Below are positions 1 through 64,000 of a stretch of 64,000 nt of DNA, piece after piece. The stretch is from Planotetraspora mira (GTDB lineage Bacteria; Actinomycetota; Actinomycetes; Streptosporangiales; Streptosporangiaceae). Each line of letters opens with the position of its first letter. Positions within the stretch are counted from its first letter, which is position 1. Location of the stretch: the NCBI RefSeq assembly GCF_016863275.1, contig NZ_BOOO01000047.1:1-64000 (forward strand), read 5' to 3'. The position numbers and the translations under genes are program-made. Under the pieces are notes generated by a model. It was not told where the DNA came from. It saw nothing but the letters and a program-made list of their open reading frames with translations, and ran no database searches.

Positions 1-2
1 CC

Positions 3-269
3 GGCGCGAGCGTGGTGAAGGCATTCAACACCATCTTCCGTGGCGTCCTGGAGAACGGGCGGCCCAACGTGTTCTTCGCCGGCGACGACGCGCAGGCCAA
101 GGCGAGATTTGCGACGTTCGTCGAGAGCCTCGGGTTGCGCCCTCTGGACGTCGGCGGTTTGAAGATGGCGCACTGGCTGGAAGGTATGGGTGTGGTCACG
201 ATGGGCCTTGCCGGTAACGGGCTCGGCCATTGGGACTTCGCTCTCGGCGTCAACGAGTTCCAGGGCTGA
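3..269 (+). CDS. NAD(P)-binding oxidoreductase, F420-reductase-like, C-terminal part
   Basis: This is the last 88 codons of a gene whose start lies before the window. The stretch ASVVKAFNTIF is the conserved segment after the Rossmann domain in NADPH:F420 reductase-like and related NAD(P)-binding proteins. It is followed by a helix-rich segment (GLRPLDVGGLKMAHWLEGMG) typical of their C-terminal part, where the partner flavin or deazaflavin would be handled. The nucleotide-binding GxGxxG motif is not in the window, so cofactor preference cannot be read. The stop is TGA at 267-269. Family assignment is from motif memory and is fairly good; exact substrate is not known. Confidence 0.7.
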   Translation, partial: GASVVKAFNTIFRGVLENGRPNVFFAGDDAQAKARFATFVESLGLRPLDVGGLKMAHWLEGMGVVTMGLAGNGLGHWDFALGVNEFQG

Positions 270-598
270 ACTCACGACAGATCACCGAAATCCGCTGATG
301 GCCGGACACCAATGTCGGTGAGTGATCCCTACCGAGGAGACTCTCGCAAGTGGTCAGGGGGGCGGAGGACGGCTCAGCTCGAAGGTCCGACGAGGATGGT
401 TGCAGCTCAGTACGTGGTACAGCGGCTCTCACTCGGGACCGTCCGTTCACTTCGGATTATGCGCGAGAAGAGCCTCCTGAAGGGGAGCCAGGGGGGTGCT
501 GTACAGCAACCCGCACAGCAACGTCGACTTACACGATCGGCCGCCGCCAGCTCGCATCTACCAATTGACCAGGAGGGCGCGTCCCTGACGAGGCAGCT
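270..598. other. Non-coding stretch upstream of tRNA remnant
   Basis: No frame here has convincing actinobacterial codon use. Short open frames on both strands overlap the tRNA remnant and look spurious. Around 556-570 a string reads like the reverse complement of a tRNA D-arm, which fits a rearranged tRNA locus but is weak evidence alone. Confidence 0.5.
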
Positions 599-651
599 GC
601 CTTTTCCTTGTAAACAGAAGGTCTGGGGTTCGATTCCCCAAGGCGGCTCCA
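599..651 (+). pseudogene. 3' half of tRNA-Thr(TGT), probable attachment-site remnant
   Basis: The sequence has a loop CTTGTAA with anticodon TGT, a variable region AGGTC, a perfect T-arm (CTGGG-GTTCGAT-TCCCC type) and an acceptor 3' strand ending GGCGGCT-CCA at 651. The anticodon stem is not well paired (TTTTC against ACAGA) and no matching 5' acceptor or D-arm precedes it, so this is not an intact tRNA. A 3' half starting at the anticodon loop is what integrases leave when they recombine into a tRNA gene. An integrase 3' end follows in convergent orientation, which supports that reading. Confidence 0.7.
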
Positions 652-657
652 CATGGA

Positions 658-694
658 AAGGCCCCTGATCAGGCATTTTGCCGTCAGGGGCCTT
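658..694. terminator. Intrinsic terminator, copy 1
   Basis: A perfect 11-bp stem (658-668 with 684-694, AAGGCCCCTGA/TCAGGGGCCTT) closes a 15-nt loop. It lies between the tRNA remnant and the convergent integrase remnant and could act on both strands. A diverged copy lies at 7378-7414. Confidence 0.8.
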
Positions 695-740
695 GTGTTT
701 GTCCGGTCAAACTGCGGATCTTGCTAATACCCTTGCTAAC
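684..740 (-). pseudogene. 3' end of a tyrosine-recombinase (integrase) gene, copy 1
   Basis: Read on the minus strand, this encodes ISKIRSLTGQTQGP followed by TGA (684-686). That tail is typical of actinobacterial phage and conjugative-element integrases, whose genes end convergently next to the target tRNA. Nothing upstream on the minus strand continues as an integrase, so only the last 15-20 codons remain. The C-terminal tail match is from family memory. The convergent position beside the tRNA-Thr half makes the assignment much stronger than the short peptide alone. Confidence 0.6.
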
Positions 741-750
741 AGGAGATCTG

Positions 751-858
751 ATGGCCTTGGAAGAGCATCCCGGCACGTAGACCTACGACCCTGAGGCCGA
801 AGCCGCCGCCGAGTACCTTCGAGGACTGGTCCGGACGGTGGCGTTGCCAGAACTGTGA
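751..858 (+). pseudogene. Small ORF interrupted by an in-frame stop
   Basis: An AGGAG sequence at 740-745 precedes ATG at 751. Reading starts MALEEHPGT, meets TAG at 778-780, then continues in frame as TYDPEAEAAAEYLRGLVRTV to TGA at 856-858. Codon use on both sides of the stop is GC3-rich, which suggests a formerly coding small gene of about 35 codons broken by one substitution. Function is unknown. Confidence 0.35.
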
Positions 859-926
859 TCGTTGATCGCCCACCCCTGTCGAGTCCGGGCTGTGAAGGTC
901 CCCGGCGGGCCCGATCATCTGCCGTT

Positions 927-1115
927 TCAGGCAACAGATGGCCGTCGAGGATCGAGGAAGTTGACACCCTGCGTCTCCATCAGTTCCTCGAACACGTCGA
1001 TCCCTGCCCGTGTGGTCATGTCGGCCTCACCGGCCGTGATCGGCAGCAGCCAGAGAATGCGGACGCCCTCTTCCACGTATTCGAATTCGGGACCGAGCGG
1101 ATAGGGGAGAGACAC
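927..1115 (-). pseudogene. C-terminal fragment of a suppressor-of-fused (SUFU) domain protein
   Basis: The 62 residues include GVRILWLLPITAGEADM, then ELMETQGVNFLDPRRPSV at the end. These match the C-terminal signature of bacterial SUFU-domain proteins, in which a hydrophobic strand with LLPIT precedes a helix and a terminal DPxRPSV. The family is usually 180-220 residues, so about two thirds is missing. The 5' side runs into unrelated sequence before the LysR gene. The role of bacterial SUFU proteins is not well defined; some act as toxin immunity proteins. It is most likely a decayed gene. Confidence 0.55.
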
Positions 1116-1155
1116 GAACAGAAAGCTGAGCTGTTGCTGGTGATCGCGACGTTGC

Positions 1156-2046
1156 TCAGCCGTGGGTGGGGCCGAGGTCGTGGATCGTCTGGGCGAGTGC
1201 TCGGATCAGGTCGGTTTCGGCCTCGGTCTGCCATATCAGGGCGTAGGTCAGGCGTGGCATGTCCGGCATGGGTAGCCACTGCAGGTGCGCCATCGCCCAA
1301 TATCGGGTGACGTGGGCGGGGAAGTTGTGGACGATCTCGCCGGTGCTGACCAGGTTGATCAGCTCGTCGGGGTTGGTGATGGATTCGATCCGTTCGATGG
1401 TCTGGCCACGCGGGGTGTGGAAGGGGAGGTAGCTGTTCTCCCAGTAGTCCGGCATGTGGGGGGCGGTGGCGTGTCGGAAGTCGCCGAGCGCTTCCAGGGG
1501 TACGGAGGACCGGCCGGCCAATTCGTGCTCGGCGGAGACGGCGAGGACTCGTGGGTCGGTGAACAGGATCGGGCCCACGGTGAGATCGGGTTCTTCCACG
1601 GGTAGCCAGGCGATCAGTACGTCCATGTCGCCGTTGCGGAGCCCGGCGAACGGGTCGATGAGGGGGGCGCGGCGCAACTGCAGTTCCCATTGCGGGTGCC
1701 GGTCGCGGAATGCTCGCCAGTACGGATGCAGGTCGTGGACGTTGAAGGGCAGCATGCCCACCCGCAGCCGCGCGTTGATGCCGCGGGATGCCATCCGGGC
1801 GCGTTCGAGGCTTTCGTGTAGGCCCGCGTAAACCGGGAGCAGGTCGTCGCGCAACTGTCGGCCGACCGGGGTCAGGCGGACCTGGCGGCGGTTGGAGCGG
1901 TCGAACAACGGGGTCCCGATGCGGCGTTCCTGCTGGCTGATCGCCTGGCTGACCCGCGCCTGGGACACGTGGAGCCGGGCGGCCGTTCGGCCGAAGTGCA
2001 GCTCCTCGGCCAGGGTCAGAAAGATCTCGATGTCCCTATGTTCCAT
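1156..2046 (-). CDS. LysR-family transcriptional regulator
   Basis: This 296-aa protein has the standard LysR layout. A winged helix-turn-helix occupies residues 1-65 (MEHRDIEIFLTLAEELHFGR, then SQARVSQAISQQERRIG and LFDRSNR), and an effector-binding domain runs from about residue 90 (RLRVGML) to the end. It starts at ATG 2044-2046, where the DNA-binding motif begins immediately. LysR proteins bind the promoter of a divergent target; here the divergent neighbour is the hemerythrin gene at 2179, which is therefore the best candidate target. The inducer cannot be told from sequence. Confidence 0.9.
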   Translation of the reverse strand: MEHRDIEIFLTLAEELHFGRTAARLHVSQARVSQAISQQERRIGTPLFDRSNRRQVRLTPVGRQLRDDLLPVYAGLHESLERARMASRGINARLRVGMLPFNVHDLHPYWRAFRDRHPQWELQLRRAPLIDPFAGLRNGDMDVLIAWLPVEEPDLTVGPILFTDPRVLAVSAEHELAGRSSVPLEALGDFRHATAPHMPDYWENSYLPFHTPRGQTIERIESITNPDELINLVSTGEIVHNFPAHVTRYWAMAHLQWLPMPDMPRLTYALIWQTEAETDLIRALAQTIHDLGPTHG

Positions 2047-2178
2047 GTTGTTCCTAGTCGCGTTATAAGCGCCAAGTTATCGGATCGCTCGGAATCTCAC
2101 GTTGATGCTGGCACGCCGCCACTCCACAGTGGGAGACGTCCAAGACCGCAAGTGGTGGCCCCGTCGAAGGAGTTGGCC

Positions 2179-2862
2179 GTGAGCGACGAGCTCGACACGA
2201 CGGCGATGTATGCGATGCATGACGCGCTGCGCCGGGAAGCCGAGCACCTGGCCAGAGTCACCACCCTGGTCGGCGCCGACCCGGGCGCCGTCCTGCGCAC
2301 AGCCGCCGGCTGGGAGCTGTTCAAGACCTCCCTGCACATCCACCACGCCGCCGAGGACGACGCGCTGTGGCCCATGCTGCGCCAGATCCTGGCCGACCGG
2401 CCGGCCGACCTGACGCTGCTGGAGGCGATGGAGGCAGAACACGCCGCCATCGACCAGGTCATCGAGGCGATCGATGAGGTACTGGCCGCGTCCGAGGACG
2501 GGTTGGACCGGCTCGGGGATCTCACCGATTCCCTGGTCACCGGCCTCACCGGACACCTCAGGCACGAGGAGGACCAGGCGCTTCCGCTGATTCAGGCGGC
2601 CGTCACCCAGGAGCAGTGGAATCGCTTCGGGCGGATCCACGCCCAGCGGATCGGTCCCGCCGTACCCAGAATCCTGCCGTGGCTCCTGGACGGCGCGAGC
2701 GACCAGACCGTCGTCGCAATGCTGGCGCAACTCACCGAACCGGCGCGCCAGGCCTACCAGCACCAGTGGCGACCCGCCTATGCGGCCCTCGACCGGTGGC
2801 ATCAGCAGAAGGAACGGTCATCACCGGCGGCATCGGTCAGGTTTGAAGAACCGGGCACATGA
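2179..2862 (+). CDS. Hemerythrin HHE domain protein
   Basis: The protein is 227 aa from GTG 2179, chosen because AAGGAG lies about 10 bases upstream and the frame before it lacks good codons. It has two hemerythrin-type repeats: LHIHHAAEDDALWPML at about residues 50-65, AEHAAIDQ near 90 and LRHEEDQALPLI near 128. The His/Glu pattern (HxxxE, HxxxD) fits a di-iron four-helix bundle. These proteins bind O2 or NO or sense oxidants in the cytoplasm. It is divergent from the LysR gene and upstream of a VOC protein gene. Metal content is inferred, not shown. Confidence 0.8.
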   Translation: MSDELDTTAMYAMHDALRREAEHLARVTTLVGADPGAVLRTAAGWELFKTSLHIHHAAEDDALWPMLRQILADRPADLTLLEAMEAEHAAIDQVIEAIDEVLAASEDGLDRLGDLTDSLVTGLTGHLRHEEDQALPLIQAAVTQEQWNRFGRIHAQRIGPAVPRILPWLLDGASDQTVVAMLAQLTEPARQAYQHQWRPAYAALDRWHQQKERSSPAASVRFEEPGT

Positions 2863-2904
2863 CCACCCATGCACCGCATAACCATCCTTGTAAGGGAGTA
2901 AGGC

Positions 2905-3318
2905 ATGAAGGCACACGTCAGCTCGATCCTTCTTGGCGTCCGGGACATGGATCGGGCCAAGCAGTTCTACACCGAGGGGCTCGGCTGGAAGATCCAGAGC
3001 GACTTCGGGAATTCGGTGTTCTTCGCATCGGACGGCGCCTCGCCCGTCGGCTTCTACAGCCGTGAAGGCCTGGCCGCTCAGGTGGGTACGGACCAGGAAG
3101 GCAGCGGCTTCAGCGGACTGGTCCTCACCTACGTCGTCCGCAGCGAGACGCGGGTCGACGAGGTCATGGCGGAGGCCGAGAAGGCCGGCGCCACGGTCCT
3201 CAAGCCCGCCGGCGCTCTGCCGTGGGGCGGGTACGGCGGCTCCTTCGCCGACCCGGACGGCTACATCTGGAGCCTCGGCTACAGCCCCAAGGGCACCGAC
3301 CAGCCCTACGCGGAGTAG
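2905..3318 (+). CDS. VOC (glyoxalase/bleomycin resistance) superfamily protein
   Basis: The 137-aa protein holds one full vicinal-oxygen-chelate module pair. It begins SILLGVRDMDRAKQFYTEGL and ends with a GGYGGSFADPDGYIWSLGY strand, both standard for the family. GTAAGG-type spacing (AAGGGAG at 2893-2899) precedes ATG 2905. VOC proteins use a metal to bind vicinal oxygens, or sequester drugs. The usual metal ligands are not all clear here, so a glyoxalase I activity should not be assumed. A strong terminator follows at 3334-3387, so it ends its transcript. Confidence 0.85.
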   Translation: MKAHVSSILLGVRDMDRAKQFYTEGLGWKIQSDFGNSVFFASDGASPVGFYSREGLAAQVGTDQEGSGFSGLVLTYVVRSETRVDEVMAEAEKAGATVLKPAGALPWGGYGGSFADPDGYIWSLGYSPKGTDQPYAE

Positions 3319-3333
3319 CCGCGAACCTTGTCA

Positions 3334-3387
3334 CACAGCCGTCCGGGATGGTGGGGCGGGCTGTCGCTGCCGTCCCGGACGGCTGTG
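3334..3387 (+). terminator. Strong intrinsic terminator
   Basis: A 15-bp perfect stem (3334-3348 with 3373-3387, CACAGCCGTCCGGGA and its complement) follows the VOC gene stop by 15 bases. Confidence 0.8.
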
Positions 3388-3430
3388 ACCCCGAGTGCCG
3401 GTGAACCGGCAGGACGAACAGGAGAAGATC

Positions 3431-3865
3431 ATGAAGTTTCGGGCCCACGTTGAGCCACCTGAGCCCATGCGGGGCCTAGAAGTTCCGTCCGAGGTGATAG
3501 CAGCGCTCGGCGGGGGCCCGCGGCCGCCCGTGACGATCACAGTGAACGGGCACTCCTGGAAGAGCCGGGTCGCCCTCCTGCGCGGCCGCCACCTGCTCGG
3601 TCTCAGCAATGCCAACCGGCAGGCCGCAGGTGTTGCGATCGGCGACGAGGTCGAGGTCGAATTGGAGCTCGACACCGAGCCGCGCGTCGTCGTCGAGCCA
3701 GAGGACTTCGCACAGGCTCTGGACGCCGACCCCGTCACCCGCGCCGCGTACGACGCTCTCGCGTACAGCCACAAACGTGAGCATGTACGCGCCATCGAGA
3801 GTGCGAAGAAGCCCGAGACGCGCCGGCGGCGTATCGAGAAGGCCATCACCACCCTGCGGGGCTGA
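3431..3865 (+). CDS. DUF1905/YdeI-like (OmpD-associated) family protein
   Basis: The protein is 144 aa from ATG 3431, with GGAGA just upstream. The N-terminal 90 residues form a small beta-barrel (MKFRAHVEPPEP, PPVTITVNGHSWKSRVA, GDEVEVELELD), typical of DUF1905. The C-terminal part (EDFAQALDADPVTRAAYDAL, then SHKREHVRAIESAKKPETR) is the YdeI-type helical domain, with repeated RR near the end. The family is common in actinobacteria and linked to peptide or stress tolerance in a few bacteria, but its biochemical role is not settled. It is a single gene between two short intergenic regions. Confidence 0.85.
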   Translation: MKFRAHVEPPEPMRGLEVPSEVIAALGGGPRPPVTITVNGHSWKSRVALLRGRHLLGLSNANRQAAGVAIGDEVEVELELDTEPRVVVEPEDFAQALDADPVTRAAYDALAYSHKREHVRAIESAKKPETRRRRIEKAITTLRG

Positions 3866-4010
3866 CCCCCGAAGGTAAGACTCCGGCGGCAATGCAATCA
3901 CCGTGCGGAGGCATCACCCTGCCCGACTCTCCCCGAAACAACAGATACGTCGAAACGCCTTCCGACCGGTCTGTACTTGTTTCTTGCCTTTGAGTTTCGC
4001 GTTGGGCGCC

Positions 4011-4157
4011 GTGATCAAGTACTGGGCCGCGCCGACCCACCTCGTCATCATGGGCATCCTCGCGCCGGCCAACTGGCCCGCCGACTGGCGCGACCTCCTG
4101 CGGGCTCCTGCCGGCGAGGAGCGGATCCCCGTGCTGGTCAAGCAGGCAGCGAACTGA
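4011..4157 (+). pseudogene. Short coding remnant, function unknown
   Basis: From about GTG 4011 the codons are strongly GC3-biased and read IKYWAAPTHLVIMGILAPAN, then WPADWRDLLRAP to TGA 4157. The frame upstream of 4011 loses that bias, so the gene seems truncated at its 5' end. I do not recognise the family. It could be the last part of a gene removed by the rearrangements in this region, or a genuine 48-residue protein. Confidence 0.35.
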
Positions 4158-4236
4158 GTTCCGTGGCCCGACGGTGTCACCGCGGGCCACGGCGTCCGAC
4201 CTTCCTCACCCGTATCCGGAACAGGAGACCCGACGC

Positions 4237-4680
4237 ATGAAGGCCCCGCCTCGATCGCTCGCGCAGCGCATACAGGACACCCGGCGCCGCCTCGACGAAG
4301 ACGTCGACGCCTGGGTGGCCACCGCCGACCGAGCGGGTACGCCGTATCTGGTGCCGCTGTCGTTCCTCTGGGACGGCGAGACGCTGTTGATCTCGACGGC
4401 GGCGGGCAATCCCACGGCCCGCAATCTCCGCGTCGGCAGCCGGGTCCGGCTCACGATCGGGCCGACCCGCGACGTGGTCCTGATCGAAGGATCCGCGGTC
4501 GTCGCCGACGGGATCACCGACGAGGTCGCCGACGCGTTCGCGACCAAGACCGGGTTCGACCCCCGCGAGCAGCGTGACTACCCGTACTTCCACATCCTGC
4601 CGGAACTGATCCAGGCCTGGCGCGAGGTCAACGAGATCGCAGGACGGGATCTGATGGTCAACGGCAAGTGGCAGACGTAG
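4237..4680 (+). CDS. PPOX-fold (pyridoxamine 5'-phosphate oxidase family) protein
   Basis: The 147-aa protein begins at ATG 4237 after CAGGAGA. It shows the split beta-barrel pattern of the PPOX/FDOR superfamily: DAWVATADRAGTPYLVPLSF at about 25-45, then LLISTAAGNPTARNLR and SRVRLTIGPTRDVVLIEGSA. Such proteins bind FMN or F420 and reduce or oxidise small molecules in the cytoplasm. The PTARNLR segment lies where the phosphate of the cofactor is usually held. Which cofactor it uses cannot be told. The gene is convergent with the SnoaL-like gene downstream. Confidence 0.85.
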   Translation: MKAPPRSLAQRIQDTRRRLDEDVDAWVATADRAGTPYLVPLSFLWDGETLLISTAAGNPTARNLRVGSRVRLTIGPTRDVVLIEGSAVVADGITDEVADAFATKTGFDPREQRDYPYFHILPELIQAWREVNEIAGRDLMVNGKWQT

Positions 4681-4750
4681 CGTTGATGGCGGCTTCCATC
4701 TCGCGTTTCACCGTGCTGATCTGGTCATCCACGTCGCGGATCTCTACGGG

Positions 4751-5161
4751 TCAGGACAGGTGCCCGAGCTGGCGTAGAGCGCCGAGGTCGTCTCGGCAGG
4801 CCCAGTGCTCGGCGATCCGGTCGCCGTCGAAGCGGACCATGTGGATCTGCTGCATGCTGAACCGCCCACCGGTGGGCGGATGCCCGAACAACGGACCGTG
4901 CTGGGTGGCGGAGAGGGTGGCCCGGTAGGCTGCCCGGTTTCCGGCCGACAGCACTTCGTGGACCTCGTAGCGGATGTCGCCGAGCGCGGAGTGCAGGAAC
5001 GCGACGGTGGCCTTGAGGTTGTCGGGGCCGGGCGGAGCGGGACTGGGCGGTGCGGCGTGGTCGACGAAGTCGGTGGTCACCAGTCGGTCGGCGAGGTCGG
5101 TGTCGCCGGTTTCGAACAGGTCGCGGTAGACGCCGCGGATGATCTCCTCGTGCCTGGTCAT
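4751..5161 (-). CDS. SnoaL-like / ester cyclase family protein
   Basis: The 136-aa protein has the NTF2-like fold pattern of SnoaL ester cyclases: MTRHEEIIRGVYRDLFETGD, DRLVTTDFVDHAAP, DIRYEVHEVLSAGNRAAYRA, then GGRFSMQQIHMVRFDGDRI and AEHWACRDDLGALRQLG. Catalytic acid positions are present but the substrate is unknown, and many relatives are not cyclases. ATG 5161 overlaps the stop of the membrane-protein gene by 4 bases (ATGA), so the two are translated together and probably act in one process. Confidence 0.85.
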   Translation of the reverse strand: MTRHEEIIRGVYRDLFETGDTDLADRLVTTDFVDHAAPPSPAPPGPDNLKATVAFLHSALGDIRYEVHEVLSAGNRAAYRATLSATQHGPLFGHPPTGGRFSMQQIHMVRFDGDRIAEHWACRDDLGALRQLGHLS

Positions 5162-5604
5162 CGCGCCTCCCGGCGAGCTTGCAGGGTGTAGAGGGCGACG
5201 CATGCGGCGCCGGCCATCAGCGGGACATGGAACAGGTACTCGATGCGGGCCAGGCCCGCGAAGTCGTGGTGGTCCAGGACGCGGTGCAGGTTGTCGTGCG
5301 GCCACCAGCTCAGCAGCATGAAGCAGACGCTCACATACAGCGCCCAGGCCTGCCCGGCGGATTTGGCCGTGCGTCGCGCGGCGGGCAGACCGACGATGGC
5401 GTACGCGACGCCTGCGCCGAACAGCAGCGACTCGACCACGGAGAGGATCAGGAAGTAGGGCAGGAGATCCGCCGACGGGGTCATCGCGCCGGGCGGGTCC
5501 GGCCAGATCACGCGGCCGAGGGCGAAGGCCGCCAGGGCGGCGATACCGGCGGCGGATGCCGCAGTGATCCGAGTGGCGCGGGCGGGGGTCGGTAGGGTCG
5601 TCAT
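5158..5604 (-). CDS. Four-helix integral membrane protein
   Basis: The 148-aa protein shows four hydrophobic spans: AASAAGIAALAAFALGRVIW, PYFLILSVVESLLFGAGVAY, AWALYVSVCFMLLSWW, and VPLMAGAACVALYTLQ. It is a small membrane protein of a type common next to SnoaL or TetR genes in actinobacteria; I know no defined function. It heads the two-gene operon with the SnoaL-like gene and is divergent from the TetR gene at 5660. The 40-bp tandem repeat between them is the likely operator. Confidence 0.75.
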   Translation of the reverse strand: MTTLPTPARATRITAASAAGIAALAAFALGRVIWPDPPGAMTPSADLLPYFLILSVVESLLFGAGVAYAIVGLPAARRTAKSAGQAWALYVSVCFMLLSWWPHDNLHRVLDHHDFAGLARIEYLFHVPLMAGAACVALYTLQARREAR

Positions 5605-5618
5605 TGGCTACTCACTCA

Positions 5619-5658
5619 GGTGACTAGAACGACATTACGGTGACTAGAATGAGATTAA
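5619..5658. promoter_or_regulatory. Tandem 20-bp repeat in a divergent promoter region
   Basis: Two adjacent 20-base units (GGTGACTAGAAC... and GGTGACTAGAAT...) match at 17 of 20 positions. They fill the gap between the membrane-protein start (5604, minus) and the TetR start (5660, plus). The TAGAAT within copy 2 could be the -10 box of a nearly leaderless TetR transcript. A direct repeat overlapping both promoters is a plausible site for the TetR protein. Confidence 0.55.
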
Positions 5659-5659
5659 G

Positions 5660-6295
5660 GTGAACGGCGTGGCGGCGCAAGACGGTTCCCGGCCCAATCG
5701 ACGCCAGATCCAGGCGGCCCAGACTCGCCGGGACATCATCCTGGCCGCGTCGAAACTGTTCACCCAGCACGGATACGCGCATACCTCGGTCGCAGACATT
5801 GCCAGGGAGGCAGGCGTGGCCGTACAAACGATCTACGCGAGTGTCGGCACCAAGCCGCAATTGATCACCGCGATGCTCGACGAGGTGGACGCCATCGCCG
5901 AGATCCCGCAACTGGCCGCACAGATCCAGCGATCGCAGGACGCGCGCGAGGTCATTTCGCTGATGGTGCGCTTAACCCGCCAGCTCAACGAGCGCTGCCA
6001 CGACATCATCACCGGACTACGTTCAGGTGCCCACGTCGATGCAGACCTCGCCGCCGCGTACGCCGCCGGAGCCGTCCGCCACCGCGACGGAGCCACCACC
6101 TGCGCCCGACACCTCGCACGGCTCAACGCGCTACGCCCCGGATTGGACACCGCGACCGCCGCCACCACAATCGCGGTGCTGCTGTCCACCGACAGTTACG
6201 CGCAACTCCACACCGAACACGGCTGGCCCTACGACCAGTGTGAAAAGTGGCTGCGCGACACCCTCAACCAGCTACTCCTGCCGGCTACGACCTAA
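5660..6295 (+). CDS. TetR-family transcriptional regulator
   Basis: The 211-aa protein has an N-terminal helix-turn-helix at about residues 20-70 (TRRDIILAASKLFTQHGYAH, SVADIAREAGVAVQTIYASV). The C-terminal 140 residues are all-helical, as in TetR ligand domains. The start is GTG 5660; GTG 5669 is an alternative. The gene is divergent from the membrane/SnoaL operon and sits directly downstream of a tandem repeat, so autoregulation and control of that operon is the natural inference. The ligand is not known. Confidence 0.9.
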   Translation: MNGVAAQDGSRPNRRQIQAAQTRRDIILAASKLFTQHGYAHTSVADIAREAGVAVQTIYASVGTKPQLITAMLDEVDAIAEIPQLAAQIQRSQDAREVISLMVRLTRQLNERCHDIITGLRSGAHVDADLAAAYAAGAVRHRDGATTCARHLARLNALRPGLDTATAATTIAVLLSTDSYAQLHTEHGWPYDQCEKWLRDTLNQLLLPATT

Positions 6296-6443
6296 AACCG
6301 CCGCGTCTGAGTAGCGCTTGGCGGCTGGCCCGCTGTCCTTTCGGATGGGTCGACAGCAGACGAGCGATCAGGACAGGGCGTCGTGTGTGCCGGTCGTTGC
6401 TTTGTGTCGGCCTCGAACCTTTTGTCTGGATGGAGCAACGTAC

Positions 6444-6866
6444 GTGTTGCTGGACTTGCTCGGCGACGTGCTCGGGGAGTTCATTCCGACTCCGCATCGG
6501 CTACAGCGCTGGATCTACCGGCATCCGATGCTCTCCAGCGCGGGTACTGGCGGGGTTGCGTTCGCTGGGCTCACCTTGGCTCTATGGGTGAGCGGGGAGG
6601 CGCCCATTCCTTGGGCACTGCCTGGCAGCGTGGGTCTTGGCCTCGCTGTCTTCGTGCGATTGCTGATGGCCATGAACGTATACGTAGCGAAGCGCCAGGC
6701 AAGGCGCCAGTCGGGGCATGTGCCCCTCGATGAGAAGCGCCGGATGAGCGTGAACACGGAACCCCGCCGGGCTAAGCACGGCCCGAACAGGCTCTCCCCC
6801 GAAGAGCCGCTACCCCGATTGTTCGAGCCGCCCGGCGTACCAAGGCGTCCCGAGATAGACGGCTGA
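6444..6866 (+). CDS. Hypothetical membrane protein with two helices
   Basis: From GTG 6444, with GGAG 8 bases upstream, the frame encodes 140 aa. Two hydrophobic spans are visible (SAGTGGVAFAGLTLALWV and LPGSVGLGLAVFVRLLMAM), followed by a basic, proline-rich cytoplasmic tail (EPRRAKHGPNRLSPEEPLPR). Codon use is less biased than in neighbours, in keeping with this scrambled region. I do not recognise the family. The tail ends just before the tRNA-Val remnant. Confidence 0.5.
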   Translation: MLLDLLGDVLGEFIPTPHRLQRWIYRHPMLSSAGTGGVAFAGLTLALWVSGEAPIPWALPGSVGLGLAVFVRLLMAMNVYVAKRQARRQSGHVPLDEKRRMSVNTEPRRAKHGPNRLSPEEPLPRLFEPPGVPRRPEIDG

Positions 6867-6931
6867 GGCGAACTCCGGGCCAGACGGAGGCTGTACAGCA
6901 CTGGGATAGCAAGCTCAGACACCTGTTGCCA

Positions 6932-6978
6932 TCGCCTTACAAGCGAGAGGTCACTGGTTTGAACCCAGTACCGGGAAC
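6932..6978 (+). pseudogene. 3' half of tRNA-Val(TAC), possible second attachment-site remnant
   Basis: The segment TCGCCTTACAAGCGA forms an anticodon arm with anticodon TAC. It is followed by a variable region GAGGTC and a good T-arm (ACTGG, TTTGAAC, CCAGT). This is the usual actinobacterial tRNA-Val 3' half. The acceptor 3' strand (ACCGGGAACA) has no complementary 5' strand upstream and lacks CCA, so the gene is not intact. Like the tRNA-Thr half at 599-651, it fits a leftover integration site. Confidence 0.6.
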
Positions 6979-6991
6979 AGAGGCCGTTTCG

Positions 6992-7282
6992 ATGATTGAC
7001 AACGGCAATGCGATCGTCCTGCTCGTGCACGCCGAGGACGGCGAGATTTCCGCGTGCTTCCAACTCGGCACCCGCGACGTCACCGGGACGAACAACGGCC
7101 CGCTGACGGAAGCGCTCCGGCATGCCGGCCTCATTCCGGACGCGAACGGCGGCGGCAGCGCGCCCCCTTCTCGTGAGGCCGAACGTTCGATGCTGCGCGT
7201 GGCCGAGACCCACTTCGACCTCACCTTGCCGCGTGCCGACATCCTGGAGCACGAACTCATGGCAGCCCGCGTCCCCGGATAG
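6992..7282 (+). CDS. Small hypothetical protein
   Basis: This frame encodes 96 aa from ATG 6992 and has strong GC3 bias. It starts MIDNGNAIVLLVHAEDGEIS, continues to RDVTGTNNGPLTEALRHAGL, then has a Gly/Ser-rich linker and a C-terminal helical part. I do not recognise it. Lying directly after a tRNA half and before an integrase tail, it may be cargo of the decayed integrated element. No partner gene is seen. Confidence 0.5.
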   Translation: MIDNGNAIVLLVHAEDGEISACFQLGTRDVTGTNNGPLTEALRHAGLIPDANGGGSAPPSREAERSMLRVAETHFDLTLPRADILEHELMAARVPG

Positions 7283-7377
7283 AAGCGCAACTTGAGTCGA
7301 TCAGGCACCGACCCCGCTCGACGATCTTGTATCGAAGAGGTCGAGGTCCCGGGTGGGGGAGGTGCTGTCCATATGAG

Positions 7378-7414
7378 AAGGCCCCTGAACAGGCGGTTCG
7401 CCATCAGGGGCCTT
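7378..7414. terminator. Intrinsic terminator, copy 2
   Basis: An 11-bp stem (7378-7388 with 7404-7414) has the same stem sequence as the terminator at 658-694. It is part of the longer repeat 655-730 / 7375-7450. Confidence 0.8.
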
Positions 7415-7448
7415 GCGTTTGTCCGGCCAAATTGCGGATCTTGCTAAC
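7404..7448 (-). pseudogene. 3' end of a tyrosine-recombinase (integrase) gene, copy 2
   Basis: The minus strand reads VSKIRNLAGQTQGP then TGA (7404-7406), the same tail as at 684-740 with conservative changes (R-S-L-T versus R-N-L-A). Only about 14 codons remain; upstream sequence on the minus strand is not integrase-like. That two independent copies keep the same reading frame and tail suggests both were once real integrase genes from related elements. Confidence 0.6.
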
Positions 7449-7502
7449 ACGTCCGGACGCCGGTTTTGCTCCAGAGGGTCAGGCGGCCCGCCGGCCGAGG
7501 GC

Positions 7503-7826
7503 TCAGGTCAGGTCCCCCTCTTGGGTCTCTTCGACCTGTCGGATGAGCTCCTTCAGCCGGGAGATCTCGTCGCGCAGGGCTTTCTTGCCGGCCGGCGTGA
7601 GGTGAATCCACGTACGGCCGCGTCTGCCCTCGTAGCCTTTCTCGATTGTGATCAGGCCGGCCTTCTCCAGGACGGTGAGGTGCTGGGAGAGGTTGCCGAC
7701 CGTCAGGTCCAGCGTCGTACGCAGGAAGCCGAACTCCACCCGCCGTGCTTCGTGGGCGATGGTCAGGATGCCCAGCCGTACGCGCTGGTGAACGACGTCG
7801 TCGAGCCCGTTCGCGGGGTGGGTCAT
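7503..7826 (-). CDS. Winged-helix transcriptional regulator
   Basis: The 107-aa protein is a single winged-helix domain of the MarR/PadR-like type. Helices RVRLGILTIAHEARRVEFGF and the recognition helix LTVGNLSQHLTVLEKAGLI are followed by a wing with GYEGRRGRTWIHLTPAGK. The C-terminal helix (LRDEISRLKELIRQVEE) would dimerise. Its ATG at 7826 overlaps the stop of the membrane-protein gene (ATGA), so the regulator is the second gene of the operon and probably senses through, or represses, that membrane protein. Confidence 0.85.
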   Translation of the reverse strand: MTHPANGLDDVVHQRVRLGILTIAHEARRVEFGFLRTTLDLTVGNLSQHLTVLEKAGLITIEKGYEGRRGRTWIHLTPAGKKALRDEISRLKELIRQVEETQEGDLT

Positions 7827-8539
7827 GCGTGGCGCCGCTCGGCGAGCGCGAAGCCCGCTCCGCCCAGGAGGAGCACGCCACCGGTCAGCGCCAGGGCGGG
7901 AAGGAAGCTCCACGTCGGGGAGAGGTTCACGTCGATGTTCAGGCGCGGGCCGATGCCGCAGGCCAGGAGCGTCACCACCAGATAGCCGATGGCGAAGCTG
8001 AGCACGGCCCAGCTGCGTTCCACGCGGGCCAGGACGAACAGGGCCAGGCTGATGGAGATCAGCGGCACCAGGCCGACGGCGACCGGGCCGGACGGTGACA
8101 TGCCCGCCAGGTTCAGTTGCTGCGCCCATCCCGACAAGACACCGAAGATCAGCCCGACCGCGACTCCGGCGCCGACATACGGCAGGATGCGGGCGCCCAC
8201 TCCACGACTACGGGCCCGGTGGACATAGAAGGCGGCGATCGCCGCGTATGCCAGGACGAAGGCGGAGATCCAGTAGACGCCGGCCGGCCAGCCGACGACC
8301 TGGACACAGGTGCCCTTGTAGATGAGCTCCACGCCGCCCCGGGCGCCCAGGGCCGGGTCGCACGTCACGACGTGCCGCCCCAAGCGGTAGAAGGGCGCGG
8401 CTGCGACGACCACCAGGCCGAGCAGCACGAGCGGGAACCAGGTGCCGCGCTGTGCCTGGCGCACACGTCGGGTGAGGTGTTCCGTGGTCGAGAAGACCTG
8501 CCGGGCGATGTCCGCGGAGAGAGCCGATTCGTCTGTCAC
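7823..8539 (-). CDS. Integral membrane protein, six or so helices
   Basis: The 238-aa protein has hydrophobic spans near residues 35-55, 85-105, 120-145, 150-170, 178-198 and 210-230, separated by short basic loops (HRARSRGVGAR). No catalytic motif is visible. Membrane proteins of this type paired with a small winged-helix regulator are frequent in actinobacteria, without a known activity. It is the first gene of the operon with the downstream regulator. Confidence 0.7.
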   Translation of the reverse strand: MTDESALSADIARQVFSTTEHLTRRVRQAQRGTWFPLVLLGLVVVAAAPFYRLGRHVVTCDPALGARGGVELIYKGTCVQVVGWPAGVYWISAFVLAYAAIAAFYVHRARSRGVGARILPYVGAGVAVGLIFGVLSGWAQQLNLAGMSPSGPVAVGLVPLISISLALFVLARVERSWAVLSFAIGYLVVTLLACGIGPRLNIDVNLSPTWSFLPALALTGGVLLLGGAGFALAERRHA

Positions 8540-8873
8540 GGCATTAGGTTTGCATCACAAATCACTCTTCGCAACATACTTCCCAAGATTCGCGGCCTGC
8601 CGCGGACTGGATCTACCGCCTGACCTGCCGTTTCGGCGGACGCAGCCCATTCCCGTCGCATTCCGGTGGGCATCCCAGGGTCTGAGGAACATTCGAACCC
8701 GATCGCGCGTCATAGCTACTTGGCGGACGGCCGCGCTCCATCGAGATCCTGGTCCACTTGATCGCTGTCACCGGGCCGCGCTCCGGTCGCCGCACTGGAC
8801 GTCGAGGACTGCGCCGCGGTGACGCACGGGGGGACACCGTGGCGCCGGCGACTTCATGCGGGAGGAGTTCCAC
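8540..8873. other. Intergenic region, nothing recognised
   Basis: The region lies between divergent genes. It shows no gene with proper codon bias. It should hold the promoters of the membrane-protein operon and the AraC regulator. A Shine-Dalgarno GGGAGGAG ends it at 8859-8866. Confidence 0.5.
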
Positions 8874-9848
8874 ATGGCAGTTCGATTCGACGTGGAGTCC
8901 CTGCCTCCCAACGATCGTGCAGAGGCGATCCGTGAAGTCTCGCGGACGTTAAATGGCCGATCAGAGGTGGACTTTCCCTCGAATCCGGATCTCATCAGGG
9001 CCGTTACGATTACCAACGCGCTGGGCTCGGTAGAAATCTCAAGCATCCACTGGAACGTGGCTGCCCTTCGGCGGGCCGCCGGCCCAATGACTGATGACGT
9101 TGAACCGCACATTTTCGTCGGTCTCCAGAAATCAGGAGTGTCCCGATTCGACCAGGGCGGCAGGCAGGCGGAAATACGGCCGGGAGATCTGGTTCTGCTC
9201 CAGAACGTGAATCCTTACAGTGTTTTGTTTCAGGACACCGTGACCGCGTTCACCCTTCGTGTTCCCAATCGCATCCTTGGTCTCTCACCGTCCCTGCTGG
9301 GTCGGATCACATCTGTGCGACTCGGTGCGGAACGCCCGGTTGTGGATACCGCGGCGGCATTCATCTCCCGGTTGGCCCGCAATCAGGCCACTATCGGCGA
9401 GACTGACGCCGGCCTGTTGGCGCAGCCCTGTATCGAATTGATCAGGGCTGTGGTCACTACGGGCCTTGGGTGTGACGACCTGGCCAGGGAGCCTTTGCAT
9501 CACACTCTCCTGCAACGCGTCATGACTTACATACGTCTCCATCTGGCGGAGCGCGATCTGAGTGCCGAGCGTATCGCCGCCGAGCACTTCATTTCCGTGC
9601 GCCAGCTCTACTTGACTTTGTCTCAGGCCGGCATCTCACTCGGCGATTGGGTCAGGTCTCAGCGCTTGGAGAAGTGCAAACTGGAACTGGCCTCGCCCCT
9701 ACATCAGTTCACGACGATCGAGGCGATCGCCCACCGGTGGGGGTTTGCCAGCGCGCCCCATTTCAGCCGTGTATTCAAGGCCGCTTATGGTGTAAGCCCT
9801 CGCGAGTGGCGCCATAGGAATCGTCGGCTTCCAGCCGAAACAGAGTGA
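8874..9848 (+). CDS. AraC-family transcriptional regulator
   Basis: The 324-aa protein starts at ATG 8874, 8 bases after GGAGGAG. The N-terminal 200 residues form a cupin-like sensing domain of the AraC-binding-like type (HIFVGLQKSGVSRFDQGGRQ, then GDLVLLQNVNPY). The C-terminal 100 residues are the paired helix-turn-helix: YIRLHLAERDLSAERIAAEH, SVRQLYLTLS, and the second HTH AIAHRWGFASAPHFSRVFKA with the terminal GVSPREWR. It stands alone, so its targets are unclear; the hydrolase gene at 10097 is the nearest same-strand gene. Confidence 0.92.
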   Translation: MAVRFDVESLPPNDRAEAIREVSRTLNGRSEVDFPSNPDLIRAVTITNALGSVEISSIHWNVAALRRAAGPMTDDVEPHIFVGLQKSGVSRFDQGGRQAEIRPGDLVLLQNVNPYSVLFQDTVTAFTLRVPNRILGLSPSLLGRITSVRLGAERPVVDTAAAFISRLARNQATIGETDAGLLAQPCIELIRAVVTTGLGCDDLAREPLHHTLLQRVMTYIRLHLAERDLSAERIAAEHFISVRQLYLTLSQAGISLGDWVRSQRLEKCKLELASPLHQFTTIEAIAHRWGFASAPHFSRVFKAAYGVSPREWRHRNRRLPAETE

Positions 9849-9921
9849 CCGCCGGACGCCCGGACGAGCACCCCACGCCGGAAGATCTCCATTGCCACGG
9901 GGACCCGTACAGGTGCCGGGC

Positions 9922-9965
9922 GGAGCCTTGCACGGGAAGGCAAGGAGCCTTGCACGGCAAGGCAA
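9922..9965. repeat. Two-copy 22-bp tandem repeat
   Basis: Units 9922-9943 and 9944-9965 (GGAGCCTTGCACGG...) match at 21 of 22 positions. They lie in the gap between the AraC gene and the hydrolase gene. Recent duplication by slippage or a tandem operator are both possible. Confidence 0.7.
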
Positions 9966-10096
9966 GTTACCGCACGGTACAAAACCTATATTTGCCGCTG
10001 ATCCCACGAGGTCACGTCTTTCGGCGTTGACGCATGTAAGTCGACGGGCGCGATTCCTTGTCGCGGCCACTGTTCCCCGAGCACTAATGAGGGCCT

Positions 10097-10801
10097 ATGA
10101 GCACGCAACCGACACTCCTTCTCGTGCATGGCGCGTACCACCGTCCCTGGGTATGGGACCGGGTGATCGAGCAACTTCACGACGTGGACGTGCACACGGT
10201 GGCCTGTCCCAGTAGCGGGAGCGACCTTGGAGCACTCGGCACGCTTCAGGACGACGCCGATACGGTTGCCGCCGCTGTAGCCGCTATCGACGGCCCTGTC
10301 GTCGTCGTGGCGCACTCCTACGCCGGATCTGTCGTCACCGAGGCGCTGGCCGGCGCGGACAACGTCAAGCGAATCGTCTACCTCGCCGCCGCGATGGTCG
10401 ACGAGGGAGAGTCCCTGTTGGGAAGTGCGGGCGGTGTGCCGCCGTCCTGGTGGCTGATCAGCAAGGACGAGGGCCCCGAGGGTGGCGTCATCCGGGTGGC
10501 CGAGGACGAGGCCAAGGACGTCTTCTACGGCGACGTCGATTCCGAGCTCGCCGCGGAGGCGATAGAGAAACTGGTCCCCGCGTCGTACTCCTCGCAGACC
10601 GGACCGGTCTCCGGGGCCGCCTGGCACACCATTCCCAGCACGTACATCATCTGCACGGCGGACAACGCCATCCCCCCGTTCGCTCAGGAGGCGATGGCTG
10701 AGCGGGCGAAGCGGGTGTATCGCCTGGATTCCTCCCACAGCCCGTTCCTGTCGATGCCGTCAGAGTTGGCGGCACTGCTCAGGGGCGAACTCGCATCTTG
10801 A
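10097..10801 (+). CDS. Alpha/beta hydrolase
   Basis: The 234-aa protein has an oxyanion-hole segment LLLVHGAYHRPWVWD at the start, a nucleophile elbow AHSYAGSV with Ser at about residue 76, and a terminal His in RLDSSHSPFLS. It is cytoplasmic, as no signal peptide is seen. The elbow is A-H-S-Y-A, rather than the textbook GxSxG, which is common in the esterase/salicylate-esterase-like group. The substrate is unknown. The gene stands between the AraC gene and a strong terminator at 10831-10865. Confidence 0.88.
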   Translation: MSTQPTLLLVHGAYHRPWVWDRVIEQLHDVDVHTVACPSSGSDLGALGTLQDDADTVAAAVAAIDGPVVVVAHSYAGSVVTEALAGADNVKRIVYLAAAMVDEGESLLGSAGGVPPSWWLISKDEGPEGGVIRVAEDEAKDVFYGDVDSELAAEAIEKLVPASYSSQTGPVSGAAWHTIPSTYIICTADNAIPPFAQEAMAERAKRVYRLDSSHSPFLSMPSELAALLRGELAS

Positions 10802-10830
10802 ACGGCGCTGAAAAGCGCTCACATCCGCGT

Positions 10831-10865
10831 GTGTCCCCTGGTCTGCGATAGGGGCCAGGGGACAC
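10831..10865. terminator. Bidirectional intrinsic terminator
   Basis: A perfect 11-bp stem (10831-10841 with 10855-10865, GTGTCCCCTGG and its complement) separates the convergent hydrolase and lamin-tail genes. Confidence 0.85.
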
Positions 10866-10913
10866 ATCACTGTGGACGATCGACGACGCGCCGTCGGGAT
10901 GTAGGTCCGGGGC

Positions 10914-11402
10914 TCAGCAGGCCTTGGAGTAGACCTTCGACGAGGACTTGTAGGCGCAGGAGTCCTTCAGCGTCCCGGACGCGTTCCGCAGGTACGCGGT
11001 GTCCGAGGTGTTGTTCCAGATGTAGGCGAAAGTACCCAGGCTGAAACTCCTGCCCCAGTAGCGGTTGGCGGAGGTGTTCTTGCCCTTGCCGGTCCGCACG
11101 GTGACCGTCTTGCCGGCGCCGAGGGTGAACGCGCCGAACTTGAAGATGTGACCCGAGGTGGTGCTCTGCTTGTCGCGGAGGGTCCAGCCCTTGAGGCTGA
11201 CCGCCTTCTTCGTGGTGTTCTTGATCTGTACGTACTCGCCGTTGAGCTTCTTGTTCGTGACGGGAGTGTCGGAGGTGCGGCCGTACGAGTTGTAGTAGAT
11301 CTTGGTGATCTGGATGGCCGGGCCGGCCGCATACGCGGGCTGAGCGACGACGACCGCGCCGACGGCCAGCGAGGTGGCCAACAGCAGGGAACGAGCACGC
11401 AC
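10914..11402 (-). CDS. Secreted lamin-tail-domain protein
   Basis: The 162-aa protein begins with a signal peptide (MRARSLLLATSLAVGAVVVA, cleavage near AYAA-GPAIQ). The mature part is one lamin-tail (LTD) immunoglobulin-like domain: IQITKIYYNSYG, LNGEYVQIKNTTKKAVSLKG, WTLRDKQSTTSGHIFKF, and TLGAGKTVTVRTGKG. These are typical of extracellular structural or DNA-associated domains. Two Cys near the C terminus (DSCAYKSSSKVYSKAC) may pair outside the cell. Proteins of this sort are common in Streptomyces relatives; no specific function is known. Confidence 0.88.
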   Translation of the reverse strand: MRARSLLLATSLAVGAVVVAQPAYAAGPAIQITKIYYNSYGRTSDTPVTNKKLNGEYVQIKNTTKKAVSLKGWTLRDKQSTTSGHIFKFGAFTLGAGKTVTVRTGKGKNTSANRYWGRSFSLGTFAYIWNNTSDTAYLRNASGTLKDSCAYKSSSKVYSKAC

Positions 11403-11526
11403 AGGAGACTCCTGAGGTGGGGGACATGAACTGCGAGTTGATCATATTGATGGCGATAAGTACCGATGGACCGTTCCCGCATCGGTTTGGTATCTCTCGG
11501 GGACTTTGCGCGTAGGGGCCCGTCTC

Positions 11527-12234
11527 CTACCACGGGACCGGCGTCCCGTCCCAGGAGAAGAACTCCCCGGAGGGGCCGTCGTCCTTCAGCAGCGCCAGCC
11601 GGATCGCGCCCGCCGCGGCCTCGGCTGGGTCGCCGCCGCTGGTGGCGGCCGTGGCGTTGAGGTCGGTCCGGCGCAGGCCGGGTGCGAGTGCGTTCACCTT
11701 GATGCCGTCACCGGCCAGTGCGTGGGCGTAATACACGGTCAGTGCGTTCAGCGCGGCCTTGGACGACCGGTAGGCGGCGTAACCGCCTCGGTGCGGGAAC
11801 TGCGGTCCGGTGGCCCAGGTCAGCGATCCGGTACCGCTGGAGATGTTCACGATCCGGGGGTGCGCGGACCGCCGCAGCGCCGGCAGGAAGCCGTTGGTCA
11901 CCGCGACGACCCCGAAGACGTTCGTCTCATAGATGAGGCGAAAGGTGTCGACGTCCTCTCGGTCGGGTGTCTCGTCATCGCCGGAGATTCCGGCATTGTT
12001 GATCAGGATGTCCAGCGCGCCGACCTGGCGCGCGGCGTCGGCGATGCTCGCGGCGTGGGTCACGTCCAGGACGAGCGGTCGGGCGTCGCCGCCTATCTCC
12101 TCGACGGCGCGCTCTCCGCGCGCGGCGTCGCGCGAGCCGACGTAAACGGTGAGACCCGCGGCCGCGAGTTGGCGCGCGATCTCCTTGCCGATGCCCTTGT
12201 TGGCACCGGTGACCAGTGCGATCGAGTTGTCCAT
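11527..12234 (-). CDS. Short-chain dehydrogenase/reductase
   Basis: The 235-aa protein is a classical SDR. The Rossmann motif TGANKGIG is at residues 9-16, followed by NNAGIS, the catalytic Ser in SSGTGS, and YRSSK with Tyr and Lys. It starts at ATG 12234 after a weak Shine-Dalgarno. It reduces or oxidises a carbonyl using NAD(P)H in the cytoplasm. It is divergent from the XRE-family gene at 12316, a common pairing in actinobacteria where the XRE protein represses the SDR. Confidence 0.9.
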   Translation of the reverse strand: MDNSIALVTGANKGIGKEIARQLAAAGLTVYVGSRDAARGERAVEEIGGDARPLVLDVTHAASIADAARQVGALDILINNAGISGDDETPDREDVDTFRLIYETNVFGVVAVTNGFLPALRRSAHPRIVNISSGTGSLTWATGPQFPHRGGYAAYRSSKAALNALTVYYAHALAGDGIKVNALAPGLRRTDLNATAATSGGDPAEAAAGAIRLALLKDDGPSGEFFSWDGTPVPW

Positions 12235-12278
12235 GTCGTCGAGGGTGCCTGCCGGCCAGGCGACCGATCCAGGCACAA

Positions 12279-12315
12279 TCGATACCAGTGAAAAGGACGA
12301 CCCGGGAGGTATCGA
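12279..12315. promoter_or_regulatory. Inverted repeat around the ribosome-binding site
   Basis: TCGATACC at 12279-12286 pairs with GGTATCGA at 12308-12315, directly beside ATG 12316. The right arm overlaps the Shine-Dalgarno (GGGAGG at 12304-12309). It may be an operator for the XRE protein, or an mRNA hairpin that hides the ribosome-binding site. Confidence 0.5.
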
Positions 12316-13119
12316 ATGGTGAGAGACGAACTGGCCCGTTTCTTGCGCGATCGGCGGGAGGGGCTGCGCCCCGGTGACGTCGGCCTCCCCGCGGGGCCCC
12401 GGCGCCGCACGCCAGGCCTGCGCCGTGAGGAGGTCGCCGACCTGGCCTGCATGTCGGTTGACTACTACGTCCGGCTGGAGCAGGCGCGGGGGCCACGCCC
12501 GTCGCCGCGGATCCTGAAGTCTCTGGCGGGTGCGCTCCGGCTCGCGCCTGCCGAGCGGACGCACCTGTTCCGGCTGGCAGGCGTGGCTCCGGAGTCGCCC
12601 GCCGGACCGCCGCGGGAGGTTCGCCCGTACGTTGACGGCCTGCTGCGCCGGGTCCCGGAAACCGCGGTCGTCGTCACCGCGGCCACCTACGACGTGATCG
12701 CCTGGAACCCGCTCGCCGAAGCGCTACTCGGCAACCTCCGCGCCCAGCCCAACCTGGCCCGCCGGCGCTTCCTGTTCCGTGATGAGGTGCTGACCACGGG
12801 CCATGAGGAGTTCGGTGAGTTCGCGGTGGCTCGGCTGCGGGCCGCAGCCGATCGGTATCCCCACGACACGGCCCTTGCCGCCCTTCTGTCCGAGCTCAGA
12901 TCGGGCAGCGCGGAGTTCAACGAGATCTGGGCCACCAACCCGGTGTGCGCTCCCGGCCACCGGACGAAGACCATGACGCATCCCGAACTCGGTCGGCTTC
13001 GCATCAACTGCGACATCCTCATCACCCCGGACGACGACCAGCAGGTCGTATTCATGACCGCGGATCCGGGCACGCCGACCGCTCGCGCCCTGCGTCACCT
13101 GGCCGCCCAGGTCGCATGA
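12316..13119 (+). CDS. XRE-family regulator with MmyB-like ligand domain
   Basis: The 267-aa protein opens with an HTH_31-type helix-turn-helix: RTPGLRREEVADLACMSVDY, then YVRLEQARG and SPRILKSLAGAL. The C-terminal part (YDVIAWNPLAEALLGN, ... RRFLFRD... HPELGRLRI) is the MmyB-like domain that binds small ligands such as lipids or polyketides. The gene is divergent from the SDR at 11527-12234, so autoregulation plus control of the SDR is expected. The inverted repeat at 12279-12315 is a candidate operator. Confidence 0.92.
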   Translation: MVRDELARFLRDRREGLRPGDVGLPAGPRRRTPGLRREEVADLACMSVDYYVRLEQARGPRPSPRILKSLAGALRLAPAERTHLFRLAGVAPESPAGPPREVRPYVDGLLRRVPETAVVVTAATYDVIAWNPLAEALLGNLRAQPNLARRRFLFRDEVLTTGHEEFGEFAVARLRAAADRYPHDTALAALLSELRSGSAEFNEIWATNPVCAPGHRTKTMTHPELGRLRINCDILITPDDDQQVVFMTADPGTPTARALRHLAAQVA

Positions 13120-13156
13120 CCGGTATGTCTCTCGGGTTGAGTCGGGTCCGGGCCGG

Positions 13157-13819
13157 TCAGTTAGGCGGAGTGTCCCGCGGATTCGCCGGCTCTGGGCTGT
13201 GATCGGCGCCGCCGTCCGCCGGGGTCCGCGTCTTCTTGCGGATACGGGAGGCGCGGAGGTTGGCCATGTTGCCGCACGTGCGTACGTTGTGCCAGACCCC
13301 GCTGCTGTTCCGGGACGTGTCGTAGAAGGCGGATCGGCACCCGGGCTCGCGACACAACTTGAGGTGGGCCCAGTCGCCGTCCTGCTGGGCCAGCAGGATC
13401 TCTGACCAGACGGCCGACTCCAGCCACCTGCTGCCCGTGCCGAAGGGGACCATCCCCACCCGCCCCTCACCGTCGGAGACGAGGCTCACCTGGGCGCGCT
13501 GCTCGACGCCGGCCTGTGTACCGGCCATGTCGACAGGCCGCTCACCGGGAGGAACCGCAAGCATCTTCTCCACGGTCGTCCTGAGTTCCCGCAGCGCCTC
13601 CAAGTCCGCCTGGGGGAGTGACAGTCCGGGGGAATCGAGCCCTCGGCTGCGGGCCCATTCGTCGGCGGCCCCGCGCAGCCAGTCCTCAGCCGACGTGCGG
13701 TCGGTGAGCAGATCCGGGCCGTCACGTTCGACGGCATGCGTGTTCACCAACTCCTGCACCAGCGCGAGTCCGGCAGGAGCGGTCCGGGCCCCGAATCTCT
13801 CAGTCGCCAACCATGACAT
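13157..13819 (-). CDS. CGNR zinc-finger / ABATE-domain regulator
   Basis: The 220-aa protein has an ABATE-type N-terminal helical domain (LALVQELVNTHAV, then TSAEDWLRGA). Near the C terminus is a CGNR zinc finger: CREPGCRSAFYDTSRN, then RTCGNMANLRASR. Two CxxxxC-like pairs plus the CGN motif bind zinc and are expected to contact DNA. It is probably a stress-linked transcription factor. It is divergent from the SDR at 13927, which is its likely target. Confidence 0.85.
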   Translation of the reverse strand: MSWLATERFGARTAPAGLALVQELVNTHAVERDGPDLLTDRTSAEDWLRGAADEWARSRGLDSPGLSLPQADLEALRELRTTVEKMLAVPPGERPVDMAGTQAGVEQRAQVSLVSDGEGRVGMVPFGTGSRWLESAVWSEILLAQQDGDWAHLKLCREPGCRSAFYDTSRNSSGVWHNVRTCGNMANLRASRIRKKTRTPADGGADHSPEPANPRDTPPN

Positions 13820-13926
13820 AGGTAAGAGCTTATTTGACTACGTCGCTGGAAGCGAGCACTCTGGGACAGAGGCAAAGCGCCTTATGGCTCTGTCGCACGA
13901 CAGGGCGTCTTTCGAAGGAGTGTGGA

Positions 13927-14631
13927 ATGACCACTGTCAGTGGAGCGACCGTCCTGGTCACGGGTGGACAGCGAGGACTTGGCAAGGAGATCGTGCGGGA
14001 GCTTCTGCGTGCCGGGGCCGCGAAGGCGTACGTCACCTCCCGCGAGCCGGTGACCGAGGACGACCCGAGGATCGTCCCGCTCGAGTTCGAACTGGCGGAC
14101 CCGCGTGCCGCCGCTGAGCTCGCGCGAGTCGCCGGTGACGTCACCGTCGTCGTCAACAACGCCGGAATCATGACCTTCGGACCGCTCTTGGAGGACGACG
14201 AGGAGGAGGTCGCCCGGGTCTTCGGGATCGTGGCGTTCGGCCCGCTGCGCGTCGCGAAGGCCTTCGCGCCCGTTCTGGCGGCGAACGGAGGCGGCGCGCT
14301 GGTCAACATGCACTCGCTGACGTCGTGGATCGCCGGATTCCCCGGCTCCGGCACCCACGGCGCAGCGAAGGCCGCCCTGGTGTCGATGACCAACTCGCTC
14401 CGGGTGGAACTCGCCGCGCAGGGCACCCAGGTCCTCGGCGTCCAACTCGCTCTGACCGACACCGACCTGGTCCGCCGGTTGGACGGCGCCAAGAACGACC
14501 CGCGTGCAGTGGCCGCAGACATCGTCGCGGCCCTCCAGAAGGGGGAGTCCGAGTTGCTTGCGGACGACTTCAGCCGTCACTTCAAGGCCGCCCTCTCCGG
14601 CCCGGTCGAAGGACTGGCCGTGACGAACTGA
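13927..14631 (+). CDS. Short-chain dehydrogenase/reductase
   Basis: The 234-aa protein starts at ATG 13927 after GAAGGAG. It has TGGQRGLG at about residues 12-19 for cofactor binding and NNAGIM. The usual catalytic SYK set is seen only in part: HSLTSW, then GSGTHGAAKAAL, where the Tyr of the YxxxK motif is replaced by His (THGAAK). That may alter or remove activity. It is divergent from the CGNR regulator gene. Confidence 0.88.
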   Translation: MTTVSGATVLVTGGQRGLGKEIVRELLRAGAAKAYVTSREPVTEDDPRIVPLEFELADPRAAAELARVAGDVTVVVNNAGIMTFGPLLEDDEEEVARVFGIVAFGPLRVAKAFAPVLAANGGGALVNMHSLTSWIAGFPGSGTHGAAKAALVSMTNSLRVELAAQGTQVLGVQLALTDTDLVRRLDGAKNDPRAVAADIVAALQKGESELLADDFSRHFKAALSGPVEGLAVTN

Positions 14632-14803
14632 GGGAAGTCGTTAAAACCCGTTGCAGTCGATGCGCTGATGCCCATAGCGTCCGCGGAGCCGTCCATCGTG
14701 TGGGTGGGCGCCGTCGATGAGGAGGTGTGCGGCAGATGCGTATGAGCGCTCAGCAGCCGAGTCCGGGTTCTGACATCTTCCGCCCCCTCACCACGGAGAC
14801 AGC

Positions 14804-15685
14804 GTGCCGATCAGCATCACCCCACTGACCGACCCCGACCGCGACCCGAACAGCCACCGGCTGGCCTGGCTGGCATCCGACGCCGACGCGATTCCCGTAG
14901 GGTCTGCCTTCCTGCGTCTTTTCACCCGTGACGGAGAAGACCACCGCGCCGAGCTGGAACTGAACGTGCACCCGGCCGAGCGACGCGAAGGCACCGGCTC
15001 TCTCCTGCTGGACGCAGCCGTGGCCGCCGCCCGAAGCGAGAACCGACGCTGTGTCATCACGCAGGCCGAAGCCGGATCGCCCGGAGACCGGTTCCTGGCG
15101 GCCAGGGGCTTCCGCAGGGTTCTCACTCTGACGTTCACCCGGTTGCCGCTCGCGACGGCGGACATCAGCGCCCTGACCGAGATCATCGAACGGCCGCATC
15201 CCGGCTACCGGCTGGACGCCTGGGACGGAACCGTCCCGGACGACCTCGCCGAGACGTTCGCCGCCTCACGTCGCGCCATGGACGACATGCCCATGGACGA
15301 CACCGACTACGGCACGGTGAGCTGGGACGTCGATCGAGTCCGGACCGCGGCGCAAGCCGTTGAGAAGCGCGGCGACCTCCTGCACACCGTCGTCGCCGTC
15401 GACGAGTCCGACGGCTCGATCGTCGGATTCACCGAACTGGTCGTCCCCGGCGACGGCAGAGGTGACGCCCAGCACTACGGCACCGGTGTGCTCCCCGAGC
15501 ACCGGGGGCATGACCTCGGCCGCTGGATGAAGGCAGAGGCGATCCGGCAGGCCCGTGAACGTCACCCGGCCCTCGGCGGCCTGCTGACCGACACCGCTGA
15601 CAGCAACACCCACATGAGAGCCATCAACGACGCGCTCGGCTACGTGCCGACACACAAGACGTACGAGTACCAGCTCGATCTGTAG
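14804..15685 (+). CDS. GNAT acetyltransferase with two tandem domains
   Basis: The 293-aa protein begins at GTG 14804. The N-terminal GNAT-like half (residues 1-125) has ELNVHPAERREGTGSLLLDA, the acetyl-CoA pyrophosphate-binding stretch. The C-terminal half has TGVLPEHRGHDLGRWMKAEA (GxxxGxxL-like) and TDTADSNTHMRAINDALGYV. Double-GNAT proteins such as mycothiol synthase share this layout, but other relatives modify antibiotics or small metabolites. The acceptor is not known. Transcription appears independent. Confidence 0.88.
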   Translation: MPISITPLTDPDRDPNSHRLAWLASDADAIPVGSAFLRLFTRDGEDHRAELELNVHPAERREGTGSLLLDAAVAAARSENRRCVITQAEAGSPGDRFLAARGFRRVLTLTFTRLPLATADISALTEIIERPHPGYRLDAWDGTVPDDLAETFAASRRAMDDMPMDDTDYGTVSWDVDRVRTAAQAVEKRGDLLHTVVAVDESDGSIVGFTELVVPGDGRGDAQHYGTGVLPEHRGHDLGRWMKAEAIRQARERHPALGGLLTDTADSNTHMRAINDALGYVPTHKTYEYQLDL

Positions 15686-15716
15686 GAGGCTCCCGAGGAC
15701 AGGGATCGTCAGGTCT

Positions 15717-16580
15717 TCAGCGGCCGGCGGTGAGCCGGGCGTCGATGGCAGGGCCCTGGTCGTGGATCCAGGCTTCGGCCCGAGGCAGCCGGTCCTTCAC
15801 GCCCTCCTCCCAGAGGCGTTTGAACACCGGGTCGACGTCGGCGGCCGCGCGCATGTTGACGTGGAAGCGGTGGATCATGGCTGTCGCCGCGGGGACCAGG
15901 GCCCGACGCTGGGGCATGGTCATGCCGTAGACGTCGGCGAACCGGGCGACGCGGCGAGGGACGTCGAGGTCGGTGAACGCGGGCGCCCTGTCCTCGGGAT
16001 GCAGCAGGGGCGCCCAGTAGTAGACGGCGTTGGCCAGATCGTCGACCCTCGTGGTCGGTTTGGCGAGGTCGAAGTCGATGAGCGCCGCGGGCAGGCCGTT
16101 TCGGAAGACGACGTTGCCGGGGCAGTAGTCGCGGTGACTCACCAGCAAGGGTTCCCCATCGGGGGTCGACGTCGTGTTTCGCGCTCCGGGGGTTCTTCCC
16201 CAGGCCGCGTCCGCAGGTGGCACCCAGCCGTGAGCGGCGTCATGAAGGCGGCGGATGAGCCGCGCAAGTTCGATCAGGACCTCTTCGCCCGCCGTGTACG
16301 GCGGCAGGGGTTCGCGGGGAACCTCGCCAGGAACGAACGAGAGCACCTCGCGGCCCTGGTCGTCGAGGCCCAGGGGAACCGGAGCGTCCGAGAAACCCGC
16401 AGCATGCAGGTGCGCCAGGTAGGCCTGGACCGTCGTGGTGAAGGGCCGGACCGGGCGGCGGACGGTGTCGCCCACCCGCACGATTCCCTCGGTGACACCA
16501 TCGCCGACCAGTGGCTCTTCATCGCGTCGGCCGACCTTTGCCGGCGGTGGCCGGCGGTTCATCGGGTTCCACGACACCAT
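15717..16580 (-). CDS. Aminoglycoside phosphotransferase-like kinase (APH family)
   Basis: From ATG 16580 (287 aa; ATG 16562 is equally possible) the protein has the APH core. The Brenner motif HRDYCPGNVVF contains the catalytic Asp, followed by LIDFDLAKPT, the metal-binding Asp. The N-lobe has GVTEGIVRVGDTVRRP, then FVPGEVPR. APH-fold kinases phosphorylate aminoglycosides, homoserine, choline or other alcohols; which is used here is unknown. It is convergent with no gene and ends near the GNAT stop. Confidence 0.85.
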   Translation of the reverse strand: MVSWNPMNRRPPPAKVGRRDEEPLVGDGVTEGIVRVGDTVRRPVRPFTTTVQAYLAHLHAAGFSDAPVPLGLDDQGREVLSFVPGEVPREPLPPYTAGEEVLIELARLIRRLHDAAHGWVPPADAAWGRTPGARNTTSTPDGEPLLVSHRDYCPGNVVFRNGLPAALIDFDLAKPTTRVDDLANAVYYWAPLLHPEDRAPAFTDLDVPRRVARFADVYGMTMPQRRALVPAATAMIHRFHVNMRAAADVDPVFKRLWEEGVKDRLPRAEAWIHDQGPAIDARLTAGR

Positions 16581-16737
16581 CGTCGCTCTGCCGTACGGCT
16601 CATCAGGCAGGCAGGTGGGCGGGCTTTCCAGGGGACCACGAACGCGAGTCTGCCCCGATCGCACCGGAGTTGTCGACAACGTTTCCGGAAGCCACCCGAC
16701 GGCACGATCACGAACGAGGGCCTGCGGCCGCTTTACG

Positions 16738-16779
16738 CCGTGGCCTGCCGACCATCGTGCGTGGGCCGGCAGGCCACGG
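16738..16779 (-). terminator. Strong intrinsic terminator
   Basis: A 13-bp perfect stem (16738-16750 with 16767-16779, CCGTGGCCTGCCG and its complement) begins 11 bases after the glycosyltransferase stop. Confidence 0.85.
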
Positions 16780-16789
16780 GGTGAGGTGC

Positions 16790-18853
16790 TTACGCGCCGA
16801 GCTTGGAGGCCACGCTGCGCAGCCTCTCACGGGCGTCCGGGCTGAGCCGGTTGATCATCGGACGGCCGACCCGTCGCAGGATGCCGGGCTTCGCCGGCCG
16901 TCCGCCATCCGTAGAGGACGCCCCAGCGGGAGCGACGGCGCCTGATTTGTCGGTTAACCGGAGCCGGCCGTGGGCGTCGACCCGGACCTGGCCGATCTTC
17001 AGCTCGGGGCCGGCGTGGCCGTCCAGACGGGCGAACAGCCGCCAGGTGCCCGGGCGCAGGCCGGCGAAGGGGGACTGGCCGCCGTCGGTGGTGCGCAGGC
17101 GGATCCTGCCGCCGACCGGCTCCATCACAGCGGGCAGCGCGACGGAACCCGAGTCGTCGCCCTTGCCGCGCAGCACGAACCAGGCGCGGGTGGGGGCGGT
17201 GGCGGAGTGGGAGACGACCGCCAACTGGACGGCCAGCTCGCCGTCGTCGTCCGGCACGCGCGACACCTCACGCTTGGCGAGGGCGGTGCCCAGCTTCTTG
17301 CCGCTGCGGTCCACGTCCAGGCTGAGATTGCCCTGCGGGACGGTGAAGTACGGGATGGTGAGCTGGGCCGGCTTGCTCAGCAGCGCGGGCAGGCAGTGGC
17401 CGTCGACGTGGGCGGCGCGGTCGGCGCCGAGCCGGGCCTTGCGCACCAGGCCGAGGCCGCGCACCGGGACCCACACGTCCCACGCGCCGCGGGTCAGGGC
17501 GTCGCGGCCCCCCACCGCCTTCGGGTCGAGGTAAGCCGTGCCGCGCAACACGACCTGGCAGCGGACATCGCCGTCGGCGAGCCGCTCCAGCTCGTCGACG
17601 GAGGTTTCGAACTCCGCCGGACACGGCCACTCCACGGCGGTGTCGCGGTCGCGGATGCTCACCTCGGCCTTGAAGTCGTCCAGTTCGTCGGTGACGTCGA
17701 CCAGTTCGCCGTCCGCCAGAACGCCCTGGTGGAAGTCCGGGTGCAGGTAGTACCGGTCGCCGCGGCGCAGCAGGGAGAGCGGAGCCCTGTCGTCCCCGTA
17801 AACCAGCCGGGCGCTGACGGTGACGACGATCCTGCCGTCCTCTTCCCAGGCCAGGTCTTCCAGGCGGGCGTGGCCCTTGACGGAGGCGGCCCGGCGGGCG
17901 ATCTCCACCAGCCCTTGGCGCTGGTCGCGGCGGAGAAGGGTCGAGCGGATCCGAAGGACCGCGCCGAGGCCGTCGTGGACGCCGTCGTTGATGTAGCCGT
18001 CGGCGAGTTCCTTGACGGCGTCGACCATCTCGTCGAGGTATTCGGGGGCGTACTTCACGACGGAGGGCTCGCTGAGCCGGCCGAGCATCTCCACACGGTA
18101 GAAGCGGCGCAGCAGTCCTTCGCGGAACTCGCCCGGCTCGGTGTTGGCGTTGACGACGTCGAGGACCTCGCGCAGGTTGCCGTAGTAGCCGGACGGGATG
18201 ATCTTGGCGGAGCCGGCGTTCTTGCCGTCGTCGCGCTTGGAGTAGTGGTAGCAGGTGTAGTCGCCGAGGATGGAGACCACCTTCGCGGGAAAGTACGTCT
18301 CCATCATGTAGAGCTGGTCTTCGAGGCGGCGCTTGCCCTCGGGGTAAGCGATCTTGTTCTCCCGCAGGAACTCCGTACGGAACATCTTGTGCGGGGTGAG
18401 GCTGTCGACCAGCGACGTGTCGTAGATGGTGCACTTTTCGCGGTTGACTCGGAAGACGCCGTGCGGGACGGCGCGGAAGTTGCTGGCGACCTTGCCGAAG
18501 ACGATGTCCGAGCCGTTGCGGTGGCCCATCTCCCACAACCGCCGCAGGGCGTCGGGAGCCAGGTAGTCGTCCTGGTCGACGAAGTGCACGTACTCGCCGC
18601 GGGCCTCGGCCACGCCGATGTTGCGCGGCTTGCCCGGCCATCCGGAGTTGGGGATGTGGATGACGCGGACGTGGGAGTGCTCCGCGGCGAGCTTGTCCAG
18701 GCGCGCGGGGGTGTCGTCGCTCGACCCGTCATCGACGAAGAGCAGTTCGAGGTCCCCAGGCGCGAGGGTCTGGCCGAGGAGGGAATCGATGCAGGGCTCG
18801 ATGTACTTGCCTGGGTTGTAGACCGGGACGATGACGCTCACCTTGGCTGACAC
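16790..18853 (-). CDS. Large GT2 glycosyltransferase with C-terminal beta-rich part
   Basis: The 687-aa protein starts at GTG 18853, where AGGAGG lies 9 bases upstream; the longer frame has no such site. Residues 3-240 are a GT-A family 2 domain: KVSVIVPVYNPGKYIEPCID, DDGSSDDT, and the DxD-like DQDD that binds the nucleotide sugar and metal. Residues 330-650 are several beta-sandwich-like repeats, known from actinobacterial teichoic-acid or wall-polymer glycosyltransferases such as TarP/TagF-like proteins. It therefore probably builds a cell-wall glycopolymer at the inner membrane face. It sits alone. Confidence 0.82.
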   Translation of the reverse strand: MSAKVSVIVPVYNPGKYIEPCIDSLLGQTLAPGDLELLFVDDGSSDDTPARLDKLAAEHSHVRVIHIPNSGWPGKPRNIGVAEARGEYVHFVDQDDYLAPDALRRLWEMGHRNGSDIVFGKVASNFRAVPHGVFRVNREKCTIYDTSLVDSLTPHKMFRTEFLRENKIAYPEGKRRLEDQLYMMETYFPAKVVSILGDYTCYHYSKRDDGKNAGSAKIIPSGYYGNLREVLDVVNANTEPGEFREGLLRRFYRVEMLGRLSEPSVVKYAPEYLDEMVDAVKELADGYINDGVHDGLGAVLRIRSTLLRRDQRQGLVEIARRAASVKGHARLEDLAWEEDGRIVVTVSARLVYGDDRAPLSLLRRGDRYYLHPDFHQGVLADGELVDVTDELDDFKAEVSIRDRDTAVEWPCPAEFETSVDELERLADGDVRCQVVLRGTAYLDPKAVGGRDALTRGAWDVWVPVRGLGLVRKARLGADRAAHVDGHCLPALLSKPAQLTIPYFTVPQGNLSLDVDRSGKKLGTALAKREVSRVPDDDGELAVQLAVVSHSATAPTRAWFVLRGKGDDSGSVALPAVMEPVGGRIRLRTTDGGQSPFAGLRPGTWRLFARLDGHAGPELKIGQVRVDAHGRLRLTDKSGAVAPAGASSTDGGRPAKPGILRRVGRPMINRLSPDARERLRSVASKLGA

Positions 18854-18979
18854 CGCGAACCGCCTCCTGCGCATATGTATGACCAGCCCGTTCAGGCCGC
18901 ATTCATAGTCGCGCCTTTGCGAGGCCATGCCTAATTAACCAACGAGCTAAAGACGCCTAGATCGCGAGAAAAGTTGTAA

Positions 18980-19019
18980 ATGCCCACCAAATGTGATCTA
19001 GATCACATTTGGTGGGCAT
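18980..19019. promoter_or_regulatory. 40-bp perfect palindrome with an ideal CRP-type core
   Basis: Bases 18980-18999 are the exact reverse complement of 19000-19019, with no loop. The central 22 bases (18989-19010) have TGTGA-N6-TCACA flanked by AAA and TTT, the textbook E. coli CRP consensus. It lies about 127 bases upstream of the glycosyltransferase start and 60 bases downstream of the tautomerase stop. It may be a CRP/FNR-family operator, or a terminator for the tautomerase gene; the minus-strand sequence after it is moderately T-rich. Confidence 0.75.
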
Positions 19020-19080
19020 CTGTCACTGCTCTCCCGCCGTACGCACGGCCGGCGTGTGCGCCTGGAAGCGCCCGGATCGG

Positions 19081-19320
19081 CTATTCGGAGTCGCGTGAGC
19101 GCTGTCTGGCGCGGAACTGCTCGACGGGCAGGCCGCCCCAGCCCCAGTTCTCCGTCTCGACCTCGTCGATGACGACGAAGGTGGACTCCATCGGTTTGTC
19201 GAGCACGTCGAGCAGGAGTTTGCTCACGCCGTGAATGAGCGCGGCCTTCTGCTCGGGGGTGGCGGCGTCCGCGCCGGGTTCGGTTCCCTCACGGGTGATG
19301 TGAATCGTGACGACTGGCAT
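19081..19320 (-). CDS. 4-oxalocrotonate tautomerase-family protein
   Basis: The 79-aa protein begins MPVVTIHITREG, so removal of Met leaves the Pro-1 nucleophile of tautomerases. ATPEQKAALIHGVSKLLLDVL is the usual helix after the first strand, and STFVVIDEVETENWGWGG ends with the typical family motif. It would isomerise keto-enol substrates as a multimer in the cytoplasm. It is probably cotranscribed with the SDR upstream at 19381-20097 on the same strand. Confidence 0.9.
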   Translation of the reverse strand: MPVVTIHITREGTEPGADAATPEQKAALIHGVSKLLLDVLDKPMESTFVVIDEVETENWGWGGLPVEQFRARQRSRDSE

Positions 19321-19380
19321 CGTTCCGGTCCTGTCGGTTCGTCGGTCGTATGGGTCTACTCGGTGGCCGGCTGGGTGTGC

Positions 19381-20097
19381 TCAGTGGCCGGCGCTCTGGC
19401 CGCCGTCGATGTGCAGGATCTCGCCGGTCACGAAGGGCGCCGACTCGAGATAGAGCACGCCGTCGACGACGTCGCCGATCTCGCCCAGGCGGCCGACGGG
19501 GTGCAGGCCGGCGAGTGTCTCGTAGGTCTCGACGGCGTGCATCGGAGTCTTGATGACCCCGGGCGAGACGGCGTTCACCCGCACGCCCCGAGTCGCGTAC
19601 TCGATGGCCAGTGAGGTCGTGGCGGCCGCCAGGCCGCCCTTGGTCAGCGAGGCGAGGACGGACGGCACGCTGGAGTTGGGGTGGTCGACGAAGCTGGTCG
19701 TGATGGTGACGATGTGACCGCCTCCCTGCTCGATCATGGGACCCAGTACGCGCTGGGTGATGTGGAAGAAGCCGGTGACGTTCACGCTGGTCGCTGTGGC
19801 GAAGTCGTCCTCGGTGTAGTCCGTGAACGGCTTCGCGATGAAGACGCCGGCGTTGTTGACCAGGGTGTCGATGCGGCCGAAGCGGCTGAGCGCCTCCGCG
19901 ACCACGCGGTCGGCCGTGGCCGCGTCCGCGATGTCGCCTTGCACGGTCACGACGTCCGCGTCCATGGAGGGCGTGATCGAGCGTGAGGTGGCGACGACTC
20001 CGTAGCCGAGCTTTCGGTAGGCGTCGACCAGGCCGGCGCCGATGCCCTGTGATGCTCCCGTGATCACAGCGACCTTCTGTCCTCGGTCGGTACCCAT
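19381..20097 (-). CDS. Short-chain dehydrogenase/reductase
   Basis: The 238-aa protein is a full classical SDR: TGASQGIGAG at residues 14-23, NNAGVF, a helix after the catalytic Ser region (VTITTSFVDH) and the C-terminal GGQSAGH. The YxxxK region reads SVLASLTKGGLAAAT with no Tyr, so the catalytic Tyr may be missing or replaced, as in several actinobacterial SDRs. It heads a probable operon with the tautomerase, and is divergent from the TetR gene at 20195. Confidence 0.88.
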   Translation of the reverse strand: MGTDRGQKVAVITGASQGIGAGLVDAYRKLGYGVVATSRSITPSMDADVVTVQGDIADAATADRVVAEALSRFGRIDTLVNNAGVFIAKPFTDYTEDDFATATSVNVTGFFHITQRVLGPMIEQGGGHIVTITTSFVDHPNSSVPSVLASLTKGGLAAATTSLAIEYATRGVRVNAVSPGVIKTPMHAVETYETLAGLHPVGRLGEIGDVVDGVLYLESAPFVTGEILHIDGGQSAGH

Positions 20098-20143
20098 GGT
20101 TGAGACTCCTTTTCAGATGAGGGAATGTGATCTGCCGATCCTT

Positions 20144-20187
20144 GAGACGACCGGTCTACTATTAAGCTAGACGACTGGTCGTATACT
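20144..20187. promoter_or_regulatory. Paired TetR-type operators in a divergent promoter
   Basis: Two similar near-palindromes, AGACGACCGGTCTAC (about 20145-20159) and TAGACGACTGGTCGTATA (about 20168-20185), lie between the SDR and TetR genes. TATACT at 20182-20187 could be the -10 box, which places the TetR start codon (20195) close to the transcript start. Binding of the TetR protein would then cover both promoters. Confidence 0.6.
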
Positions 20188-20194
20188 CGCAACC

Positions 20195-20830
20195 ATGGGA
20201 CGTACCAGTGACGCGAGAGACAAGATCCTCTCGGCGGCGCAGACACTGATCGAACAGCGTGGCTACACCGCCTTGGGGGTCGCGGAGATCTGCGCCGCGG
20301 CGGGCGTGCCGAAGGGCAGCTTCTACCACTTCTTCGAGTCCAAGCAGGCTCTCGCGCTCACCGTGATCGACGAGCACTGGACCGAACAACGCCGGCAGTG
20401 GACCGGGTTGCTCGGCGCCGACCGTCCCCCGCTGCAGCGGTTGCGGGACCTGTTCGAGGCGACCGAGAAGGTGCAGCGCATCGGTCAACAGGACAACGGC
20501 ACCGTCGTCGGCTGCCTGTTCGGCAACCTCGCCCTGGAGCTCAGCAACCAGGCCGACGACGTGCGACACCGGCTGCAGGAAATCTTCGACGAACAGATCA
20601 AGCTGATCGAGAAGGTGGTCGCCGAGGCGCACGAGCGTGGCGACACCGCCGCCACGGTGGACACCCACACCGCCGCGCAGTCCATCGTGGCCCAGTTGGA
20701 GGGCCAGGTGCTGTTCGCGAAACTGCTCAACGACCCCGGCCAGATCGAGGCGATGTGGCGCAACTGCCTGGCGTTGCTGGGCGTCGTGGACCCCGATCCG
20801 ACGCGGCCGGGAGTCGCCGGGAGCGCCTGA
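20195..20830 (+). CDS. TetR-family transcriptional regulator
   Basis: The 211-aa protein has the TetR helix-turn-helix at about residues 8-55 (ARDKILSAAQTLIEQRGYTA, GVAEICAAAGVPKGSFYHFF). The C-terminal part is helical with a Cys (GCLFGNLALELSNQADDV) typical of the NemR/AcuR-like group. It is divergent from the SDR-tautomerase pair and presumably represses it. The near-leaderless start is suggested by the -10-like TATACT just before ATG. Confidence 0.92.
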   Translation: MGRTSDARDKILSAAQTLIEQRGYTALGVAEICAAAGVPKGSFYHFFESKQALALTVIDEHWTEQRRQWTGLLGADRPPLQRLRDLFEATEKVQRIGQQDNGTVVGCLFGNLALELSNQADDVRHRLQEIFDEQIKLIEKVVAEAHERGDTAATVDTHTAAQSIVAQLEGQVLFAKLLNDPGQIEAMWRNCLALLGVVDPDPTRPGVAGSA

Positions 20831-20856
20831 CGCGGCGGCCTCGAGGTCGCCCGGGG

Positions 20857-21513
20857 CTACGCCGTACCGACGATGCGGTTCTCCCAGGCCCAGGCGGCGA
20901 TCTCGACCCGGTTGCGCACCCCGAGCTTGGCCTGGATGCCGGACAGGTGGCTCTTGACCGTGCTCAGCGAGATGAACAACTCCGCGGCGATCTCCTGGTT
21001 GGTGCGCCCGCCGGCGATGGCCCGGACGACCTCGGTCTCCCGTTCGGACAGCGCCCGCGTGGGCCGGCCGGTGGCCGGTGTCGCCGCGGCCGCCAGACGG
21101 CGCAGCAGCCGTACGGTGACCGACGGCGAGACCAGGGCGTCCCCGACGCTTGCGGCCCGGACGGCCTCGACGAGCAGGACGGGGCCGGCGTCTTTCAGGA
21201 TGAAACCGACGGCCCCGCCACGCAGCGCACCGTAGATGTACTCGTCGAGGTCGAAGGTGGTGACCACGACCACCCGCAGCGGATCCGGGACACCTGGGCC
21301 GGCCAGGGCGCGGGTGACCTCGATGCCGTCGAGCCGGGGCATCCGGATGTCCACGAGGCACACGTCCGGGCGCAGCCGCCGGGCAAGGGCGACCGCCTCG
21401 ACGCCGTCCGACGCCTCCGCGACCACGCTGATGTCGGGCTGGTCTTCGAGGATGATCCGCAGGCTGCCGCGTACCATCGCCTGATCGTCGGCCAGCAGCA
21501 CTTTGATGGTCAT
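20857..21513 (-). CDS. NarL/LuxR-type response regulator
   Basis: The 218-aa protein begins at ATG 21513; the receiver domain starts at once (TIKVLLADDQAMVRG). The phospho-acceptor is Asp55 in LVDIRMPRLDG, with acidic D9 and D10 and the conserved Lys in ILKDAG. The C-terminal LuxR helix-turn-helix is LSERETEVVRAIAGGRTNQE then STVKSHLSGIQAKL. It is the partner of the sensor kinase directly upstream, with an ATGA overlap. Its target genes are unknown; the EamA transporter gene upstream is a candidate. Confidence 0.94.
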   Translation of the reverse strand: MTIKVLLADDQAMVRGSLRIILEDQPDISVVAEASDGVEAVALARRLRPDVCLVDIRMPRLDGIEVTRALAGPGVPDPLRVVVVTTFDLDEYIYGALRGGAVGFILKDAGPVLLVEAVRAASVGDALVSPSVTVRLLRRLAAAATPATGRPTRALSERETEVVRAIAGGRTNQEIAAELFISLSTVKSHLSGIQAKLGVRNRVEIAAWAWENRIVGTA

Positions 21514-22646
21514 CGGGGCTCCCGAGCGGGGACGGGCAGGGTGGCGAGCACGGACCAGCCGGCCCCGGGGCGCGGGCCGGCGCACAGCGTGCCGCCGAGG
21601 ATCTCGACGCGTTCACGCATCCCGACCAGGCCGTACCCGCCGCGGTGGTGGTACCGGACCGGGGCCGGTGCCGCGTCGTCGACGACCTCGACGGTGACGG
21701 CCTGCCGATCCTGGGTGACGCTGACCGTGACCGAACGGGCATGCCGGGCGTGACGGACGATGTTGGTCAACGATTCCTGGACGACCCGGTAGACGGTGCT
21801 GGTCACTTCGGGTGGCCATACCGATTCGTCGTCGGGCAACCGCAGGCGTACCTCGGGGCCGTGCCCGTCGAAGCGTTTGACCAGGTCGCTGAGTTGTTCC
21901 GGGCCGGGTGTCGCGGGGGCCGCGTCGTCGGTGTCGCGCAGAAGGCCGACCACGCGGCGCATCGCGGCCAGCGCGTCGGAACCGGCGGCCTCGATGTCTG
22001 CCAATGAGCCTTCGAACCTCTCCGGGTGCTTACGGGTGACGAGCCGGGCGGCCTGGGCCTGGACCACGATGCCGGTGATGTGATGGGCGACCACGTCGTG
22101 CAGTTCTCTGGCCAACTGCAGGCGTTCGTCCCGGCGCACCTTCTCGGCGACGGCCCGGCGGCGGTTGTCGAGTTGCCGAAGGAACAACCCGATCGCGAGG
22201 GCGGCGAGCCATCCCGCGCCGTTCAGCCGGGGCACCGCGCCGGAGGAGTCCGGAGGGGTGGCGAGCCAGGTGCCGGCGACCACCGCGAACCCCGCGGACG
22301 CGATGGCGCCGGCCGATGGGACAGGAAGCCACCTGATCGCCGATCCCACGAGAACGGACAGAGCCAAAGTCATGGCGGGGCCGGGTTCGGCGGGCAGATG
22401 GACGAACCGGGTGGCCAGGATGGCGACCGCCGCGACGGCCAGGCCCGCGATCGCCGCCCACGCCCGGTCACGCCGGCGCACCAGGGCGATCACGCACACC
22501 ACGGCTCCGGCGGCGCAGTCGAACTGCCAGTAGCCGCCGCCCCAACTGTCCGCGATGCCGACGGCCGTGACGGCGAGCACCGCGGCGAACACGACGCCGA
22601 GCCCGGCATCGACCGCGATCCCGGCCAGCCGCTCCCGTACGTTCAC
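21510..22646 (-). CDS. NarL-type sensor histidine kinase
   Basis: The 378-aa protein starts at GTG 22646, where coding quality begins. Hydrophobic spans fill residues 10-150 (about six helices, VVFAAVLAVTAVGIADSWG and following), with no sizeable outside domain. The HisKA_3 dimerisation box has RELHDVVAHHITGIVVQAQA; His is phosphorylated. The ATPase has VVQESLTNIVRHARHA and GGYGLVGMRERVE. It senses a membrane signal of unknown nature and phosphorylates the overlapping response regulator. Confidence 0.92.
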   Translation of the reverse strand: MNVRERLAGIAVDAGLGVVFAAVLAVTAVGIADSWGGGYWQFDCAAGAVVCVIALVRRRDRAWAAIAGLAVAAVAILATRFVHLPAEPGPAMTLALSVLVGSAIRWLPVPSAGAIASAGFAVVAGTWLATPPDSSGAVPRLNGAGWLAALAIGLFLRQLDNRRRAVAEKVRRDERLQLARELHDVVAHHITGIVVQAQAARLVTRKHPERFEGSLADIEAAGSDALAAMRRVVGLLRDTDDAAPATPGPEQLSDLVKRFDGHGPEVRLRLPDDESVWPPEVTSTVYRVVQESLTNIVRHARHARSVTVSVTQDRQAVTVEVVDDAAPAPVRYHHRGGYGLVGMRERVEILGGTLCAGPRPGAGWSVLATLPVPAREPR

Positions 22647-22691
22647 ACCGCCCAGGCTACGAGAATCCGTACGCGCACCGAATCGGCCGAA

Positions 22692-22749
22692 AGTACGGTC
22701 ATGCTTCCGTCCGGTCGGGGAGTACGGTCGTGCTTCCGTCCGGTGGGGT
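22692..22749. repeat. Two-copy 29-bp tandem repeat upstream of the sensor kinase
   Basis: Units 22692-22720 and 22721-22749 (AGTACGGTCATGCTTCCGTC...) match at about 27 of 29 bases. They lie 46 bases upstream of the kinase start. They could bind the cognate response regulator as tandem sites. Confidence 0.7.
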
Positions 22750-22780
22750 TCCGCCCGAGGACGTCCTCCGCCGATGCCCG

Positions 22781-23686
22781 TCACGCCTGCGCCAGCGCGA
22801 GCAACACGGTCGCGGCCATGGCCAGCATGACTCCGAGGGTCTGCACCGGCGCCATCCGCTCCTTCAACGCGGCACGCGACAGGACGATCGTGGCCAGGGG
22901 ATAAAGGTTGACCAGCACGGAGACGACGGCGAGGCTGCCGGACCGCAGTGCCAGCAGGAGCAGGGCGTTGGCGGCCCCGAGCAGGACGCCGGCCGTGACG
23001 CCCAGTGCGCGGCTCCGGCCGGGAGACGGCAGACGCGATTGATCCGCATCGGTGTCCAGCAACGACAGGACGTACCGGACCCGGACGCTGCCGGAGGACA
23101 GGGCCAGGAGAGGCGCCAGCACGATCAGGCCCACCGCGCTTTCGACGAGTCCGGACGTGAGACCCGACTCGCTCGGCGCGAAGTCCAAAGAGACGATGGA
23201 AAGACCCAGGCTGATGCCGGCGACCACGGAGAGCACCACGGTTCGTAGGCGCACCCGTACCCGCGCGGGGCCGGCCCCCCGCTGGGCCGAGATCAGGATT
23301 CCGCTCGCGACGGCCAGGCATACGGCGACCCAGGACCAGAACGTCAGACGCTCGCCGCGTGCGATGGCCACGGCGATCGGCACGGCGGATTCGAGAACGG
23401 CGATCAGCGGCGACACGAGGCTCATCGGCCCGACGGCCAGCGCCGCGTAGAACATCAGGAATCCGACGATCGCGAAGACGCCCGCGGCCGACCCTGAGAG
23501 CACCGAGGCGGACGACCATGCCCCGTCGCCCAGGGCCACCATGATCGCGAGGATGAACGTGGAGAGCAGATAGATGATCGCCGTCGTCGGTACGACACGG
23601 AGGCGCATCGCCGCGAAGCCGCCGAGGAAGTCGGACACGCCGAAGGCGATCGCTGACAGCAGCGCGAGCGAGACGCCCAGGATCAC
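22781..23686 (-). CDS. EamA-family transporter
   Basis: From GTG 23686 the protein is 301 aa with ten hydrophobic spans in two EamA repeats (ILGVSLALLSAIAFGVSDF, ... AVVSVLVNLYPLATIVLSRA). It is expected in the inner membrane as a drug/metabolite exporter. The two repeats each have a Pro-containing loop, as in DMT carriers. It lies directly upstream of the two-component genes on the same strand and may be their target. The start has no Shine-Dalgarno, suggesting a leaderless transcript. Confidence 0.88.
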   Translation of the reverse strand: MILGVSLALLSAIAFGVSDFLGGFAAMRLRVVPTTAIIYLLSTFILAIMVALGDGAWSSASVLSGSAAGVFAIVGFLMFYAALAVGPMSLVSPLIAVLESAVPIAVAIARGERLTFWSWVAVCLAVASGILISAQRGAGPARVRVRLRTVVLSVVAGISLGLSIVSLDFAPSESGLTSGLVESAVGLIVLAPLLALSSGSVRVRYVLSLLDTDADQSRLPSPGRSRALGVTAGVLLGAANALLLLALRSGSLAVVSVLVNLYPLATIVLSRAALKERMAPVQTLGVMLAMAATVLLALAQA

Positions 23687-23747
23687 GTAACCACTGTACG
23701 GGGAATGATGGTTACACCGCCAGGTGAATCCGGCCGACGCCACACGG

Positions 23748-24812
23748 TCAGGCGTGTGGAAAGTCGTCCCGGGTGCGCTGGAGGTAGCGGTAGACCTCGT
23801 CATCTGCGCGCGTAGCAGCGATCTTGTTCGTGGCGAGGTTGATCGTTGCGTTCCCGGCCATCGACAGCGCCGCCCACGACGCGACCTGGAGACCGAGTGG
23901 CCAGGAGAACGGCTCAGACATGGGCAGAACCGTTGCCGCCGCCCCGGCCGTCACGGCCACGAACGCGAAAACGCCGCTACGCACCCACGTCATCTTGCTT
24001 GCCTTGGCCGCTTTGTCGAGGTCGCCGATCGCGTCTCGCAACTCCAGGCGCATTCCCTCCATGACCTCGTGCGGATTCTCGCCGTAATACCGCGCGAGGT
24101 TGAACTGCATCTTCCGAAGCTCGTGCATCACGCGGCGTCGTTCGTCGTCGTAGCGCGTTCGAAAGGCGATCACCTTCTCGAGGTCGGTGCCCGGAGCGGG
24201 CATGGGGAGCAGGTCGCCCAAGTCCACTTCCAGACAGGGGCCCGCGCCCTCATTCGCGGATGGTGCGTTCACGGCCCAGAAGAACTCTTTGTCGGTGGTG
24301 TAGGTGGACCGCGTCGGCCCGGTGGCGCCCTTCCCCGCGGCGGCGCGTACGAGATGGTCGGCGGCGACCGCGAAGATCATGTGACGAAGCTTCGTATCGA
24401 CCCACACTTCGGTCACCTGGTCATCCGCGGATCGTGCCCGTGCCAGCCCTTCTTCGAGCAGTAGCCGGGTCCAGGCCGGGGGGAACCTGCTCACCGAATA
24501 CCAGTTGCTGACGGCGTCGGCCGCTGGATCCTCCTCCGGCGGTACCAGATCTTCGCGCGACACGTGCTTCAGCAGGCGGTCGAGTTCCGTTTCGAACGTG
24601 GAGTGGAGTGCACTCGGGTATCCCCATAGCGAGATCGGCTCATACAGCCCGGACTCCGCCAGCCGTAACAGCGTCCTGCTGCGTTCGGTCCGCTCCGCAT
24701 ACCGGCGCCATTCGTGGGGTGCGATGCTCGCCACCGAATCCCAGTAGAGAACGGCCTGGAACAACGCAGACTCCGGCGGCGTCATGCCGGGGTAGTAGAG
24801 CATCTGCGGCAT
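23748..24812 (-). CDS. DUF6236-like hypothetical protein
   Basis: The 354-aa protein starts at ATG 24812, after GGGAGGAAAG. It begins MPQMLYYPGMTPPESALFQA, then VLYWDSVASIAP, which resembles the N terminus of DUF6236 proteins. The middle is charged and helical, with KMQFNLARYYGENPHEVMEG near residue 240. Two hydrophobic stretches follow (SGVFAFVAVTAGAAATVLPM and LQVASWAALSMAGNATINLA). The family is widely found near defence or accessory loci, but its function is not known. The nearest same-strand genes are separated, so it may be monocistronic. Confidence 0.6.
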   Translation of the reverse strand: MPQMLYYPGMTPPESALFQAVLYWDSVASIAPHEWRRYAERTERSRTLLRLAESGLYEPISLWGYPSALHSTFETELDRLLKHVSREDLVPPEEDPAADAVSNWYSVSRFPPAWTRLLLEEGLARARSADDQVTEVWVDTKLRHMIFAVAADHLVRAAAGKGATGPTRSTYTTDKEFFWAVNAPSANEGAGPCLEVDLGDLLPMPAPGTDLEKVIAFRTRYDDERRRVMHELRKMQFNLARYYGENPHEVMEGMRLELRDAIGDLDKAAKASKMTWVRSGVFAFVAVTAGAAATVLPMSEPFSWPLGLQVASWAALSMAGNATINLATNKIAATRADDEVYRYLQRTRDDFPHA

Positions 24813-24935
24813 TGCTTTCCTCCCAGCCGAGGAATTCGAATGCGGCGACAGTCGGTCGCTCCGCCGAGCAACCACTATGCGTCCGCACCACTGACGGCGC
24901 CACGCAGGCGACAAGAAATGTCGGCACCTGCCTTC

Positions 24936-25060
24936 TGCGGTGCGGCTTTGCGGTGCGGCTTTTGCGGGCGGCTTGGGGTACGGCCCTGCGGTGTGGCTTG
25001 GCGGTGTGGCTTTTGCGGGGCCTTGCCGTACGGCCTTGCAGTGTGGCTTTTGGGTGCGGC
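24936..25060. repeat. Imperfect tandem repeats of a 14-20-base unit
   Basis: On the minus strand a unit like AAGCC(G/A)CACCGC recurs about six times over 125 bases between two minus-strand genes, with spacers of GCAAAAG or GGGCCGTACC type. The stretch is not coding in any well-biased frame. Slippage-type variable repeats or a compact set of protein-binding sites are both possible. Confidence 0.7.
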
Positions 25061-25064
25061 CCGC

Positions 25065-25661
25065 TCAGTACCATGCGGTCAGCCCGGCCGCCCCCGCTCC
25101 ATTCTCGGAGGCGTGGCGGAGGACGCCGAGCGGTCGATCGAGCAGTTCGGCCACATCGAAGTCCGGACTCTCCCCGAGCCCGGACATCCATTCGTCGATG
25201 CGCGCAAGAACCGCGGCACGCTGAGGCGCGGTGAGCGCCAAGGCGGCCTCGGCCAGCGGCAACACTTGACGGACCTCTTCAGCGGTGAGCAGGAAGTCGC
25301 CCAACCAACCGGGTGACGATGAGACCCCTTCGGCCTCGAGCCCGTACCGCAGGGCCACCGCCGGCCTGACCTTGCGGACTGCCGTGACGTACAGACCCGG
25401 GCCCTCCTCCGCCGGATAGAGCGCCATGAGCGCATCGCGCACGGTGTCCGGGATCGGTCCGTGGCTGAGGATCAGGTCGATCAGGCGGCCGGCCGCCGAG
25501 GTCGGTTGACCGGGCTGCGATGTGAAGGACACTTCGCGATCATCGGCATGGCCCGGAATCGCAGGTCGTCTGCCGGCCGGGGAAGCGAACCGTTCCGACA
25601 ACGGCACGGCCTCGTCGCCGGGGATGACGCCGACGATCCACACTCCCGTGGAACTCACCAT
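25065..25661 (-). CDS. Hypothetical protein
   Basis: The 198-aa protein starts at ATG 25661, where GGGAG lies upstream. It is a soluble protein with an N-terminal segment WIVGVIPGDEAVPLSERFAS. A helical part follows (SAAGRLIDLILSHGPIPDTV and LTAEEVRQVLPLAEAALAL). No catalytic motif is visible and I do not recognise the family. It is divergent from the histidine kinase gene at 25795 and may share its promoter region. Confidence 0.6.
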   Translation of the reverse strand: MVSSTGVWIVGVIPGDEAVPLSERFASPAGRRPAIPGHADDREVSFTSQPGQPTSAAGRLIDLILSHGPIPDTVRDALMALYPAEEGPGLYVTAVRKVRPAVALRYGLEAEGVSSSPGWLGDFLLTAEEVRQVLPLAEAALALTAPQRAAVLARIDEWMSGLGESPDFDVAELLDRPLGVLRHASENGAGAAGLTAWY

Positions 25662-25794
25662 GTGCTCCCGGCCGCTCAGGCTGTCAACATGCCGGATCTT
25701 GCCATACGGACGCACTGTCGTGAGCCCTCGATCGAGCCACCCGTAACCGCCGCTTTCCGGCGGGTGTGGTCCACTGGTCAGGGGGAGCTGCGAG

Positions 25795-27216
25795 ATGAGC
25801 GCGCCACAGCGGTGGTCCATCACAACGCGCATCACTCTGTTCACCGGCGTGGTGGCGGCTCTGCTCTCTGCGCTGCTCGCCACGACGCTCATGATCGCCA
25901 TCAACCGGGTCGCCACGGACTTCCTCACCGACGAACTCGCGGCGAACGCCGGGCGTGTGGCCACGGCGGTGGAGCAGGGCCGGATCCCCTATCCCCTCGC
26001 GTACCACCAGTCCCGCAACATGCAGGTCGTCGACTCACGGGGCCGGGTCGTCGCCGCCACCAAGGCACTACAGGGCCAGCCGCGCATGGCGAAGTTCACC
26101 TCCGACGGCAGGACGAGCGCGACCTCCGTCGTATGCGGCGGGGTCTTCCCGATGGGGGAGTGCAACATCGTGGTCGCGAGATCGGCCCGCTACGGCGGTG
26201 AGAGCTGGATCATCTACAGCGCCTCCCCAGTGACGCCCACGTGGGTCGATCCGCGGCTGGCCGCGCTGGTGGGAGGGAGCGCGGTGACGCTCGCCGCCGC
26301 GGTCACCTACCTCGGCCACCGGATCGCCAAGGCGTCCCTCAGGCCGGTGAGCGCCATCCAGGCGGAACTCGAGGAGATCAACGCCAGCTGTCCTGATCGC
26401 CGGGTGCCCGTGCCATCCAGCCAGGACGAGATCCACGCTCTCGCGGAAAGCGTCAACCACACTCTGAGCCGGTTGGAGGCCGCGTTGCTACAGCAGCGCC
26501 AGTTCGTCTCCGACGCGTCCCACGACCTGCGCAGTCCGATCGCCGCGATGCAGGCCGAGGTGGAGGATGCTCTGATCGCACCCCAGGAGACCAGCGTGCC
26601 CAAGCTGGGTGTGGCCGTTCTGGACGATCTCAAGCGGCTGCAGGCGATCGTGCATGATCTGCTGACCATCGCCCGCCTGGACTCCGGGATGCCCGGCGCG
26701 CGCGAGCCCGTCGACCTTGCCATCCTTGTCTCCAACGAGTTGCGGACGCGTCGCCCGGCCAAGCAGATCGAGTCGGCGCTCGAACCTGGCGTGCTTGTCG
26801 TGGGCGACCGTTCACGGCTGATCCGCGTGTTCACCAACCTCATCGACAACGCTCAGCGGCATGCGGAAAGCACGATCACCGTGAACGTACGGCGGGAGCC
26901 GGGGGACGATCAGCACTTCGCAAACGGCGTCGCGGTGCTGGAGGTCATCGACGACGGCCCCGGCATCGATCCGGACAAGCGCGAACTGGTCTTCCAGCGC
27001 TTCATCCGGCTGGACGCCGCCCGCACCAAGGACGCCGGCGGTGCGGGGCTGGGTCTGGCGATCGCCCGGCAGATCGCCGAGAACAACGGGGGGACCCTCC
27101 GGATCGAAGACAGCCCTCGCGGCGCACGCTTCGTCCTCCGGCTTCCGGCCGCGCCGGGGAGCCGTGAGGCCGATGAGCCGGCGTCGTCGTACGACATGCT
27201 CAATTGGCGCGACTGA
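25795..27216 (+). CDS. Orphan sensor histidine kinase (HisKA type)
   Basis: The 473-aa protein has one N-terminal helix (RITLFTGVVAALLSALLATT), an external sensing part of about 110 residues with two Cys (VCGGVFPMGEC), then a second helix and a HAMP-like linker. The dimerisation box is SDASHDLRSPIAAMQAEVE, with catalytic His. The ATPase has NLIDNAQRHAES, then DDGPGIDPDKR and GAGLGLAIARQIAE. No response regulator gene is next to it, so its partner must be elsewhere. Two nearby Cys outside suggest a redox or metal signal. Confidence 0.92.
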   Translation: MSAPQRWSITTRITLFTGVVAALLSALLATTLMIAINRVATDFLTDELAANAGRVATAVEQGRIPYPLAYHQSRNMQVVDSRGRVVAATKALQGQPRMAKFTSDGRTSATSVVCGGVFPMGECNIVVARSARYGGESWIIYSASPVTPTWVDPRLAALVGGSAVTLAAAVTYLGHRIAKASLRPVSAIQAELEEINASCPDRRVPVPSSQDEIHALAESVNHTLSRLEAALLQQRQFVSDASHDLRSPIAAMQAEVEDALIAPQETSVPKLGVAVLDDLKRLQAIVHDLLTIARLDSGMPGAREPVDLAILVSNELRTRRPAKQIESALEPGVLVVGDRSRLIRVFTNLIDNAQRHAESTITVNVRREPGDDQHFANGVAVLEVIDDGPGIDPDKRELVFQRFIRLDAARTKDAGGAGLGLAIARQIAENNGGTLRIEDSPRGARFVLRLPAAPGSREADEPASSYDMLNWRD

Positions 27217-27234
27217 GGCTGTGCGTGAGGACGT

Positions 27235-27756
27235 ATGGTCCTTGTCGTGCCTGGCTTCATTCAGCGCCCGAGTGCGCGCCTGCTCGTTGCGGACGATCAC
27301 GACCGGCTTCTGCTTTTCAGTAGCGTGGACGCCACGTGGTTCACCCCTGGCGGGGGTATCGACGATGGCGAGCCGCTCACGATGGCGGCGGTGCGTGAGC
27401 TGCGCGAAGAGACCGGCTATCAGGTGGAGCCAGAGGAACTGGGCCCGGTCGTGGCCACGACCTCGGGTCACTGGAGGGCGGGCTGGGACGGCCAGATCCG
27501 GTTCTCGGTCGAGTCGTACTTCTTCCTGCGGGTGCAGGAGTTCGCTCTGGACAGCGCGGGGCTCGATCGCTACGAGCTCGATTTCATCACCGGGCATCGA
27601 TGGTGGTCACTGGCTGAGCTTCAGACCACAGAGGAGAACGTCGTCCCGTGGGGTCTGGCCGGGCTAATGGAGCGGCTCTACGCGGGCGAGATCCCGGCAG
27701 AGCCGGTCCGGCTTCCCTGGCATCACCCCGAGTTCGCTCACCTGGCCGACGCGTAG
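27235..27756 (+). CDS. Nudix hydrolase
   Basis: The 173-aa protein has a clear Nudix box, GGGIDDGEPLTMAAVRELRE followed by ETGY, matching GX5EX7REUXEEXGU. It hydrolyses a nucleoside-diphosphate-linked molecule in the cytoplasm with Mg2+; the substrate cannot be named. It starts at ATG 27235, 18 bases after the kinase stop, so it is probably cotranscribed with the histidine kinase, and the pair is followed by a terminator. Confidence 0.92.
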   Translation: MVLVVPGFIQRPSARLLVADDHDRLLLFSSVDATWFTPGGGIDDGEPLTMAAVRELREETGYQVEPEELGPVVATTSGHWRAGWDGQIRFSVESYFFLRVQEFALDSAGLDRYELDFITGHRWWSLAELQTTEENVVPWGLAGLMERLYAGEIPAEPVRLPWHHPEFAHLADA

Positions 27757-27773
27757 TCACCTCGGGTGCGGGG

Positions 27774-27807
27774 AAGTCCGTACGCCTCAACGGCCGTGTA
27801 CGGATTT
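27774..27807 (+). terminator. Intrinsic terminator
   Basis: A 10-bp stem with one G-T pair (27774-27783 with 27798-27807, AAGTCCGTAC/GTACGGATTT) follows the Nudix stop by 17 bases. Confidence 0.7.
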
Positions 27808-28587
27808 CGAGCGGTTGCGCCTTCGTGTGATCAAAGGTCGGGATCGCATATCTCTTCGTGGTTCCCCTGCCCCGCCGTACGTTCGGGCGAAGGTGCACAG
27901 CGGCGCATCCGCTTTAGGAGAGCGCGGTCGGTATTTGTCTCTCGTTGCGGATGATCTGCAAGAACGCCCTCTAAGGCGCTCGCTATTCGCGTGATCATCC
28001 CGTCCATGTCCCGCATCGCCGTGGGTCACTCGCGTCATCGATCCGGTGGTGACGTTCGTCGGGTATATGTGTCTTTGATCCGCAATGCGGATGCCTCGGC
28101 TGCCGCTCATATCCCGCCGGCGCCCGAATCGGGAGTAGTGATACCCATGTCTTTGTCGCGCAGGGCGTTCGTTGCCCCAATACTGCCGTCCCTTAACGCC
28201 GGTTCGAGCGTCATCGAATCCATCCTTCGCCTGACTCAGGCCGGTTGGAACCGGGCGGATATGTTCCCCCCCCCTTCTGGCAACTCCGTCTCAATTTGGG
28301 CTTGACTTTTACCTTTCATGACGTACCGTTTACTTTGACGTAGGAGCACACGTCACGCTGCACCCTCGAACAGGCGCCGACCTGGATGAGGTACGGGATA
28401 TGCCCGCACGAGCGCCGTAGAGCGCTGAGGCTGACCCAGCAGAGTGGAGATGTGACTTCAGCGCTCCCTGCTCACGGGCCGGATCCGTGTCGTGGGGAAG
28501 CGAGGGCCGGTTCGGCGTCTCCGGTTCCCGCGTGTGTTCTCCGCGGGAGAGGTTCCCGCGGTGCTGGGAGCCGAGGAGGCAACCACA
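27808..28587. other. Long intergenic leader at the island edge
   Basis: The region has no gene with good codon bias. It becomes more AT-rich towards its end, where a TTGACT-like -35 box and T-rich strings (about 28302-28340) could form the promoter of the next operon. A GAGGAGG Shine-Dalgarno at 28573-28579 ends it. This marks the start of the defence island. Confidence 0.5.
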
Positions 28588-30564
28588 GTGTCGTCGAACA
28601 ACATTCTGCAGCCGAGCCCGGACGGGCTCTCTAAGCCCATCAGGCATGTCCCGCCGATTCCGGAGCCGTCCGACCATCGGGCCCTCCGTGCGGCTCTTAA
28701 GAAGCACGGCATGAGCGATCGTGCCGCGGGTGCCATCTCCACCATCTGGACCAACCCGGGCGCTGTCCTGCCCCAGGTCACCAACCCGCAGCGGCGTAGG
28801 GTCCCCGGCGGATACATGCTGGTGGTCTCGGGACAGGTCTACACGGCGCGGCTCATGCCGGACCCTTACAACCCTCGCAATGCTGACCAGGTGCAGTTCG
28901 CGCTGGCCGGCGCCGAGGGTGCCCCGCCTGCCGTGCTCGTGTCAGCAGTTGAACATGGCGTCGGGGAGATGGCCGTCCAGGTTCCGACTCCTGACGTGCT
29001 CATCGGTCAGCTTGCGTGGGCGGTTCAGAACACGCGTCTCCGGAACACCCCCCACCCCAGCATCGAGGCTCAGGGGATCATGGATCCGCCGATCGGGGTG
29101 GCGACGACGTTCTTCTTCGAGGGGGATGAGGCTGCACCGATCACCGTCCCTCTGGTGAGGGAAGGCTCCAGCCGTGTTTCTCACGGCCACCGGTATCTCG
29201 ATGTCAGCGTCGACGACGTGCTGTACAACCTGCCGCGCAGCGCCAGCGCCATGGACAGCCACATCTCCCGGCTCAACGGCTACGCCGATAAGCCTGCTGA
29301 CGAGATCGAGCTGACCGAACAGGCGGCGGTGCGGTGCGCGGTCACCGAATTCGAGCTGATCATCGGTGTAGAGCCGGACATCCCTGGGACACTCGATCTC
29401 TCCCAGGCGATCAAGGCGAGGGTCGCGCAGGACCATCTCAACCCCAAGACGAAGTGGTCGACAGCGTCCAAGAACACCTCCCTGGCCGAGGAGTGCTTGC
29501 TCTCAGCCCTCAAGGCGGGCGTCATCGGGTCCGAAGATGAGGCGAAGTGGCTCGGCGGCTACCTCACCCGTGCGGCGGCCTCCACGCGCAAGATTCCGCC
29601 GTACGGCGATGATCGAGCCGCGTGGATCATTCACATGTTCACGACGAACGAGAAGACGGCGCACGACGCGATCCGTGCACCGATCGCACTTGTCCTGACG
29701 GAGGACGAGGACGCATCCACGCGCAAGCGAGCTGTCCGCGTCGAGGGAAACACCAAGCTTCCCCTGGGTATCGAGGTGGTCTCCCGCGAGCTGCACGGTC
29801 ACCCTCTCTTCTCGGAGGCGAAGGTCACCCAGTTCCGCAACGCTCTCAAGGACGCTCTGCCTCGCAACCTCAGCACTCGGGGACCGTGGAAGCGCACCAA
29901 GCGAACTCCTCAGGCCCTGTGGGAGGCCGCGGCTAAGGAACTGGTCGACGGTATGCCTGGCGGCCCGGCAGGGACCGAGCTGTGGGTGCGCGCCGCCTAC
30001 GTGCTGTGCAAGCACGGGATGATCGGAGGTCCGCGTCACGACCAGGGGGAAAGGAGCGACCGGCGTCCCGCTGGGGAAGTCATCGAGGCGCTTCTGACAA
30101 CCGGCGCCGGGCTCCGGCATCTGCGTCAGAGCCTGGAAGACGACCGGGCGGGTCTGCGGCCACGGCGGGTCAACGAGCAGGGGCAGCCGATGAAGACCGC
30201 GGCGGGCGACGACGTCGTGATCAACAGTGAGTTCCTGCGCGAAAAGCTCGCTCCCAAGGACGGCGTGGTGGAGGTTCCGATCACGCCGGAGGACGGGGCA
30301 TACAAGCGCTTCAGGGCCGCCATGGAGAACGTGAAGAAGAATGTCCGCTTGCTGGAGGACAGCATGCGCAATCTGGCCGGCGTCCACATGCCGGACGAAG
30401 AGATTCCCTTGGTGGAACAGACCGGAAAGCCGGACATTCTCCTTCTCCGGGAGGAGCTCAAGGCCATGGCCGAGACCGCAGACACGTGGCTGATCGCAGT
30501 CATGGAAGCCCAGGGCGGCAACCTCGTCGACGAAGAAAACGAGTCGGACGCGGAGGCCTCCTGA
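28588..30564 (+). CDS. Unrecognised 658-aa protein, first gene of a two-gene module
   Basis: The start is GTG 28588, 8 bases after GAGGAGG. I do not recognise a family over the whole length. The N-terminal quarter has YTARLMPDPYNPRNADQ and, around residue 195, ITVPLVREGSSRVSHGHRYL; this loosely resembles the ParB/Srx or DGQHR (DndB-like) pattern, where a DPYNPR strand and an EGxxR/GH segment mark the active site. That is inference only. The middle and C terminus are helical, with SMRNLAGVHMPDEEIPLVEQ near the end. The next gene overlaps its stop (TGATG), so both are translated together. Confidence 0.7.
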   Translation: MSSNNILQPSPDGLSKPIRHVPPIPEPSDHRALRAALKKHGMSDRAAGAISTIWTNPGAVLPQVTNPQRRRVPGGYMLVVSGQVYTARLMPDPYNPRNADQVQFALAGAEGAPPAVLVSAVEHGVGEMAVQVPTPDVLIGQLAWAVQNTRLRNTPHPSIEAQGIMDPPIGVATTFFFEGDEAAPITVPLVREGSSRVSHGHRYLDVSVDDVLYNLPRSASAMDSHISRLNGYADKPADEIELTEQAAVRCAVTEFELIIGVEPDIPGTLDLSQAIKARVAQDHLNPKTKWSTASKNTSLAEECLLSALKAGVIGSEDEAKWLGGYLTRAAASTRKIPPYGDDRAAWIIHMFTTNEKTAHDAIRAPIALVLTEDEDASTRKRAVRVEGNTKLPLGIEVVSRELHGHPLFSEAKVTQFRNALKDALPRNLSTRGPWKRTKRTPQALWEAAAKELVDGMPGGPAGTELWVRAAYVLCKHGMIGGPRHDQGERSDRRPAGEVIEALLTTGAGLRHLRQSLEDDRAGLRPRRVNEQGQPMKTAAGDDVVINSEFLREKLAPKDGVVEVPITPEDGAYKRFRAAMENVKKNVRLLEDSMRNLAGVHMPDEEIPLVEQTGKPDILLLREELKAMAETADTWLIAVMEAQGGNLVDEENESDAEAS

Positions 30565-30929
30565 TGAAGAGGATGGTCTACACGGCGCTCACCCAGATCG
30601 CGGGGACCCGCCTCCAGCGGACGATGCCCCTGCCATTGCGGCCGGTTCCGGAGCACCTTCCGGACCTGTCCCGTGCGGTGTACATCACTGAGGACGAGGA
30701 CGGCAAGATCTGCTACGTCGGGTCCGTCTACCGGCCGGCTGATCCGAACGGTCTCGCCAGCCACATCGGGGAGTACCTGCGGGATGATCCGCGGACGGGC
30801 AAGTGGAGCAGGATCTACGTGCTGCCCTTGCGCCCAGATACCTCCGAGGTCGACGTACGGCGGTTGGGGGGAGAGGTCGCCGGATGGCTTCTCCCGTACG
30901 ACCGGGAGCGCTGGCCGCAGGCCAGCTGA
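30564..30929 (+). CDS. Small GIY-YIG-like protein, degenerate active site
   Basis: The 121-aa protein begins at ATG 30564, within the stop of the upstream gene. It has the pattern AVYITEDEDGKICYVGSV, where VYI and YVG stand for the GIY and YIG of this nuclease fold. The next helix reads GLASHIGEYLRDD; the catalytic Arg normally found there (R-L/xxH) is absent. It may be inactive and act as a DNA-binding or regulatory partner of the 658-aa protein. A very strong terminator follows, closing the two-gene transcript. Confidence 0.65.
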   Translation: MKRMVYTALTQIAGTRLQRTMPLPLRPVPEHLPDLSRAVYITEDEDGKICYVGSVYRPADPNGLASHIGEYLRDDPRTGKWSRIYVLPLRPDTSEVDVRRLGGEVAGWLLPYDRERWPQAS

Positions 30930-30941
30930 GCCACAGATCTG

Positions 30942-30975
30942 AAGGGGGTGAGCTGCTCAGGCAGCTCACCCCCTT
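30942..30975 (+). terminator. Very strong intrinsic terminator
   Basis: A 15-bp perfect stem (30942-30956 with 30961-30975, AAGGGGGTGAGCTGC and its complement) has a 4-base TCAG loop and ends in a short T run. It isolates the two-gene module from the next gene. Confidence 0.9.
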
Positions 30976-31306
30976 TCTGCAGAGGCCGGAGACCATCTCT
31001 ATTTACGGTCCTGCCGCCTCTTGAAGCAGATGGCCGTGAGGGCCGACCCGCTAGCGGCTCGGCAGCATGTCCCGGCAACCGGGATGCTGAGACAGCCAGA
31101 CGCGTCCGTGCGATAGTGCATGGGCGATGAACAGGACAGCATTAACGAAAAGATCCACATCGCTCTCGATGGGTAGGCATTCTCCCAGCTTGGCCGGAGG
31201 TCATGCCGTGATCGTCTGCGGCTTGGCGTGGCGTGATAGTGCTTATGGCGACTTGCCGGATCAGCAGGCCTACCCATAATGATCATTAGGCTGCACAATT
31301 CACTGC
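30976..31306. other. Intergenic region before the EVE-HNH gene
   Basis: No gene is seen. A 10-base palindrome AATGATCATT at 31278-31287 and a CACAAT-like -10 box just upstream of GTG 31307 could form a short promoter with a nearly leaderless start. Confidence 0.45.
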
Positions 31307-32263
31307 GTGCGCACATATGTCGGAGTCACGGACGGCAGCTGGTATCACTTCCTTGCAGACCGCCCGGCCTTGAGCGAAGCCAACTTCTGGCGCCCGTCGG
31401 GCGGTATGCAGTTCCGCGCGCTCAAGCCCGGAGAGCCGTTCTTCTTTAAAACCCACCACGAAGACAAGCGGGTCGTCCGCCGAGGGCCCTATAACCGCGT
31501 GGTTGGCGGCGGCTTCTTTGATGCCTTCGAGCCGCTGCCTCTCTCGGAGGCCTGGCAGATCTTCGGTGAGGCCAACGGCGCTGCCGACATGGAGCAGATG
31601 AGACGGCGGATCAGTCAGTACCGCAAGCAACCGATAGCCGAGGGTGAAGATCCCTTCATCGGCTGCATCTTGCTCCGGGACACTTGCTTCTTCAGCCCTC
31701 CTGCGCCCGCTCCTCCCGACTTCGCCCCCAATATTGTTCAGGGCAAGGGCTATGACCTGGCCGCTCCCGAGTCCGGATACTTTCGTGAACTGGTTGCTCG
31801 CCTGCTCGACGGCCGCCAGGTCGAGGGCGATCCCGTGCAATCATGGTCGCGCGAAGGCCCAGTTTTTGGTGATCCCCGGTTGACCCCACAGCGCCTCGGA
31901 CAGAGGGCTTTTCAAGCAGTCGTCCTCAACGCCTACCATCGACAATGCGCGATCACCGGCAGCAGAATCGTCCCTGCTCTCCAAGCCGCTCACATCCGCC
32001 CGGTCAGCTCCGGCGGTCAACATCGCCTGGACAATGGCATTCTGTTGCGTTCAGACGTGCACACTATGTTTGATCGTGGCTATCTGGGCGTCGATGCGGA
32101 GTATCGGCTGTGCGTAAGTCCACGCCTGCGAGAACAGTTCGGCAATGGTGATGAGTTCTATCGGCGTGCCGGAGCTGTGATCGCGCTACCCGATGAGCGG
32201 CATGGCCGCCCTGATCGTGACGTTTTGGGATGGCATCTAAGAGAGGTGTTTTTATCCTCCTGA
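31307..32263 (+). CDS. EVE/PUA-like and HNH nuclease, probable modified-DNA restriction enzyme
   Basis: The 318-aa protein joins a PUA/EVE-like reader to an HNH nuclease. Residues 1-75 have YVGVTDGSWYHFLADRPALSE, then FFFKTH and VVGGGFF, as in EVE/ASCH-type modified-base binders. Residues 214-262 have CAITGSR, AAHIRPVSSGG, NGILLRSDVHTMFDRGY, with H229, N243 and H252 as the HNH residues. Such fusions act as type IV restriction enzymes that cut DNA with modified cytosine. The modification recognised cannot be named. It lies beside the other defence genes, which supports the role. Confidence 0.8.
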   Translation: MRTYVGVTDGSWYHFLADRPALSEANFWRPSGGMQFRALKPGEPFFFKTHHEDKRVVRRGPYNRVVGGGFFDAFEPLPLSEAWQIFGEANGAADMEQMRRRISQYRKQPIAEGEDPFIGCILLRDTCFFSPPAPAPPDFAPNIVQGKGYDLAAPESGYFRELVARLLDGRQVEGDPVQSWSREGPVFGDPRLTPQRLGQRAFQAVVLNAYHRQCAITGSRIVPALQAAHIRPVSSGGQHRLDNGILLRSDVHTMFDRGYLGVDAEYRLCVSPRLREQFGNGDEFYRRAGAVIALPDERHGRPDRDVLGWHLREVFLSS

Positions 32264-32550
32264 GGACTGTCCGCAGGACGCCGCCAGACGCTGAAATCTG
32301 CCGGTCGGCCTCCCTGGATAGCCACGTCTCGGCCTGCTTTACCTGCTTCTCGTCCTCGCCCCGCCCCCCACGTGACAAGAGTGAAAGCGCACGTAGCCTG
32401 CCGTCCTCAGCGTCGGCTGTGCGTGAGCCGAACGTCACGAGCGAGCCGACGCCCGCTCCCCAGTTTGAACAGCGCCTCGTGATCGGACTTCCGCCTATCG
32501 GCCGAAGCCGGGTGTGTCACCGTTGCTTCAATAACATGGCCAGGCACGCT
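32264..32550. other. Intergenic stretch, nothing recognised
   Basis: The open frame here has unbiased codons and a poor start. It lies between convergent genes (EVE-HNH plus and MazG-like minus), so it probably holds their terminators, though no clear hairpin was found. Confidence 0.45.
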
Positions 32551-32892
32551 TCACTCGGCTGACGTCACCTTATCGAGCCACAGTCGGCGGCTGAAACCGC
32601 CTCGCTGGGCCCGCTTGTGGTGTGCTGCCTCCTGAACCTGCTCGTCGGAGAATCCGAAGGTTCCGGCGAGGGCTGCTAGGACCTCATAGAGGTCAGCAAG
32701 TTCTCCTAGGCGATCATCTGGACCGGCTTGTCGCAGTTCTTCGGCCTCTTCGGCGAGCTTGGCTGTCAGCGCGGGGACAAGCTCTGACTTATCAAGTACG
32801 CGGACCTTGGCTGTCCGGCCGTTGGCTTCGATGATTTCGGGGATCCGATCACGGACCAGCTTGCCGTAGATGATCGTCTGTTCTTGGCTCAA
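32551..32892 (-). CDS. MazG-like nucleotide pyrophosphohydrolase
   Basis: The 113-aa protein starts at TTG 32892, with AAGGA 8-9 bases upstream. It has YGKLVRDRIPEIIEANG, a typical opening of small MazG-like proteins, then LAEEAEELRQAG, with the acidic EExxE metal-binding motif, and LGELADLYEVLAAL, with the second acidic pair. It would hydrolyse nucleoside triphosphates, including (d)NTPs or alarmones. Its start region faces the divergent HNH gene at 32923 with only 30 bases between them. Such enzymes occur in defence islands, where nucleotide control may block phage. Confidence 0.82.
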   Translation of the reverse strand: MSQEQTIIYGKLVRDRIPEIIEANGRTAKVRVLDKSELVPALTAKLAEEAEELRQAGPDDRLGELADLYEVLAALAGTFGFSDEQVQEAAHHKRAQRGGFSRRLWLDKVTSAE

Positions 32893-32922
32893 AATGTCGT
32901 CCTTCTGGCCGATACTGCCCGT

Positions 32923-33948
32923 GTGGATTACCGACGCGGCGTGGTCACTGGTGAGAGCGTATGGCGTGCCATTGTGTTGTACGGCGCCAACTCGGCTACC
33001 TACAAGTTCGCCTTCGGTGCGACGCTGTTGGAAATCGCCGCCACAGGCCGCAACCACGTCACGCTCGAGGAGCTGGCGCCGCGGTACGCGGAGCTGCTCT
33101 GCCAGGCCCTTCAACGACAGCCCCGGCAAGGCACAGCCGGCCGCAGTAAGTTCCTGGATGCCTGCCGCGCGTTCAATGCCGGCGAACTCGACGTTGATGC
33201 GCTGGGTCGGCGAACCGTCCAGCTCGGCTTCAACAACGTCATCGACGCGTTCCCTCAGCTCAGTGGTGGTCAGGCGCCAGTGCGGTATTACGAGGACCAG
33301 CGCAAGAACTCCGTCGCTCCAGGCCTCACGTTGCGCGACGAACTACTCGAACTCGCCGAATCGGTTCACGCCCAGGACCTCGGCGCCGAAACCGTTGCCC
33401 GTTGGAGGCTGGTGGAGACGGCCTGGGCGACCGGCATATCCGACGCCGTACTTGCTCCTCCGCTGGTCTACGACCCTGACACCCAGCACTTGGTTCTCCA
33501 GACCAAGCAGCGCCGCAAGAGCGTCACCGGAGTCGTCGCCGCCCTCAGCGGATACCAAGACGGCCGCTGCGCCTACTGCAATCAGGTCATGGCGCGGGAC
33601 ACGCGAACTGGACCCATCGTCGAGCACGTTCTGCCGTGGAAGCTGCTCACCCGCCCTTGGAACGGCCCCGACGTCGACGCCATCTGGAACCTCGTTCTGT
33701 CGTGCAAACCCTGCAACGACGCGAAACGGGACCGAGCACCACATGAACCCTGGATGCCATGGCTCGAACAGCGCAACAACGACCTCATCGAATCGCGTCA
33801 TCCACTGCGCGAAGTACTCATGGCCCAGATCGGCGAAACCGCTGCTGTCCGGCACGCCACCCTTAAGCTCGCCTACCAACGGGCGACAGAACTACTTCCG
33901 GCCGTTTGGGCTCCACCCACAAGCCAGGGCAACGGGGTGGAACTGTGA
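32923..33948 (+). CDS. HNH endonuclease
   Basis: The 341-aa protein is taken from GTG 32923; an in-frame TTG at 32884 has no ribosome-binding site and would overlap the MazG-like start. The C-terminal half holds the nuclease: CAYCNQVMARDTRTGPIVEH, then NLVLSCKPCNDAKRDRAPHE. Four Cys bind zinc, and the His after VE plus the Asn of WNLVLSC are catalytic. The N-terminal 200 residues are helical (DYRRGVVTGESVWRAIVLYG) and may bind DNA or sense invasion. I do not know a named system for it. It is divergent from the MazG-like gene. Confidence 0.8.
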   Translation: MDYRRGVVTGESVWRAIVLYGANSATYKFAFGATLLEIAATGRNHVTLEELAPRYAELLCQALQRQPRQGTAGRSKFLDACRAFNAGELDVDALGRRTVQLGFNNVIDAFPQLSGGQAPVRYYEDQRKNSVAPGLTLRDELLELAESVHAQDLGAETVARWRLVETAWATGISDAVLAPPLVYDPDTQHLVLQTKQRRKSVTGVVAALSGYQDGRCAYCNQVMARDTRTGPIVEHVLPWKLLTRPWNGPDVDAIWNLVLSCKPCNDAKRDRAPHEPWMPWLEQRNNDLIESRHPLREVLMAQIGETAAVRHATLKLAYQRATELLPAVWAPPTSQGNGVEL

Positions 33949-34465
33949 CTGACGGAATAGCGTTCCAAGTGTGGTGAATGCGCCATGTAGCGTCCCCCTT
34001 CCGGCGCCTTGACTGCGGCGGATAGATCGGTCCGCCGATCAGTGGGGGAGCGGCGAGCGCGGATCACGCCTTGCCATCGACGTACACCTCGCCCTGCTCG
34101 AAAGTGCGCCGCGGCCGAGGACGCGGGCGAGCATGTATGGGCACAGATCGGCGGGCAGCTCGTGAGCATGCCAAGTTCGCGGCTCGATCACGGCGTCCGA
34201 GGGGAAAGAAGACCTGCGGCATGGGCTGAATGCAGCTAGCTGAGCAGTCGTGCCTATCAGCGGTGTGGTTGAAAGGAGGTGTTCTTACGTCAGCCGCTTC
34301 CGTATCGGTGGGTGATGTCAGCTTCGGCCTTGTTGGACACGAGGTCGGTCAGTGCGCTCTGCTCTTTGACCGCGCAGAACTTGACGAAGTTGTGGTGACG
34401 ATTTCAGTTGCCGTGTGCTTTTGCGGGCCGCTTACCGCAGTCGAGAGACCACCATATCGGCATCC
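33949..34465. other. Intergenic stretch, low GC3, nothing recognised
   Basis: Small open frames here have poor codon bias. The sequence becomes more AT-rich from about 34260, which marks the beginning of a lower-GC block (to about 37.5 kb) suggesting later acquisition. Confidence 0.5.
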
Positions 34466-34936
34466 TTAGAGAGGATTGAGATACGGCCTGCCTGCTGGCA
34501 AAATACCCGCGCGGGCAGCACGTTCTACACTAAGGGCCTCGGATCCGTCTCGGCAAATTTGAAAACGATAGCTAAGATGCTTGCGGATATAGCTCTTGGT
34601 CAGTTGGTCAAGCAGGAGTCGGCCCCCGCCAATATCGGACTGCTGTTCCGGCGTCAAATCTGGGACGATAAAACGGTCGCAAATGTAAACGTTGAATTGA
34701 TCTCCCGATCGTCTTCCGGATGCATGTGAGTTAAGGCGTGTCCATAGGCCGAGGGCCTTTTGCGTTTTGTCGGTGCGGGCGACGAAGTCTTCGGCTTGCG
34801 CTCCTCTTCCGCTCATGCCGGCATAGACAAAGTCATCTTCCCTCCATATGGTATATACACCTGCTGCTTGGCGAGGAACCTGATCACTTGGCCACTCGGA
34901 GAACTTGAAGAGTGGTCCGTCCTGTAGCACGTTCAC
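34466..34936 (-). CDS. GIY-YIG nuclease family protein
   Basis: The 156-aa protein begins at GTG 34936. It shows the canonical pattern GVYTIW ... FVYAGMSGRGAQ, then WTRLNSHASGRRSGDQFNVY; the Arg in TRLNSH is the catalytic Arg. GGRLLLDQLTKSYIRKHLSY follows, where the conserved acidic position may be the Asp. It is likely a small DNA-cutting or repair enzyme. No operon partner is evident: it lies between two non-coding stretches, but in the same orientation as the Septu-like pair downstream on the same strand. Codon use is less GC-rich than in the flanks. Confidence 0.78.
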   Translation of the reverse strand: MNVLQDGPLFKFSEWPSDQVPRQAAGVYTIWREDDFVYAGMSGRGAQAEDFVARTDKTQKALGLWTRLNSHASGRRSGDQFNVYICDRFIVPDLTPEQQSDIGGGRLLLDQLTKSYIRKHLSYRFQICRDGSEALSVERAARAGILPAGRPYLNPL

Positions 34937-35058
34937 GTAACTGACAGTACAGCCCCTAGGCCACGGAATTCTAGGTGGGATCTGGGTTACAGCCGACCGA
35001 CCGAGACGACGCCTGAGCAGGCCCCACTGAACGCTAGACCCAGATAAGCGAATCTTCC

Positions 35059-35901
35059 TTACTCTTCAAAGCCTCCCTCGCAAAACCAGGTGCTGCTTGA
35101 GAGCGCCGCATACGTTGCGGTCTGCCAGCTATTTATATTGGCCACACGCCGACTGATGGCCTGATCGCATAAATGCTCCCGAACTTGATCCGGGCCATTT
35201 TTAGAGAGTATCTGTGACAGGATATACTTAATATTATTGAGCTCTTGAGCGGCCTGGGATGCATACAGTGCTGCAAGGTTGAAAGTCTTAAAGTGTAAGC
35301 GTACGCGGCGCAGCAGAGTATCATTCCATTGAGGTGGTGGAGAAACATAGAATCGCACGGCCGCCGGTGCTATCTCTATAACTTCGGCGTGAAGCCATGG
35401 ATCGTTCTCCACGTTATCGAAATACGGATGTAGAGTCTCTTCCGCGCTGGCGCTTGGTGCCTTATTCATCTTCAATTTATTGCAATCCGCGCATGCGGGT
35501 ACAAGATTCAAAGGATCCACGGCCAGGGCCGGATAGAGAGTCTTGGGGAGATGGTGATCCAGCGTGGAAACTATTCGTTGCCCGCAAAGAGGGCAGCGCC
35601 CATGGGCGGGTGCTGAGATCAGATCATCATAGATGGCGCGCCCGGCAGCTTCCTTCTTTGCCATACGCCTCTCGTAAACCTCGATCATTTCGTCCTTGCT
35701 GACTAGGCTCAAGTTGAAGTCGGAATCGTCGAGGGAGTGAAGCATTGTTTGTTGCGCTGCTGCAGCGTAGGAGTCAGCCGCGGCGACTACCTCTTCTTCA
35801 GAGAGTTTGAGGCGCTCTTGAAGTTGCTTGTTCCGGATACGGCTAATGCATGTCATAAAGCTGGAACGTGCCGTGTGGCTTGGGGGATTTAGGTACCACA
35901 T
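35059..35901 (-). CDS. ptuB: HNH endonuclease, Septu PtuB-like
   Basis: The 280-aa protein starts at ATG 35901, overlapping the ATPase stop by one base (TGATG). The HNH segment is CPLCGQRIVSTLDHHLPKTL at 103-122, then NLVPACADCNKLKMNKA at 132-148; C103, C106, C137 and C140 bind zinc and H116/H117 plus N132 are catalytic candidates. The layout of an ATPase gene followed by an HNH gene is that of Septu, in which PtuA and PtuB form a complex that degrades phage nucleic acid. Assignment to Septu rests on this pairing and not on a profile search. Confidence 0.65.
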   Translation of the reverse strand: MWYLNPPSHTARSSFMTCISRIRNKQLQERLKLSEEEVVAAADSYAAAAQQTMLHSLDDSDFNLSLVSKDEMIEVYERRMAKKEAAGRAIYDDLISAPAHGRCPLCGQRIVSTLDHHLPKTLYPALAVDPLNLVPACADCNKLKMNKAPSASAEETLHPYFDNVENDPWLHAEVIEIAPAAVRFYVSPPPQWNDTLLRRVRLHFKTFNLAALYASQAAQELNNIKYILSQILSKNGPDQVREHLCDQAISRRVANINSWQTATYAALSSSTWFCEGGFEE

Positions 35902-37442
35902 CAGATGTCGGCTTCTGTGTCTCGAGTCGCAATTAATCCCCGGATGATTGCCTTCGCCTCGCCGCCAAGCTGGCTAGAGAATCGGTCGATTATCTCTTCG
36001 TAGGTGGTCTGCCCTCTCACTGCTTCGCCTATTAGCCGGTGAAATCCTGATTGGGTCACCTCCAGGCCGAAGATCTCTCTGGTGAGAACGCCAACGTTCT
36101 CCCCGAATGTTTCGATTTCTGGCCGCTCCCGGACTAGATCCCGGCCAGACCGCCGGAGCTTCCATACGCAGTTTCTTGGAACCTCTTGCAGTACTACTGG
36201 GGAGTGGGTGGCGATGATGGCTACTCCGTTGCGATCAACCAGGAGATCGGACAGCGCACGGATGAATGCTCCAAGGAGCGGGGGGTGTAAGTGGGCCTCC
36301 GGTTCATCCAATAAGACAAGTGATCGCTCTTCTACGCTCTCGACCAGACGGGTTATCGTCAGCAAGACGATCTTGTGCCCTGAGCTAAGCTGGCGGAACA
36401 GCCGGGTGGCCCTATTTTTAAGCTCGTCATCTTCAGCTGCCGAATCTGCAAGATCTGCTACACGTGCATCGCTGAAGATTGGGTCCGTCTCGAGTGTTTC
36501 CAAGGCGCGTCGCCATCGCACTAGGCGAGCTCCCTGAAGGCAGACTTTGACGCTTAAGCTGAACTCGCGGGCAATGGAGCTGGGGTCCTTTGGAGGCTGT
36601 GGCATGCCATCGGCTCGACTCTTGATGCGCTTGAGGCCGATGTAGGTGTAGTGGACTCCCTCCGCCTTATTGCGTGAATTACTAAAGGGTTCGAACGGGT
36701 CAAAGGCGCTGAATGTAACGGAGACTAAGTTGGCGAACACGTTTCCATCGTCAGCCCCCATGTCGAGGGATCCTACCTCGTCCGGATTTGCATTCTCGTC
36801 CGCTAGCGCGCGGGCCATGTGATTGAGGAGATATGTTTTCCCCACCCCATTCCGCCCGATCAGTACATGAATATTTGTCGGCGGCTCGGACTCCGGTTTT
36901 ACGTCGAAGGACAGCGATACTGTATGTTTAATCGAACGCGTGGCGTTTGGTGCCGTGTACTTGAAATGGTATTGAGATAGGCGCGCGCCACCCCTGGCAA
37001 GGCGACGGAATTGGCCAGTTACTGTTGCTGGTGGGACGAAACGAAGTAGCGAAGTACCGGTCACGTGCTCATTGCGTGCCCGGTCAAATCGCTGCTCATC
37101 AAGCGCGACATCTCGTAATGATCGCAGAATCTCGTCTCTAATCTCCTCGCCTAAGGTGTTAAGGCGCTCGTAATAACTGTCATCTTGCCCGAGGGAAAAG
37201 TAGTTCTCTCCCAGCTGGGGGAAATTTTCGGCCAATGATGGGCGTCGCTGTGGCGGTTGCATGCCGAACTGTGCGATTTTGACTTGTCCAACATCGTGAA
37301 CGGCGCCATTTGCGTCGCAATATATTAGATAGTATTGCGTGCTGTACTGACCCCAGTCGTCCCAATTATCTGTCACGAGAAATGCGTGCGAGGTAGCTCC
37401 TTTCGGGGGTCGTGTTCTGGCGGGCAAGACGGTGAAGTGCAT
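35901..37442 (-). CDS. ptuA: AAA/ABC-type ATPase, Septu PtuA-like
   Basis: The 513-aa protein starts at ATG 37442, after GGAGGTAGAC, a strong Shine-Dalgarno. An N-terminal region of about 190 residues (FLVTDNWDDWGQYSTQYYLI) precedes an ABC-type ATPase core. Walker A is GRNGVGKT at 196-203, the signature LSSGHK at 352-357, Walker B LVLLDEPEAH at 375-384 and the switch His in THSPVV at 412. It is expected to sense invading DNA and control the HNH partner. The N-terminal part differs from the shortest PtuA proteins. Other ATPase-nuclease pairs, such as Gabija-like, are less likely because the ATPase lacks a TOPRIM domain. Confidence 0.68.
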   Translation of the reverse strand: MHFTVLPARTRPPKGATSHAFLVTDNWDDWGQYSTQYYLIYCDANGAVHDVGQVKIAQFGMQPPQRRPSLAENFPQLGENYFSLGQDDSYYERLNTLGEEIRDEILRSLRDVALDEQRFDRARNEHVTGTSLLRFVPPATVTGQFRRLARGGARLSQYHFKYTAPNATRSIKHTVSLSFDVKPESEPPTNIHVLIGRNGVGKTYLLNHMARALADENANPDEVGSLDMGADDGNVFANLVSVTFSAFDPFEPFSNSRNKAEGVHYTYIGLKRIKSRADGMPQPPKDPSSIAREFSLSVKVCLQGARLVRWRRALETLETDPIFSDARVADLADSAAEDDELKNRATRLFRQLSSGHKIVLLTITRLVESVEERSLVLLDEPEAHLHPPLLGAFIRALSDLLVDRNGVAIIATHSPVVLQEVPRNCVWKLRRSGRDLVRERPEIETFGENVGVLTREIFGLEVTQSGFHRLIGEAVRGQTTYEEIIDRFSSQLGGEAKAIIRGLIATRDTEADI

Positions 37443-37806
37443 GTCTACCTCCGTGGATATCGCTTCCTGTTTGCGCCATCGTGCCGATAGTGAACCAGGT
37501 AGCTGACGTGATCGTCTACGGATTCAGGAGCGATGCCGCTCACGCTCTGGGCGTCCGACCATCAGCACACGGAGCCACCCTGTTGCGGGGACTGCTGAGC
37601 ACCGATGCCTGCCTGGCTGGTGCAGGGACACGTGCACGATTCGGATGCCTCTGACGACTAGCTGTGCTCGAACTCCCGTGTTGAGGAGCGAATTGGGGTG
37701 GGGCAGCCCGGAGCGAAGCGAGGACGTGCCAACTGCTGCAGGAATAAGAACGGCCATGCTTATGGCCAGCGTGGAGGAGACTGCGCCTTAGTCGTGTCGG
37801 TGAGAG
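37443..37806. other. Intergenic stretch between two minus-strand defence genes
   Basis: A short open frame with neutral codon use is not convincing. No promoter or hairpin was clearly found. It should contain the promoter of the Septu-like operon. Confidence 0.45.
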
Positions 37807-39669
37807 TCAGTCGGCAGGTATCAGGGTTGCGAGGAAGTCGCGGGTGGCTGGATCGACTGCGTAGATGATCGTGCCGCGCATCCCGCGGGTGAGTAGCACT
37901 TTGTAGACGTTGCGGGCGAGCTGGTCGAAATCGGCGTCCGGTACGGCCTTCTTGCTCTTGAAGGCGGGGTCCTTGTTCTCAGAGCGAACTGTGACGAGAG
38001 ATCCGTCTCGGGCTACAAGGTCGGGTCCGATGATGACGCCGGACCAGTCGTACTCGAAGCCTTGGGCGGTGTAGATGCATCCGACCTGGTCGAATCCGTT
38101 TTGTTCTGTCGCCCACAGCATGCTGGGTGGTGCATCCCCGACGGCCCGATCCTTTTTGACGTTCCAGGGTCGTGACCAGTTGCCGATGACGACGTCTTCC
38201 ACAAGGGAGTTGTCGGGTCGCGGGTCACTCCACGGCCAGCAGAAGCCGGCGGTCATCCGCGCGGTGCCGGGCTTTGCAAGGAGAGCTGCTTCGAGTTCGT
38301 GAGGGGAGTGCGCTAGTCGTACTTCGAAGTCCTGGTCGCCGTCCCAGGGCATAGGGCTTTCTCTGTCGAGGCCGAGCAGGCGAAGTACCCAGTGCTCGTA
38401 CTTGCGGCTGCCGCCGCAGCGGAACTGCTCGTCGAGGGAGACACGGTTGACTGCATAGCCGCGTGCCCGTGCGTACTGCTCGATCGTGTGGACGGTGCCG
38501 AGCTCGCCAGGTCGTACGACCTGGTGCTCGTCAAGCAGGAAGACAGGGACGCGGGCGGCGGTCATCAACTCGTCTAGTTGAGGCCGGCCGGTGCGCTTTG
38601 CTGCCGGGGTGAAGCGGCTGGTAGACGTTTCGCGGATGCGGTGGGCTTCGTCGCAGATCAGGACGTCAAGGCTGTTCTGCTCGGCGTCGGTGAAGCTGTT
38701 GAAGTACATGAAGAGGTTCTTGATGCGCGTGCTGCCGCGGCCGGGGTATCGGCGCATGGTCTGGGTGAACGACTGTGAGCCAGTCGCGTGTAGTGCCGTT
38801 CTGCCTTGCCGGTAGAGCTCACCCAGCAGGGACAGGGCGATGACGCTCTTGCCGCTGCCGGGGCCGCCGGTGACGATGACGACCTGTTTGAAATCAGAGC
38901 GGCGTGCCTTGTCGACGGCGCGCATGACCAGTTCGTAGGCAACCTGCTGCTCGTCGAGGAGCGTGAATTGCTCGCGCTCGCGAATCTCGTTGGCGGCGTA
39001 GGTCATGAGCTGCTTGCTGGGCGCGACCGGACTGCTCAGCAGCCGGTCGGCGGCCTCGGCGCCGGGCTTGTCGGACAGATGCTCCCGCAGGTAGGTGTGG
39101 AAGTCACCGCGGCGCTGCTTGGTGAAGAGTCTGCTTCGCTCATCCCGCACCTGGTCATGCAAGCCGTCCACATCGAGGTCCATAGCGTTGTGCAGGTAAG
39201 CCACGCCGTGGACGGACAGTGGCCGGTCCTTAAGCACGCTCAGGAAGTCGGACATGTATTCGCAGTAGCGCCGGACCTGCTCGGCGGGGTTGAGTAGTTC
39301 CCTTCCTGGCATGCCGTCCACGATGACTAGGTGCTCGCCCTGGTCGGACGGCTCGGCGCGACTCCACTGCTTGAGCTCTACGACGACGTAAGAGTCCTCA
39401 CCAGTGCGCGGGTGCACGCCAGCCAACACGACGTCGGCTCGCTTGCTGGTCAGTGGAAGCTTGTACTCGACCAGCATCTCGACTTTGCTGAGCCCTGCGT
39501 CGGCCAGGTCTCTGGCGAGCGCGGGAAGGCTCCGTTGCCATGATCTAGCTTCGGAGGGGGATGGGCCGCGGCCAGTGGTCATCCGCAGGTGCTCGCTGAT
39601 CTGCTCGGCAAGCGCAGCTTCGTTGGGCGAGGCAATCAGGCTCTCCACGGACAGCCGTAATGCCGTCAC
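37807..39669 (-). CDS. PD-(D/E)XK nuclease fused to DUF2075 (Schlafen-like) helicase
   Basis: The 620-aa protein begins at GTG 39669, with GGGGGAG upstream. Residues 60-110 carry a restriction-type fold: LVEYKLPLTSKRADVVLAG (D79) and YVVVELKQWSRAEPS (E98-x-K100), the D...ExK triad. Residues 262-600 form a helicase: Walker A GGPGSGKS at 268-275, Walker B ICDEAH at 338-343 and an arginine-rich tail motif (ARNVYKVLLTRGMRGTIIY). DUF2075 proteins are Schlafen-group helicases and occur in defence islands. It is followed upstream on the same strand by a MazG-like gene; the two may form one system. Confidence 0.82.
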   Translation of the reverse strand: MTALRLSVESLIASPNEAALAEQISEHLRMTTGRGPSPSEARSWQRSLPALARDLADAGLSKVEMLVEYKLPLTSKRADVVLAGVHPRTGEDSYVVVELKQWSRAEPSDQGEHLVIVDGMPGRELLNPAEQVRRYCEYMSDFLSVLKDRPLSVHGVAYLHNAMDLDVDGLHDQVRDERSRLFTKQRRGDFHTYLREHLSDKPGAEAADRLLSSPVAPSKQLMTYAANEIREREQFTLLDEQQVAYELVMRAVDKARRSDFKQVVIVTGGPGSGKSVIALSLLGELYRQGRTALHATGSQSFTQTMRRYPGRGSTRIKNLFMYFNSFTDAEQNSLDVLICDEAHRIRETSTSRFTPAAKRTGRPQLDELMTAARVPVFLLDEHQVVRPGELGTVHTIEQYARARGYAVNRVSLDEQFRCGGSRKYEHWVLRLLGLDRESPMPWDGDQDFEVRLAHSPHELEAALLAKPGTARMTAGFCWPWSDPRPDNSLVEDVVIGNWSRPWNVKKDRAVGDAPPSMLWATEQNGFDQVGCIYTAQGFEYDWSGVIIGPDLVARDGSLVTVRSENKDPAFKSKKAVPDADFDQLARNVYKVLLTRGMRGTIIYAVDPATRDFLATLIPAD

Positions 39670-39773
39670 AGGCTCCCCCAGGCAGCACGAGATAACTCGT
39701 GCGGGTGGGGGCGTATCCGGTCCGGCGTCAGCCGGGTAAGCGCGGAAGCCCGTCGGGCCGCATCACATGGTCA

Positions 39774-40151
39774 TCATGAGGTTAGTGGAGGCGCTTTCCT
39801 CGCGGAACCGCGAAAGAGATCAGCATCGTAACGACGCTCGCTCTCGTTCAGTTTGGCGTTGGCGGCCTCGATGAGCTCCACACCAAGAAGATCGGCGAGG
39901 CGGACGAGGTAGAGAGTTACGTCGGCAAGTTCGGACCGTACGCGTCCGAGAGCCTCTCCATCCAACCTGCGCGACTCGTCAGGCGTCAGCCATTGCAACT
40001 CTGCCACCAACTCGCCGACCTCGCCGGCGAGGGCCATCGCCAGGTTCTTCGGGGTGTGGAACTGCTCCCAATCGCGTGCGCGGGCAAAATCCTGCAACCG
40101 CGAAGCTAGCTGATTTAAGTCGGTCGTCACGTTCGTAACGGTACTGCTCAT
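39774..40151 (-). CDS. MazG-like nucleotide pyrophosphohydrolase, second copy
   Basis: The 125-aa protein starts at ATG 40151 (an alternative start lies a few codons later). It shows LASRLQDFARARDWEQFHTP, MALAGEVGELVAELQWLTPD with ExxE metal ligands, and SELADVTLYLVRLADLLGVE. This matches the short MazG/dCTP-pyrophosphatase-like group. It lies 104 bases upstream of the PD-(D/E)XK-DUF2075 gene on the same strand, so it is probably in the same transcript. A nucleotide-clearing enzyme next to a nuclease-helicase suggests a combined defence module. Confidence 0.82.
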   Translation of the reverse strand: MSSTVTNVTTDLNQLASRLQDFARARDWEQFHTPKNLAMALAGEVGELVAELQWLTPDESRRLDGEALGRVRSELADVTLYLVRLADLLGVELIEAANAKLNESERRYDADLFRGSARKAPPLTS

Positions 40152-40934
40152 GGCTCTGAGCAGCATTTGACTCGGCCGGTGCTGCAGGGCGGTGTCCCCG
40201 TGGATGGTGTGCTCGACCCTGCCGCAACCCCTCGAACGTGCGCTGAAGGGCGGACTGGAGTGGTCTGGTGCGGGGCTTACACCGCAGCGTGAAATCCTCA
40301 CCCGACCCGCTGGTCATTTCCTGGTCGCGGCACTAGATGGGCCCGCGGTCGAGGCCATCGGCCGGACCAGCGTGACCGCGCCTGCCGCCGGCCAGAACGC
40401 AGGTGATCAAAAAGATACGACCTGCCCGCCACCCCGACGAGAGTGGCAGACGTGCATTAGAAGGTACGTCCGTCCCGGAGGGAGCCAGTCGCGGTCGCAA
40501 CCGGCGGGAGCGCCTCCGGAACGATCTACGTCATCTGCGCTCCCTGGGTCTAATCTCCTAACGAATTCCAAGGCGAAACCCATAGGGTCGGCGCCTCCAT
40601 GACCCCGACGGGGCTCGCATCGGCACGCCCGACCTGACCAGCGCCGAAGGCCCTCGCCAACTGTCCGGCGAGGGTCTTTGCCATGTCTGGAGCGACGTCC
40701 AAACGGCCTGGCACCCTCCCTGCTTGATACGAACTACGCATCAGCTCGCCGCCGGAAACTGTCTGCTCAGTGGAGGAATGTTGACGGCAACAAAATCAAT
40801 AACTTCCCAGCTCAAGCGGCATTAAGTGCCATCTGAAGCTGCAGCGGCTTGCTGCATCACGTTGCGAACTAGATCATGCCGCCGCTATTCTCTGATCATC
40901 GTCCGGAGGCTTGTGAGCAAGGAGACTCGAACGG
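40152..40934. other. 783-base non-coding stretch with an orphan terminator
   Basis: No frame here has proper codon bias over a useful length. A GC-rich hairpin lies at 40647-40678. The 3' part, from about 40720, is AT-richer and probably carries the promoter of the HNH gene at 40935 (AAGGAG at 40919-40924). Confidence 0.5.
40647..40678 (+). terminator. Intrinsic terminator without an annotated upstream gene
   Basis: A stem of 12 bp (40647-40658 with 40667-40678, AAGGCCCTCGCC and GGCGAGGGTCTT, one G-T pair) encloses an 8-base loop. It has no gene upstream on the plus strand after 40151, so it may end an unseen small RNA or a lost gene. Confidence 0.65.
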
Positions 40935-41807
40935 ATGAACGACCCCCTCGAGAACGTAGACCGACCGCTCCCTGAGGCTGGCAGCAGTGTGATCAGGACT
41001 CTGTTTGCGAACCGGGAAGCGGAGGAAGCGTGCCGCTTCCTGCTGGAACGGCGGGATGACCCGCCGACGATGGCTGAATGGCTGGAGCGCTCGCGTCAGG
41101 TCCTGGGCAAGGCAAACGTCCATAGCCAGCGTCGGCTACGGGATGTGCGAGACCAGTTCATCGTCACGTCCTATCGCCGCACCGGCGATGGGGAATGGGT
41201 GTATCGCATCGATGGGTGGAGCTCGACACCCGCCACCGACAAGGGGCACCGGATCTCGCCCAAGTTGGAGGCCGAGGTCTTCACCCTCCGCGGCAGGTTC
41301 TGTGCAATGTGCGGTGCCGGTCCCGACGAGGCCAAGCTGCAGATCGATCACATCGTGCCGCGATCGTGGGGTGGCAAGACCGAGCTGGGCAACCTCGAGC
41401 CGTTGTGCCAGAAGCACAACAACGGCAAGAAGGCGTTCTTTCAGACGCTCAATCCCTACAGCGATGCTCTCGCTGCCGCGCTCGGCAGGCCCAACCCGTG
41501 GGAACGTATAGGTGAGCTGCTAAAAGCATTCGCAGAGCGCGGTGAGCATACGCCAGCCGAGCTGCTTCCCGTGGCGGCCAAGGACACACACCGGGGAGAT
41601 CCGAAGAAGCGGCTTCGCGAGCTTCGATTCGTCCTCGGCTGGGACATCGTTGCTCACCGAGTGAAAGACAACGGCGTTACCGAGGTAACGTACGAATTGC
41701 GATCTTGGAAGCCTTGGCCGGCCGAGGGTGCCTCAGAGGCTGTTAATCGCTACGAACGTGAGCGCAAGAGCCGCAAGGCGGCTCAGGCCGACAGCGACGA
41801 AGCTTAG
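40935..41807 (+). CDS. HNH endonuclease
   Basis: The 290-aa protein starts at ATG 40935 about 10 bases after AAGGAG. The nuclease segment is at 121-170: RFCAMCGAGPDEAKLQIDHI, with C123, C126, D138 and H139, then ELGNLEPLCQKHNNGKK with N153, C158 and H161. The N-terminal 110 residues (PTMAEWLERSRQVLGKANVH, then SQRRLRDVRDQFIVTSYRR) are helical and may bind DNA. The C-terminal 100 residues are basic and charged. It resembles HNH enzymes of restriction type, but its partner methyltransferase, if any, is not adjacent. It is a single gene just before the Druantia-like cassette. Confidence 0.8.
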   Translation: MNDPLENVDRPLPEAGSSVIRTLFANREAEEACRFLLERRDDPPTMAEWLERSRQVLGKANVHSQRRLRDVRDQFIVTSYRRTGDGEWVYRIDGWSSTPATDKGHRISPKLEAEVFTLRGRFCAMCGAGPDEAKLQIDHIVPRSWGGKTELGNLEPLCQKHNNGKKAFFQTLNPYSDALAAALGRPNPWERIGELLKAFAERGEHTPAELLPVAAKDTHRGDPKKRLRELRFVLGWDIVAHRVKDNGVTEVTYELRSWKPWPAEGASEAVNRYERERKSRKAAQADSDEA

Positions 41808-42359
41808 AAGGAACCGCGCGATGAGCGTCCGGCAGATACGCCACCCAGAAGAGCGTGGCCGGGCGCTCCACGTCGCCTTCGAGTTCCACAGATAGGACGG
41901 CCGGCGCCACGACTCCACTTTTACTCAACATCGCATCCTGAGTCTGGAGCCCAAGTCAACGTGTACCGGAAGGTTCAGAGAGCCTTCCGGCATAGCCCGA
42001 GACACGAATCCTGCAGGTCAGAGCTTCGGCCCGGCAATCATGCTGCTAAGGGCAGCGAGGATAGGGTCCTGGGACAGGCTGGAAGCACTGGAGTACAACG
42101 GGCAGAATCATAACTCGTTATGATTCTGATGCCAGATCGTGAGTTGCGTTCTCTGCGAGGATTGTCAGTCCATGCGACTACCTTGGGCGAATGAACCCGG
42201 ATGCAGCAACGCGTGATGCAAACATGGCATCGTCTGTGCGGGCCTTGAGGCCTCGCGTGGCCGATGGATCCGTTGCCGGCACGGGTGCCCTCCCCCGAAT
42301 GTGCTCGAGGCAAGCAGGTGTGCCCGTAGCACCCAAGAATGCTACGTTTGCGTAGAATA
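41808..42359. other. 552-base intergenic region upstream of the Druantia-like operon
   Basis: No gene with good codon use is seen. It contains the 26-base palindrome at 42103-42128 and a CTACG/CGTAG hairpin just before the start codon (about 42342-42355). It probably carries the operon's promoter and control sites. Confidence 0.55.
42103..42128. promoter_or_regulatory. 26-base perfect palindrome upstream of the Druantia-like operon
   Basis: CAGAATCATAAC (42103-42114) pairs exactly with 42117-42128 across a 2-base TC. It is AT-rich, unlike the surrounding sequence. It lacks a T tract and lies about 230 bases before the operon, so an operator is more likely than a terminator. Confidence 0.6.
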
Positions 42360-44339
42360 ATGCGATCTTACGACTGGTGGCAGACGCGCCTAGCCGATGA
42401 GTTCTTCGGCCCGGATAAGAATGGCACTCCGGTGCTGTTCTTCATCGACAAACAGGAGCAAGAGCGGCTGCACAACGGCACCATAGGCATCGAGGCCCTT
42501 GGCCCCGCAGTGAGTGCCGAGCTGGATTGGCGCAAAAATCCATTTTGGCCAATTTTGGACCGTATCACTCGCTGGCGGCGCACAGGCCAGGAAGATCCTC
42601 CGCCGTGCCTGCCCCTGCTGGCAGCATGCGTGCTGGCCGCAACCGAGGTGCAGCGAGCCGCGCAAGCGGGCGCTCCGCCCTACTACGTGAGGCTAGCTGA
42701 AGTCCTTAAACCGTCCTATGGCAGTGCACCCAACGAGGACTTCCTGAAAAATGGATACGAAGATGTGGTGGAGTGCTGGGATAACCTGAGTAAGTGGCTC
42801 AGCGTGCAGGGCGGAAGCCGCGGCCTAAACACCGCCCACGCAACTAAAGGGCGTGAGAGAATTGGCTATGCGCAATCACAAGCACTTGTCCGCGCCTCGG
42901 ATCGCGATGCCCTGACCGCGTTCTTCCGTCTGACTGATACATCCAAGAGGAACGTTCCAATATCGGAACCCAAGCTGTTGCGTGACTTACGGATGTGGTC
43001 CGGGAAGAAGTCCTTGTCTCCCCGGCTGAGAGAAGCGCTTGATACACGTGCCGACGACGTTCTTCTGGGACCGCTACTGGTCTCGCTGGTGGGCTCGACT
43101 CACATCACAACCCCGCTCACATCACGCGAGACCTTGAAGGAGCTAAAGCTCCGGCTTGCTGCCGACGAGGATCCCGTTGATGGCTGGCAACTGCACTGGC
43201 ATGCTGCCACAGTGGAGGGTATTTCCGCAGACATGCTGAAGTATTCCCAAGGGGAACTTACGGTTAAAGCTCAAGATGGATATACGTCCTATATCCTGTC
43301 CGGTCGCCTGCCTGATCCAGCACTAGCACTATCGCATGGATTTTCTGCGCGTGGGAGCGCGCTCAGAGTCTCGATCTCTGCCGGAAGACATGTCATCGCG
43401 CTGAGGGAAGATTTCGTAGCAGGCGCGTGGGTCGAGGTGTCAGAGCTGACGACCTTTGAACCTTATGTGTTTATAATCGACCGCTCGGGCGAACAGCGGA
43501 TGCAAACATTCTTGCACCACGCAGGTCTCCCATGGGGAACCCCCCAAGAAACTTCGGCCGACGGCTGGTATGCACTTCCGCAAGTCGAATTCGCGGATGA
43601 CGGGCTGCTTGGCCGGGCTTTTAACGTCGTTGGATTGTCGGGGACCTCCCATACGCCTTCGCGACGCCCACGCTTGGATGGTGGGCTCAGAGTGCGGCTG
43701 GATAGCGAACGTAGCAACTATCTGGTGGGTGGTGAGCCGGATGCGATTTTGCCCGCGCTCCCTGCGGGAATGGCGACGTTACTAGACGAAAGTCCGCTGG
43801 CCGGAGATTTAGAAGCGCGGATCTCGCTACGGGGCCGCGATCTGAAGAGCGGCCCCCACACGATCAAGTCGCCGAATGGTGACAAGTCCTTTGAACTCCA
43901 CAATCCTGCCGAACCAAGGCAGCTGCCCGAAATAGACATCACGCCGCTTAGCGGAATATCCGATCAGGCGATCAAGGTGCGTGTTGTCGGCGACTCGTTC
44001 TTCATCCGAGCTGATGGAACATTTATCCCCGTTCCAGGTACCCGCCTGCCGGCCTGGTGGACCCGGCGTGGCACGGGTCTTCAAGTAGATGGATATGCCG
44101 ATATCAACGTCCCTGACGACGCAGTCTGGGTCGTCACTACTGGGGAGAATGACCGCAACACAATCGTGTTGCTTCGCGATATCGAGCCGGCGTTCGGCCA
44201 CCTGGGTGAGCCAGCAAGAGAATACTGGACACGGCTGGTTCTCGATCAACAAAGCGGCACGCCACATTTCAAAAAGTGGCGGAGATATCGGGAAGAATTT
44301 TTTAGGCGATCGATGCAACCGGGAGCTCATCATGTTTGA
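42360..44339 (+). CDS. First gene of a Druantia-like cassette (DruF position)
   Basis: The 659-aa protein is taken from ATG 42360; ATG 42339 is an alternative seven codons upstream. It begins MRSYDWWQTRLADEFFGPDK. No enzymatic motif stands out. The second half (from about residue 320) looks beta-rich (SGRLPDPALALSHGFSARGS, then GRHVIALREDFVAGAWVEVS). It overlaps the next gene by 8 bases and leads directly to the 1800-aa helicase, so the three genes form one operon. In the Druantia type II order M-F-G-E this would be DruF. That name is inferred from position and size. Confidence 0.6.
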   Translation: MRSYDWWQTRLADEFFGPDKNGTPVLFFIDKQEQERLHNGTIGIEALGPAVSAELDWRKNPFWPILDRITRWRRTGQEDPPPCLPLLAACVLAATEVQRAAQAGAPPYYVRLAEVLKPSYGSAPNEDFLKNGYEDVVECWDNLSKWLSVQGGSRGLNTAHATKGRERIGYAQSQALVRASDRDALTAFFRLTDTSKRNVPISEPKLLRDLRMWSGKKSLSPRLREALDTRADDVLLGPLLVSLVGSTHITTPLTSRETLKELKLRLAADEDPVDGWQLHWHAATVEGISADMLKYSQGELTVKAQDGYTSYILSGRLPDPALALSHGFSARGSALRVSISAGRHVIALREDFVAGAWVEVSELTTFEPYVFIIDRSGEQRMQTFLHHAGLPWGTPQETSADGWYALPQVEFADDGLLGRAFNVVGLSGTSHTPSRRPRLDGGLRVRLDSERSNYLVGGEPDAILPALPAGMATLLDESPLAGDLEARISLRGRDLKSGPHTIKSPNGDKSFELHNPAEPRQLPEIDITPLSGISDQAIKVRVVGDSFFIRADGTFIPVPGTRLPAWWTRRGTGLQVDGYADINVPDDAVWVVTTGENDRNTIVLLRDIEPAFGHLGEPAREYWTRLVLDQQSGTPHFKKWRRYREEFFRRSMQPGAHHV

Positions 44340-45228
44340 TCCCGATCTTATCGTCGCATGGCTTGCGGAGGTGCAGCACGGGTCAACCGTGGCTCTCAGG
44401 AAAGATATCGCTTGGGCGTCGGGCGCCGAGCCAGCAAATGCTTCACGCTGGATGGAGATGCTTGACGTGCTCGGGATCGTAGATATCAGCTGGGCATCTC
44501 AGACTTGGCGGGCCAGACCTCTTACTCTCACGCCGCTGCCCGGCCGGTACAACGTTGCCGTGCTGGCTGGTGCACGTCCGGACGCGGCGTACTGGAGTCA
44601 CCTGCCTGGAGTGGTATTCCGCAACTATCCCTCGCCTGCCAACCAGCTTCCATTACCTGCAAGCGTTTGGATGCAATGGGATGATCTGGAGGAGACGCGG
44701 AAGATAGCTGCTGCTCTTGGGGCAGAGCCGGTGTCATGCGTAGCAGAGACTATTGCGCGTCGCCTCGATCGAATCGCACTCGGTGAACTAACAGCCCCCC
44801 CGGCTCGCACCACAGGCCTAGCGCGATTTGATAACTCAACTGGAAACTTCCTTTCATGTGCCTACTCGTCTCATCCCCAGGATGGGTTGTACGAGTACAA
44901 GTTGTATGGGCGGCTTCCCCGCTACGCCACGGTCAGGAATGGAAGCTGGTACGCGGCAGGCAAGCGTATCGGTATCCACCTTGAACTTCCGTCAGGTTCC
45001 TTTCCTCTTCAATGGCGACCTGACTCCGGTACTCGTGATGGTCAGACCCTCGGGCAGCTCATCGCTCCGTATAAAGCACTGCTGCCAAAACCTCAGGAGG
45101 AAGCTGCCGTCATGTGCACGGGCCTTCCCCCGCTCAAGACTGAAGCTGGCCGTGTATATGACGGCGTGCCACGCTGGATCGCCGGCCGAATTGCACAGTC
45201 CCTACGTCGCAACCTGGAGATCCGGTGA
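44332..45228 (+). CDS. Second gene of a Druantia-like cassette (DruG position)
   Basis: The 298-aa protein starts at ATG 44332, with GGGAG 8 bases upstream, inside the previous gene's end. It reads MFDPDLIVAWLAEVQHGSTV, then a winged-helix-like stretch (ALRKDIAWASGAEPANASRW). A beta-rich segment follows (YEYKLYGRLPRYATVRNGSW), similar in flavour to the C-terminal part of the preceding protein. No nuclease or ATPase motif is visible. Its GTGA overlap with the helicase gene shows tight translational coupling. DruG is the matching position in Druantia type II, again by inference. Confidence 0.6.
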   Translation: MFDPDLIVAWLAEVQHGSTVALRKDIAWASGAEPANASRWMEMLDVLGIVDISWASQTWRARPLTLTPLPGRYNVAVLAGARPDAAYWSHLPGVVFRNYPSPANQLPLPASVWMQWDDLEETRKIAAALGAEPVSCVAETIARRLDRIALGELTAPPARTTGLARFDNSTGNFLSCAYSSHPQDGLYEYKLYGRLPRYATVRNGSWYAAGKRIGIHLELPSGSFPLQWRPDSGTRDGQTLGQLIAPYKALLPKPQEEAAVMCTGLPPLKTEAGRVYDGVPRWIAGRIAQSLRRNLEIR

Positions 45229-48200
45229 CTCGTCTGGATTACGAAGGCCTGGATGCCTTTGGCGCATTTGACGCAATGCGTGATGCGTACTTGCGCTATT
45301 ACGACACAGCTTTCCGGCTTCGCGATAAACGGCTTCAGGATGAACGCAGAAATCTACTAGACCGCGCCGGCGGGGTATACGCGGAGCCATATATCGAGCT
45401 GCGTCCTGAATACGCGTCATCGGGGCGCACACTCGCGGAATCGGTAGCCGACGCTGGTGCGGTCCCAGAACTCGCTGAGTTCGCTGAACTGGGGCTGCTT
45501 CCGCGGGGCAGAGAGCTATATACGCACCAAGAGCAAGCCCTGCGTCACTCGATGATGGCAGGCCGCAATGTAGTCGTCACCGCCGGCACTGGCTCAGGCA
45601 AAACCGAAGCGTTCCTCTTGCCGATCCTCGCGGACTTACTCGCTGAATCCCGAGAGTGGTCCGGCACGCCGGCATCCTTGAGACAGTGGTGGAATAGGCC
45701 TTCTTCCCCCTTCGAAGCGCAGCGCTCCGGGGAGACCGGCCGCGCTCAGGCCGTCCGAGCTCTCATTCTCTATCCCATGAATGCGCTCGTCGACGACCAG
45801 CTTGTCCGGCTTCGCCGGGCGCTAGACAGTGATCAAATCCGGGCTTGGCTGGACGCCAATCGTGGCGGTCATAGGTTCTATTTCGGGCGGTTCACCGGCG
45901 CCACGCCTGTAACCGGCAGTCAAGACCAGAAGTACAACGTAGATGAGCTTCGAAAATATCTTCAGGCCACTGAGGCTCGTAGTGAGCGAGCACATGAGTC
46001 CGGCGACGAAGATACTCGCTATTTCGTTCCGCGGTTGGGGGGCGCCGAGATGGTGTCTCGATGGGACATGCATGATGCCCCGCCGGATATCCTTATTACC
46101 AACCACTCCATGCTTAACGTCATGCTGTTGCGAGACCGCGACCAGCACTTCTTCGAACGCACCAGTGAGTGGCTGGCTCGCAACCCAGAGGCGCGGTTCA
46201 CACTTGTAGTGGACGAGCTGCATATGCACCGGGGAACGGCTGGCACGGAGGTTGCCTACCTTATCCGCAATCTCAGACACCGCCTCGGTATCATCGATAA
46301 GCCGGAGAAACTGAGAGTGGTGGCCACGTCGGCGTCGTTGCAAGATGATCGAGAACAGGACCGCCGATTCCTCCAAGAATTTTTCGCCGTCGCAGAGGAT
46401 ACTTTCCACTTTATCCCGGGCGAAGCGGCTAAAAGGAAAAGGGTAGATTCTACTGATCTGTCCGCTCACGCAGTGCAGCTTGCTGATGTAGCGGAGAAGG
46501 AAATCTCTGCGGATGACGCGGTGCGCCTCCTCGAAGATACAGGTGCGGGAGAAGTCCTTTATTCGGCCCTTCGCAGAGACCAAGAAGGTCCTTCCTCGCC
46601 AGCTCTCCCCGCGTCCGAACTCGCTGAGCGCATGTTCCCCTCGGCTTCCCCAGACCTCCGCGCGGCCGCCCTGATGGGCGCGACTTCCGCAATACGTGCC
46701 GCCGGTGAGGCGGAGGAACTTCCTAAGATTCGCATCCATCTGTTCTTCAGGAACGTGGCTGGCATCTGGGCGTGCTGCAGTCCATCGTGCGAGGCCATCC
46801 CTGGGGGTCAATACGAGGGGCGCACTGTCGGACGGCTGTACACGGCCCCTCGATCACAGTGCGAGTGTGGCGCCCGTGTTCTCGAACTGCTGTATTGCCA
46901 GGCGTGCGGTGACGTCATGCTCGGCGGCTATGCACCACGCAGCGCCTTCAACAGGAACTCCTTCAATTCTTATCTGCTGCCCGATACCCCCGATCTGTCA
47001 CGAATTCCTGATCAGTTCAGGCAGGACCGGACTGCCTCGAACTACATCGTGTACTGGCCCTCGACTGGACCGCAGCAAGCAGATGATGACGCCCAGTGGA
47101 CGGCAGAGGCCAAATCAGTAACTTTCACCTTCCGCCGGAGCGTCCTCTCTCCGAAGACTGGTCACCTTAAGAACAGGGAGCCCGGGGCTACTGGGTGGAG
47201 TTTCCATATACGCGGGATCATCGACCGGCAGACTGGTGAGCCTCGGGTCAACGCAGAGGGACTTCCGCCATTTCCCACTCGCTGTCCGTCCTGCAGTGCC
47301 GACTGGGAAAAGCAGGTGACACGGGGCCGAGACGGCAAGCCTAAGCGGCTTGCTCTTGGCGACCCGGCTCGCCTGCGGTCACCAATCAGGGCCATGCGGA
47401 CTGGTTTCGAGAAGATCAACCAGGTCTTGTCAACCGAACTAGTCGGCCAGTTCACGGATCCAGGTCAGCGAAAGCTCATCGTCTTCACAGATAGCCGGCA
47501 GGACGCAGCCAAGCTAGCCGCGGGTCTTGCACTACGTCACTACCAGGACCTTGTGCGACTCCTAGCCTTGCAGGAACTGGCCTCATCCGCGGTGACAGCG
47601 GAAGACATAGAACAGGCCCGAGCGTTCCATCAAGGTGATCACACAGTTGGAAATAAGGCGGCATTCGAGCGCTTGAAGCAGCGGGATAAGGACACTCTGA
47701 AGACGCTCCGCCTCGCATGGCTGGATGAAGACGAAAGAGGAGTCGCTGCTGCGTCTGCCAAGTTCACCGAACCACCCACGCTGGAGTACCTTGCGAAGAT
47801 ACTCGTCCATCGCCGCCTGCTAGCTCTCGGCACTAATCCTGCGGGAACAAGGCAATCAGTTCAGCGGCAAGGAGGAGGTCCCTGGTACGAACTATACGAT
47901 TGGAACACCGAGGAGCCAGAACTCCTTCACGGCATTACCGCCGCGCAGAGGGAAGCTGCCTTCTCAGCCGAGGAGGATTTGCTAGAGAACACGGTCGCCG
48001 CACTGTTCTCGGGGACGAACCGCGACTTTGAGTCGCTTGGGCTTGGCTGGATAGAGGCCGCAAGTGCAGCCCCGACCAAAATTCCCGGACTTGGTGCAGC
48101 TAGCCTGCGAATTCTAGCCGAACAGCACCGCTTTGTCCTGATACGGGATGAAGCGCCAAAGCCGCCCAAGCGGCTCCGGGAGTATTGGAAGAAAGTCGCC

Positions 48201-50627
48201 GCCGCAACCAGCGTTGAACTTGACGATGTCCAGGTGCAGGTGGAGGCCTACTGGCGAGGCATCGTTCAGGGTTATCTGATTGACCCGAGAAAAGTAGTGA
48301 TCCGGCCCAATGGCAGCCACGCATGGGTCTGTTTATCGTGCCAGCGGCAGCACCTTACGCCCAGCGCCGGCATATGCACAGCATGCGGCAGGCCTTTGCC
48401 TCCAGACCCTGTCAACGTCAGTGCACCAGAAGCCGATTACTATGCATGGAAGGCCGCCGCAGGAGACGGGGATTTCCGCTTGAACTGCGCCGAACTCACT
48501 GGCCAGACTGGCAGAATCGAGGCACAAACCCGTCAGGCACGCTTCCAGAAGGTCTTTCTCAGCGAAGAAGAAGAAAGCCTGGTTCACGAGATCGATGTGC
48601 TCTCCGTCACCACGACCATGGAAGCCGGCGTGGACATTGGGCCGCTATCGGCAGTTGTCATGGCCAACATGCCGCCCACGCGTTTCAACTACCAGCAGCG
48701 GGTCGGCAGGGCTGGGCGCAGATCTTCCCCTGTAGCGGTAGCCCTCACTGTCTGCCGCGGCCGCAGCCATGACGAGCACTACTTCAGGCATCCCGAAGCC
48801 GTCACCAACAACCCTACTCCGCCGCCCTACCTAGCCATGGGACGGCCAGAAATCCTCCAGCGTGCCGTTGCCAGCGATCTGCTGCGCCTGGCATTCAATG
48901 CGTCCGAGGATCATGGCGGTACATCGAATGTGCACGGGCAATTCGGCCTGGCCGAGCATTGGGCAGAGGCAGCGCCAGAGATCCGTCAGTGGCTCTTGGA
49001 TAATCCTGAGGTGGTCCAGGAGACAAAATCGGCATTAACGACGCTGACTGCCTTCCCTGCAAATACTCCTCACCTCAATAATGCATGGCTCATATCTGTC
49101 CTCGATAGGATTGATGAGGCTGCGACAGCCGTCGGGGAAAGTCTCGAACTCAGCGAACGCTTAGCGCACATGGGAATTCTTCCCATGTTTGGTTTCCCAA
49201 CGCGGGTGCGCCAGCTATACCTGCAGGAGCCGAGGAAACGGTATCCCTGGCCTCCAGACGAGGCAGTGGACCGCGATGTCGCCTTGGCCGTATCTCAGTT
49301 CGCTCCCAGGAGCGAGATCGTCAAAGACAACGAAGTGTACACAGTGGTCGGGGTCACAGAATTCGAGCCGCGCCCGCAAGGCCCGGTTGCCATTGAGGAA
49401 CCTCTCACCAAGCAGCGCAGAATCGGCCTATGTTCAAACTGTAATCATTTGGCCGTGGATCCCGCCCCGTCTACGGAAGCCTGCACACTGTGTGGGGTTG
49501 AAGGATTCCGGATTGTGGACCTACGCGAGCCAGCCGGCTTTCGTGCAGGAGCGCCGAGGGATTTCGACGGCAACTTCTCCTGGTCTCCAAGAACGGTCTC
49601 CGCTCGGGCAACCACCAAGCTGGATGAGCTGAAGCATGAGCCGTGGAAGGCTGGGGCGTTCCTATCCGGCCTAGGCAGCCGCTACGTCGTCAACGACAAC
49701 AACGAGAAATCATTCTCCTTCCAGCGGGCAAGAGGATCCTGGGGGGGCTACGTCGAAGCCGGTGCTCAGGGCATCGACGATATGGCACGAGGGAGCGGCG
49801 AATATTTCTCCGTCGCACTGGGCGCGGTACTGCCCACAGATTTCCTCTTTGTGGGCCCGCAATCTCCGGTCGATCAAGGATTCGGGTACCGGCTCAACCT
49901 CGAGAGTCACAAGCCGTTCTGCGGCGCAGACATCAGCCAGGGGCGCCGGGCTGCCTGGTACTCGCTAGCATTCCTCATCCGAAGTGCTGCAGCGGCATAT
50001 CTTGACGTTCACCCACAGGAACTCATTGCCGGCGTCCATCCTGGCCCGCACAACGAAGGCACGGCGCTCTACGCCTTCATCGCTGATGCACTAGAAAACG
50101 GAGCGGGTTTCAGTACCCATCTCGGCAACGCTGACGTCATCCCAGACTTCACCGAGTATGTGAAGGGCTACATAAATTCACTCGCAGAGTCGAAGCACGC
50201 TGGGAACTGCACCGCTTCGTGCTACGACTGCCTGCGGGATTACTCGAACATGGCCTTCCATCCGCTACTTGACTGGCGATTGGCATCTGATCTATTCACT
50301 GTGTTGTCCGACGGCAACGTTCAGCATCAGCACGAACGCGAGCAAAAGGCAGTGCAAGCACTGAAGGAGATCTATGAAGGTACGCTGCTCGCCGCCGACA
50401 CTACCGTTGTCGGTGTAAAGGCCAGGGGGCAGCGCTGTGCCGTCGTAGTCAAGCACCCTCTCGAGGCATGCGAGCAAGATCTGGTAAGCCCACGCCTCAC
50501 GTCGGCAATCGCAGCGGCAATGAACTACACGGGCGACGCGTCACGCATCGTTACATCAGATTGGTTCACGCTCGAAAAGAGCCCCCTAGTGATAATTGAT
50601 CAGCTCGCTCAACAGAGCCAACGCTGA
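45225..50627 (+). CDS. druE: 1800-aa DEAD-box helicase with DUF1998 domain, DruE-like
   Basis: This 1800-residue protein is a superfamily 2 helicase fused to a DUF1998 C terminus. Motif I is GTGSGKT at 121-127, motif II DELH at 330-333, motif III VATSASL, and motif VI QQRVGRAGRR at 1157-1166. Several Cys pairs suggest zinc sites in the insert (CSPSCEAI, CQACG; later CSNCNH, CTLCG). The C terminus has C1662, C1666 and C1669 before LRDYSNMAFH, the DUF1998 zinc signature. Size, fold order and operon place fit DruE, the hallmark protein of Druantia anti-phage systems. The mechanism is not fully known. The start GTG 45225 overlaps the preceding stop. Confidence 0.82.
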   Translation: MTRLDYEGLDAFGAFDAMRDAYLRYYDTAFRLRDKRLQDERRNLLDRAGGVYAEPYIELRPEYASSGRTLAESVADAGAVPELAEFAELGLLPRGRELYTHQEQALRHSMMAGRNVVVTAGTGSGKTEAFLLPILADLLAESREWSGTPASLRQWWNRPSSPFEAQRSGETGRAQAVRALILYPMNALVDDQLVRLRRALDSDQIRAWLDANRGGHRFYFGRFTGATPVTGSQDQKYNVDELRKYLQATEARSERAHESGDEDTRYFVPRLGGAEMVSRWDMHDAPPDILITNHSMLNVMLLRDRDQHFFERTSEWLARNPEARFTLVVDELHMHRGTAGTEVAYLIRNLRHRLGIIDKPEKLRVVATSASLQDDREQDRRFLQEFFAVAEDTFHFIPGEAAKRKRVDSTDLSAHAVQLADVAEKEISADDAVRLLEDTGAGEVLYSALRRDQEGPSSPALPASELAERMFPSASPDLRAAALMGATSAIRAAGEAEELPKIRIHLFFRNVAGIWACCSPSCEAIPGGQYEGRTVGRLYTAPRSQCECGARVLELLYCQACGDVMLGGYAPRSAFNRNSFNSYLLPDTPDLSRIPDQFRQDRTASNYIVYWPSTGPQQADDDAQWTAEAKSVTFTFRRSVLSPKTGHLKNREPGATGWSFHIRGIIDRQTGEPRVNAEGLPPFPTRCPSCSADWEKQVTRGRDGKPKRLALGDPARLRSPIRAMRTGFEKINQVLSTELVGQFTDPGQRKLIVFTDSRQDAAKLAAGLALRHYQDLVRLLALQELASSAVTAEDIEQARAFHQGDHTVGNKAAFERLKQRDKDTLKTLRLAWLDEDERGVAAASAKFTEPPTLEYLAKILVHRRLLALGTNPAGTRQSVQRQGGGPWYELYDWNTEEPELLHGITAAQREAAFSAEEDLLENTVAALFSGTNRDFESLGLGWIEAASAAPTKIPGLGAASLRILAEQHRFVLIRDEAPKPPKRLREYWKKVAAATSVELDDVQVQVEAYWRGIVQGYLIDPRKVVIRPNGSHAWVCLSCQRQHLTPSAGICTACGRPLPPDPVNVSAPEADYYAWKAAAGDGDFRLNCAELTGQTGRIEAQTRQARFQKVFLSEEEESLVHEIDVLSVTTTMEAGVDIGPLSAVVMANMPPTRFNYQQRVGRAGRRSSPVAVALTVCRGRSHDEHYFRHPEAVTNNPTPPPYLAMGRPEILQRAVASDLLRLAFNASEDHGGTSNVHGQFGLAEHWAEAAPEIRQWLLDNPEVVQETKSALTTLTAFPANTPHLNNAWLISVLDRIDEAATAVGESLELSERLAHMGILPMFGFPTRVRQLYLQEPRKRYPWPPDEAVDRDVALAVSQFAPRSEIVKDNEVYTVVGVTEFEPRPQGPVAIEEPLTKQRRIGLCSNCNHLAVDPAPSTEACTLCGVEGFRIVDLREPAGFRAGAPRDFDGNFSWSPRTVSARATTKLDELKHEPWKAGAFLSGLGSRYVVNDNNEKSFSFQRARGSWGGYVEAGAQGIDDMARGSGEYFSVALGAVLPTDFLFVGPQSPVDQGFGYRLNLESHKPFCGADISQGRRAAWYSLAFLIRSAAAAYLDVHPQELIAGVHPGPHNEGTALYAFIADALENGAGFSTHLGNADVIPDFTEYVKGYINSLAESKHAGNCTASCYDCLRDYSNMAFHPLLDWRLASDLFTVLSDGNVQHQHEREQKAVQALKEIYEGTLLAADTTVVGVKARGQRCAVVVKHPLEACEQDLVSPRLTSAIAAAMNYTGDASRIVTSDWFTLEKSPLVIIDQLAQQSQR

Positions 50628-50640
50628 TCCGCGGTAAAAC

Positions 50641-50679
50641 CGGTCGTAGCTGGGCGTCGGGACGACCCAGCTACGACCG
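50641..50679 (+). terminator. Strong intrinsic terminator after the Druantia-like operon
   Basis: A perfect 14-bp stem (50641-50654 with 50666-50679, CGGTCGTAGCTGGG and its complement) starts 14 bases after the helicase stop. Confidence 0.88.
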
Positions 50680-50818
50680 CGGCGAGATCCGCAGGAGTAA
50701 CCGGCAGGCAATATCACGCAGGATGGCACGCTTCAAAGACTAAGCTCGCCTGCTGGCGCCCAGGTGACGTGGTTGCCCTGATAGGTGTAATCCGTGCCGA
50801 TGGCCGTTGTCGCGGCCG

Positions 50819-52120
50819 CTAGCTGATCGTTTGGGGCTTGGTGCGGACGTACTCGTGACGCAGATGATCGTTTTGGCCGACGAACGCTTTGAACTCAACG
50901 AGCTTGTAGGCCAGGTCTCCCGTGCTCTGCTCTACTTTGGCGATTTCAAAGTCTCGGCTGAGGAGGGTGATGCGCCTCTCGATTTCCGGATCGGTGAGCT
51001 GGATGTCGGCTTTGGCCATGATTTGCTCGACAGTCATGAAATCGCCGGCAGCGCGGAGAGCCCGATAAACGAGGTCATGCGCGCGGTCTGTCTCGAGCTG
51101 ACGCTTCTCGCCCTCGTGGCGGAGTGCAGCACCGATTGCAAGGCCGAGAGCCTTGGCAACTGGCGGCGGAAAGGCGTTACCTATTTGGCGATAACGAGAG
51201 GTTTTGGGGCCTGTGAAGGTCCATTTGTATTCCTTGTGGTCCCAGCCCTGCAGCCTTGCCACCATTTCACAGGTCAGTTTGGGGCCGTATTCTGTCATTG
51301 GCCGCTTGTCGGAGTAGGGAGGCGCGGTGTCATGGACGCCGTATGCGTCGACGCCAAGGGCCGCCCATGCCCTCTTAGCGCGCGTGGGGCCAAGATCCGC
51401 CCCGCCATGTTTCTTGGAACCGCCAACGATGGTGGGCGCAATGTCGTTGGCCTTCTTCACCCAATCGTCCACGCCCTCCCACCCATTCTCTGCCATCAGA
51501 TCGCGAAGAGTCTCGCCCACACTGGGTGGGCGTTCTTCGGAACCTTCGGGCCATTGGAAGTATGCGAAGTCGTCTGGTCTCATGGCGACCAGAACAAACC
51601 TGGGGCGTAGCTGTGATACGCCGAACTTCGCGGCATGCAAGAGCCGCCATTCTGCCTGATATCCCAATTCTTGTAGTCTGTCGAGGACGTGCTGGCGGTA
51701 CCCCCTAAAGCGCGGCATGCTAAGCCCTCGGACATTTTCCAAAAGCAGGGCGCGTGGCTTCACAACGGCAACTTGCTCAACTGCCCAGGCGAAGAGGTCG
51801 CGTTCATCGGTGGCGCCAAGCTGCTTGCCGGCGATCGTGAAGGGCGGGCATGGAACGCCTCCAGCAAGGAGATCTATCCCTGTGAACTTGTCTGGCGTCC
51901 AGATCTGAGGGTCGGCCACGTCACCCTGCACGACCCACTGACCGTCTTCGACGTGCTCGGGGTTGCTGACCTCGATATTGCGGAGTCGAGCGTTTTCACG
52001 GAGAGTGCTGCAGGCATTGGAATCAAGCTCGAACGCCAGGCGGTGTTTAAAGCCCGCAAGGTGCAAGCCAAGGGCTTGCCCGCCGGCTCCGGCGCAGATC
52101 TCGACAACCTCAAGAGCCAT
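50819..52120 (-). CDS. DNA cytosine-5 methyltransferase (NaeI-type M or DruM-like)
   Basis: The 433-aa protein starts at ATG 52120, 8-9 bases after AAGGAG. It has the class I m5C-MTase motifs in order: EICAGAGGQALGL (SAM binding), GGVPCPPFT with catalytic C91, ENVRG at 129-132, and QLRPRFVLV. Motif IV reads PCPPF rather than the usual PCQPF. A C-terminal extension of about 90 residues (LVYRALRAAGDFMTVEQIMA) is winged-helix-like. It faces the Vsr and NaeI-type genes and is convergent with the Druantia-like operon. It could protect against the NaeI-type enzyme, be the DruM of a Druantia type II system, or serve both. Confidence 0.88.
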   Translation of the reverse strand: MALEVVEICAGAGGQALGLHLAGFKHRLAFELDSNACSTLRENARLRNIEVSNPEHVEDGQWVVQGDVADPQIWTPDKFTGIDLLAGGVPCPPFTIAGKQLGATDERDLFAWAVEQVAVVKPRALLLENVRGLSMPRFRGYRQHVLDRLQELGYQAEWRLLHAAKFGVSQLRPRFVLVAMRPDDFAYFQWPEGSEERPPSVGETLRDLMAENGWEGVDDWVKKANDIAPTIVGGSKKHGGADLGPTRAKRAWAALGVDAYGVHDTAPPYSDKRPMTEYGPKLTCEMVARLQGWDHKEYKWTFTGPKTSRYRQIGNAFPPPVAKALGLAIGAALRHEGEKRQLETDRAHDLVYRALRAAGDFMTVEQIMAKADIQLTDPEIERRITLLSRDFEIAKVEQSTGDLAYKLVEFKAFVGQNDHLRHEYVRTKPQTIS

Positions 52121-52217
52121 AGAGGGCACTCCTTGCGTGATCTGTGGTGGGGACGGTTCGGCAGAAGTTGTATCGTCCCGGAAGGGAGGACTGGGCCACA
52201 GGAAGACTAGGCAGGCC

Positions 52218-52733
52218 ATGGCAGAGAGTAGCCGAGAGCAGGCGCGGAAGCTGGCGCACGCGCGTGGCCGCTATCCGGCGCCGCTCAACGACGGGCGATC
52301 GCGCAACATGCAGGCTAACCGGCGCGCTAATACCAAGCCGGAAGTGGCTCTGCGTAGCGCGCTCCACCGGCTGGGCTATCGGTACCGGAAGGACTATCGA
52401 CTTGACCTGCAGGGCGTGAGAGTACGTCCGGACATCGTCTTCACGAGCCGCAAGATCGCTGTCTTCGTTGACGGTTGCTTCTGGCACGTCTGCCCAGATC
52501 ACGGGCGTCACCCCAGCACCAACGAGTGGTACTGGGCACCAAAACTGCTCCGCAACATGGAACGTGATCAGCTCGTCAACGCGGCCCTGGAAGCCGCGGG
52601 CTGGCATGTTGTCCGGCTCTGGGAGCATGAGCCCATGCCTAATGCGGTGCAGGCCGTGGTCACAGCGCTGAGCTCCCGTGCCGAACATAGGAGCGAGAGT
52701 AGCGAAGAACGACGACAGAATCCGACCACCTGA
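52218..52733 (+). CDS. vsr: Very short patch repair endonuclease (Vsr)
   Basis: The 171-aa protein starts at ATG 52218. It has RRANTKPEVALRSALHRLGY, then VRPDIVFTSRKIAVFVDGCF with D72 and the motif FVDGCFWH at 83-90, the catalytic core of Vsr nickases. Vsr corrects T:G mismatches that arise when 5-methylcytosine deaminates, so it is normally next to an m5C-methyltransferase gene. Here the methyltransferase gene is divergent, 97 bases away. This adds strong support that the neighbour really makes 5mC in vivo. Confidence 0.93.
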   Translation: MAESSREQARKLAHARGRYPAPLNDGRSRNMQANRRANTKPEVALRSALHRLGYRYRKDYRLDLQGVRVRPDIVFTSRKIAVFVDGCFWHVCPDHGRHPSTNEWYWAPKLLRNMERDQLVNAALEAAGWHVVRLWEHEPMPNAVQAVVTALSSRAEHRSESSEERRQNPTT

Positions 52734-53160
52734 CGGAGCTGGCACTGAGGTGCCAGGGGTCGGATAGTTGGGCGGTTACGTATCGCGCAGCTAGTGAGCC
52801 AGGTACGCGCTGGCTCGGCATGCCTCGTCAGGCGAGCCAGCTGATGCCTCATCAGCAACTATGCCCTCCCCGCGCCGGGTAACAGGCCTACTCTTGCGGA
52901 CCGACGAGAGACCGTGCGTCCACGACACCTGGTCAGGCGCATGCACGAGGTGCGTGACGAGGGTCACGTCATATGAGATGTCCAAGGAGCTCCCCGGCCC
53001 GGGTGGGCGCGTGTGATGCGGCGGATACTGAGCGCGGGAAACTGAGACACCCGAACGGATCATGCCATGCAGTCGTGCTCTGATCTATTGCGCTGCGGCT
53101 TGCCAAATCTGTTGTGCTGGCATGTCGCTTTATGTGCAGTAATTCGGCTACATTCAGCCA
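52734..53160. other. Intergenic region upstream of the NaeI-type gene
   Basis: No gene with good codon bias is seen. A TACATT box at 53149-53154 precedes the GTG start by 7-12 bases, so the restriction-enzyme transcript may be nearly leaderless. No control-protein gene or C-box was found. Confidence 0.5.
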
Positions 53161-54102
53161 GTGATCAATGAGCCGCTACCTGGTATGAGTACGATCGATC
53201 CTGCGTTAGAAGCCGTCCACGCTCACCTGCTGAGCGTGGACCCCCGAGGTGCACGGATGGCAGCGGCGATCCGACGTACGTTCGACATGTTGCTTGATGG
53301 CCAACACACGGGCCGGTTTCGCTGGGAACAGCTCCACAAAACTGAGAAGACCCACTGTGGCACGCTGATTGAGATCAATCTCCAGAGGGAGTTCGGCTTC
53401 GAGGATGGCAGAATCCTCGACTACTTGATCGTCGGAGTAGAGGTCGACTGCAAGTACTCCCAGAAGTTGGCTGACTGGATGATTCCGCCCGAGGCGGTTG
53501 GCAGAATTCTTCTAGGCTTATGGGCTAACGACAAGGACGGTCTCTGGAGTGCGGGATTGATCCGAGCGGACGAAGAAAATCTCAACAAGGGGGAGAACCG
53601 CGATGCTAAACGCAGCCTAAGTAAACAAGGTCGCGGGGCGATTCGCTGGCTGTTCAAGAGCGCGCCGCTACAGGAGAATGTGCTCCTGCGCCTAACAGCT
53701 GAGGACATCGACGCGATTTTCGGCCCCGCAAGCGGCCAGAAGAAGATCAATGAGTTGTTCCGGCGTGCCCAGGGCATGCTCATCAGCCGCAGCGTTGTTG
53801 CCACCGTCGCCATGCAGGAGGACTACATGAAGCGGGTCCGAGGTAACGGTGGTGCGAGGACGGCCCTGCGCAGCGAAGGAATCGTCATATTCGGCCAGTA
53901 CAAGAGCCATGCTCAAGCGGCAACGGCTCTCGGCCTGCCGACACCTGGCCCGGGTGAGTTCGTCAGCGCGAGACTCGCACGCCGTCAAGCACACCATGGA
54001 AACTTCCGATGGGTTGAGCTCGACGGGGAGAAATGGGTCCTAGCAACAACGGTAGATCCAATCGAGCCGGGCCCTCGGCTCCCTGAAATCGGCCGGCTCT
54101 GA
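53161..54102 (+). CDS. NaeI-like type IIE restriction endonuclease
   Basis: The 313-aa protein aligns by memory over nearly all of NaeI (317 aa). The nuclease domain has LHKTEKTHCGTLIEINLQRE with E71, then D87, and VDCKYS with D96-x-K98, one residue offset from the reported NaeI active site. The C-terminal CAP-like domain carries INELFRRAQGMLISRSVVAT and YMKRVRGNGGARTALRSEGI. NaeI cuts GCCGGC and needs a second bound site. The Leu equivalent to NaeI Leu43 is kept. The likely methyltransferase partner is at 50819-52120, across the vsr gene. Confidence 0.9.
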   Translation: MINEPLPGMSTIDPALEAVHAHLLSVDPRGARMAAAIRRTFDMLLDGQHTGRFRWEQLHKTEKTHCGTLIEINLQREFGFEDGRILDYLIVGVEVDCKYSQKLADWMIPPEAVGRILLGLWANDKDGLWSAGLIRADEENLNKGENRDAKRSLSKQGRGAIRWLFKSAPLQENVLLRLTAEDIDAIFGPASGQKKINELFRRAQGMLISRSVVATVAMQEDYMKRVRGNGGARTALRSEGIVIFGQYKSHAQAATALGLPTPGPGEFVSARLARRQAHHGNFRWVELDGEKWVLATTVDPIEPGPRLPEIGRL

Positions 54103-54144
54103 AGTCAGCATTGACAGCAGTCGGCAAACCGCCTCAATAGGCGG

Positions 54145-55110
54145 CTATCTCGACGCCTCGGCCTCGCAGAAACTACGCCACAAGGAGTGCAGAATCTCGT
54201 CCGTCGGCCGCCATGTCAACTGCGTAGGCTCCCTAAGGCGACTGCCGCTCAGTCCGGCGTACTCCGTCTGAAGGAGCAACTTCGAGACGAGGATGGTCCT
54301 TGACTCGGGCATGACCGCCAGCATTTGAAGGTCAAGCAGCGTATGGATATCGGCCCGCAACAGCAGCCCGTTGGTCACGGTGTTGGAGGCTGGCCCTCGA
54401 TAGGGACGCAGATGTGCAGCTTCAAGGACGTCTTCCACCGGACAACCAGTGACGGCGCATGAGTAGCCGTACGCCCTCAATAGGTCCTGGCGGAAGCCAC
54501 GCTGCCCGCGACGCATGACGATCTGTCGGTAGACGCGTCGGCGGGCGTCGTAGTCGTCATCTGGCGGGTCATCTTGCTCGGATACGGCCTCTTCGGCATC
54601 GCGGATGAGGACCTCGGCGGCGGTGTTGCCGCGTGGCCGGCTAGGGCCGACAAGGCTTTCGAAGAAGAAGTAACCGTCCTCCCACGCCACCGGGTGAGCT
54701 AGGCCGCGAACGATGTATTGACTGCGGCCATTCTTGGGCGGTATTTCATCGAGTACTCCCACGGGGACGGCGTCCCGCAGGCAGGCCATCAGCCCTCTGT
54801 TGGTGTACATGCGGTCACGCTGAGCCGGGGAAAGGCCTTCCTGGTGATAGTTGAAGAACCAGCTGCCGTCCTCTCTTGTCCGCACTGCACCGTCTGGGTA
54901 AGGACTTCGAAGGTTGATTCGGATGCTTAGGGCGTACTCAAGGTCTGCCGGCTTGTAGATTCCTTTCGGCGCGGACACTAGGAAGGATCCGTCGTCCATC
55001 CGGCCGGGAAACGGGGTGATTGCACCCGCGTGGTCAACGAACCAGGAAAGACGCCGCTGATGACTGTCAGCGAGGGTGCGGAGCTTGGTGAGGGCTTGAT
55101 CGCCGGACAT
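54145..55110 (-). CDS. SRA-like and HNH nuclease, probable modified-DNA restriction enzyme
   Basis: The 321-aa protein is taken from ATG 55110, which follows a TATGCA-like -10 box and would give a short leader. Residues 40-150 look like a YDG/SRA-type reader: ALSIRINLRSPYPDGAVRTR, DGSWFFNYHQ, VPVGVLDEI, QYIVRGLAHPVAWEDGYFFF. Residues 218-262 are the HNH nuclease: CAVTGCPVEDVLEAAHLRPY, then NGLLLRADIHTLLDL, with H233, N247 and H256. Such proteins restrict DNA carrying modified cytosine. Its presence next to a resident 5mC methyltransferase is odd, since host DNA must not be a target. Confidence 0.82.
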   Translation of the reverse strand: MSGDQALTKLRTLADSHQRRLSWFVDHAGAITPFPGRMDDGSFLVSAPKGIYKPADLEYALSIRINLRSPYPDGAVRTREDGSWFFNYHQEGLSPAQRDRMYTNRGLMACLRDAVPVGVLDEIPPKNGRSQYIVRGLAHPVAWEDGYFFFESLVGPSRPRGNTAAEVLIRDAEEAVSEQDDPPDDDYDARRRVYRQIVMRRGQRGFRQDLLRAYGYSCAVTGCPVEDVLEAAHLRPYRGPASNTVTNGLLLRADIHTLLDLQMLAVMPESRTILVSKLLLQTEYAGLSGSRLREPTQLTWRPTDEILHSLWRSFCEAEASR

Positions 55111-55255
55111 GGCGCCAGTTTTGCATAGTTTGTAATAATCCCGCACGCCATCGAGCCCTACTGGGGGCCTGTCCTTTGAACGGCCCCGTCACGGATTCGG
55201 TGGTAAAGAAGGGTCAGTTGCATCATAGTGAGTCATTCTTGATCTTGATGAACTG

Positions 55256-55580
55256 ATGAGCGCGGTCGCTGGTGGTGAGGATGCAGCGGACGAAAGTGAG
55301 CGTGATTCGGTGCTGACGCAAATTCCCGTCCGGCCGGTCACCTGCTCATACCGGGCCGAGACAGACCGGGTACGGCTACCCACGACTGGGCCGTTGCCGA
55401 TGTCCCGGTTGATGCGCGCCGTGTGCTGGTGGTGGTGTGGGTCATCGCCTGGTCTTCCCGGTGGGTGGCGACAGCTGTCCGGCGTGCTGGAGCGTTACCA
55501 GCGGAGCGCTCCCCATCTGGCATCGCGGATCGGCGCGGTGGTCAGCGAGCTTGGCTGTACAGCCGGGCCTCGGTCTTAGC
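55256..55580 (+). pseudogene. Decayed ISL3-family transposase fragment
   Basis: Across shifting frames, pieces resemble the ISL3 N-terminal domain: ADVPVDARRVLVVVW (like the strand before the zinc finger) and LERYQRSAPHLASRIGAVVS (like ERYxRRTPxLAxxL). No full frame exists, so at least two frameshifts or deletions are needed. It would mark the edge of the defence island. The match is from motif memory, and I am not certain of the family. Confidence 0.4.
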
Positions 55581-55602
55581 CCCTGGCGGCATAGGCCATC
55601 TG

Positions 55603-56250
55603 CTACCCAAAACGCAAAGGGAACGAGCATTTCCGTGTGAGCGTGCGACCTGCCGAGTCCTTGAGTACGGCTTTTATCTTATGCTGACGAGATCCGGCAA
55701 CCGGATAGAACTTGTGAGTCAAGTCGATGCGCTGCGGGACTCGTACTTCAGTATCGCGGTCTATCGTAATGATATGAGCCTTGAATCCGTCGACCCACAT
55801 CGTCACTGTTGCTTTCCTGCCGGTGAAGGCAACGCTAGCTCGTGGATCAAATAGAAACGGATCGCCAAGCGTTGCGTCGCCCAGAACGCGCTGCGGAGGG
55901 GTGACACAATCCAGCTCGAAAATCAAGGACGGCTGAGCTGGCTCTATCGGCACCGGCGGAAGAGAGGGAAGCGCCACGTTTCCGGATGTCGACGTTGGTC
56001 TTACAGCAGGGGACTCGGGAACTTTCATAGTCACGGTAACGGTCGCGACAGGGCGCGTTGACGACGGTGCTGTCGAGGTAGAGCAGGCCACTGTTACGCC
56101 AGCCAAAATGCCACATAGCGCATAAAAGGCCGATACGGGAATGAGATTCGTCCGGTCGCGGATCACTGGACGCAGAGGACCCAGTCGAATCTGTTGGGCC
56201 TGGGGCGGTTGTCCGGCCCAGTAGTAGTCATGTCCGGGATCATGCGCCAC
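55603..56250 (-). CDS. Membrane-anchored extracytoplasmic hypothetical protein
   Basis: The 215-aa protein is taken from GTG 56250, where CAGGAG lies just upstream; longer starts lack it. A hydrophobic segment (LIPVSAFYALCGILAGVTVA) with a following CSTST could be a membrane anchor or lipoprotein-like signal. It is followed by a Ser/Thr/Pro-rich linker and a beta-rich domain (SLIFELDCVTPPQRVLGDAT, then DGFKAHIITIDRDTEVRVP). No enzyme motif is seen and I do not recognise the family. It resembles, in layout, the protein at 56851. Confidence 0.6.
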   Translation of the reverse strand: MAHDPGHDYYWAGQPPQAQQIRLGPLRPVIRDRTNLIPVSAFYALCGILAGVTVACSTSTAPSSTRPVATVTVTMKVPESPAVRPTSTSGNVALPSLPPVPIEPAQPSLIFELDCVTPPQRVLGDATLGDPFLFDPRASVAFTGRKATVTMWVDGFKAHIITIDRDTEVRVPQRIDLTHKFYPVAGSRQHKIKAVLKDSAGRTLTRKCSFPLRFG

Positions 56251-56273
56251 GGTGCTCCTGGGCTGCGAGTGCG

Positions 56274-56305
56274 TGTAGACATACGACTGCCTGTAGACAT
56301 ACGAC
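56274..56305. repeat. Paired 14-base direct repeat upstream of a start codon
   Basis: TGTAGACATACGAC occurs exactly twice (56274-56287 and 56292-56305), 18 bases apart, about 24-55 bases upstream of the GTG 56250. This spacing suits binding of a protein to two adjacent sites on one face of the helix, or a recent duplication. Confidence 0.6.
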
Positions 56306-56850
56306 GCTTGGGGCAGGCGTAGTGTTGGCCGGCGATACCGAAGCGTTAGCGGGAGGACAGGTACTGCCACGGGAGGCATGGTTAGCCCGCGATTCGTGGT
56401 GATTGGGCACAAGGCTGAATCGCTCCGGACCCCATGAGAGCCGAATGACGGTCGCTTTCTCAGGGCGTAGCGATCGCTGCGCTGACTGCCGATGGGCAGG
56501 GTGTGGAACGTTTTCTAGGGAGCTTGTGCCTATGGTGGTCGGTGTTGCCGTCGCCGGTGCCGTCATCTGGCGGCCATCCAGTGAGAAGTCGGCAACGGTT
56601 GCTATATCTGAACGGCATAACGAAGTCAGCGATCGTCATGGTCCGATCTCTTGGGCGCGTCGGACCGCAGTGGTAGATCATTCGGACGGCCAACCCGCGA
56701 TAGGGCCGACCTGCGGTTCCTCGGCCGTCAAACCATCCCACTGAGCGGCCATTCCTCTCTTTCTAACGTTCCAATCACGCTAGGCAACCCGGGAGGCGAA
56801 GTGCACGTCCATCTATGGCACCGAGCATCCCAAGCCTCTGGAGTGACGCC
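56306..56850. other. Intergenic region between divergent envelope genes
   Basis: Short frames on both strands have neutral codon use and are not supported. A GGAG at 56840-56843 precedes the plus-strand start at 56851. Confidence 0.45.
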
Positions 56851-57744
56851 ATGCACCAGCAGCCGGGCCCACAAGGCCCCTATGGGCCGCCCCCCGGCCA
56901 GCCCCAGTACGGCGGCACGCCTCCCCAGCAGCCACCCGGGTGGCAATACCCGCCAGGGTGGCAGCCCCCGCCGCCGCACCGGAAAGGCAAGGGCCCGGGC
57001 TTCTGGCTCCTCGTCATCGGGCTGCCCTTCGTCCTCCTCGTCGGCTGCATGGCGGTCGTCGGCACGCTGACAGTGCCGACTGGCACGACCAACAAGGTCG
57101 CGCAGTCCAGCGAAACCAGAAACGCGCCAGCCAAGGCCACCGACAGGGCCTCGAGCGACGAGGAGACCACTCCGTCCGACGAGCCATCGCCGACACCCAG
57201 CCCAGAGCCCTCCCCACGCAGGTACAGCGGGGTAAGCGCAAAGGTCATCAAGCTGCGCAAGAGCGATTGGACGGACGTGTGGCTTGTTACGCTCACGCAT
57301 CGCGGGCAATCGAACTTCATCGTCTCGCCACTCGACGCCCGCGGTGCTGAGCAGAGCTCGATCGTCAACGAGATCGGCATCTATAAGGGAAGCGTCCTGC
57401 TCAATGAGGACGAGGGCACGGAGACAGCGGCGCTCAAGATCGACGCCGACGGGAAGTGGACGGTGACGCTCAAGCCCATTTCCAAGGCTCGGCAGTGGAC
57501 CGGTGCCGGACTTACCGGCCGCGGCGACGACGTGGTGATTGTCAACCCGCCGAGCGCCGGCCTCACTACAGTGAACGCCCGTCACTCCGGGAGCTCGAAC
57601 TTCATCGTGGACGCCTACACCGAGTCCAGCCGGGAGAATCTCGTCAACGAAATCGGCAGTTGGCGCGGGGAGGTCCCCCTCCCTGATGGGACGATCCTCG
57701 TCACGGTGCACGCTGACGGCGTCTGGTCCTTCAAGAAAAGCTGA
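56851..57744 (+). CDS. Membrane-anchored protein with Pro-rich cytoplasmic tail and duplicated domain
   Basis: The 297-aa protein starts at ATG 56851 after GGAG. The first 47 residues are Pro/Gln/Gly-rich (MHQQPGPQGPYGPPPGQPQY), then one membrane helix (GFWLLVIGLPFVLLVGCMAV), then an acidic Ser/Thr/Pro linker. The outer part has two similar units: SNFIVSPLDARGAEQSSIVN and SNFIVDAYTESSRENLVNEI, each followed by an Ile-Gly strand. This internal duplication suggests two small beta-sandwich units. It is common in actinobacteria with unknown role. Confidence 0.75.
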   Translation: MHQQPGPQGPYGPPPGQPQYGGTPPQQPPGWQYPPGWQPPPPHRKGKGPGFWLLVIGLPFVLLVGCMAVVGTLTVPTGTTNKVAQSSETRNAPAKATDRASSDEETTPSDEPSPTPSPEPSPRRYSGVSAKVIKLRKSDWTDVWLVTLTHRGQSNFIVSPLDARGAEQSSIVNEIGIYKGSVLLNEDEGTETAALKIDADGKWTVTLKPISKARQWTGAGLTGRGDDVVIVNPPSAGLTTVNARHSGSSNFIVDAYTESSRENLVNEIGSWRGEVPLPDGTILVTVHADGVWSFKKS

Positions 57745-58191
57745 GATGCGTGACGGCTGGCCTAAGACCAACGCCTCGCTTCCGGACTTCGAGACAGGCC
57801 GCCGTTGCCCCGCAAGCCGTTGTGGCGACTGACAACGGAGTGCCTCTGCCATGCGTGGCCGAGAGTCTTGCCCAGTCCTTCTGATCCGTAGCAAGGTCAG
57901 ATCTGAGCACAGTCGTCCAGGGCTGGCATGAGCGCCTGGATATGCGCCGAGGTGCCGGATGGTGTTAGCTGCCACGACAAAATGTCCAATCGGGCACGAG
58001 CACCGCGTCCGCGGCGCGGCCGCTAGCTTCCTGAGCACCGTAGCGGGTGCGGACCTGGCAGGCGTCTGGCCGTGCCGCCCCTGACTACAGCATGGGGACG
58101 CCGGAGGAACTCCCTATCGAAGCCTTCAACGGTTCCCCTCCTAACTTGTTCGGTTATGAGTCAGGACGCGGCTGAGTGCCATAATGGGCTT
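57745..58191. other. Intergenic stretch, nothing recognised
   Basis: No convincing gene is seen. Near the end, CATAAT at 58180-58185 could be the -10 box of the PIN-domain gene, with the transcript starting close to ATG 58192. Confidence 0.5.
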
Positions 58192-59070
58192 ATGGAAGCA
58201 CATGGCGGACATCCGTTTGATCCGCAAATTCTTTATGTCGATCTCACGGCCGACTATCGTAGTCTTGAGGCATGGGGCCTCCATCTCTTCAACTCGATGG
58301 CTGCTCGACTGAGAGCGGAGCTATCCGCTCTGCGGCAAGAAGATTCTCGTTTTTGGCCGCCTGAAGGATGGGTTCCCGAGGGTCCGCACTTCGTTTATGA
58401 AGATTTCCCTAGTCTGTTTCACACGCGCAGAGGTCGTGGTCCACTGTTCATAGCGTGGGACACGAATATGGTTATAGACTACTTTAACTACGGGCGAGCC
58501 TTGTGGGAGGGCAACGATCTACCGGTCGTGGCCGACGAAAACTATGCGAGCGAGCTAGAGGGTCTCCAACTGCTGATTGCCTTGTGGGTACTAAGGGATA
58601 TCAGATTTATTATCCTGCCTGCGTCAATCAACGATGCGAAGAAGCGCCTCTCGGCCGAACGTAAGGCTCACCGGATCAGAGCGTTTGAAGAGTTTACTTC
58701 GGCGCTGGGCTTGGTAAGCAGTGAGCCCTCCGGGATGGATCTTCCTTCCAGAGAAGGTTTGCTGATTCTTCCGGACTCCTTACTAGAGGATGCGTTAGCA
58801 GGGCTGCCTCAGGGCTTCGATCGCGTACTTGTTGCGTCTGCAGCTCGCATGGGGATACATGTCTTCATGACAATGGACAAGGGTATTTTGAAGCAGCGCG
58901 AGGCGTTTAGATCGTTTGGGTTGTTTCTGGCGTCGCCGCTTGATCTTCTGGAAGCACTGATTGGCTGCGGAGCGTTTCACTGTATGCTCGAACCTCGTTA
59001 CGCATACTGGCCAATGCCTGATCAGATGAGGGTCGGTCATTTGATTCGCGCCCTGCCGTCGTTCGATTAG
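58192..59070 (+). CDS. PIN-like domain protein
   Basis: The 292-aa protein is taken from ATG 58192, just after a CATAAT box; ATG 58156 is an alternative. The first 90 residues (HPFDPQILYVDLTADYRSLE) are unassigned. The PIN-like core begins IAWDTNMVIDYFNYGRALWE with an acidic D at the first strand, and ends RVLVASAARMGIHVFMTMDK, where the D of TMDK is a second metal ligand. PIN domains cleave RNA; stand-alone ones can be toxins. No antitoxin gene is next to it, so that role is not supported. Codon use is less GC-biased than in neighbours. Confidence 0.7.
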   Translation: MEAHGGHPFDPQILYVDLTADYRSLEAWGLHLFNSMAARLRAELSALRQEDSRFWPPEGWVPEGPHFVYEDFPSLFHTRRGRGPLFIAWDTNMVIDYFNYGRALWEGNDLPVVADENYASELEGLQLLIALWVLRDIRFIILPASINDAKKRLSAERKAHRIRAFEEFTSALGLVSSEPSGMDLPSREGLLILPDSLLEDALAGLPQGFDRVLVASAARMGIHVFMTMDKGILKQREAFRSFGLFLASPLDLLEALIGCGAFHCMLEPRYAYWPMPDQMRVGHLIRALPSFD

Positions 59071-59576
59071 GTCAGCCGCTGAATCCGAGGCAAGGATTGG
59101 CGACTCCAGCGCTGCTTTTGAAGGGAAGCCGCCTGCTGCGTGGCCTGGATGGCCTGGCCGTCACGAAGGTCGTCGCCGGAGGTAACGGAATGCAGAATGG
59201 GCCAGCGGTGCACCTGGCGCCGATCAACGCGCGAGATACGACCCGCAGTTCGGGGCCGCCGCGGTCCGGGTGAAGGATGGGTGACCACCCGTCCACGGCA
59301 TCTGCCGGTGGCGGGCCGCGGGCGTGCGTTGCTCTGGCGTAAGCGGCGCTATTGATGTGACCAGACATCCTGCCCGCGTCAGACGTTCACCGAGCAGTGC
59401 CGCAGATCCCCGTGCAGGCCCGGCTGCCCCCGCTCGGTGGTCCGGATGCACGGCTGTCAGCGGGATCCGATGTTTCCATGACCTACTGAACCTGCCCCCA
59501 CGGCTGGTCGGCCGATCCCGACCGGCTGGACGCAGGGCCCAGCCACTGATGCTCACTACTCCTGGACGGCGTTGCA
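59071..59576. other. Intergenic stretch, nothing recognised
   Basis: Open frames on both strands have neutral codon use. Several GC-rich segments are present but no clear hairpin or repeat. It may hold the promoter of the gene at 59577. Confidence 0.45.
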
Positions 59577-59933
59577 GTGCCGCCGCCACATGCGCACGAC
59601 CCACTCGTTAGCACCGATCGGCGGCTCGACGTCAAAGCGGAACGTCTGCGCCGTCTCGACCAAATACAGCAGTGGTGTTCCGTCGCGACCGTCCTCACGG
59701 TCGAGGAGAGGGCCGCCCTGGAGGCACTCGACGGTGATCACCAGGTCGAGGACACGCTGCACTGCGAGATCCAGCAAATACACGGTGATTTCCCGCACCT
59801 GTCCCTGGGCCAGGCGCTTAACCAAGACGAGTGGTGGCTGGTCTGGGGCGATGACGGCATGCGCGACCTCAGGGTGCTACCGCCGTGCGGTCGAAGACCC
59901 GACCTCAAGCCAGCAGTGCGTCCTCCAGCTTGA
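59577..59933 (+). CDS. Small hypothetical protein
   Basis: The plus frame has strong GC3 bias from about 59630 (VKAERLRRLDQIQQWCSVAT) to the stop at 59933, so it is preferred over the minus frame in the same place. The 118-aa protein is taken from GTG 59577; the true start may be later. It has an acidic helix (VEERAALEALDGDHQVEDTL) and a Trp-rich segment (NQDEWWLVWGDDGMRD). I do not recognise it. It could be a fragment. Confidence 0.45.
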   Translation: MPPPHAHDPLVSTDRRLDVKAERLRRLDQIQQWCSVATVLTVEERAALEALDGDHQVEDTLHCEIQQIHGDFPHLSLGQALNQDEWWLVWGDDGMRDLRVLPPCGRRPDLKPAVRPPA

Positions 59934-59963
59934 CCACCCAGGATGGTGCGGCTTCGCGCTGGA

Positions 59964-60803
59964 CTAGACGCCCTCCGGAACTCGGTCACCGAGGTCACCG
60001 GCGAACTCGAATACCCCAGGCCGAATCTCGCGGGATTGCGCCCGCACGTTATCGGCGAGGTCGGCTGGCCAGCGCGTCTCGGATGTCCACACGACGCCCT
60101 GCATGTCCTTCAGATGGTGCGCCTCAATGTGCTTGGACAGATCCAGGCCTGACGCATCGATCGAGATGCCGCCAAGGCGACCCTTGACCACGTCGACCAT
60201 CGACAGCACCACGTCGATGCTCAAGCTCCAGGTCGCTGCACTCCTGGAGGTCACCCGCAGCGGCCTCTCTAGATTCTTGCGGAGAAGAGTCCCGAGCATC
60301 TTGTTTACCGACGCGGCCTCATCCGCGCTGACAGCAAGTCTGCGGAGCATTCGGTACAGGCGGTCACCGATCTCCAAAGCTCCTTGCAGGTCCCCGGTGT
60401 AGCGAGCAAACACATGTCGCACGATGGTGGCGTCCCGCGAGAAATCCGCCTCTCGGCCGAAACGCTCCATCTGCGCGCCGACCTGGGCAAGCACCGCTGC
60501 GAGATGGCGCGCATCACGGCGTGCTTCGAGAAGCATGACAACGCGCTCGGATTCGGCCCGAGGCGTGATCGCGGCAGCGTCATCAGCAACATGGACTCTG
60601 ATCACACGGGTGATGCCGACGCCAACTGCCACATCAGTCTGCCCAGTGAACGTCACCGTCATTGTGTCGGTAGAGGCGGGCTGGGCACCTGCAGCAACGA
60701 GGAGCCGCGCCCATCGTGGGGACACGGTGATCCGCAGCCACGGCTTGGGCCTGTTTCCTCGTGCCAGTCGGCCGAGCAGGCTGTCAGGCCGCACCCGCAA
60801 CAT
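59964..60803 (-). CDS. Hypothetical protein, second gene of a small operon
   Basis: The 279-aa protein starts at ATG 60803, with GGAGGTGA 8 bases upstream; GTG 60812 is a weaker alternative. It has an N-terminal beta-rich part (TDTMTVTFTGQTDVAVGVGI) and a long helical middle (ESERVVMLLEARRDARHLAA). The C terminus includes GGISIDASGLDLSKHIEAHH. No recognised motif is seen. Its start lies inside the end of the membrane-protein gene, so the two are coupled. Confidence 0.6.
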   Translation of the reverse strand: MLRVRPDSLLGRLARGNRPKPWLRITVSPRWARLLVAAGAQPASTDTMTVTFTGQTDVAVGVGITRVIRVHVADDAAAITPRAESERVVMLLEARRDARHLAAVLAQVGAQMERFGREADFSRDATIVRHVFARYTGDLQGALEIGDRLYRMLRRLAVSADEAASVNKMLGTLLRKNLERPLRVTSRSAATWSLSIDVVLSMVDVVKGRLGGISIDASGLDLSKHIEAHHLKDMQGVVWTSETRWPADLADNVRAQSREIRPGVFEFAGDLGDRVPEGV

Positions 60804-61134
60804 CCTTGTCACCTCCCTCCAGCTCCTTCTGCGCCGCGTCGCCGGGTTTGGCCTCTGTCACCTCAACGCGCGCTAGGAGCCCCTGCACCATGGCCGGCGC
60901 CCCTACCCCCATGATGAACGCTGGCCAGGGACCGCTCATCTGCTGGCTCGCTGCGGCCGCGACCACCGCCCCCACGGCCAACCCGACAGCCAGGACGAAA
61001 AGCCGGGCCCATCGTTCCTCGGTGCTGGGCCAGGGAAACTTGTACTTCGCTGCCACCACCGCCGCGCTCAGCCCGACCAGGCCGGCGGCCCCGCCGCCTG
61101 AGAGCCCCCACACGGCCGCTTCCATCGGGTTCAT
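60784..61134 (-). CDS. Small membrane protein, first gene of the operon
   Basis: The 116-aa protein has two or three hydrophobic spans (GGGAAGLVGLSAAVVAAKY, LFVLAVGLAVGAVVAAAASQ, and a shorter GPWPAFIMGVGAPAMVQGLL). The C terminus is charged (EAKPGDAAQKELEGGDKDVA). It overlaps the next gene by about 20 bases. Such small Ala/Gly-rich membrane proteins often anchor an unknown partner, presumably the 279-aa protein. No family is recognised. Confidence 0.6.
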   Translation of the reverse strand: MNPMEAAVWGLSGGGAAGLVGLSAAVVAAKYKFPWPSTEERWARLFVLAVGLAVGAVVAAAASQQMSGPWPAFIMGVGAPAMVQGLLARVEVTEAKPGDAAQKELEGGDKDVAGAA

Positions 61135-61528
61135 GTACCGACGGTAAATGCATGAAGCCGTCAGTGACAGGCATACGTCGCGACAGCTTCATTGTGGGAC
61201 AGCATCGTCTTCCCGAGACGACTCCTGACCACATCACCCGCCGTCGAGGACCCGCCGGACCTCGGGCAATCACCGTTATCAGACAGTGGAACCGTGGTCA
61301 GCGTGGTATTGGCAATAGTCGGCATGTACTCGTGCCGGGGGCACCGCCCGGGCCCGGTGCGATCGTTCGTTTTGGGATGTATGCGTAGTTCATGTATTCA
61401 CATCCATGATCATCCTTGTTGTGTACTTCAGGTATCGCGGACGGGTGAACGGAAAACGCGTGTTGACATGGCGCAGATCGAGACCCAATCTCGCATCAAG
61501 GGTTTTATGTGGAGCGGGGGTTCATGCC
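61135..61528. other. Divergent intergenic region, nothing recognised
   Basis: The region separates the minus-strand operon from the plus-strand envelope operon. No gene is supported. The promoters of both should lie here; a TTGTTG-like box near 61420 is weak. Confidence 0.45.
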
Positions 61529-61816
61529 ATGAGCCCTGGCGAAATGATTCCGCCCGGGGATACCCCGCGACAGGTTCCGACCGTCTCCGTGTACGTATGG
61601 TGCGACGACTGCGGTCGTGTGTATGTGAGGGCGTCGGATGCGGACCAGTGCCCGAAGAACTCCAGCCACCGGCCTACGAAACAGGTTCTCGTTAAGTTAA
61701 AGTGCGAAACATGTGACGTGATCTGGGACGGATGGTTTCGCAAGCCGCCCCGATGCTCACGAGCCAAGGCGGCCAACGACCATCCGCTACGAGTTGTGCG
61801 AGTATCTCCTACATGA
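61529..61816 (+). CDS. Small zinc-ribbon-like protein
   Basis: The 95-aa protein is taken from ATG 61529; the Shine-Dalgarno is weak. It has CDDCGRVYVRASDADQCPKN and CETCDVIWDGWFRKPPRC, two CxxC-like pairs that each could bind zinc. It is the first gene of a three-gene operon; the next start overlaps its stop (ATGA). Its role is unknown; a zinc-ribbon protein with a membrane and a SAF protein may serve an envelope or secretion structure. Confidence 0.55.
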   Translation: MSPGEMIPPGDTPRQVPTVSVYVWCDDCGRVYVRASDADQCPKNSSHRPTKQVLVKLKCETCDVIWDGWFRKPPRCSRAKAANDHPLRVVRVSPT

Positions 61817-62724
61817 TCGAGGGCCTGTTCGACAGAGCGGCCTCACTGCTTGAGCGGCGGTTCTTGAAGAACGCCTTCCTGCCTGTCCTGTTGGTCGCTC
61901 CAGCGGCGGCGGCGCCCGCGCTCGTCCAGGAGGACCTGTTGGCCCGGCTCATCCGGTGGTGGGATGGGCAGGCCACGACAGTGCAGTTCCTCTTTCTGCT
62001 TGGCTATTTCGTGACCTGTTGGTTTAGCGGGGCCATCGTCGCGAGTCAATGGCGCAACATCATCCGACTCTACGAGGGATACCCGACGATGCGATGGCGC
62101 CCCATCAGTCGACCGGCCGTGCGATGGCACAGAGGTGAGCGTCGACGGCTTGCGTCTAATGCCCAAGGCGCTGACTATCGTACGTACCGATCATATCCGC
62201 GGGAGAGCGATATCCTCCCCACGCGACTGGGCAACGTCATACGCGCCGCTGAAACATATCCCTGGCGTCGCTATGGTGTGGATACAATCACCATCTGGCC
62301 GAGGATCTATCGTGTCCTTCCGCAGAGCACGATAAGCGACATTCAGGATGCTCGTGCCACCTTGGAATTCCTGCTGGTTCTCTCCCTTTGGTTCGTCACG
62401 GTCGGTGTTGGGAACGTAGTGTTCGCAGCAGTACTGGGTACTACTATGCTCGGCGCAGTGCTTGTGTGCGGCATTGCCTCCTTTCTTTCGTACTTGACTT
62501 ATGTTTCGGCCATTCCGGCGGCCGTCGAATACGGGGAACAACTTCGGTCGGCGTTTGACGCTCACCGTCTCGACCTATTGGCCAGGTACCGCGCGCCATT
62601 CCCCAGAAATCTTGACGAAGAGCGCAAGCAGTGGGCCGAACTAATGAATTTCATTGTCAGCGGGACCGCTCTGGGATGGATCTACGATAATCAATCCATC
62701 GCTTCCACTACGGAAATGCAATGA
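61813..62724 (+). CDS. Integral membrane protein with N- and C-terminal helix pairs
   Basis: The 303-aa protein starts at ATG 61813, overlapping the previous stop. Hydrophobic spans are at about residues 18-36 (AFLPVLLVAPAAAAPALVQ), 52-72 (TVQFLFLLGYFVTCWFSGAI), 185-210 (LEFLLVLSLWFVTVGVGNVV) and 215-240. A charged middle part with Trp/Tyr-rich loops (YRTYRSYPRESDI) lies between. No enzymatic motif is seen. It overlaps the next gene (ATGA), so the three genes are one unit. Confidence 0.6.
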   Translation: MIEGLFDRAASLLERRFLKNAFLPVLLVAPAAAAPALVQEDLLARLIRWWDGQATTVQFLFLLGYFVTCWFSGAIVASQWRNIIRLYEGYPTMRWRPISRPAVRWHRGERRRLASNAQGADYRTYRSYPRESDILPTRLGNVIRAAETYPWRRYGVDTITIWPRIYRVLPQSTISDIQDARATLEFLLVLSLWFVTVGVGNVVFAAVLGTTMLGAVLVCGIASFLSYLTYVSAIPAAVEYGEQLRSAFDAHRLDLLARYRAPFPRNLDEERKQWAELMNFIVSGTALGWIYDNQSIASTTEMQ

Positions 62725-63440
62725 TGACGACAAGTGGCGACCTACCAGATGTCGGCCCCGGTCGGCCGATCGGCGCGACGCCCGAGGATCTTCCGCCGGA
62801 CGCGGGTTTCTCTGTGGCGCCAGACGCTGACGCGACCCGGGAACCGGTCAAGGAGTGGGTCGATGACGAGCCACCTCGCGGTCCTAGCTTCGGGATGTTC
62901 TCCCGATATGCCATCGTGGCCATGATCACCGCGCTCGTCGTGGTGCTTCTGTGGAAGCTGTCCGAGTCGCGTCAGGTGCCCGTGCTAGTCGTCAAGCGGA
63001 ACTTACCTGCCTACCACCTGCTCTCCATGGACGATGTGGTCCTCAGCACTCGACCAGCCGAGGAAGAGGCACACTATGCCGCTCTGCCGATTGACGGCAG
63101 GCTAACTCTGAAGCCGATCCAACGGGACGAGGCTCTCGCCACGTCGGATCTGTCTCCGAAGGTCACCGACTTTCTCGGCCATGCGGTGGTCGTCACTGGC
63201 ATTTCAGTTCCTGGGGCCGGCGCGCTCGCCGGAACGCTGAGAAGTGGAGACCGCATTCGACTGATCTTTCCTGGGAGAAGCCGGAAGGTACTCGGGCTGA
63301 ACGGAGTAGTGATGTCTCCTGTGACCAAGGAAAGCAATGGCCGTGCCTCGCTAGCTGTCGCACTTCGCCTCAAAGAGGCCGAAGCGCACGCCAGCGAAAT
63401 CCTTTCCGACCGTGTCTTTCTGCTTCGCTCCGCGAACTGA
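62721..63440 (+). CDS. SAF-domain (CpaB-like) membrane protein
   Basis: The 239-aa protein starts at ATG 62721. After an acidic, Pro-rich N terminus and one membrane helix (YAIVAMITALVVVLLWKLS) it has a SAF domain: VPVLVVKRNLPAYHLLSMDD, then the repeated RPAEEEAHYAALPIDGRL. The C-terminal beta-rich part includes VSVPGAGALAGTLRSGDRI-type strands like those of CpaB pilus-assembly proteins. It may be part of an envelope assembly, but no tad/pilus ATPase genes lie here. The GC3 pattern matches the preceding gene. Confidence 0.75.
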   Translation: MMTTSGDLPDVGPGRPIGATPEDLPPDAGFSVAPDADATREPVKEWVDDEPPRGPSFGMFSRYAIVAMITALVVVLLWKLSESRQVPVLVVKRNLPAYHLLSMDDVVLSTRPAEEEAHYAALPIDGRLTLKPIQRDEALATSDLSPKVTDFLGHAVVVTGISVPGAGALAGTLRSGDRIRLIFPGRSRKVLGLNGVVMSPVTKESNGRASLAVALRLKEAEAHASEILSDRVFLLRSAN

Positions 63441-63646
63441 GTACGAGGAGGTAGTCCGTCACAACGTGGCGAAACTCCTGAAGGTCTCACCTACCAAGTA
63501 CAAGGTGCCGCTCCGATGCTCAAGATCGTACGAAGTGCGGCTGCCTGTCCGAGGGCTAGCGGACCACGGTGATGCCATCGGTTGGCGAATCCCTGGCGTC
63601 CCGCCCAACGTACCGGGGTTCCGTCCCTCTCTTCGAGTAGCACGTC
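63441..63646. other. Short intergenic stretch
   Basis: No convincing gene. A longer plus-strand frame from 63412 crosses the SAF gene's end and has mixed codon use, so it is not annotated. Confidence 0.4.
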
Positions 63647-64000
63647 ATGGCTACCGACTCCGCCGCATGCCCCGGCCTCCCCGTGCGCGCTGCACCGGTG
63701 AGCGGCCCCGTCTGTGTCGTTGGGGAACCAGTTCGGGTCGTGATTCGAAAAGATCTTGACGATGGTGGGTTTCATCTACCTGCAGTGAGCGGGGTGGTGC
63801 CATCCGTCAATGAGCTAAGTGATTGCGACCGTCCGATTTTCATGCGGACTAATCACCCTTCTCGGACAGAGAAAACTGCGGTCAGAAGGGTGTGGACGGT
63901 AGTCGGCATGTGCCCTCGTGTGGGGACGTTGCTGTCAGCGCTGCTGTCATTTCGCCCCTGGCCTTCCGGAGGCGATTGTGCAGCCTCACCGCTGTCTGGC
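63647..64000 (+). CDS. Hypothetical protein, runs off the window end
   Basis: From ATG 63647, which follows an in-frame TAG at 63638, the plus frame is open for 118 codons to the window end. It begins MATDSAACPGLPVRAAPVSG, then EPVRVVIRKDLDDGGFHLPA, and later RRVWTVVGMCPRVGTLLSAL. No family is recognised. Its Shine-Dalgarno is weak. It lies downstream of the SAF-domain gene on the same strand, perhaps in the same transcript. Confidence 0.4.
   Translation, partial: MATDSAACPGLPVRAAPVSGPVCVVGEPVRVVIRKDLDDGGFHLPAVSGVVPSVNELSDCDRPIFMRTNHPSRTEKTAVRRVWTVVGMCPRVGTLLSALLSFRPWPSGGDCAASPLSG

Follow-up and report, generated by a model that had tools for sequence, protein, structure and literature searches.

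Three overlapping genes in Planotetraspora mira end in a helicase of 1800 amino acids, and a cytosine (m5C) methyltransferase gene lies just downstream. Which defence system do these genes encode, and does the methyltransferase belong to it? An earlier reading of the bare DNA (the sequence-only reading) took them for a divergent or new variant of Druantia type II (DruM-DruF-DruG-DruE). We analysed a stretch of 64,000 nucleotides, "the window" (contig NZ_BOOO01000047.1, positions 1 to 64,000), which includes these features:

40935-41807, + strand: HNH protein, upstream of druF
42360-44339, + strand: druF (DruF4), 659 amino acids, first in the operon
44332-45228, + strand: druL (DruL4), 298 amino acids; 8-base overlap with druF, 4-base overlap with druE
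45225-50627, + strand: druE (DruE4), 1800-amino-acid SF2 helicase with a DUF1998-like region
50642-50678, no strand: hairpin, a candidate terminator, that separates druE from the convergent methyltransferase gene
50819 to about 52120, - strand: m5C methyltransferase
about 52218-52733, + strand: Vsr mismatch endonuclease
53161-54102, + strand: NaeI-family restriction endonuclease

The three-gene operon

As the sequence-only reading had described, three overlapping open reading frames, all on the forward strand, occupy 42360-50627. The druF frame opens at 42339, and we count the protein from the ATG at 42360. For druL, the longest frame opens at 44089; the match to its profile (which begins at residue 86 of that frame) and the homologues place the start at the ATG at 44332.

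All three proteins match PADLOC models for Druantia type IV best, and the scores (187 to 2296 bits) rule out chance. The helicase matches DruE4 (PDLC00051) with 2296.5 bits over residues 8-1798, against 1876.5 bits for DruE2, 422.9 for DruE3, 66.1 for DpdJ, and 45.6 for DrmA. Its identification as DruE was therefore correct, and these scores rule out a DISARM or Dpd helicase (the comparison is with these models, none of them specific to MrfA). It had also been described as a DEAD-box helicase with a DUF1998 C terminus. Pfam confirms the first part (DEAD, PF00270, 1.9e-17; also Helicase_C, PF00271, 2.1e-7), but the match to MZB/DUF1998 (PF09369) stays below threshold (19.3 bits versus a cut-off of 24.2). 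An alignment of 23 DruE proteins (which omits those of loci L018, L025, L026, and L027) has a conserved cysteine cluster. The P. mira protein has no recognisable catalytic motif in its C-terminal 100 residues. The helicase motifs, under their customary names, are present in DruE. There is no druK behind druE in the P. mira operon.

The two upstream genes had been assigned to DruF and DruG, with significant PADLOC matches expected for both and for the helicase. The first assignment holds: the best model is DruF4 (PDLC00052, 347 bits, 4.3e-104), with DruF2 as runner-up (317.1 bits). The second gene instead matches DruL4 (PDLC00057, 186.9 bits, 1.3e-55), and its complete list of PADLOC matches at E <= 1 consists of DruL4 models only; the gene has a single copy in its genome. 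DruG models were absent from the complete PADLOC lists of the DruF, DruL, HNH, Vsr, and NaeI proteins and of the protein at 54145-55146; the lists for DruE and for the methyltransferase comprise their best 25 matches. Thus, the helicase does not align best with a non-Druantia DUF1998 family, and the genes before it do match Druantia components, just not the predicted pair.

In excerpts from Payne et al. 2021 (PMC8565338), type IV is defined by DruE, DruF, and DruL, with DruM and DruG absent. Because the middle gene is DruL4 and not DruG, we classify the three-gene system, on its profile matches, as Druantia type IV rather than type II. Since this published definition applies, there is no need for a divergent variant or a new type: judging from its sequence, the operon is an intact and ordinary example of type IV. 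The gene order (F-L-E) is the same as in 18 relatives. The adjacent restriction module lies outside the definition as excerpted and makes no type-defining difference. With type II, the locus shares the DruE and DruF families and a nearby m5C methyltransferase that scores with DruM2, but it has DruL in DruG's stead, and the methyltransferase is convergent and grouped with Vsr and NaeI. We found no experimental study of Druantia type IV in a literature search.

Type III (DruH-DruE) has been studied, and excerpts from two reports describe the core of its DruE as a YprA-family helicase (PMC12458937, PMC13192584). According to excerpts from the latter, type III DruE is a helicase-nuclease, in which DNA ends, nicks, or unwound segments gain entry to the nuclease site, and DruH is the likely sensor with DruE as the effector. 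The P. mira protein shares the helicase core but is far closer to DruE4 than to DruE3, and no DruH model appears in the complete PADLOC lists of DruF and DruL. Druantia I and II are viewed as related to CoCoNuT systems in excerpts from PMC12458937, a view that points to a CnuB/McrB-like GTPase. For DruF or DruL, such a GTPase is unsupported here, with no Pfam match at E <= 1 (a Pfam search with DruF returned nothing at that threshold) and no match to a solved fold at E <= 0.001 for the predicted model of either DruF (pLDDT 79.4, pTM 0.42) or DruL (pLDDT 91.9, pTM 0.89). Weak fold matches of DruL to MarR, IclR, and FACT middle domains were not taken as evidence. DruF and DruL are fused as one protein at two other loci (L017 and L018).

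The neighbouring restriction module

As previously noted, an m5C methyltransferase gene (PF00145, 2.5e-54; frame open to 52219) lies just downstream of druE and converges with it. A terminator had been placed between the two genes. The hairpin there is strong (50632-50700 folds at -37.2 kcal/mol, z -4.7, equalled by 0 of 200 shuffles), but it lacks a T-run and is not among the sites of a consensus terminator scan. The vsr gene was correctly recognised (TIGR00632, 157.9 bits, 1.2e-46; PF03852, 1.8e-19); it is divergent from the methyltransferase gene, and its frame opens at 51963, so the start codon that we give is inferred.

Two genes were missing from the sequence-only reading. The protein at 53161-54102 is a NaeI-family endonuclease (PF09126, 380.6 bits, 5.9e-114) that matches PDB 1ev7, the type IIE enzyme NaeI, at E = 1.3e-83. 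It carries the D...DCK motif (as VDCK), which we take to be the catalytic motif of this family. The other is the HNH protein (PF14279, 3e-9; PF01844, 1.8e-8), a candidate accessory whose relatives are flanked by NaeI and methyltransferase genes at four further Druantia loci (L030, L033, L046, and L129). Further defence genes lie close to the operon, in what looks like a defence island.

NaeI recognises GCCGGC, according to excerpts from PMC7653180. As in many Druantia-free loci, the NaeI gene in P. mira is adjoined by genes for an m5C methyltransferase and Vsr; what differs is that the module stands beside Druantia. The closest relatives of the methyltransferase among the loci examined (62-68% identity) belong to NaeI modules without an adjoining Druantia, and the P. 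mira NaeI is likewise nearest to such modules. The methyltransferase is probably better read, from this kinship and from the NaeI-type gene that follows it, as a member of the restriction module with Vsr and NaeI than as DruM.

Druantia and NaeI in other genomes

Unexpectedly, when 18 actinobacterial Druantia loci were selected on their DruE alone, a NaeI-like gene lay no more than about 10 kb away in 12 of them, and 15 had an m5C methyltransferase. (These loci are one draw near the P. mira DruE, in which 32 stretches matched and 18 were confirmed; some flanks are short.) In contrast, NaeI was near 0 of 20 BREX-type PglZ loci, a control picked by rank among the 33 genomes that passed the cut-off, leaving out G531 and G457 and including five regions (L176-L180) under 13 kb. 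The gene is present in 4 of 396 genomes across the phylum and in 25 of 200 genomes of P. mira's family. Binomial statistics on the locus counts treat loci as independent. Plain coincidence does not account for so frequent a pairing (12/18 versus 0/20). Because the two co-occur repeatedly in Actinobacteria, either selection or co-mobilisation joins them. That they recur as neighbours in many relatives suggests that Druantia and the restriction system may aid each other, and functional coupling of the two is possible.

The arrangement varies. At L036, the NaeI gene is in line behind druE; at L044 and L045, it is in line behind druFLE-druK and away from its methyltransferase. At L035, NaeI is replaced by NgoMIV, with a methyltransferase of the same family. 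NgoMIV (PDB 1fiu) belongs to a Pfam family (PF09015) unrelated to NaeI's and is absent from the P. mira window, but its target in excerpts from PMC4081073 is also GCCGGC. DruK and NaeI are not mutual alternatives, as NaeI is found both with and without DruK.

Each system also occurs alone. The four closest relatives of the P. mira DruE (L019, L020, L032, and L037) are in Druantia loci without a restriction module, and just 1 of 28 NaeI regions in one set and 2 of 11 in another had an adjoining Druantia. Three plasmid loci outside Actinobacteria have no annotated methyltransferase (of 165 plasmid records that matched DruE, 4 were examined). On viral contigs, six peptide patterns for DruE matched no stretch, although more distant DruE may escape these patterns. 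At 100 bits, the HNH gene is present at 5 of the 14 NaeI loci linked to Druantia and at 0 of the 37 that are not; at 25 bits, it is 5 of 14 versus 2 of 37 (p = 0.0125). Since the profile derives from four copies at Druantia-linked loci, both comparisons are biased towards such loci.

Over 11 loci (omitting L045, a near-copy of L044, and L046, whose druE is broken), methyltransferase distances track those of DruE (r = 0.615, p = 0.0006), and NaeI distances do so weakly (r = 0.264, p = 0.08), which speaks against strict co-inheritance of NaeI and DruE. Without L034 and L043, the latter correlation rises to 0.525 (p = 0.005), so co-inheritance is partial at most. For 19 Druantia-free loci, NaeI and methyltransferase distances correlate at r = 0.137 (p = 0.13). 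On the DruE tree, the presence of NaeI requires 7 changes, versus 9.4 in shuffles; since 42 of 500 shuffles were as low, it is hardly clustered. On the NaeI tree, linkage to Druantia switches at least four times. The Druantia-free rows of that tree are mostly from P. mira's family, so a linked clade may conceal unlinked members.

Separate defences or one system

We consider it likely that P. mira has layered, separate defences: an intact druF-druL-druE operon of type IV beside a complete NaeI-type restriction-modification module. By analogy with type III, DruF and DruL, fused at two other loci, might work as one unit in sensing or capturing phage DNA and in loading DruE onto it, taking the place of DruH; neither predicted model matches a solved fold. 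Because the operon has no recognisable nuclease (no C-terminal motif and no DruK), DruE would act on replicating phage DNA by unwinding or blocking it, or by exposing it to other nucleases. The module, working in parallel, would place m5C on host sites (GCCGGC, if the specificity of the family holds) and cut unmarked DNA, and Vsr would repair the T:G mismatches that arise from m5C deamination. Against separate defences stand the frequency of the pairing, the DruM2 model as best match of the methyltransferase, and the agreement of its distances with those of DruE.

A special case of these separate defences is that unrelated genes merely cluster in a defence island of P. mira. (The probabilities of the two explanations therefore overlap.) NaeI is carried by 25 of 200 genomes of this family, the P. 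mira NaeI and methyltransferase come from its local stock, and other defence genes are close by. However, mere clustering leaves unexplained both the frequent pairing with NaeI elsewhere and the HNH gene that is common to other Druantia-NaeI loci, and we think that it is possible but on the whole unlikely.

The genes could also form one composite system, in which NaeI, NgoMIV, or another enzyme cuts unmethylated phage DNA, the nuclease-less DruFLE loads on the ends, and m5C spares the host from both. In Actinobacteria, Druantia IV would then serve a restriction system as its motor half, repeatedly paired with GCCGGC enzymes (NaeI, and once NgoMIV). We are doubtful of the composite, and no less doubtful of this role for Druantia IV. 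The shared presence of NaeI and methyltransferases, the substitution by NgoMIV, the HNH gene (given its biased profile), and the entry of DNA ends, nicks, or unwound segments into type III DruE (excerpts from PMC13192584) are in its favour, and the NaeI genes in line behind Druantia genes (L036, L044, and L045) fit coupling better than separate systems. Nevertheless, the module is missing beside the four DruE closest to P. mira's, most NaeI modules examined lack Druantia, NaeI distances follow DruE weakly, and the three plasmid loci lack an annotated methyltransferase. This recurrent pairing with GCCGGC-type modules is the main interest of the locus: it offers a concrete and testable route by which a Druantia that shows neither an obvious nuclease nor an obvious self/non-self signal might obtain both, and it would tie type IV to the mode of entry described for type III in those excerpts.

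That the methyltransferase is the DruM subunit of a type II variant is very improbable. Its best PADLOC model is DruM2 (PDLC00032, 655.6 bits, versus 613 for the best MTase_II model), DruF scores similarly with DruF4 and DruF2, and methyltransferase distances follow DruE. But DruE4 beats DruE2 by 420 bits, the methyltransferase is convergent and has no counterpart beside the four DruE most closely related to P. mira's, and we reject type II with DruM because DruL replaces DruG and because the methyltransferase's nearest kin are in modules without Druantia. On this reading, a DruM profile can score best on the methyltransferase of a plain restriction module.

Druantia operon and restriction module of the window

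The sequence-only reading had described three overlapping genes as a type II-like Druantia cassette, possibly a divergent or new variant, with a DruE helicase, a nearby vsr gene and a convergent methyltransferase as the putative DruM. The three genes are real: ORF calls and translations give overlapping druF, druL and druE on one strand. For druL, the profile match and homologues place the start at the ATG at 44332, and the ORF itself is open from 44089.

Features of the operon and the adjoining module (bit scores from PADLOC-DB)
40935-41807, + strand: HNH gene, separated from the restriction genes by the Druantia operon
42360-44339, + strand: druF (DruF4, 347 bits, 4.3e-104)
44332-45228, + strand: druL (DruL4, 186.9 bits, 1.3e-55)
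45225-50627, + strand: druE, helicase (DruE4, 2296.5 bits over 8-1798)
50642-50678: strong hairpin between druE and the methyltransferase
50819 to about 52120, - strand: m5C methyltransferase, convergent to druE
about 52218-52733, + strand: Vsr, divergent from the methyltransferase
53161-54102: NaeI-family endonuclease (PF09126, 5.9e-114; PDB 1ev7, E 1.3e-83)

The DruE identification is borne out, as the DruE4 score compares with 66.1 bits for DpdJ and 45.6 bits for DrmA, which are non-Druantia helicase models. Other DruE models score lower (DruE2 1876.5, DruE1 651.6 and DruE3 422.9 bits). Pfam finds DEAD and Helicase_C in DruE, with MZB/DUF1998 below its cut-off, and has no match for DruF or DruL. 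Of the proposed F/G pair, the first gene is indeed DruF4, but the second matches DruL4, and no DruG model appears in the complete lists of PADLOC-DB matches for these two genes. PMC8565338 defines Druantia type IV by DruE, DruF and DruL; the type II components DruM and DruG are absent from it. Because the profile matches fit this definition, we assign the operon to type IV rather than the proposed type II; it is an already published type and not a new one. The Druantia genes of four other loci (L-numbers denote loci fetched from other genomes) are interrupted, truncated or split (L019, L021, L032, which is on the same contig as L022, and L046), whereas those of the window are open throughout. 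L046 contains a run of N, and its gene breaks may be assembly faults.

The methyltransferase, the Vsr and the NaeI-family endonuclease (which has the D...DCK motif) form one restriction module. Among the best matches listed, the top model for the methyltransferase is DruM2 (PDLC00032, 655.6 bits), followed by MTase_II (613 bits). Among the loci examined, its eight closest relatives (62-68% identity) are in NaeI loci with no adjoining Druantia (the genome of one, L137, carries Druantia on a different contig), and Druantia-linked methyltransferases are at most 59% identical to it. The NaeI shares 75% identity with its counterpart in L084, a Druantia-free module from the same family. Since the closest relatives of both proteins are in Druantia-free modules, the methyltransferase is best read as M.NaeI-like, and its assignment as DruM was probably wrong. 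The terminator proposed between the convergent genes is a strong hairpin but lacks a T-run.

Recurrent pairing of Druantia with restriction modules

Using DruE as the sole query against bacterial and archaeal genomes, we obtained 18 Druantia loci, all assigned to Actinobacteria by record title. The gene order F, L, E is found in all 18, in pieces in some. In 12 of the 18, a NaeI-like gene is located no more than about 10 kb away (L029, L030, L033, L034, L036, L039, L040, and L042-L046). Methyltransferases from the same family as the window's occur in 14, and L041 has another m5C methyltransferase, for 15/18; none was found at L031, L032, or L037. Of the six loci that lack an intact NaeI, three encode another endonuclease: L035 has an NgoMIV-type enzyme (PF09015, 3e-110; PDB 1fiu, E 1.4e-95), L041 a NotI-type enzyme and a NaeI remnant (L041:6731-6871), and L038 an AspBHI-like modification-dependent enzyme. 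Both NgoMIV and NaeI recognise GCCGGC, according to PMC4081073 and PMC7653180 (the NaeI site is printed differently in the text of the former). Just upstream of druF, L041:4117-6871 holds the NotI-type endonuclease, its own m5C methyltransferase and the decayed NaeI remnant, an arrangement that would fit a replacement of the restriction partner. AspBHI-like genes also occur near Druantia or NaeI loci at L030:16554-17813, L034:1696-2996 (split in two pieces), L038:13631-14842, and L076:11611-12822.

NaeI was found in 4/396 genomes of a phylum draw and 25/200 genomes of the window's family (own genome included in both), and above the cut-off in 11/249 genomes of the family to which L040's genome belongs (with that genome counted). 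DruL4 was found in 9/200 (family) and 5/396 (phylum draw). As a control, we chose 20 PglZ loci (BREX-type) from 33 above-cut-off genomes of the phylum draw; these regions, five of which are under 13 kb, had no NaeI, no Vsr, and no m5C methyltransferase that matched the family profile (NaeI 12/18 versus 0/20, Fisher's test, p 7e-6). With L044 and L045 counted as one, at least 11/17 gives p 7e-7 even when NaeI is taken to occupy that exact place in 12.5% of genomes, assuming independent loci. We also searched 15 genomes whole (the hosts of 15 of the 18 loci). NaeI was present in 12, ten times in the Druantia locus, once as a remnant there (L041), and once elsewhere (L031's genome), with no second copy in any of the 15.

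NaeI adjoins the operon in 10/12 loci; both the side on which it lies and its orientation vary. The domain-anchored gaps range from 42 to about 660 bp and may contain small genes; in L042, the gap holds a weak Vsr-like ORF. In L036, NaeI lies about 120 bp behind druE, in the same orientation; in L044 and L045, it follows druFLE-druK on the same strand, with the methyltransferase and Vsr on the opposite side. HNH genes like the window's lie between NaeI and the methyltransferase in L030, L033, L046, and L129; the L033 and L129 copies are fragmented. A profile based on linked copies detects the HNH gene at 100 bits in 5/14 linked versus 0/37 unlinked loci (p 0.0009) and at 25 bits in 5/14 versus 2/37 (p 0.0125).

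Among more distant Druantia loci, an m5C methyltransferase of some kind lies near L018, L025, L026, L027, and L107, and Vsr accompanies each of them except L025; the pattern is wider than NaeI alone. A Rhizobium locus has Vsr and an m5C methyltransferase. The literature searched yielded no publication treating both Druantia and NaeI, and among the matches listed for Druantia type IV, DruL or DruF, only the PADLOC paper was on the subject. What merits follow-up is this recurrent association with GCCGGC-type restriction modules.

Signs of a loose link

Several results argue against tight coupling. When NaeI regions were the starting point, Druantia was found at 1/28 of those from the family and phylum draws (L079, which shares its contig with L017) and at 2/11 in a second family, one being the chosen centre. 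The four DruE nearest to the window's (L019, L020, L032, and L037; L032 and L037 are assigned to Streptosporangiaceae by tree labels) have no module within the stretch examined. Three Druantia-like plasmid loci (from Deinococcus and cyanobacteria) have no annotated methyltransferase in an incomplete gene table, and the flank of one, L105, is limited to about 3 kb on one side. Inheritance of NaeI does not simply follow that of DruE: across 11 loci, the distance correlation is 0.264 (p 0.08), compared with 0.963 for DruE-DruF, 0.906 for DruE-DruL, and 0.615 for DruE-methyltransferase. The NaeI label is hardly clustered on the DruE tree (7 changes versus 9.4 in shuffles; 42/500 shuffles as low). 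On the NaeI tree (40 rows), the 14 rows linked to Druantia require 5 label changes, of which well-supported branches enforce 4, versus 11.7 on average in shuffles (0/500 as low as 5), so the links are clustered yet were formed or lost several times.

Druantia proteins and the surrounding island

DruE has Walker A, DELH, and motif VI sequences and a conserved cysteine cluster. The last 100 residues of 23 aligned DruE, including the window's, show no recognisable conserved nuclease motif, which agrees with the inactivated Vsr-like domain that PMC12458937 reports in DruE of types I and II. A DruK-like PD-(D/E)xK protein is encoded directly behind druE in 10/18 loci (L029, L030, L034, L035, L040, and L042-L046), with weak traces in L031 and none found in the window. 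DruF and DruL form single ORFs in L017:5094-8555 (1153 aa) and L018:9230-12652 (1140 aa), and because of these fusions they probably work together. The structure of DruL was predicted with confidence and that of DruF less well; we read the start of the DruL model as elements ordered like a winged helix, and neither model matched a solved fold at E <= 0.001. By analogy with DruH of type III (PMC13192584), DruF-DruL would sense or capture phage DNA and then load DruE, which would unwind or block replicating DNA. The same paper reports that the nuclease site of type III DruE admits only ends, nicks or unwound segments, and we hypothesize that the restriction enzyme could supply DNA ends of this kind. 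Druantia type III in Mycolicibacterium is the subject of PMC13316683.

The host genome is 9.03 Mb and most likely belongs to the Streptosporangiaceae. GC content per 2-kb step is 0.63-0.72 in the first 31 kb and 0.54-0.64 between 31 and 60 kb. The region is a defence island that also holds these genes:

31307-32263, + strand: HNH_2 protein
35059-37442, - strand: PtuA1/PDC-M01A-like ATPase (PADLOC, 658 and 705.5 bits) and its HNH partner
37807-40301, - strand: Schlafen group 3 helicase-like protein (PF09848, 3.3e-88) with a MazG-like ORF beside it (39774-40301, under Pfam's cut-off)
54145-55146, - strand: HNH_2 protein

The HNH partner of the ATPase is PDC-M01B-like (PADLOC, 370.3 bits), which makes the two a candidate Septu-like defence pair in the same island as Druantia. 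A close relative of the HNH_2 protein at 54145-55146 (phmmer, 610 bits) adjoins a divergent NaeI-like gene in L100.
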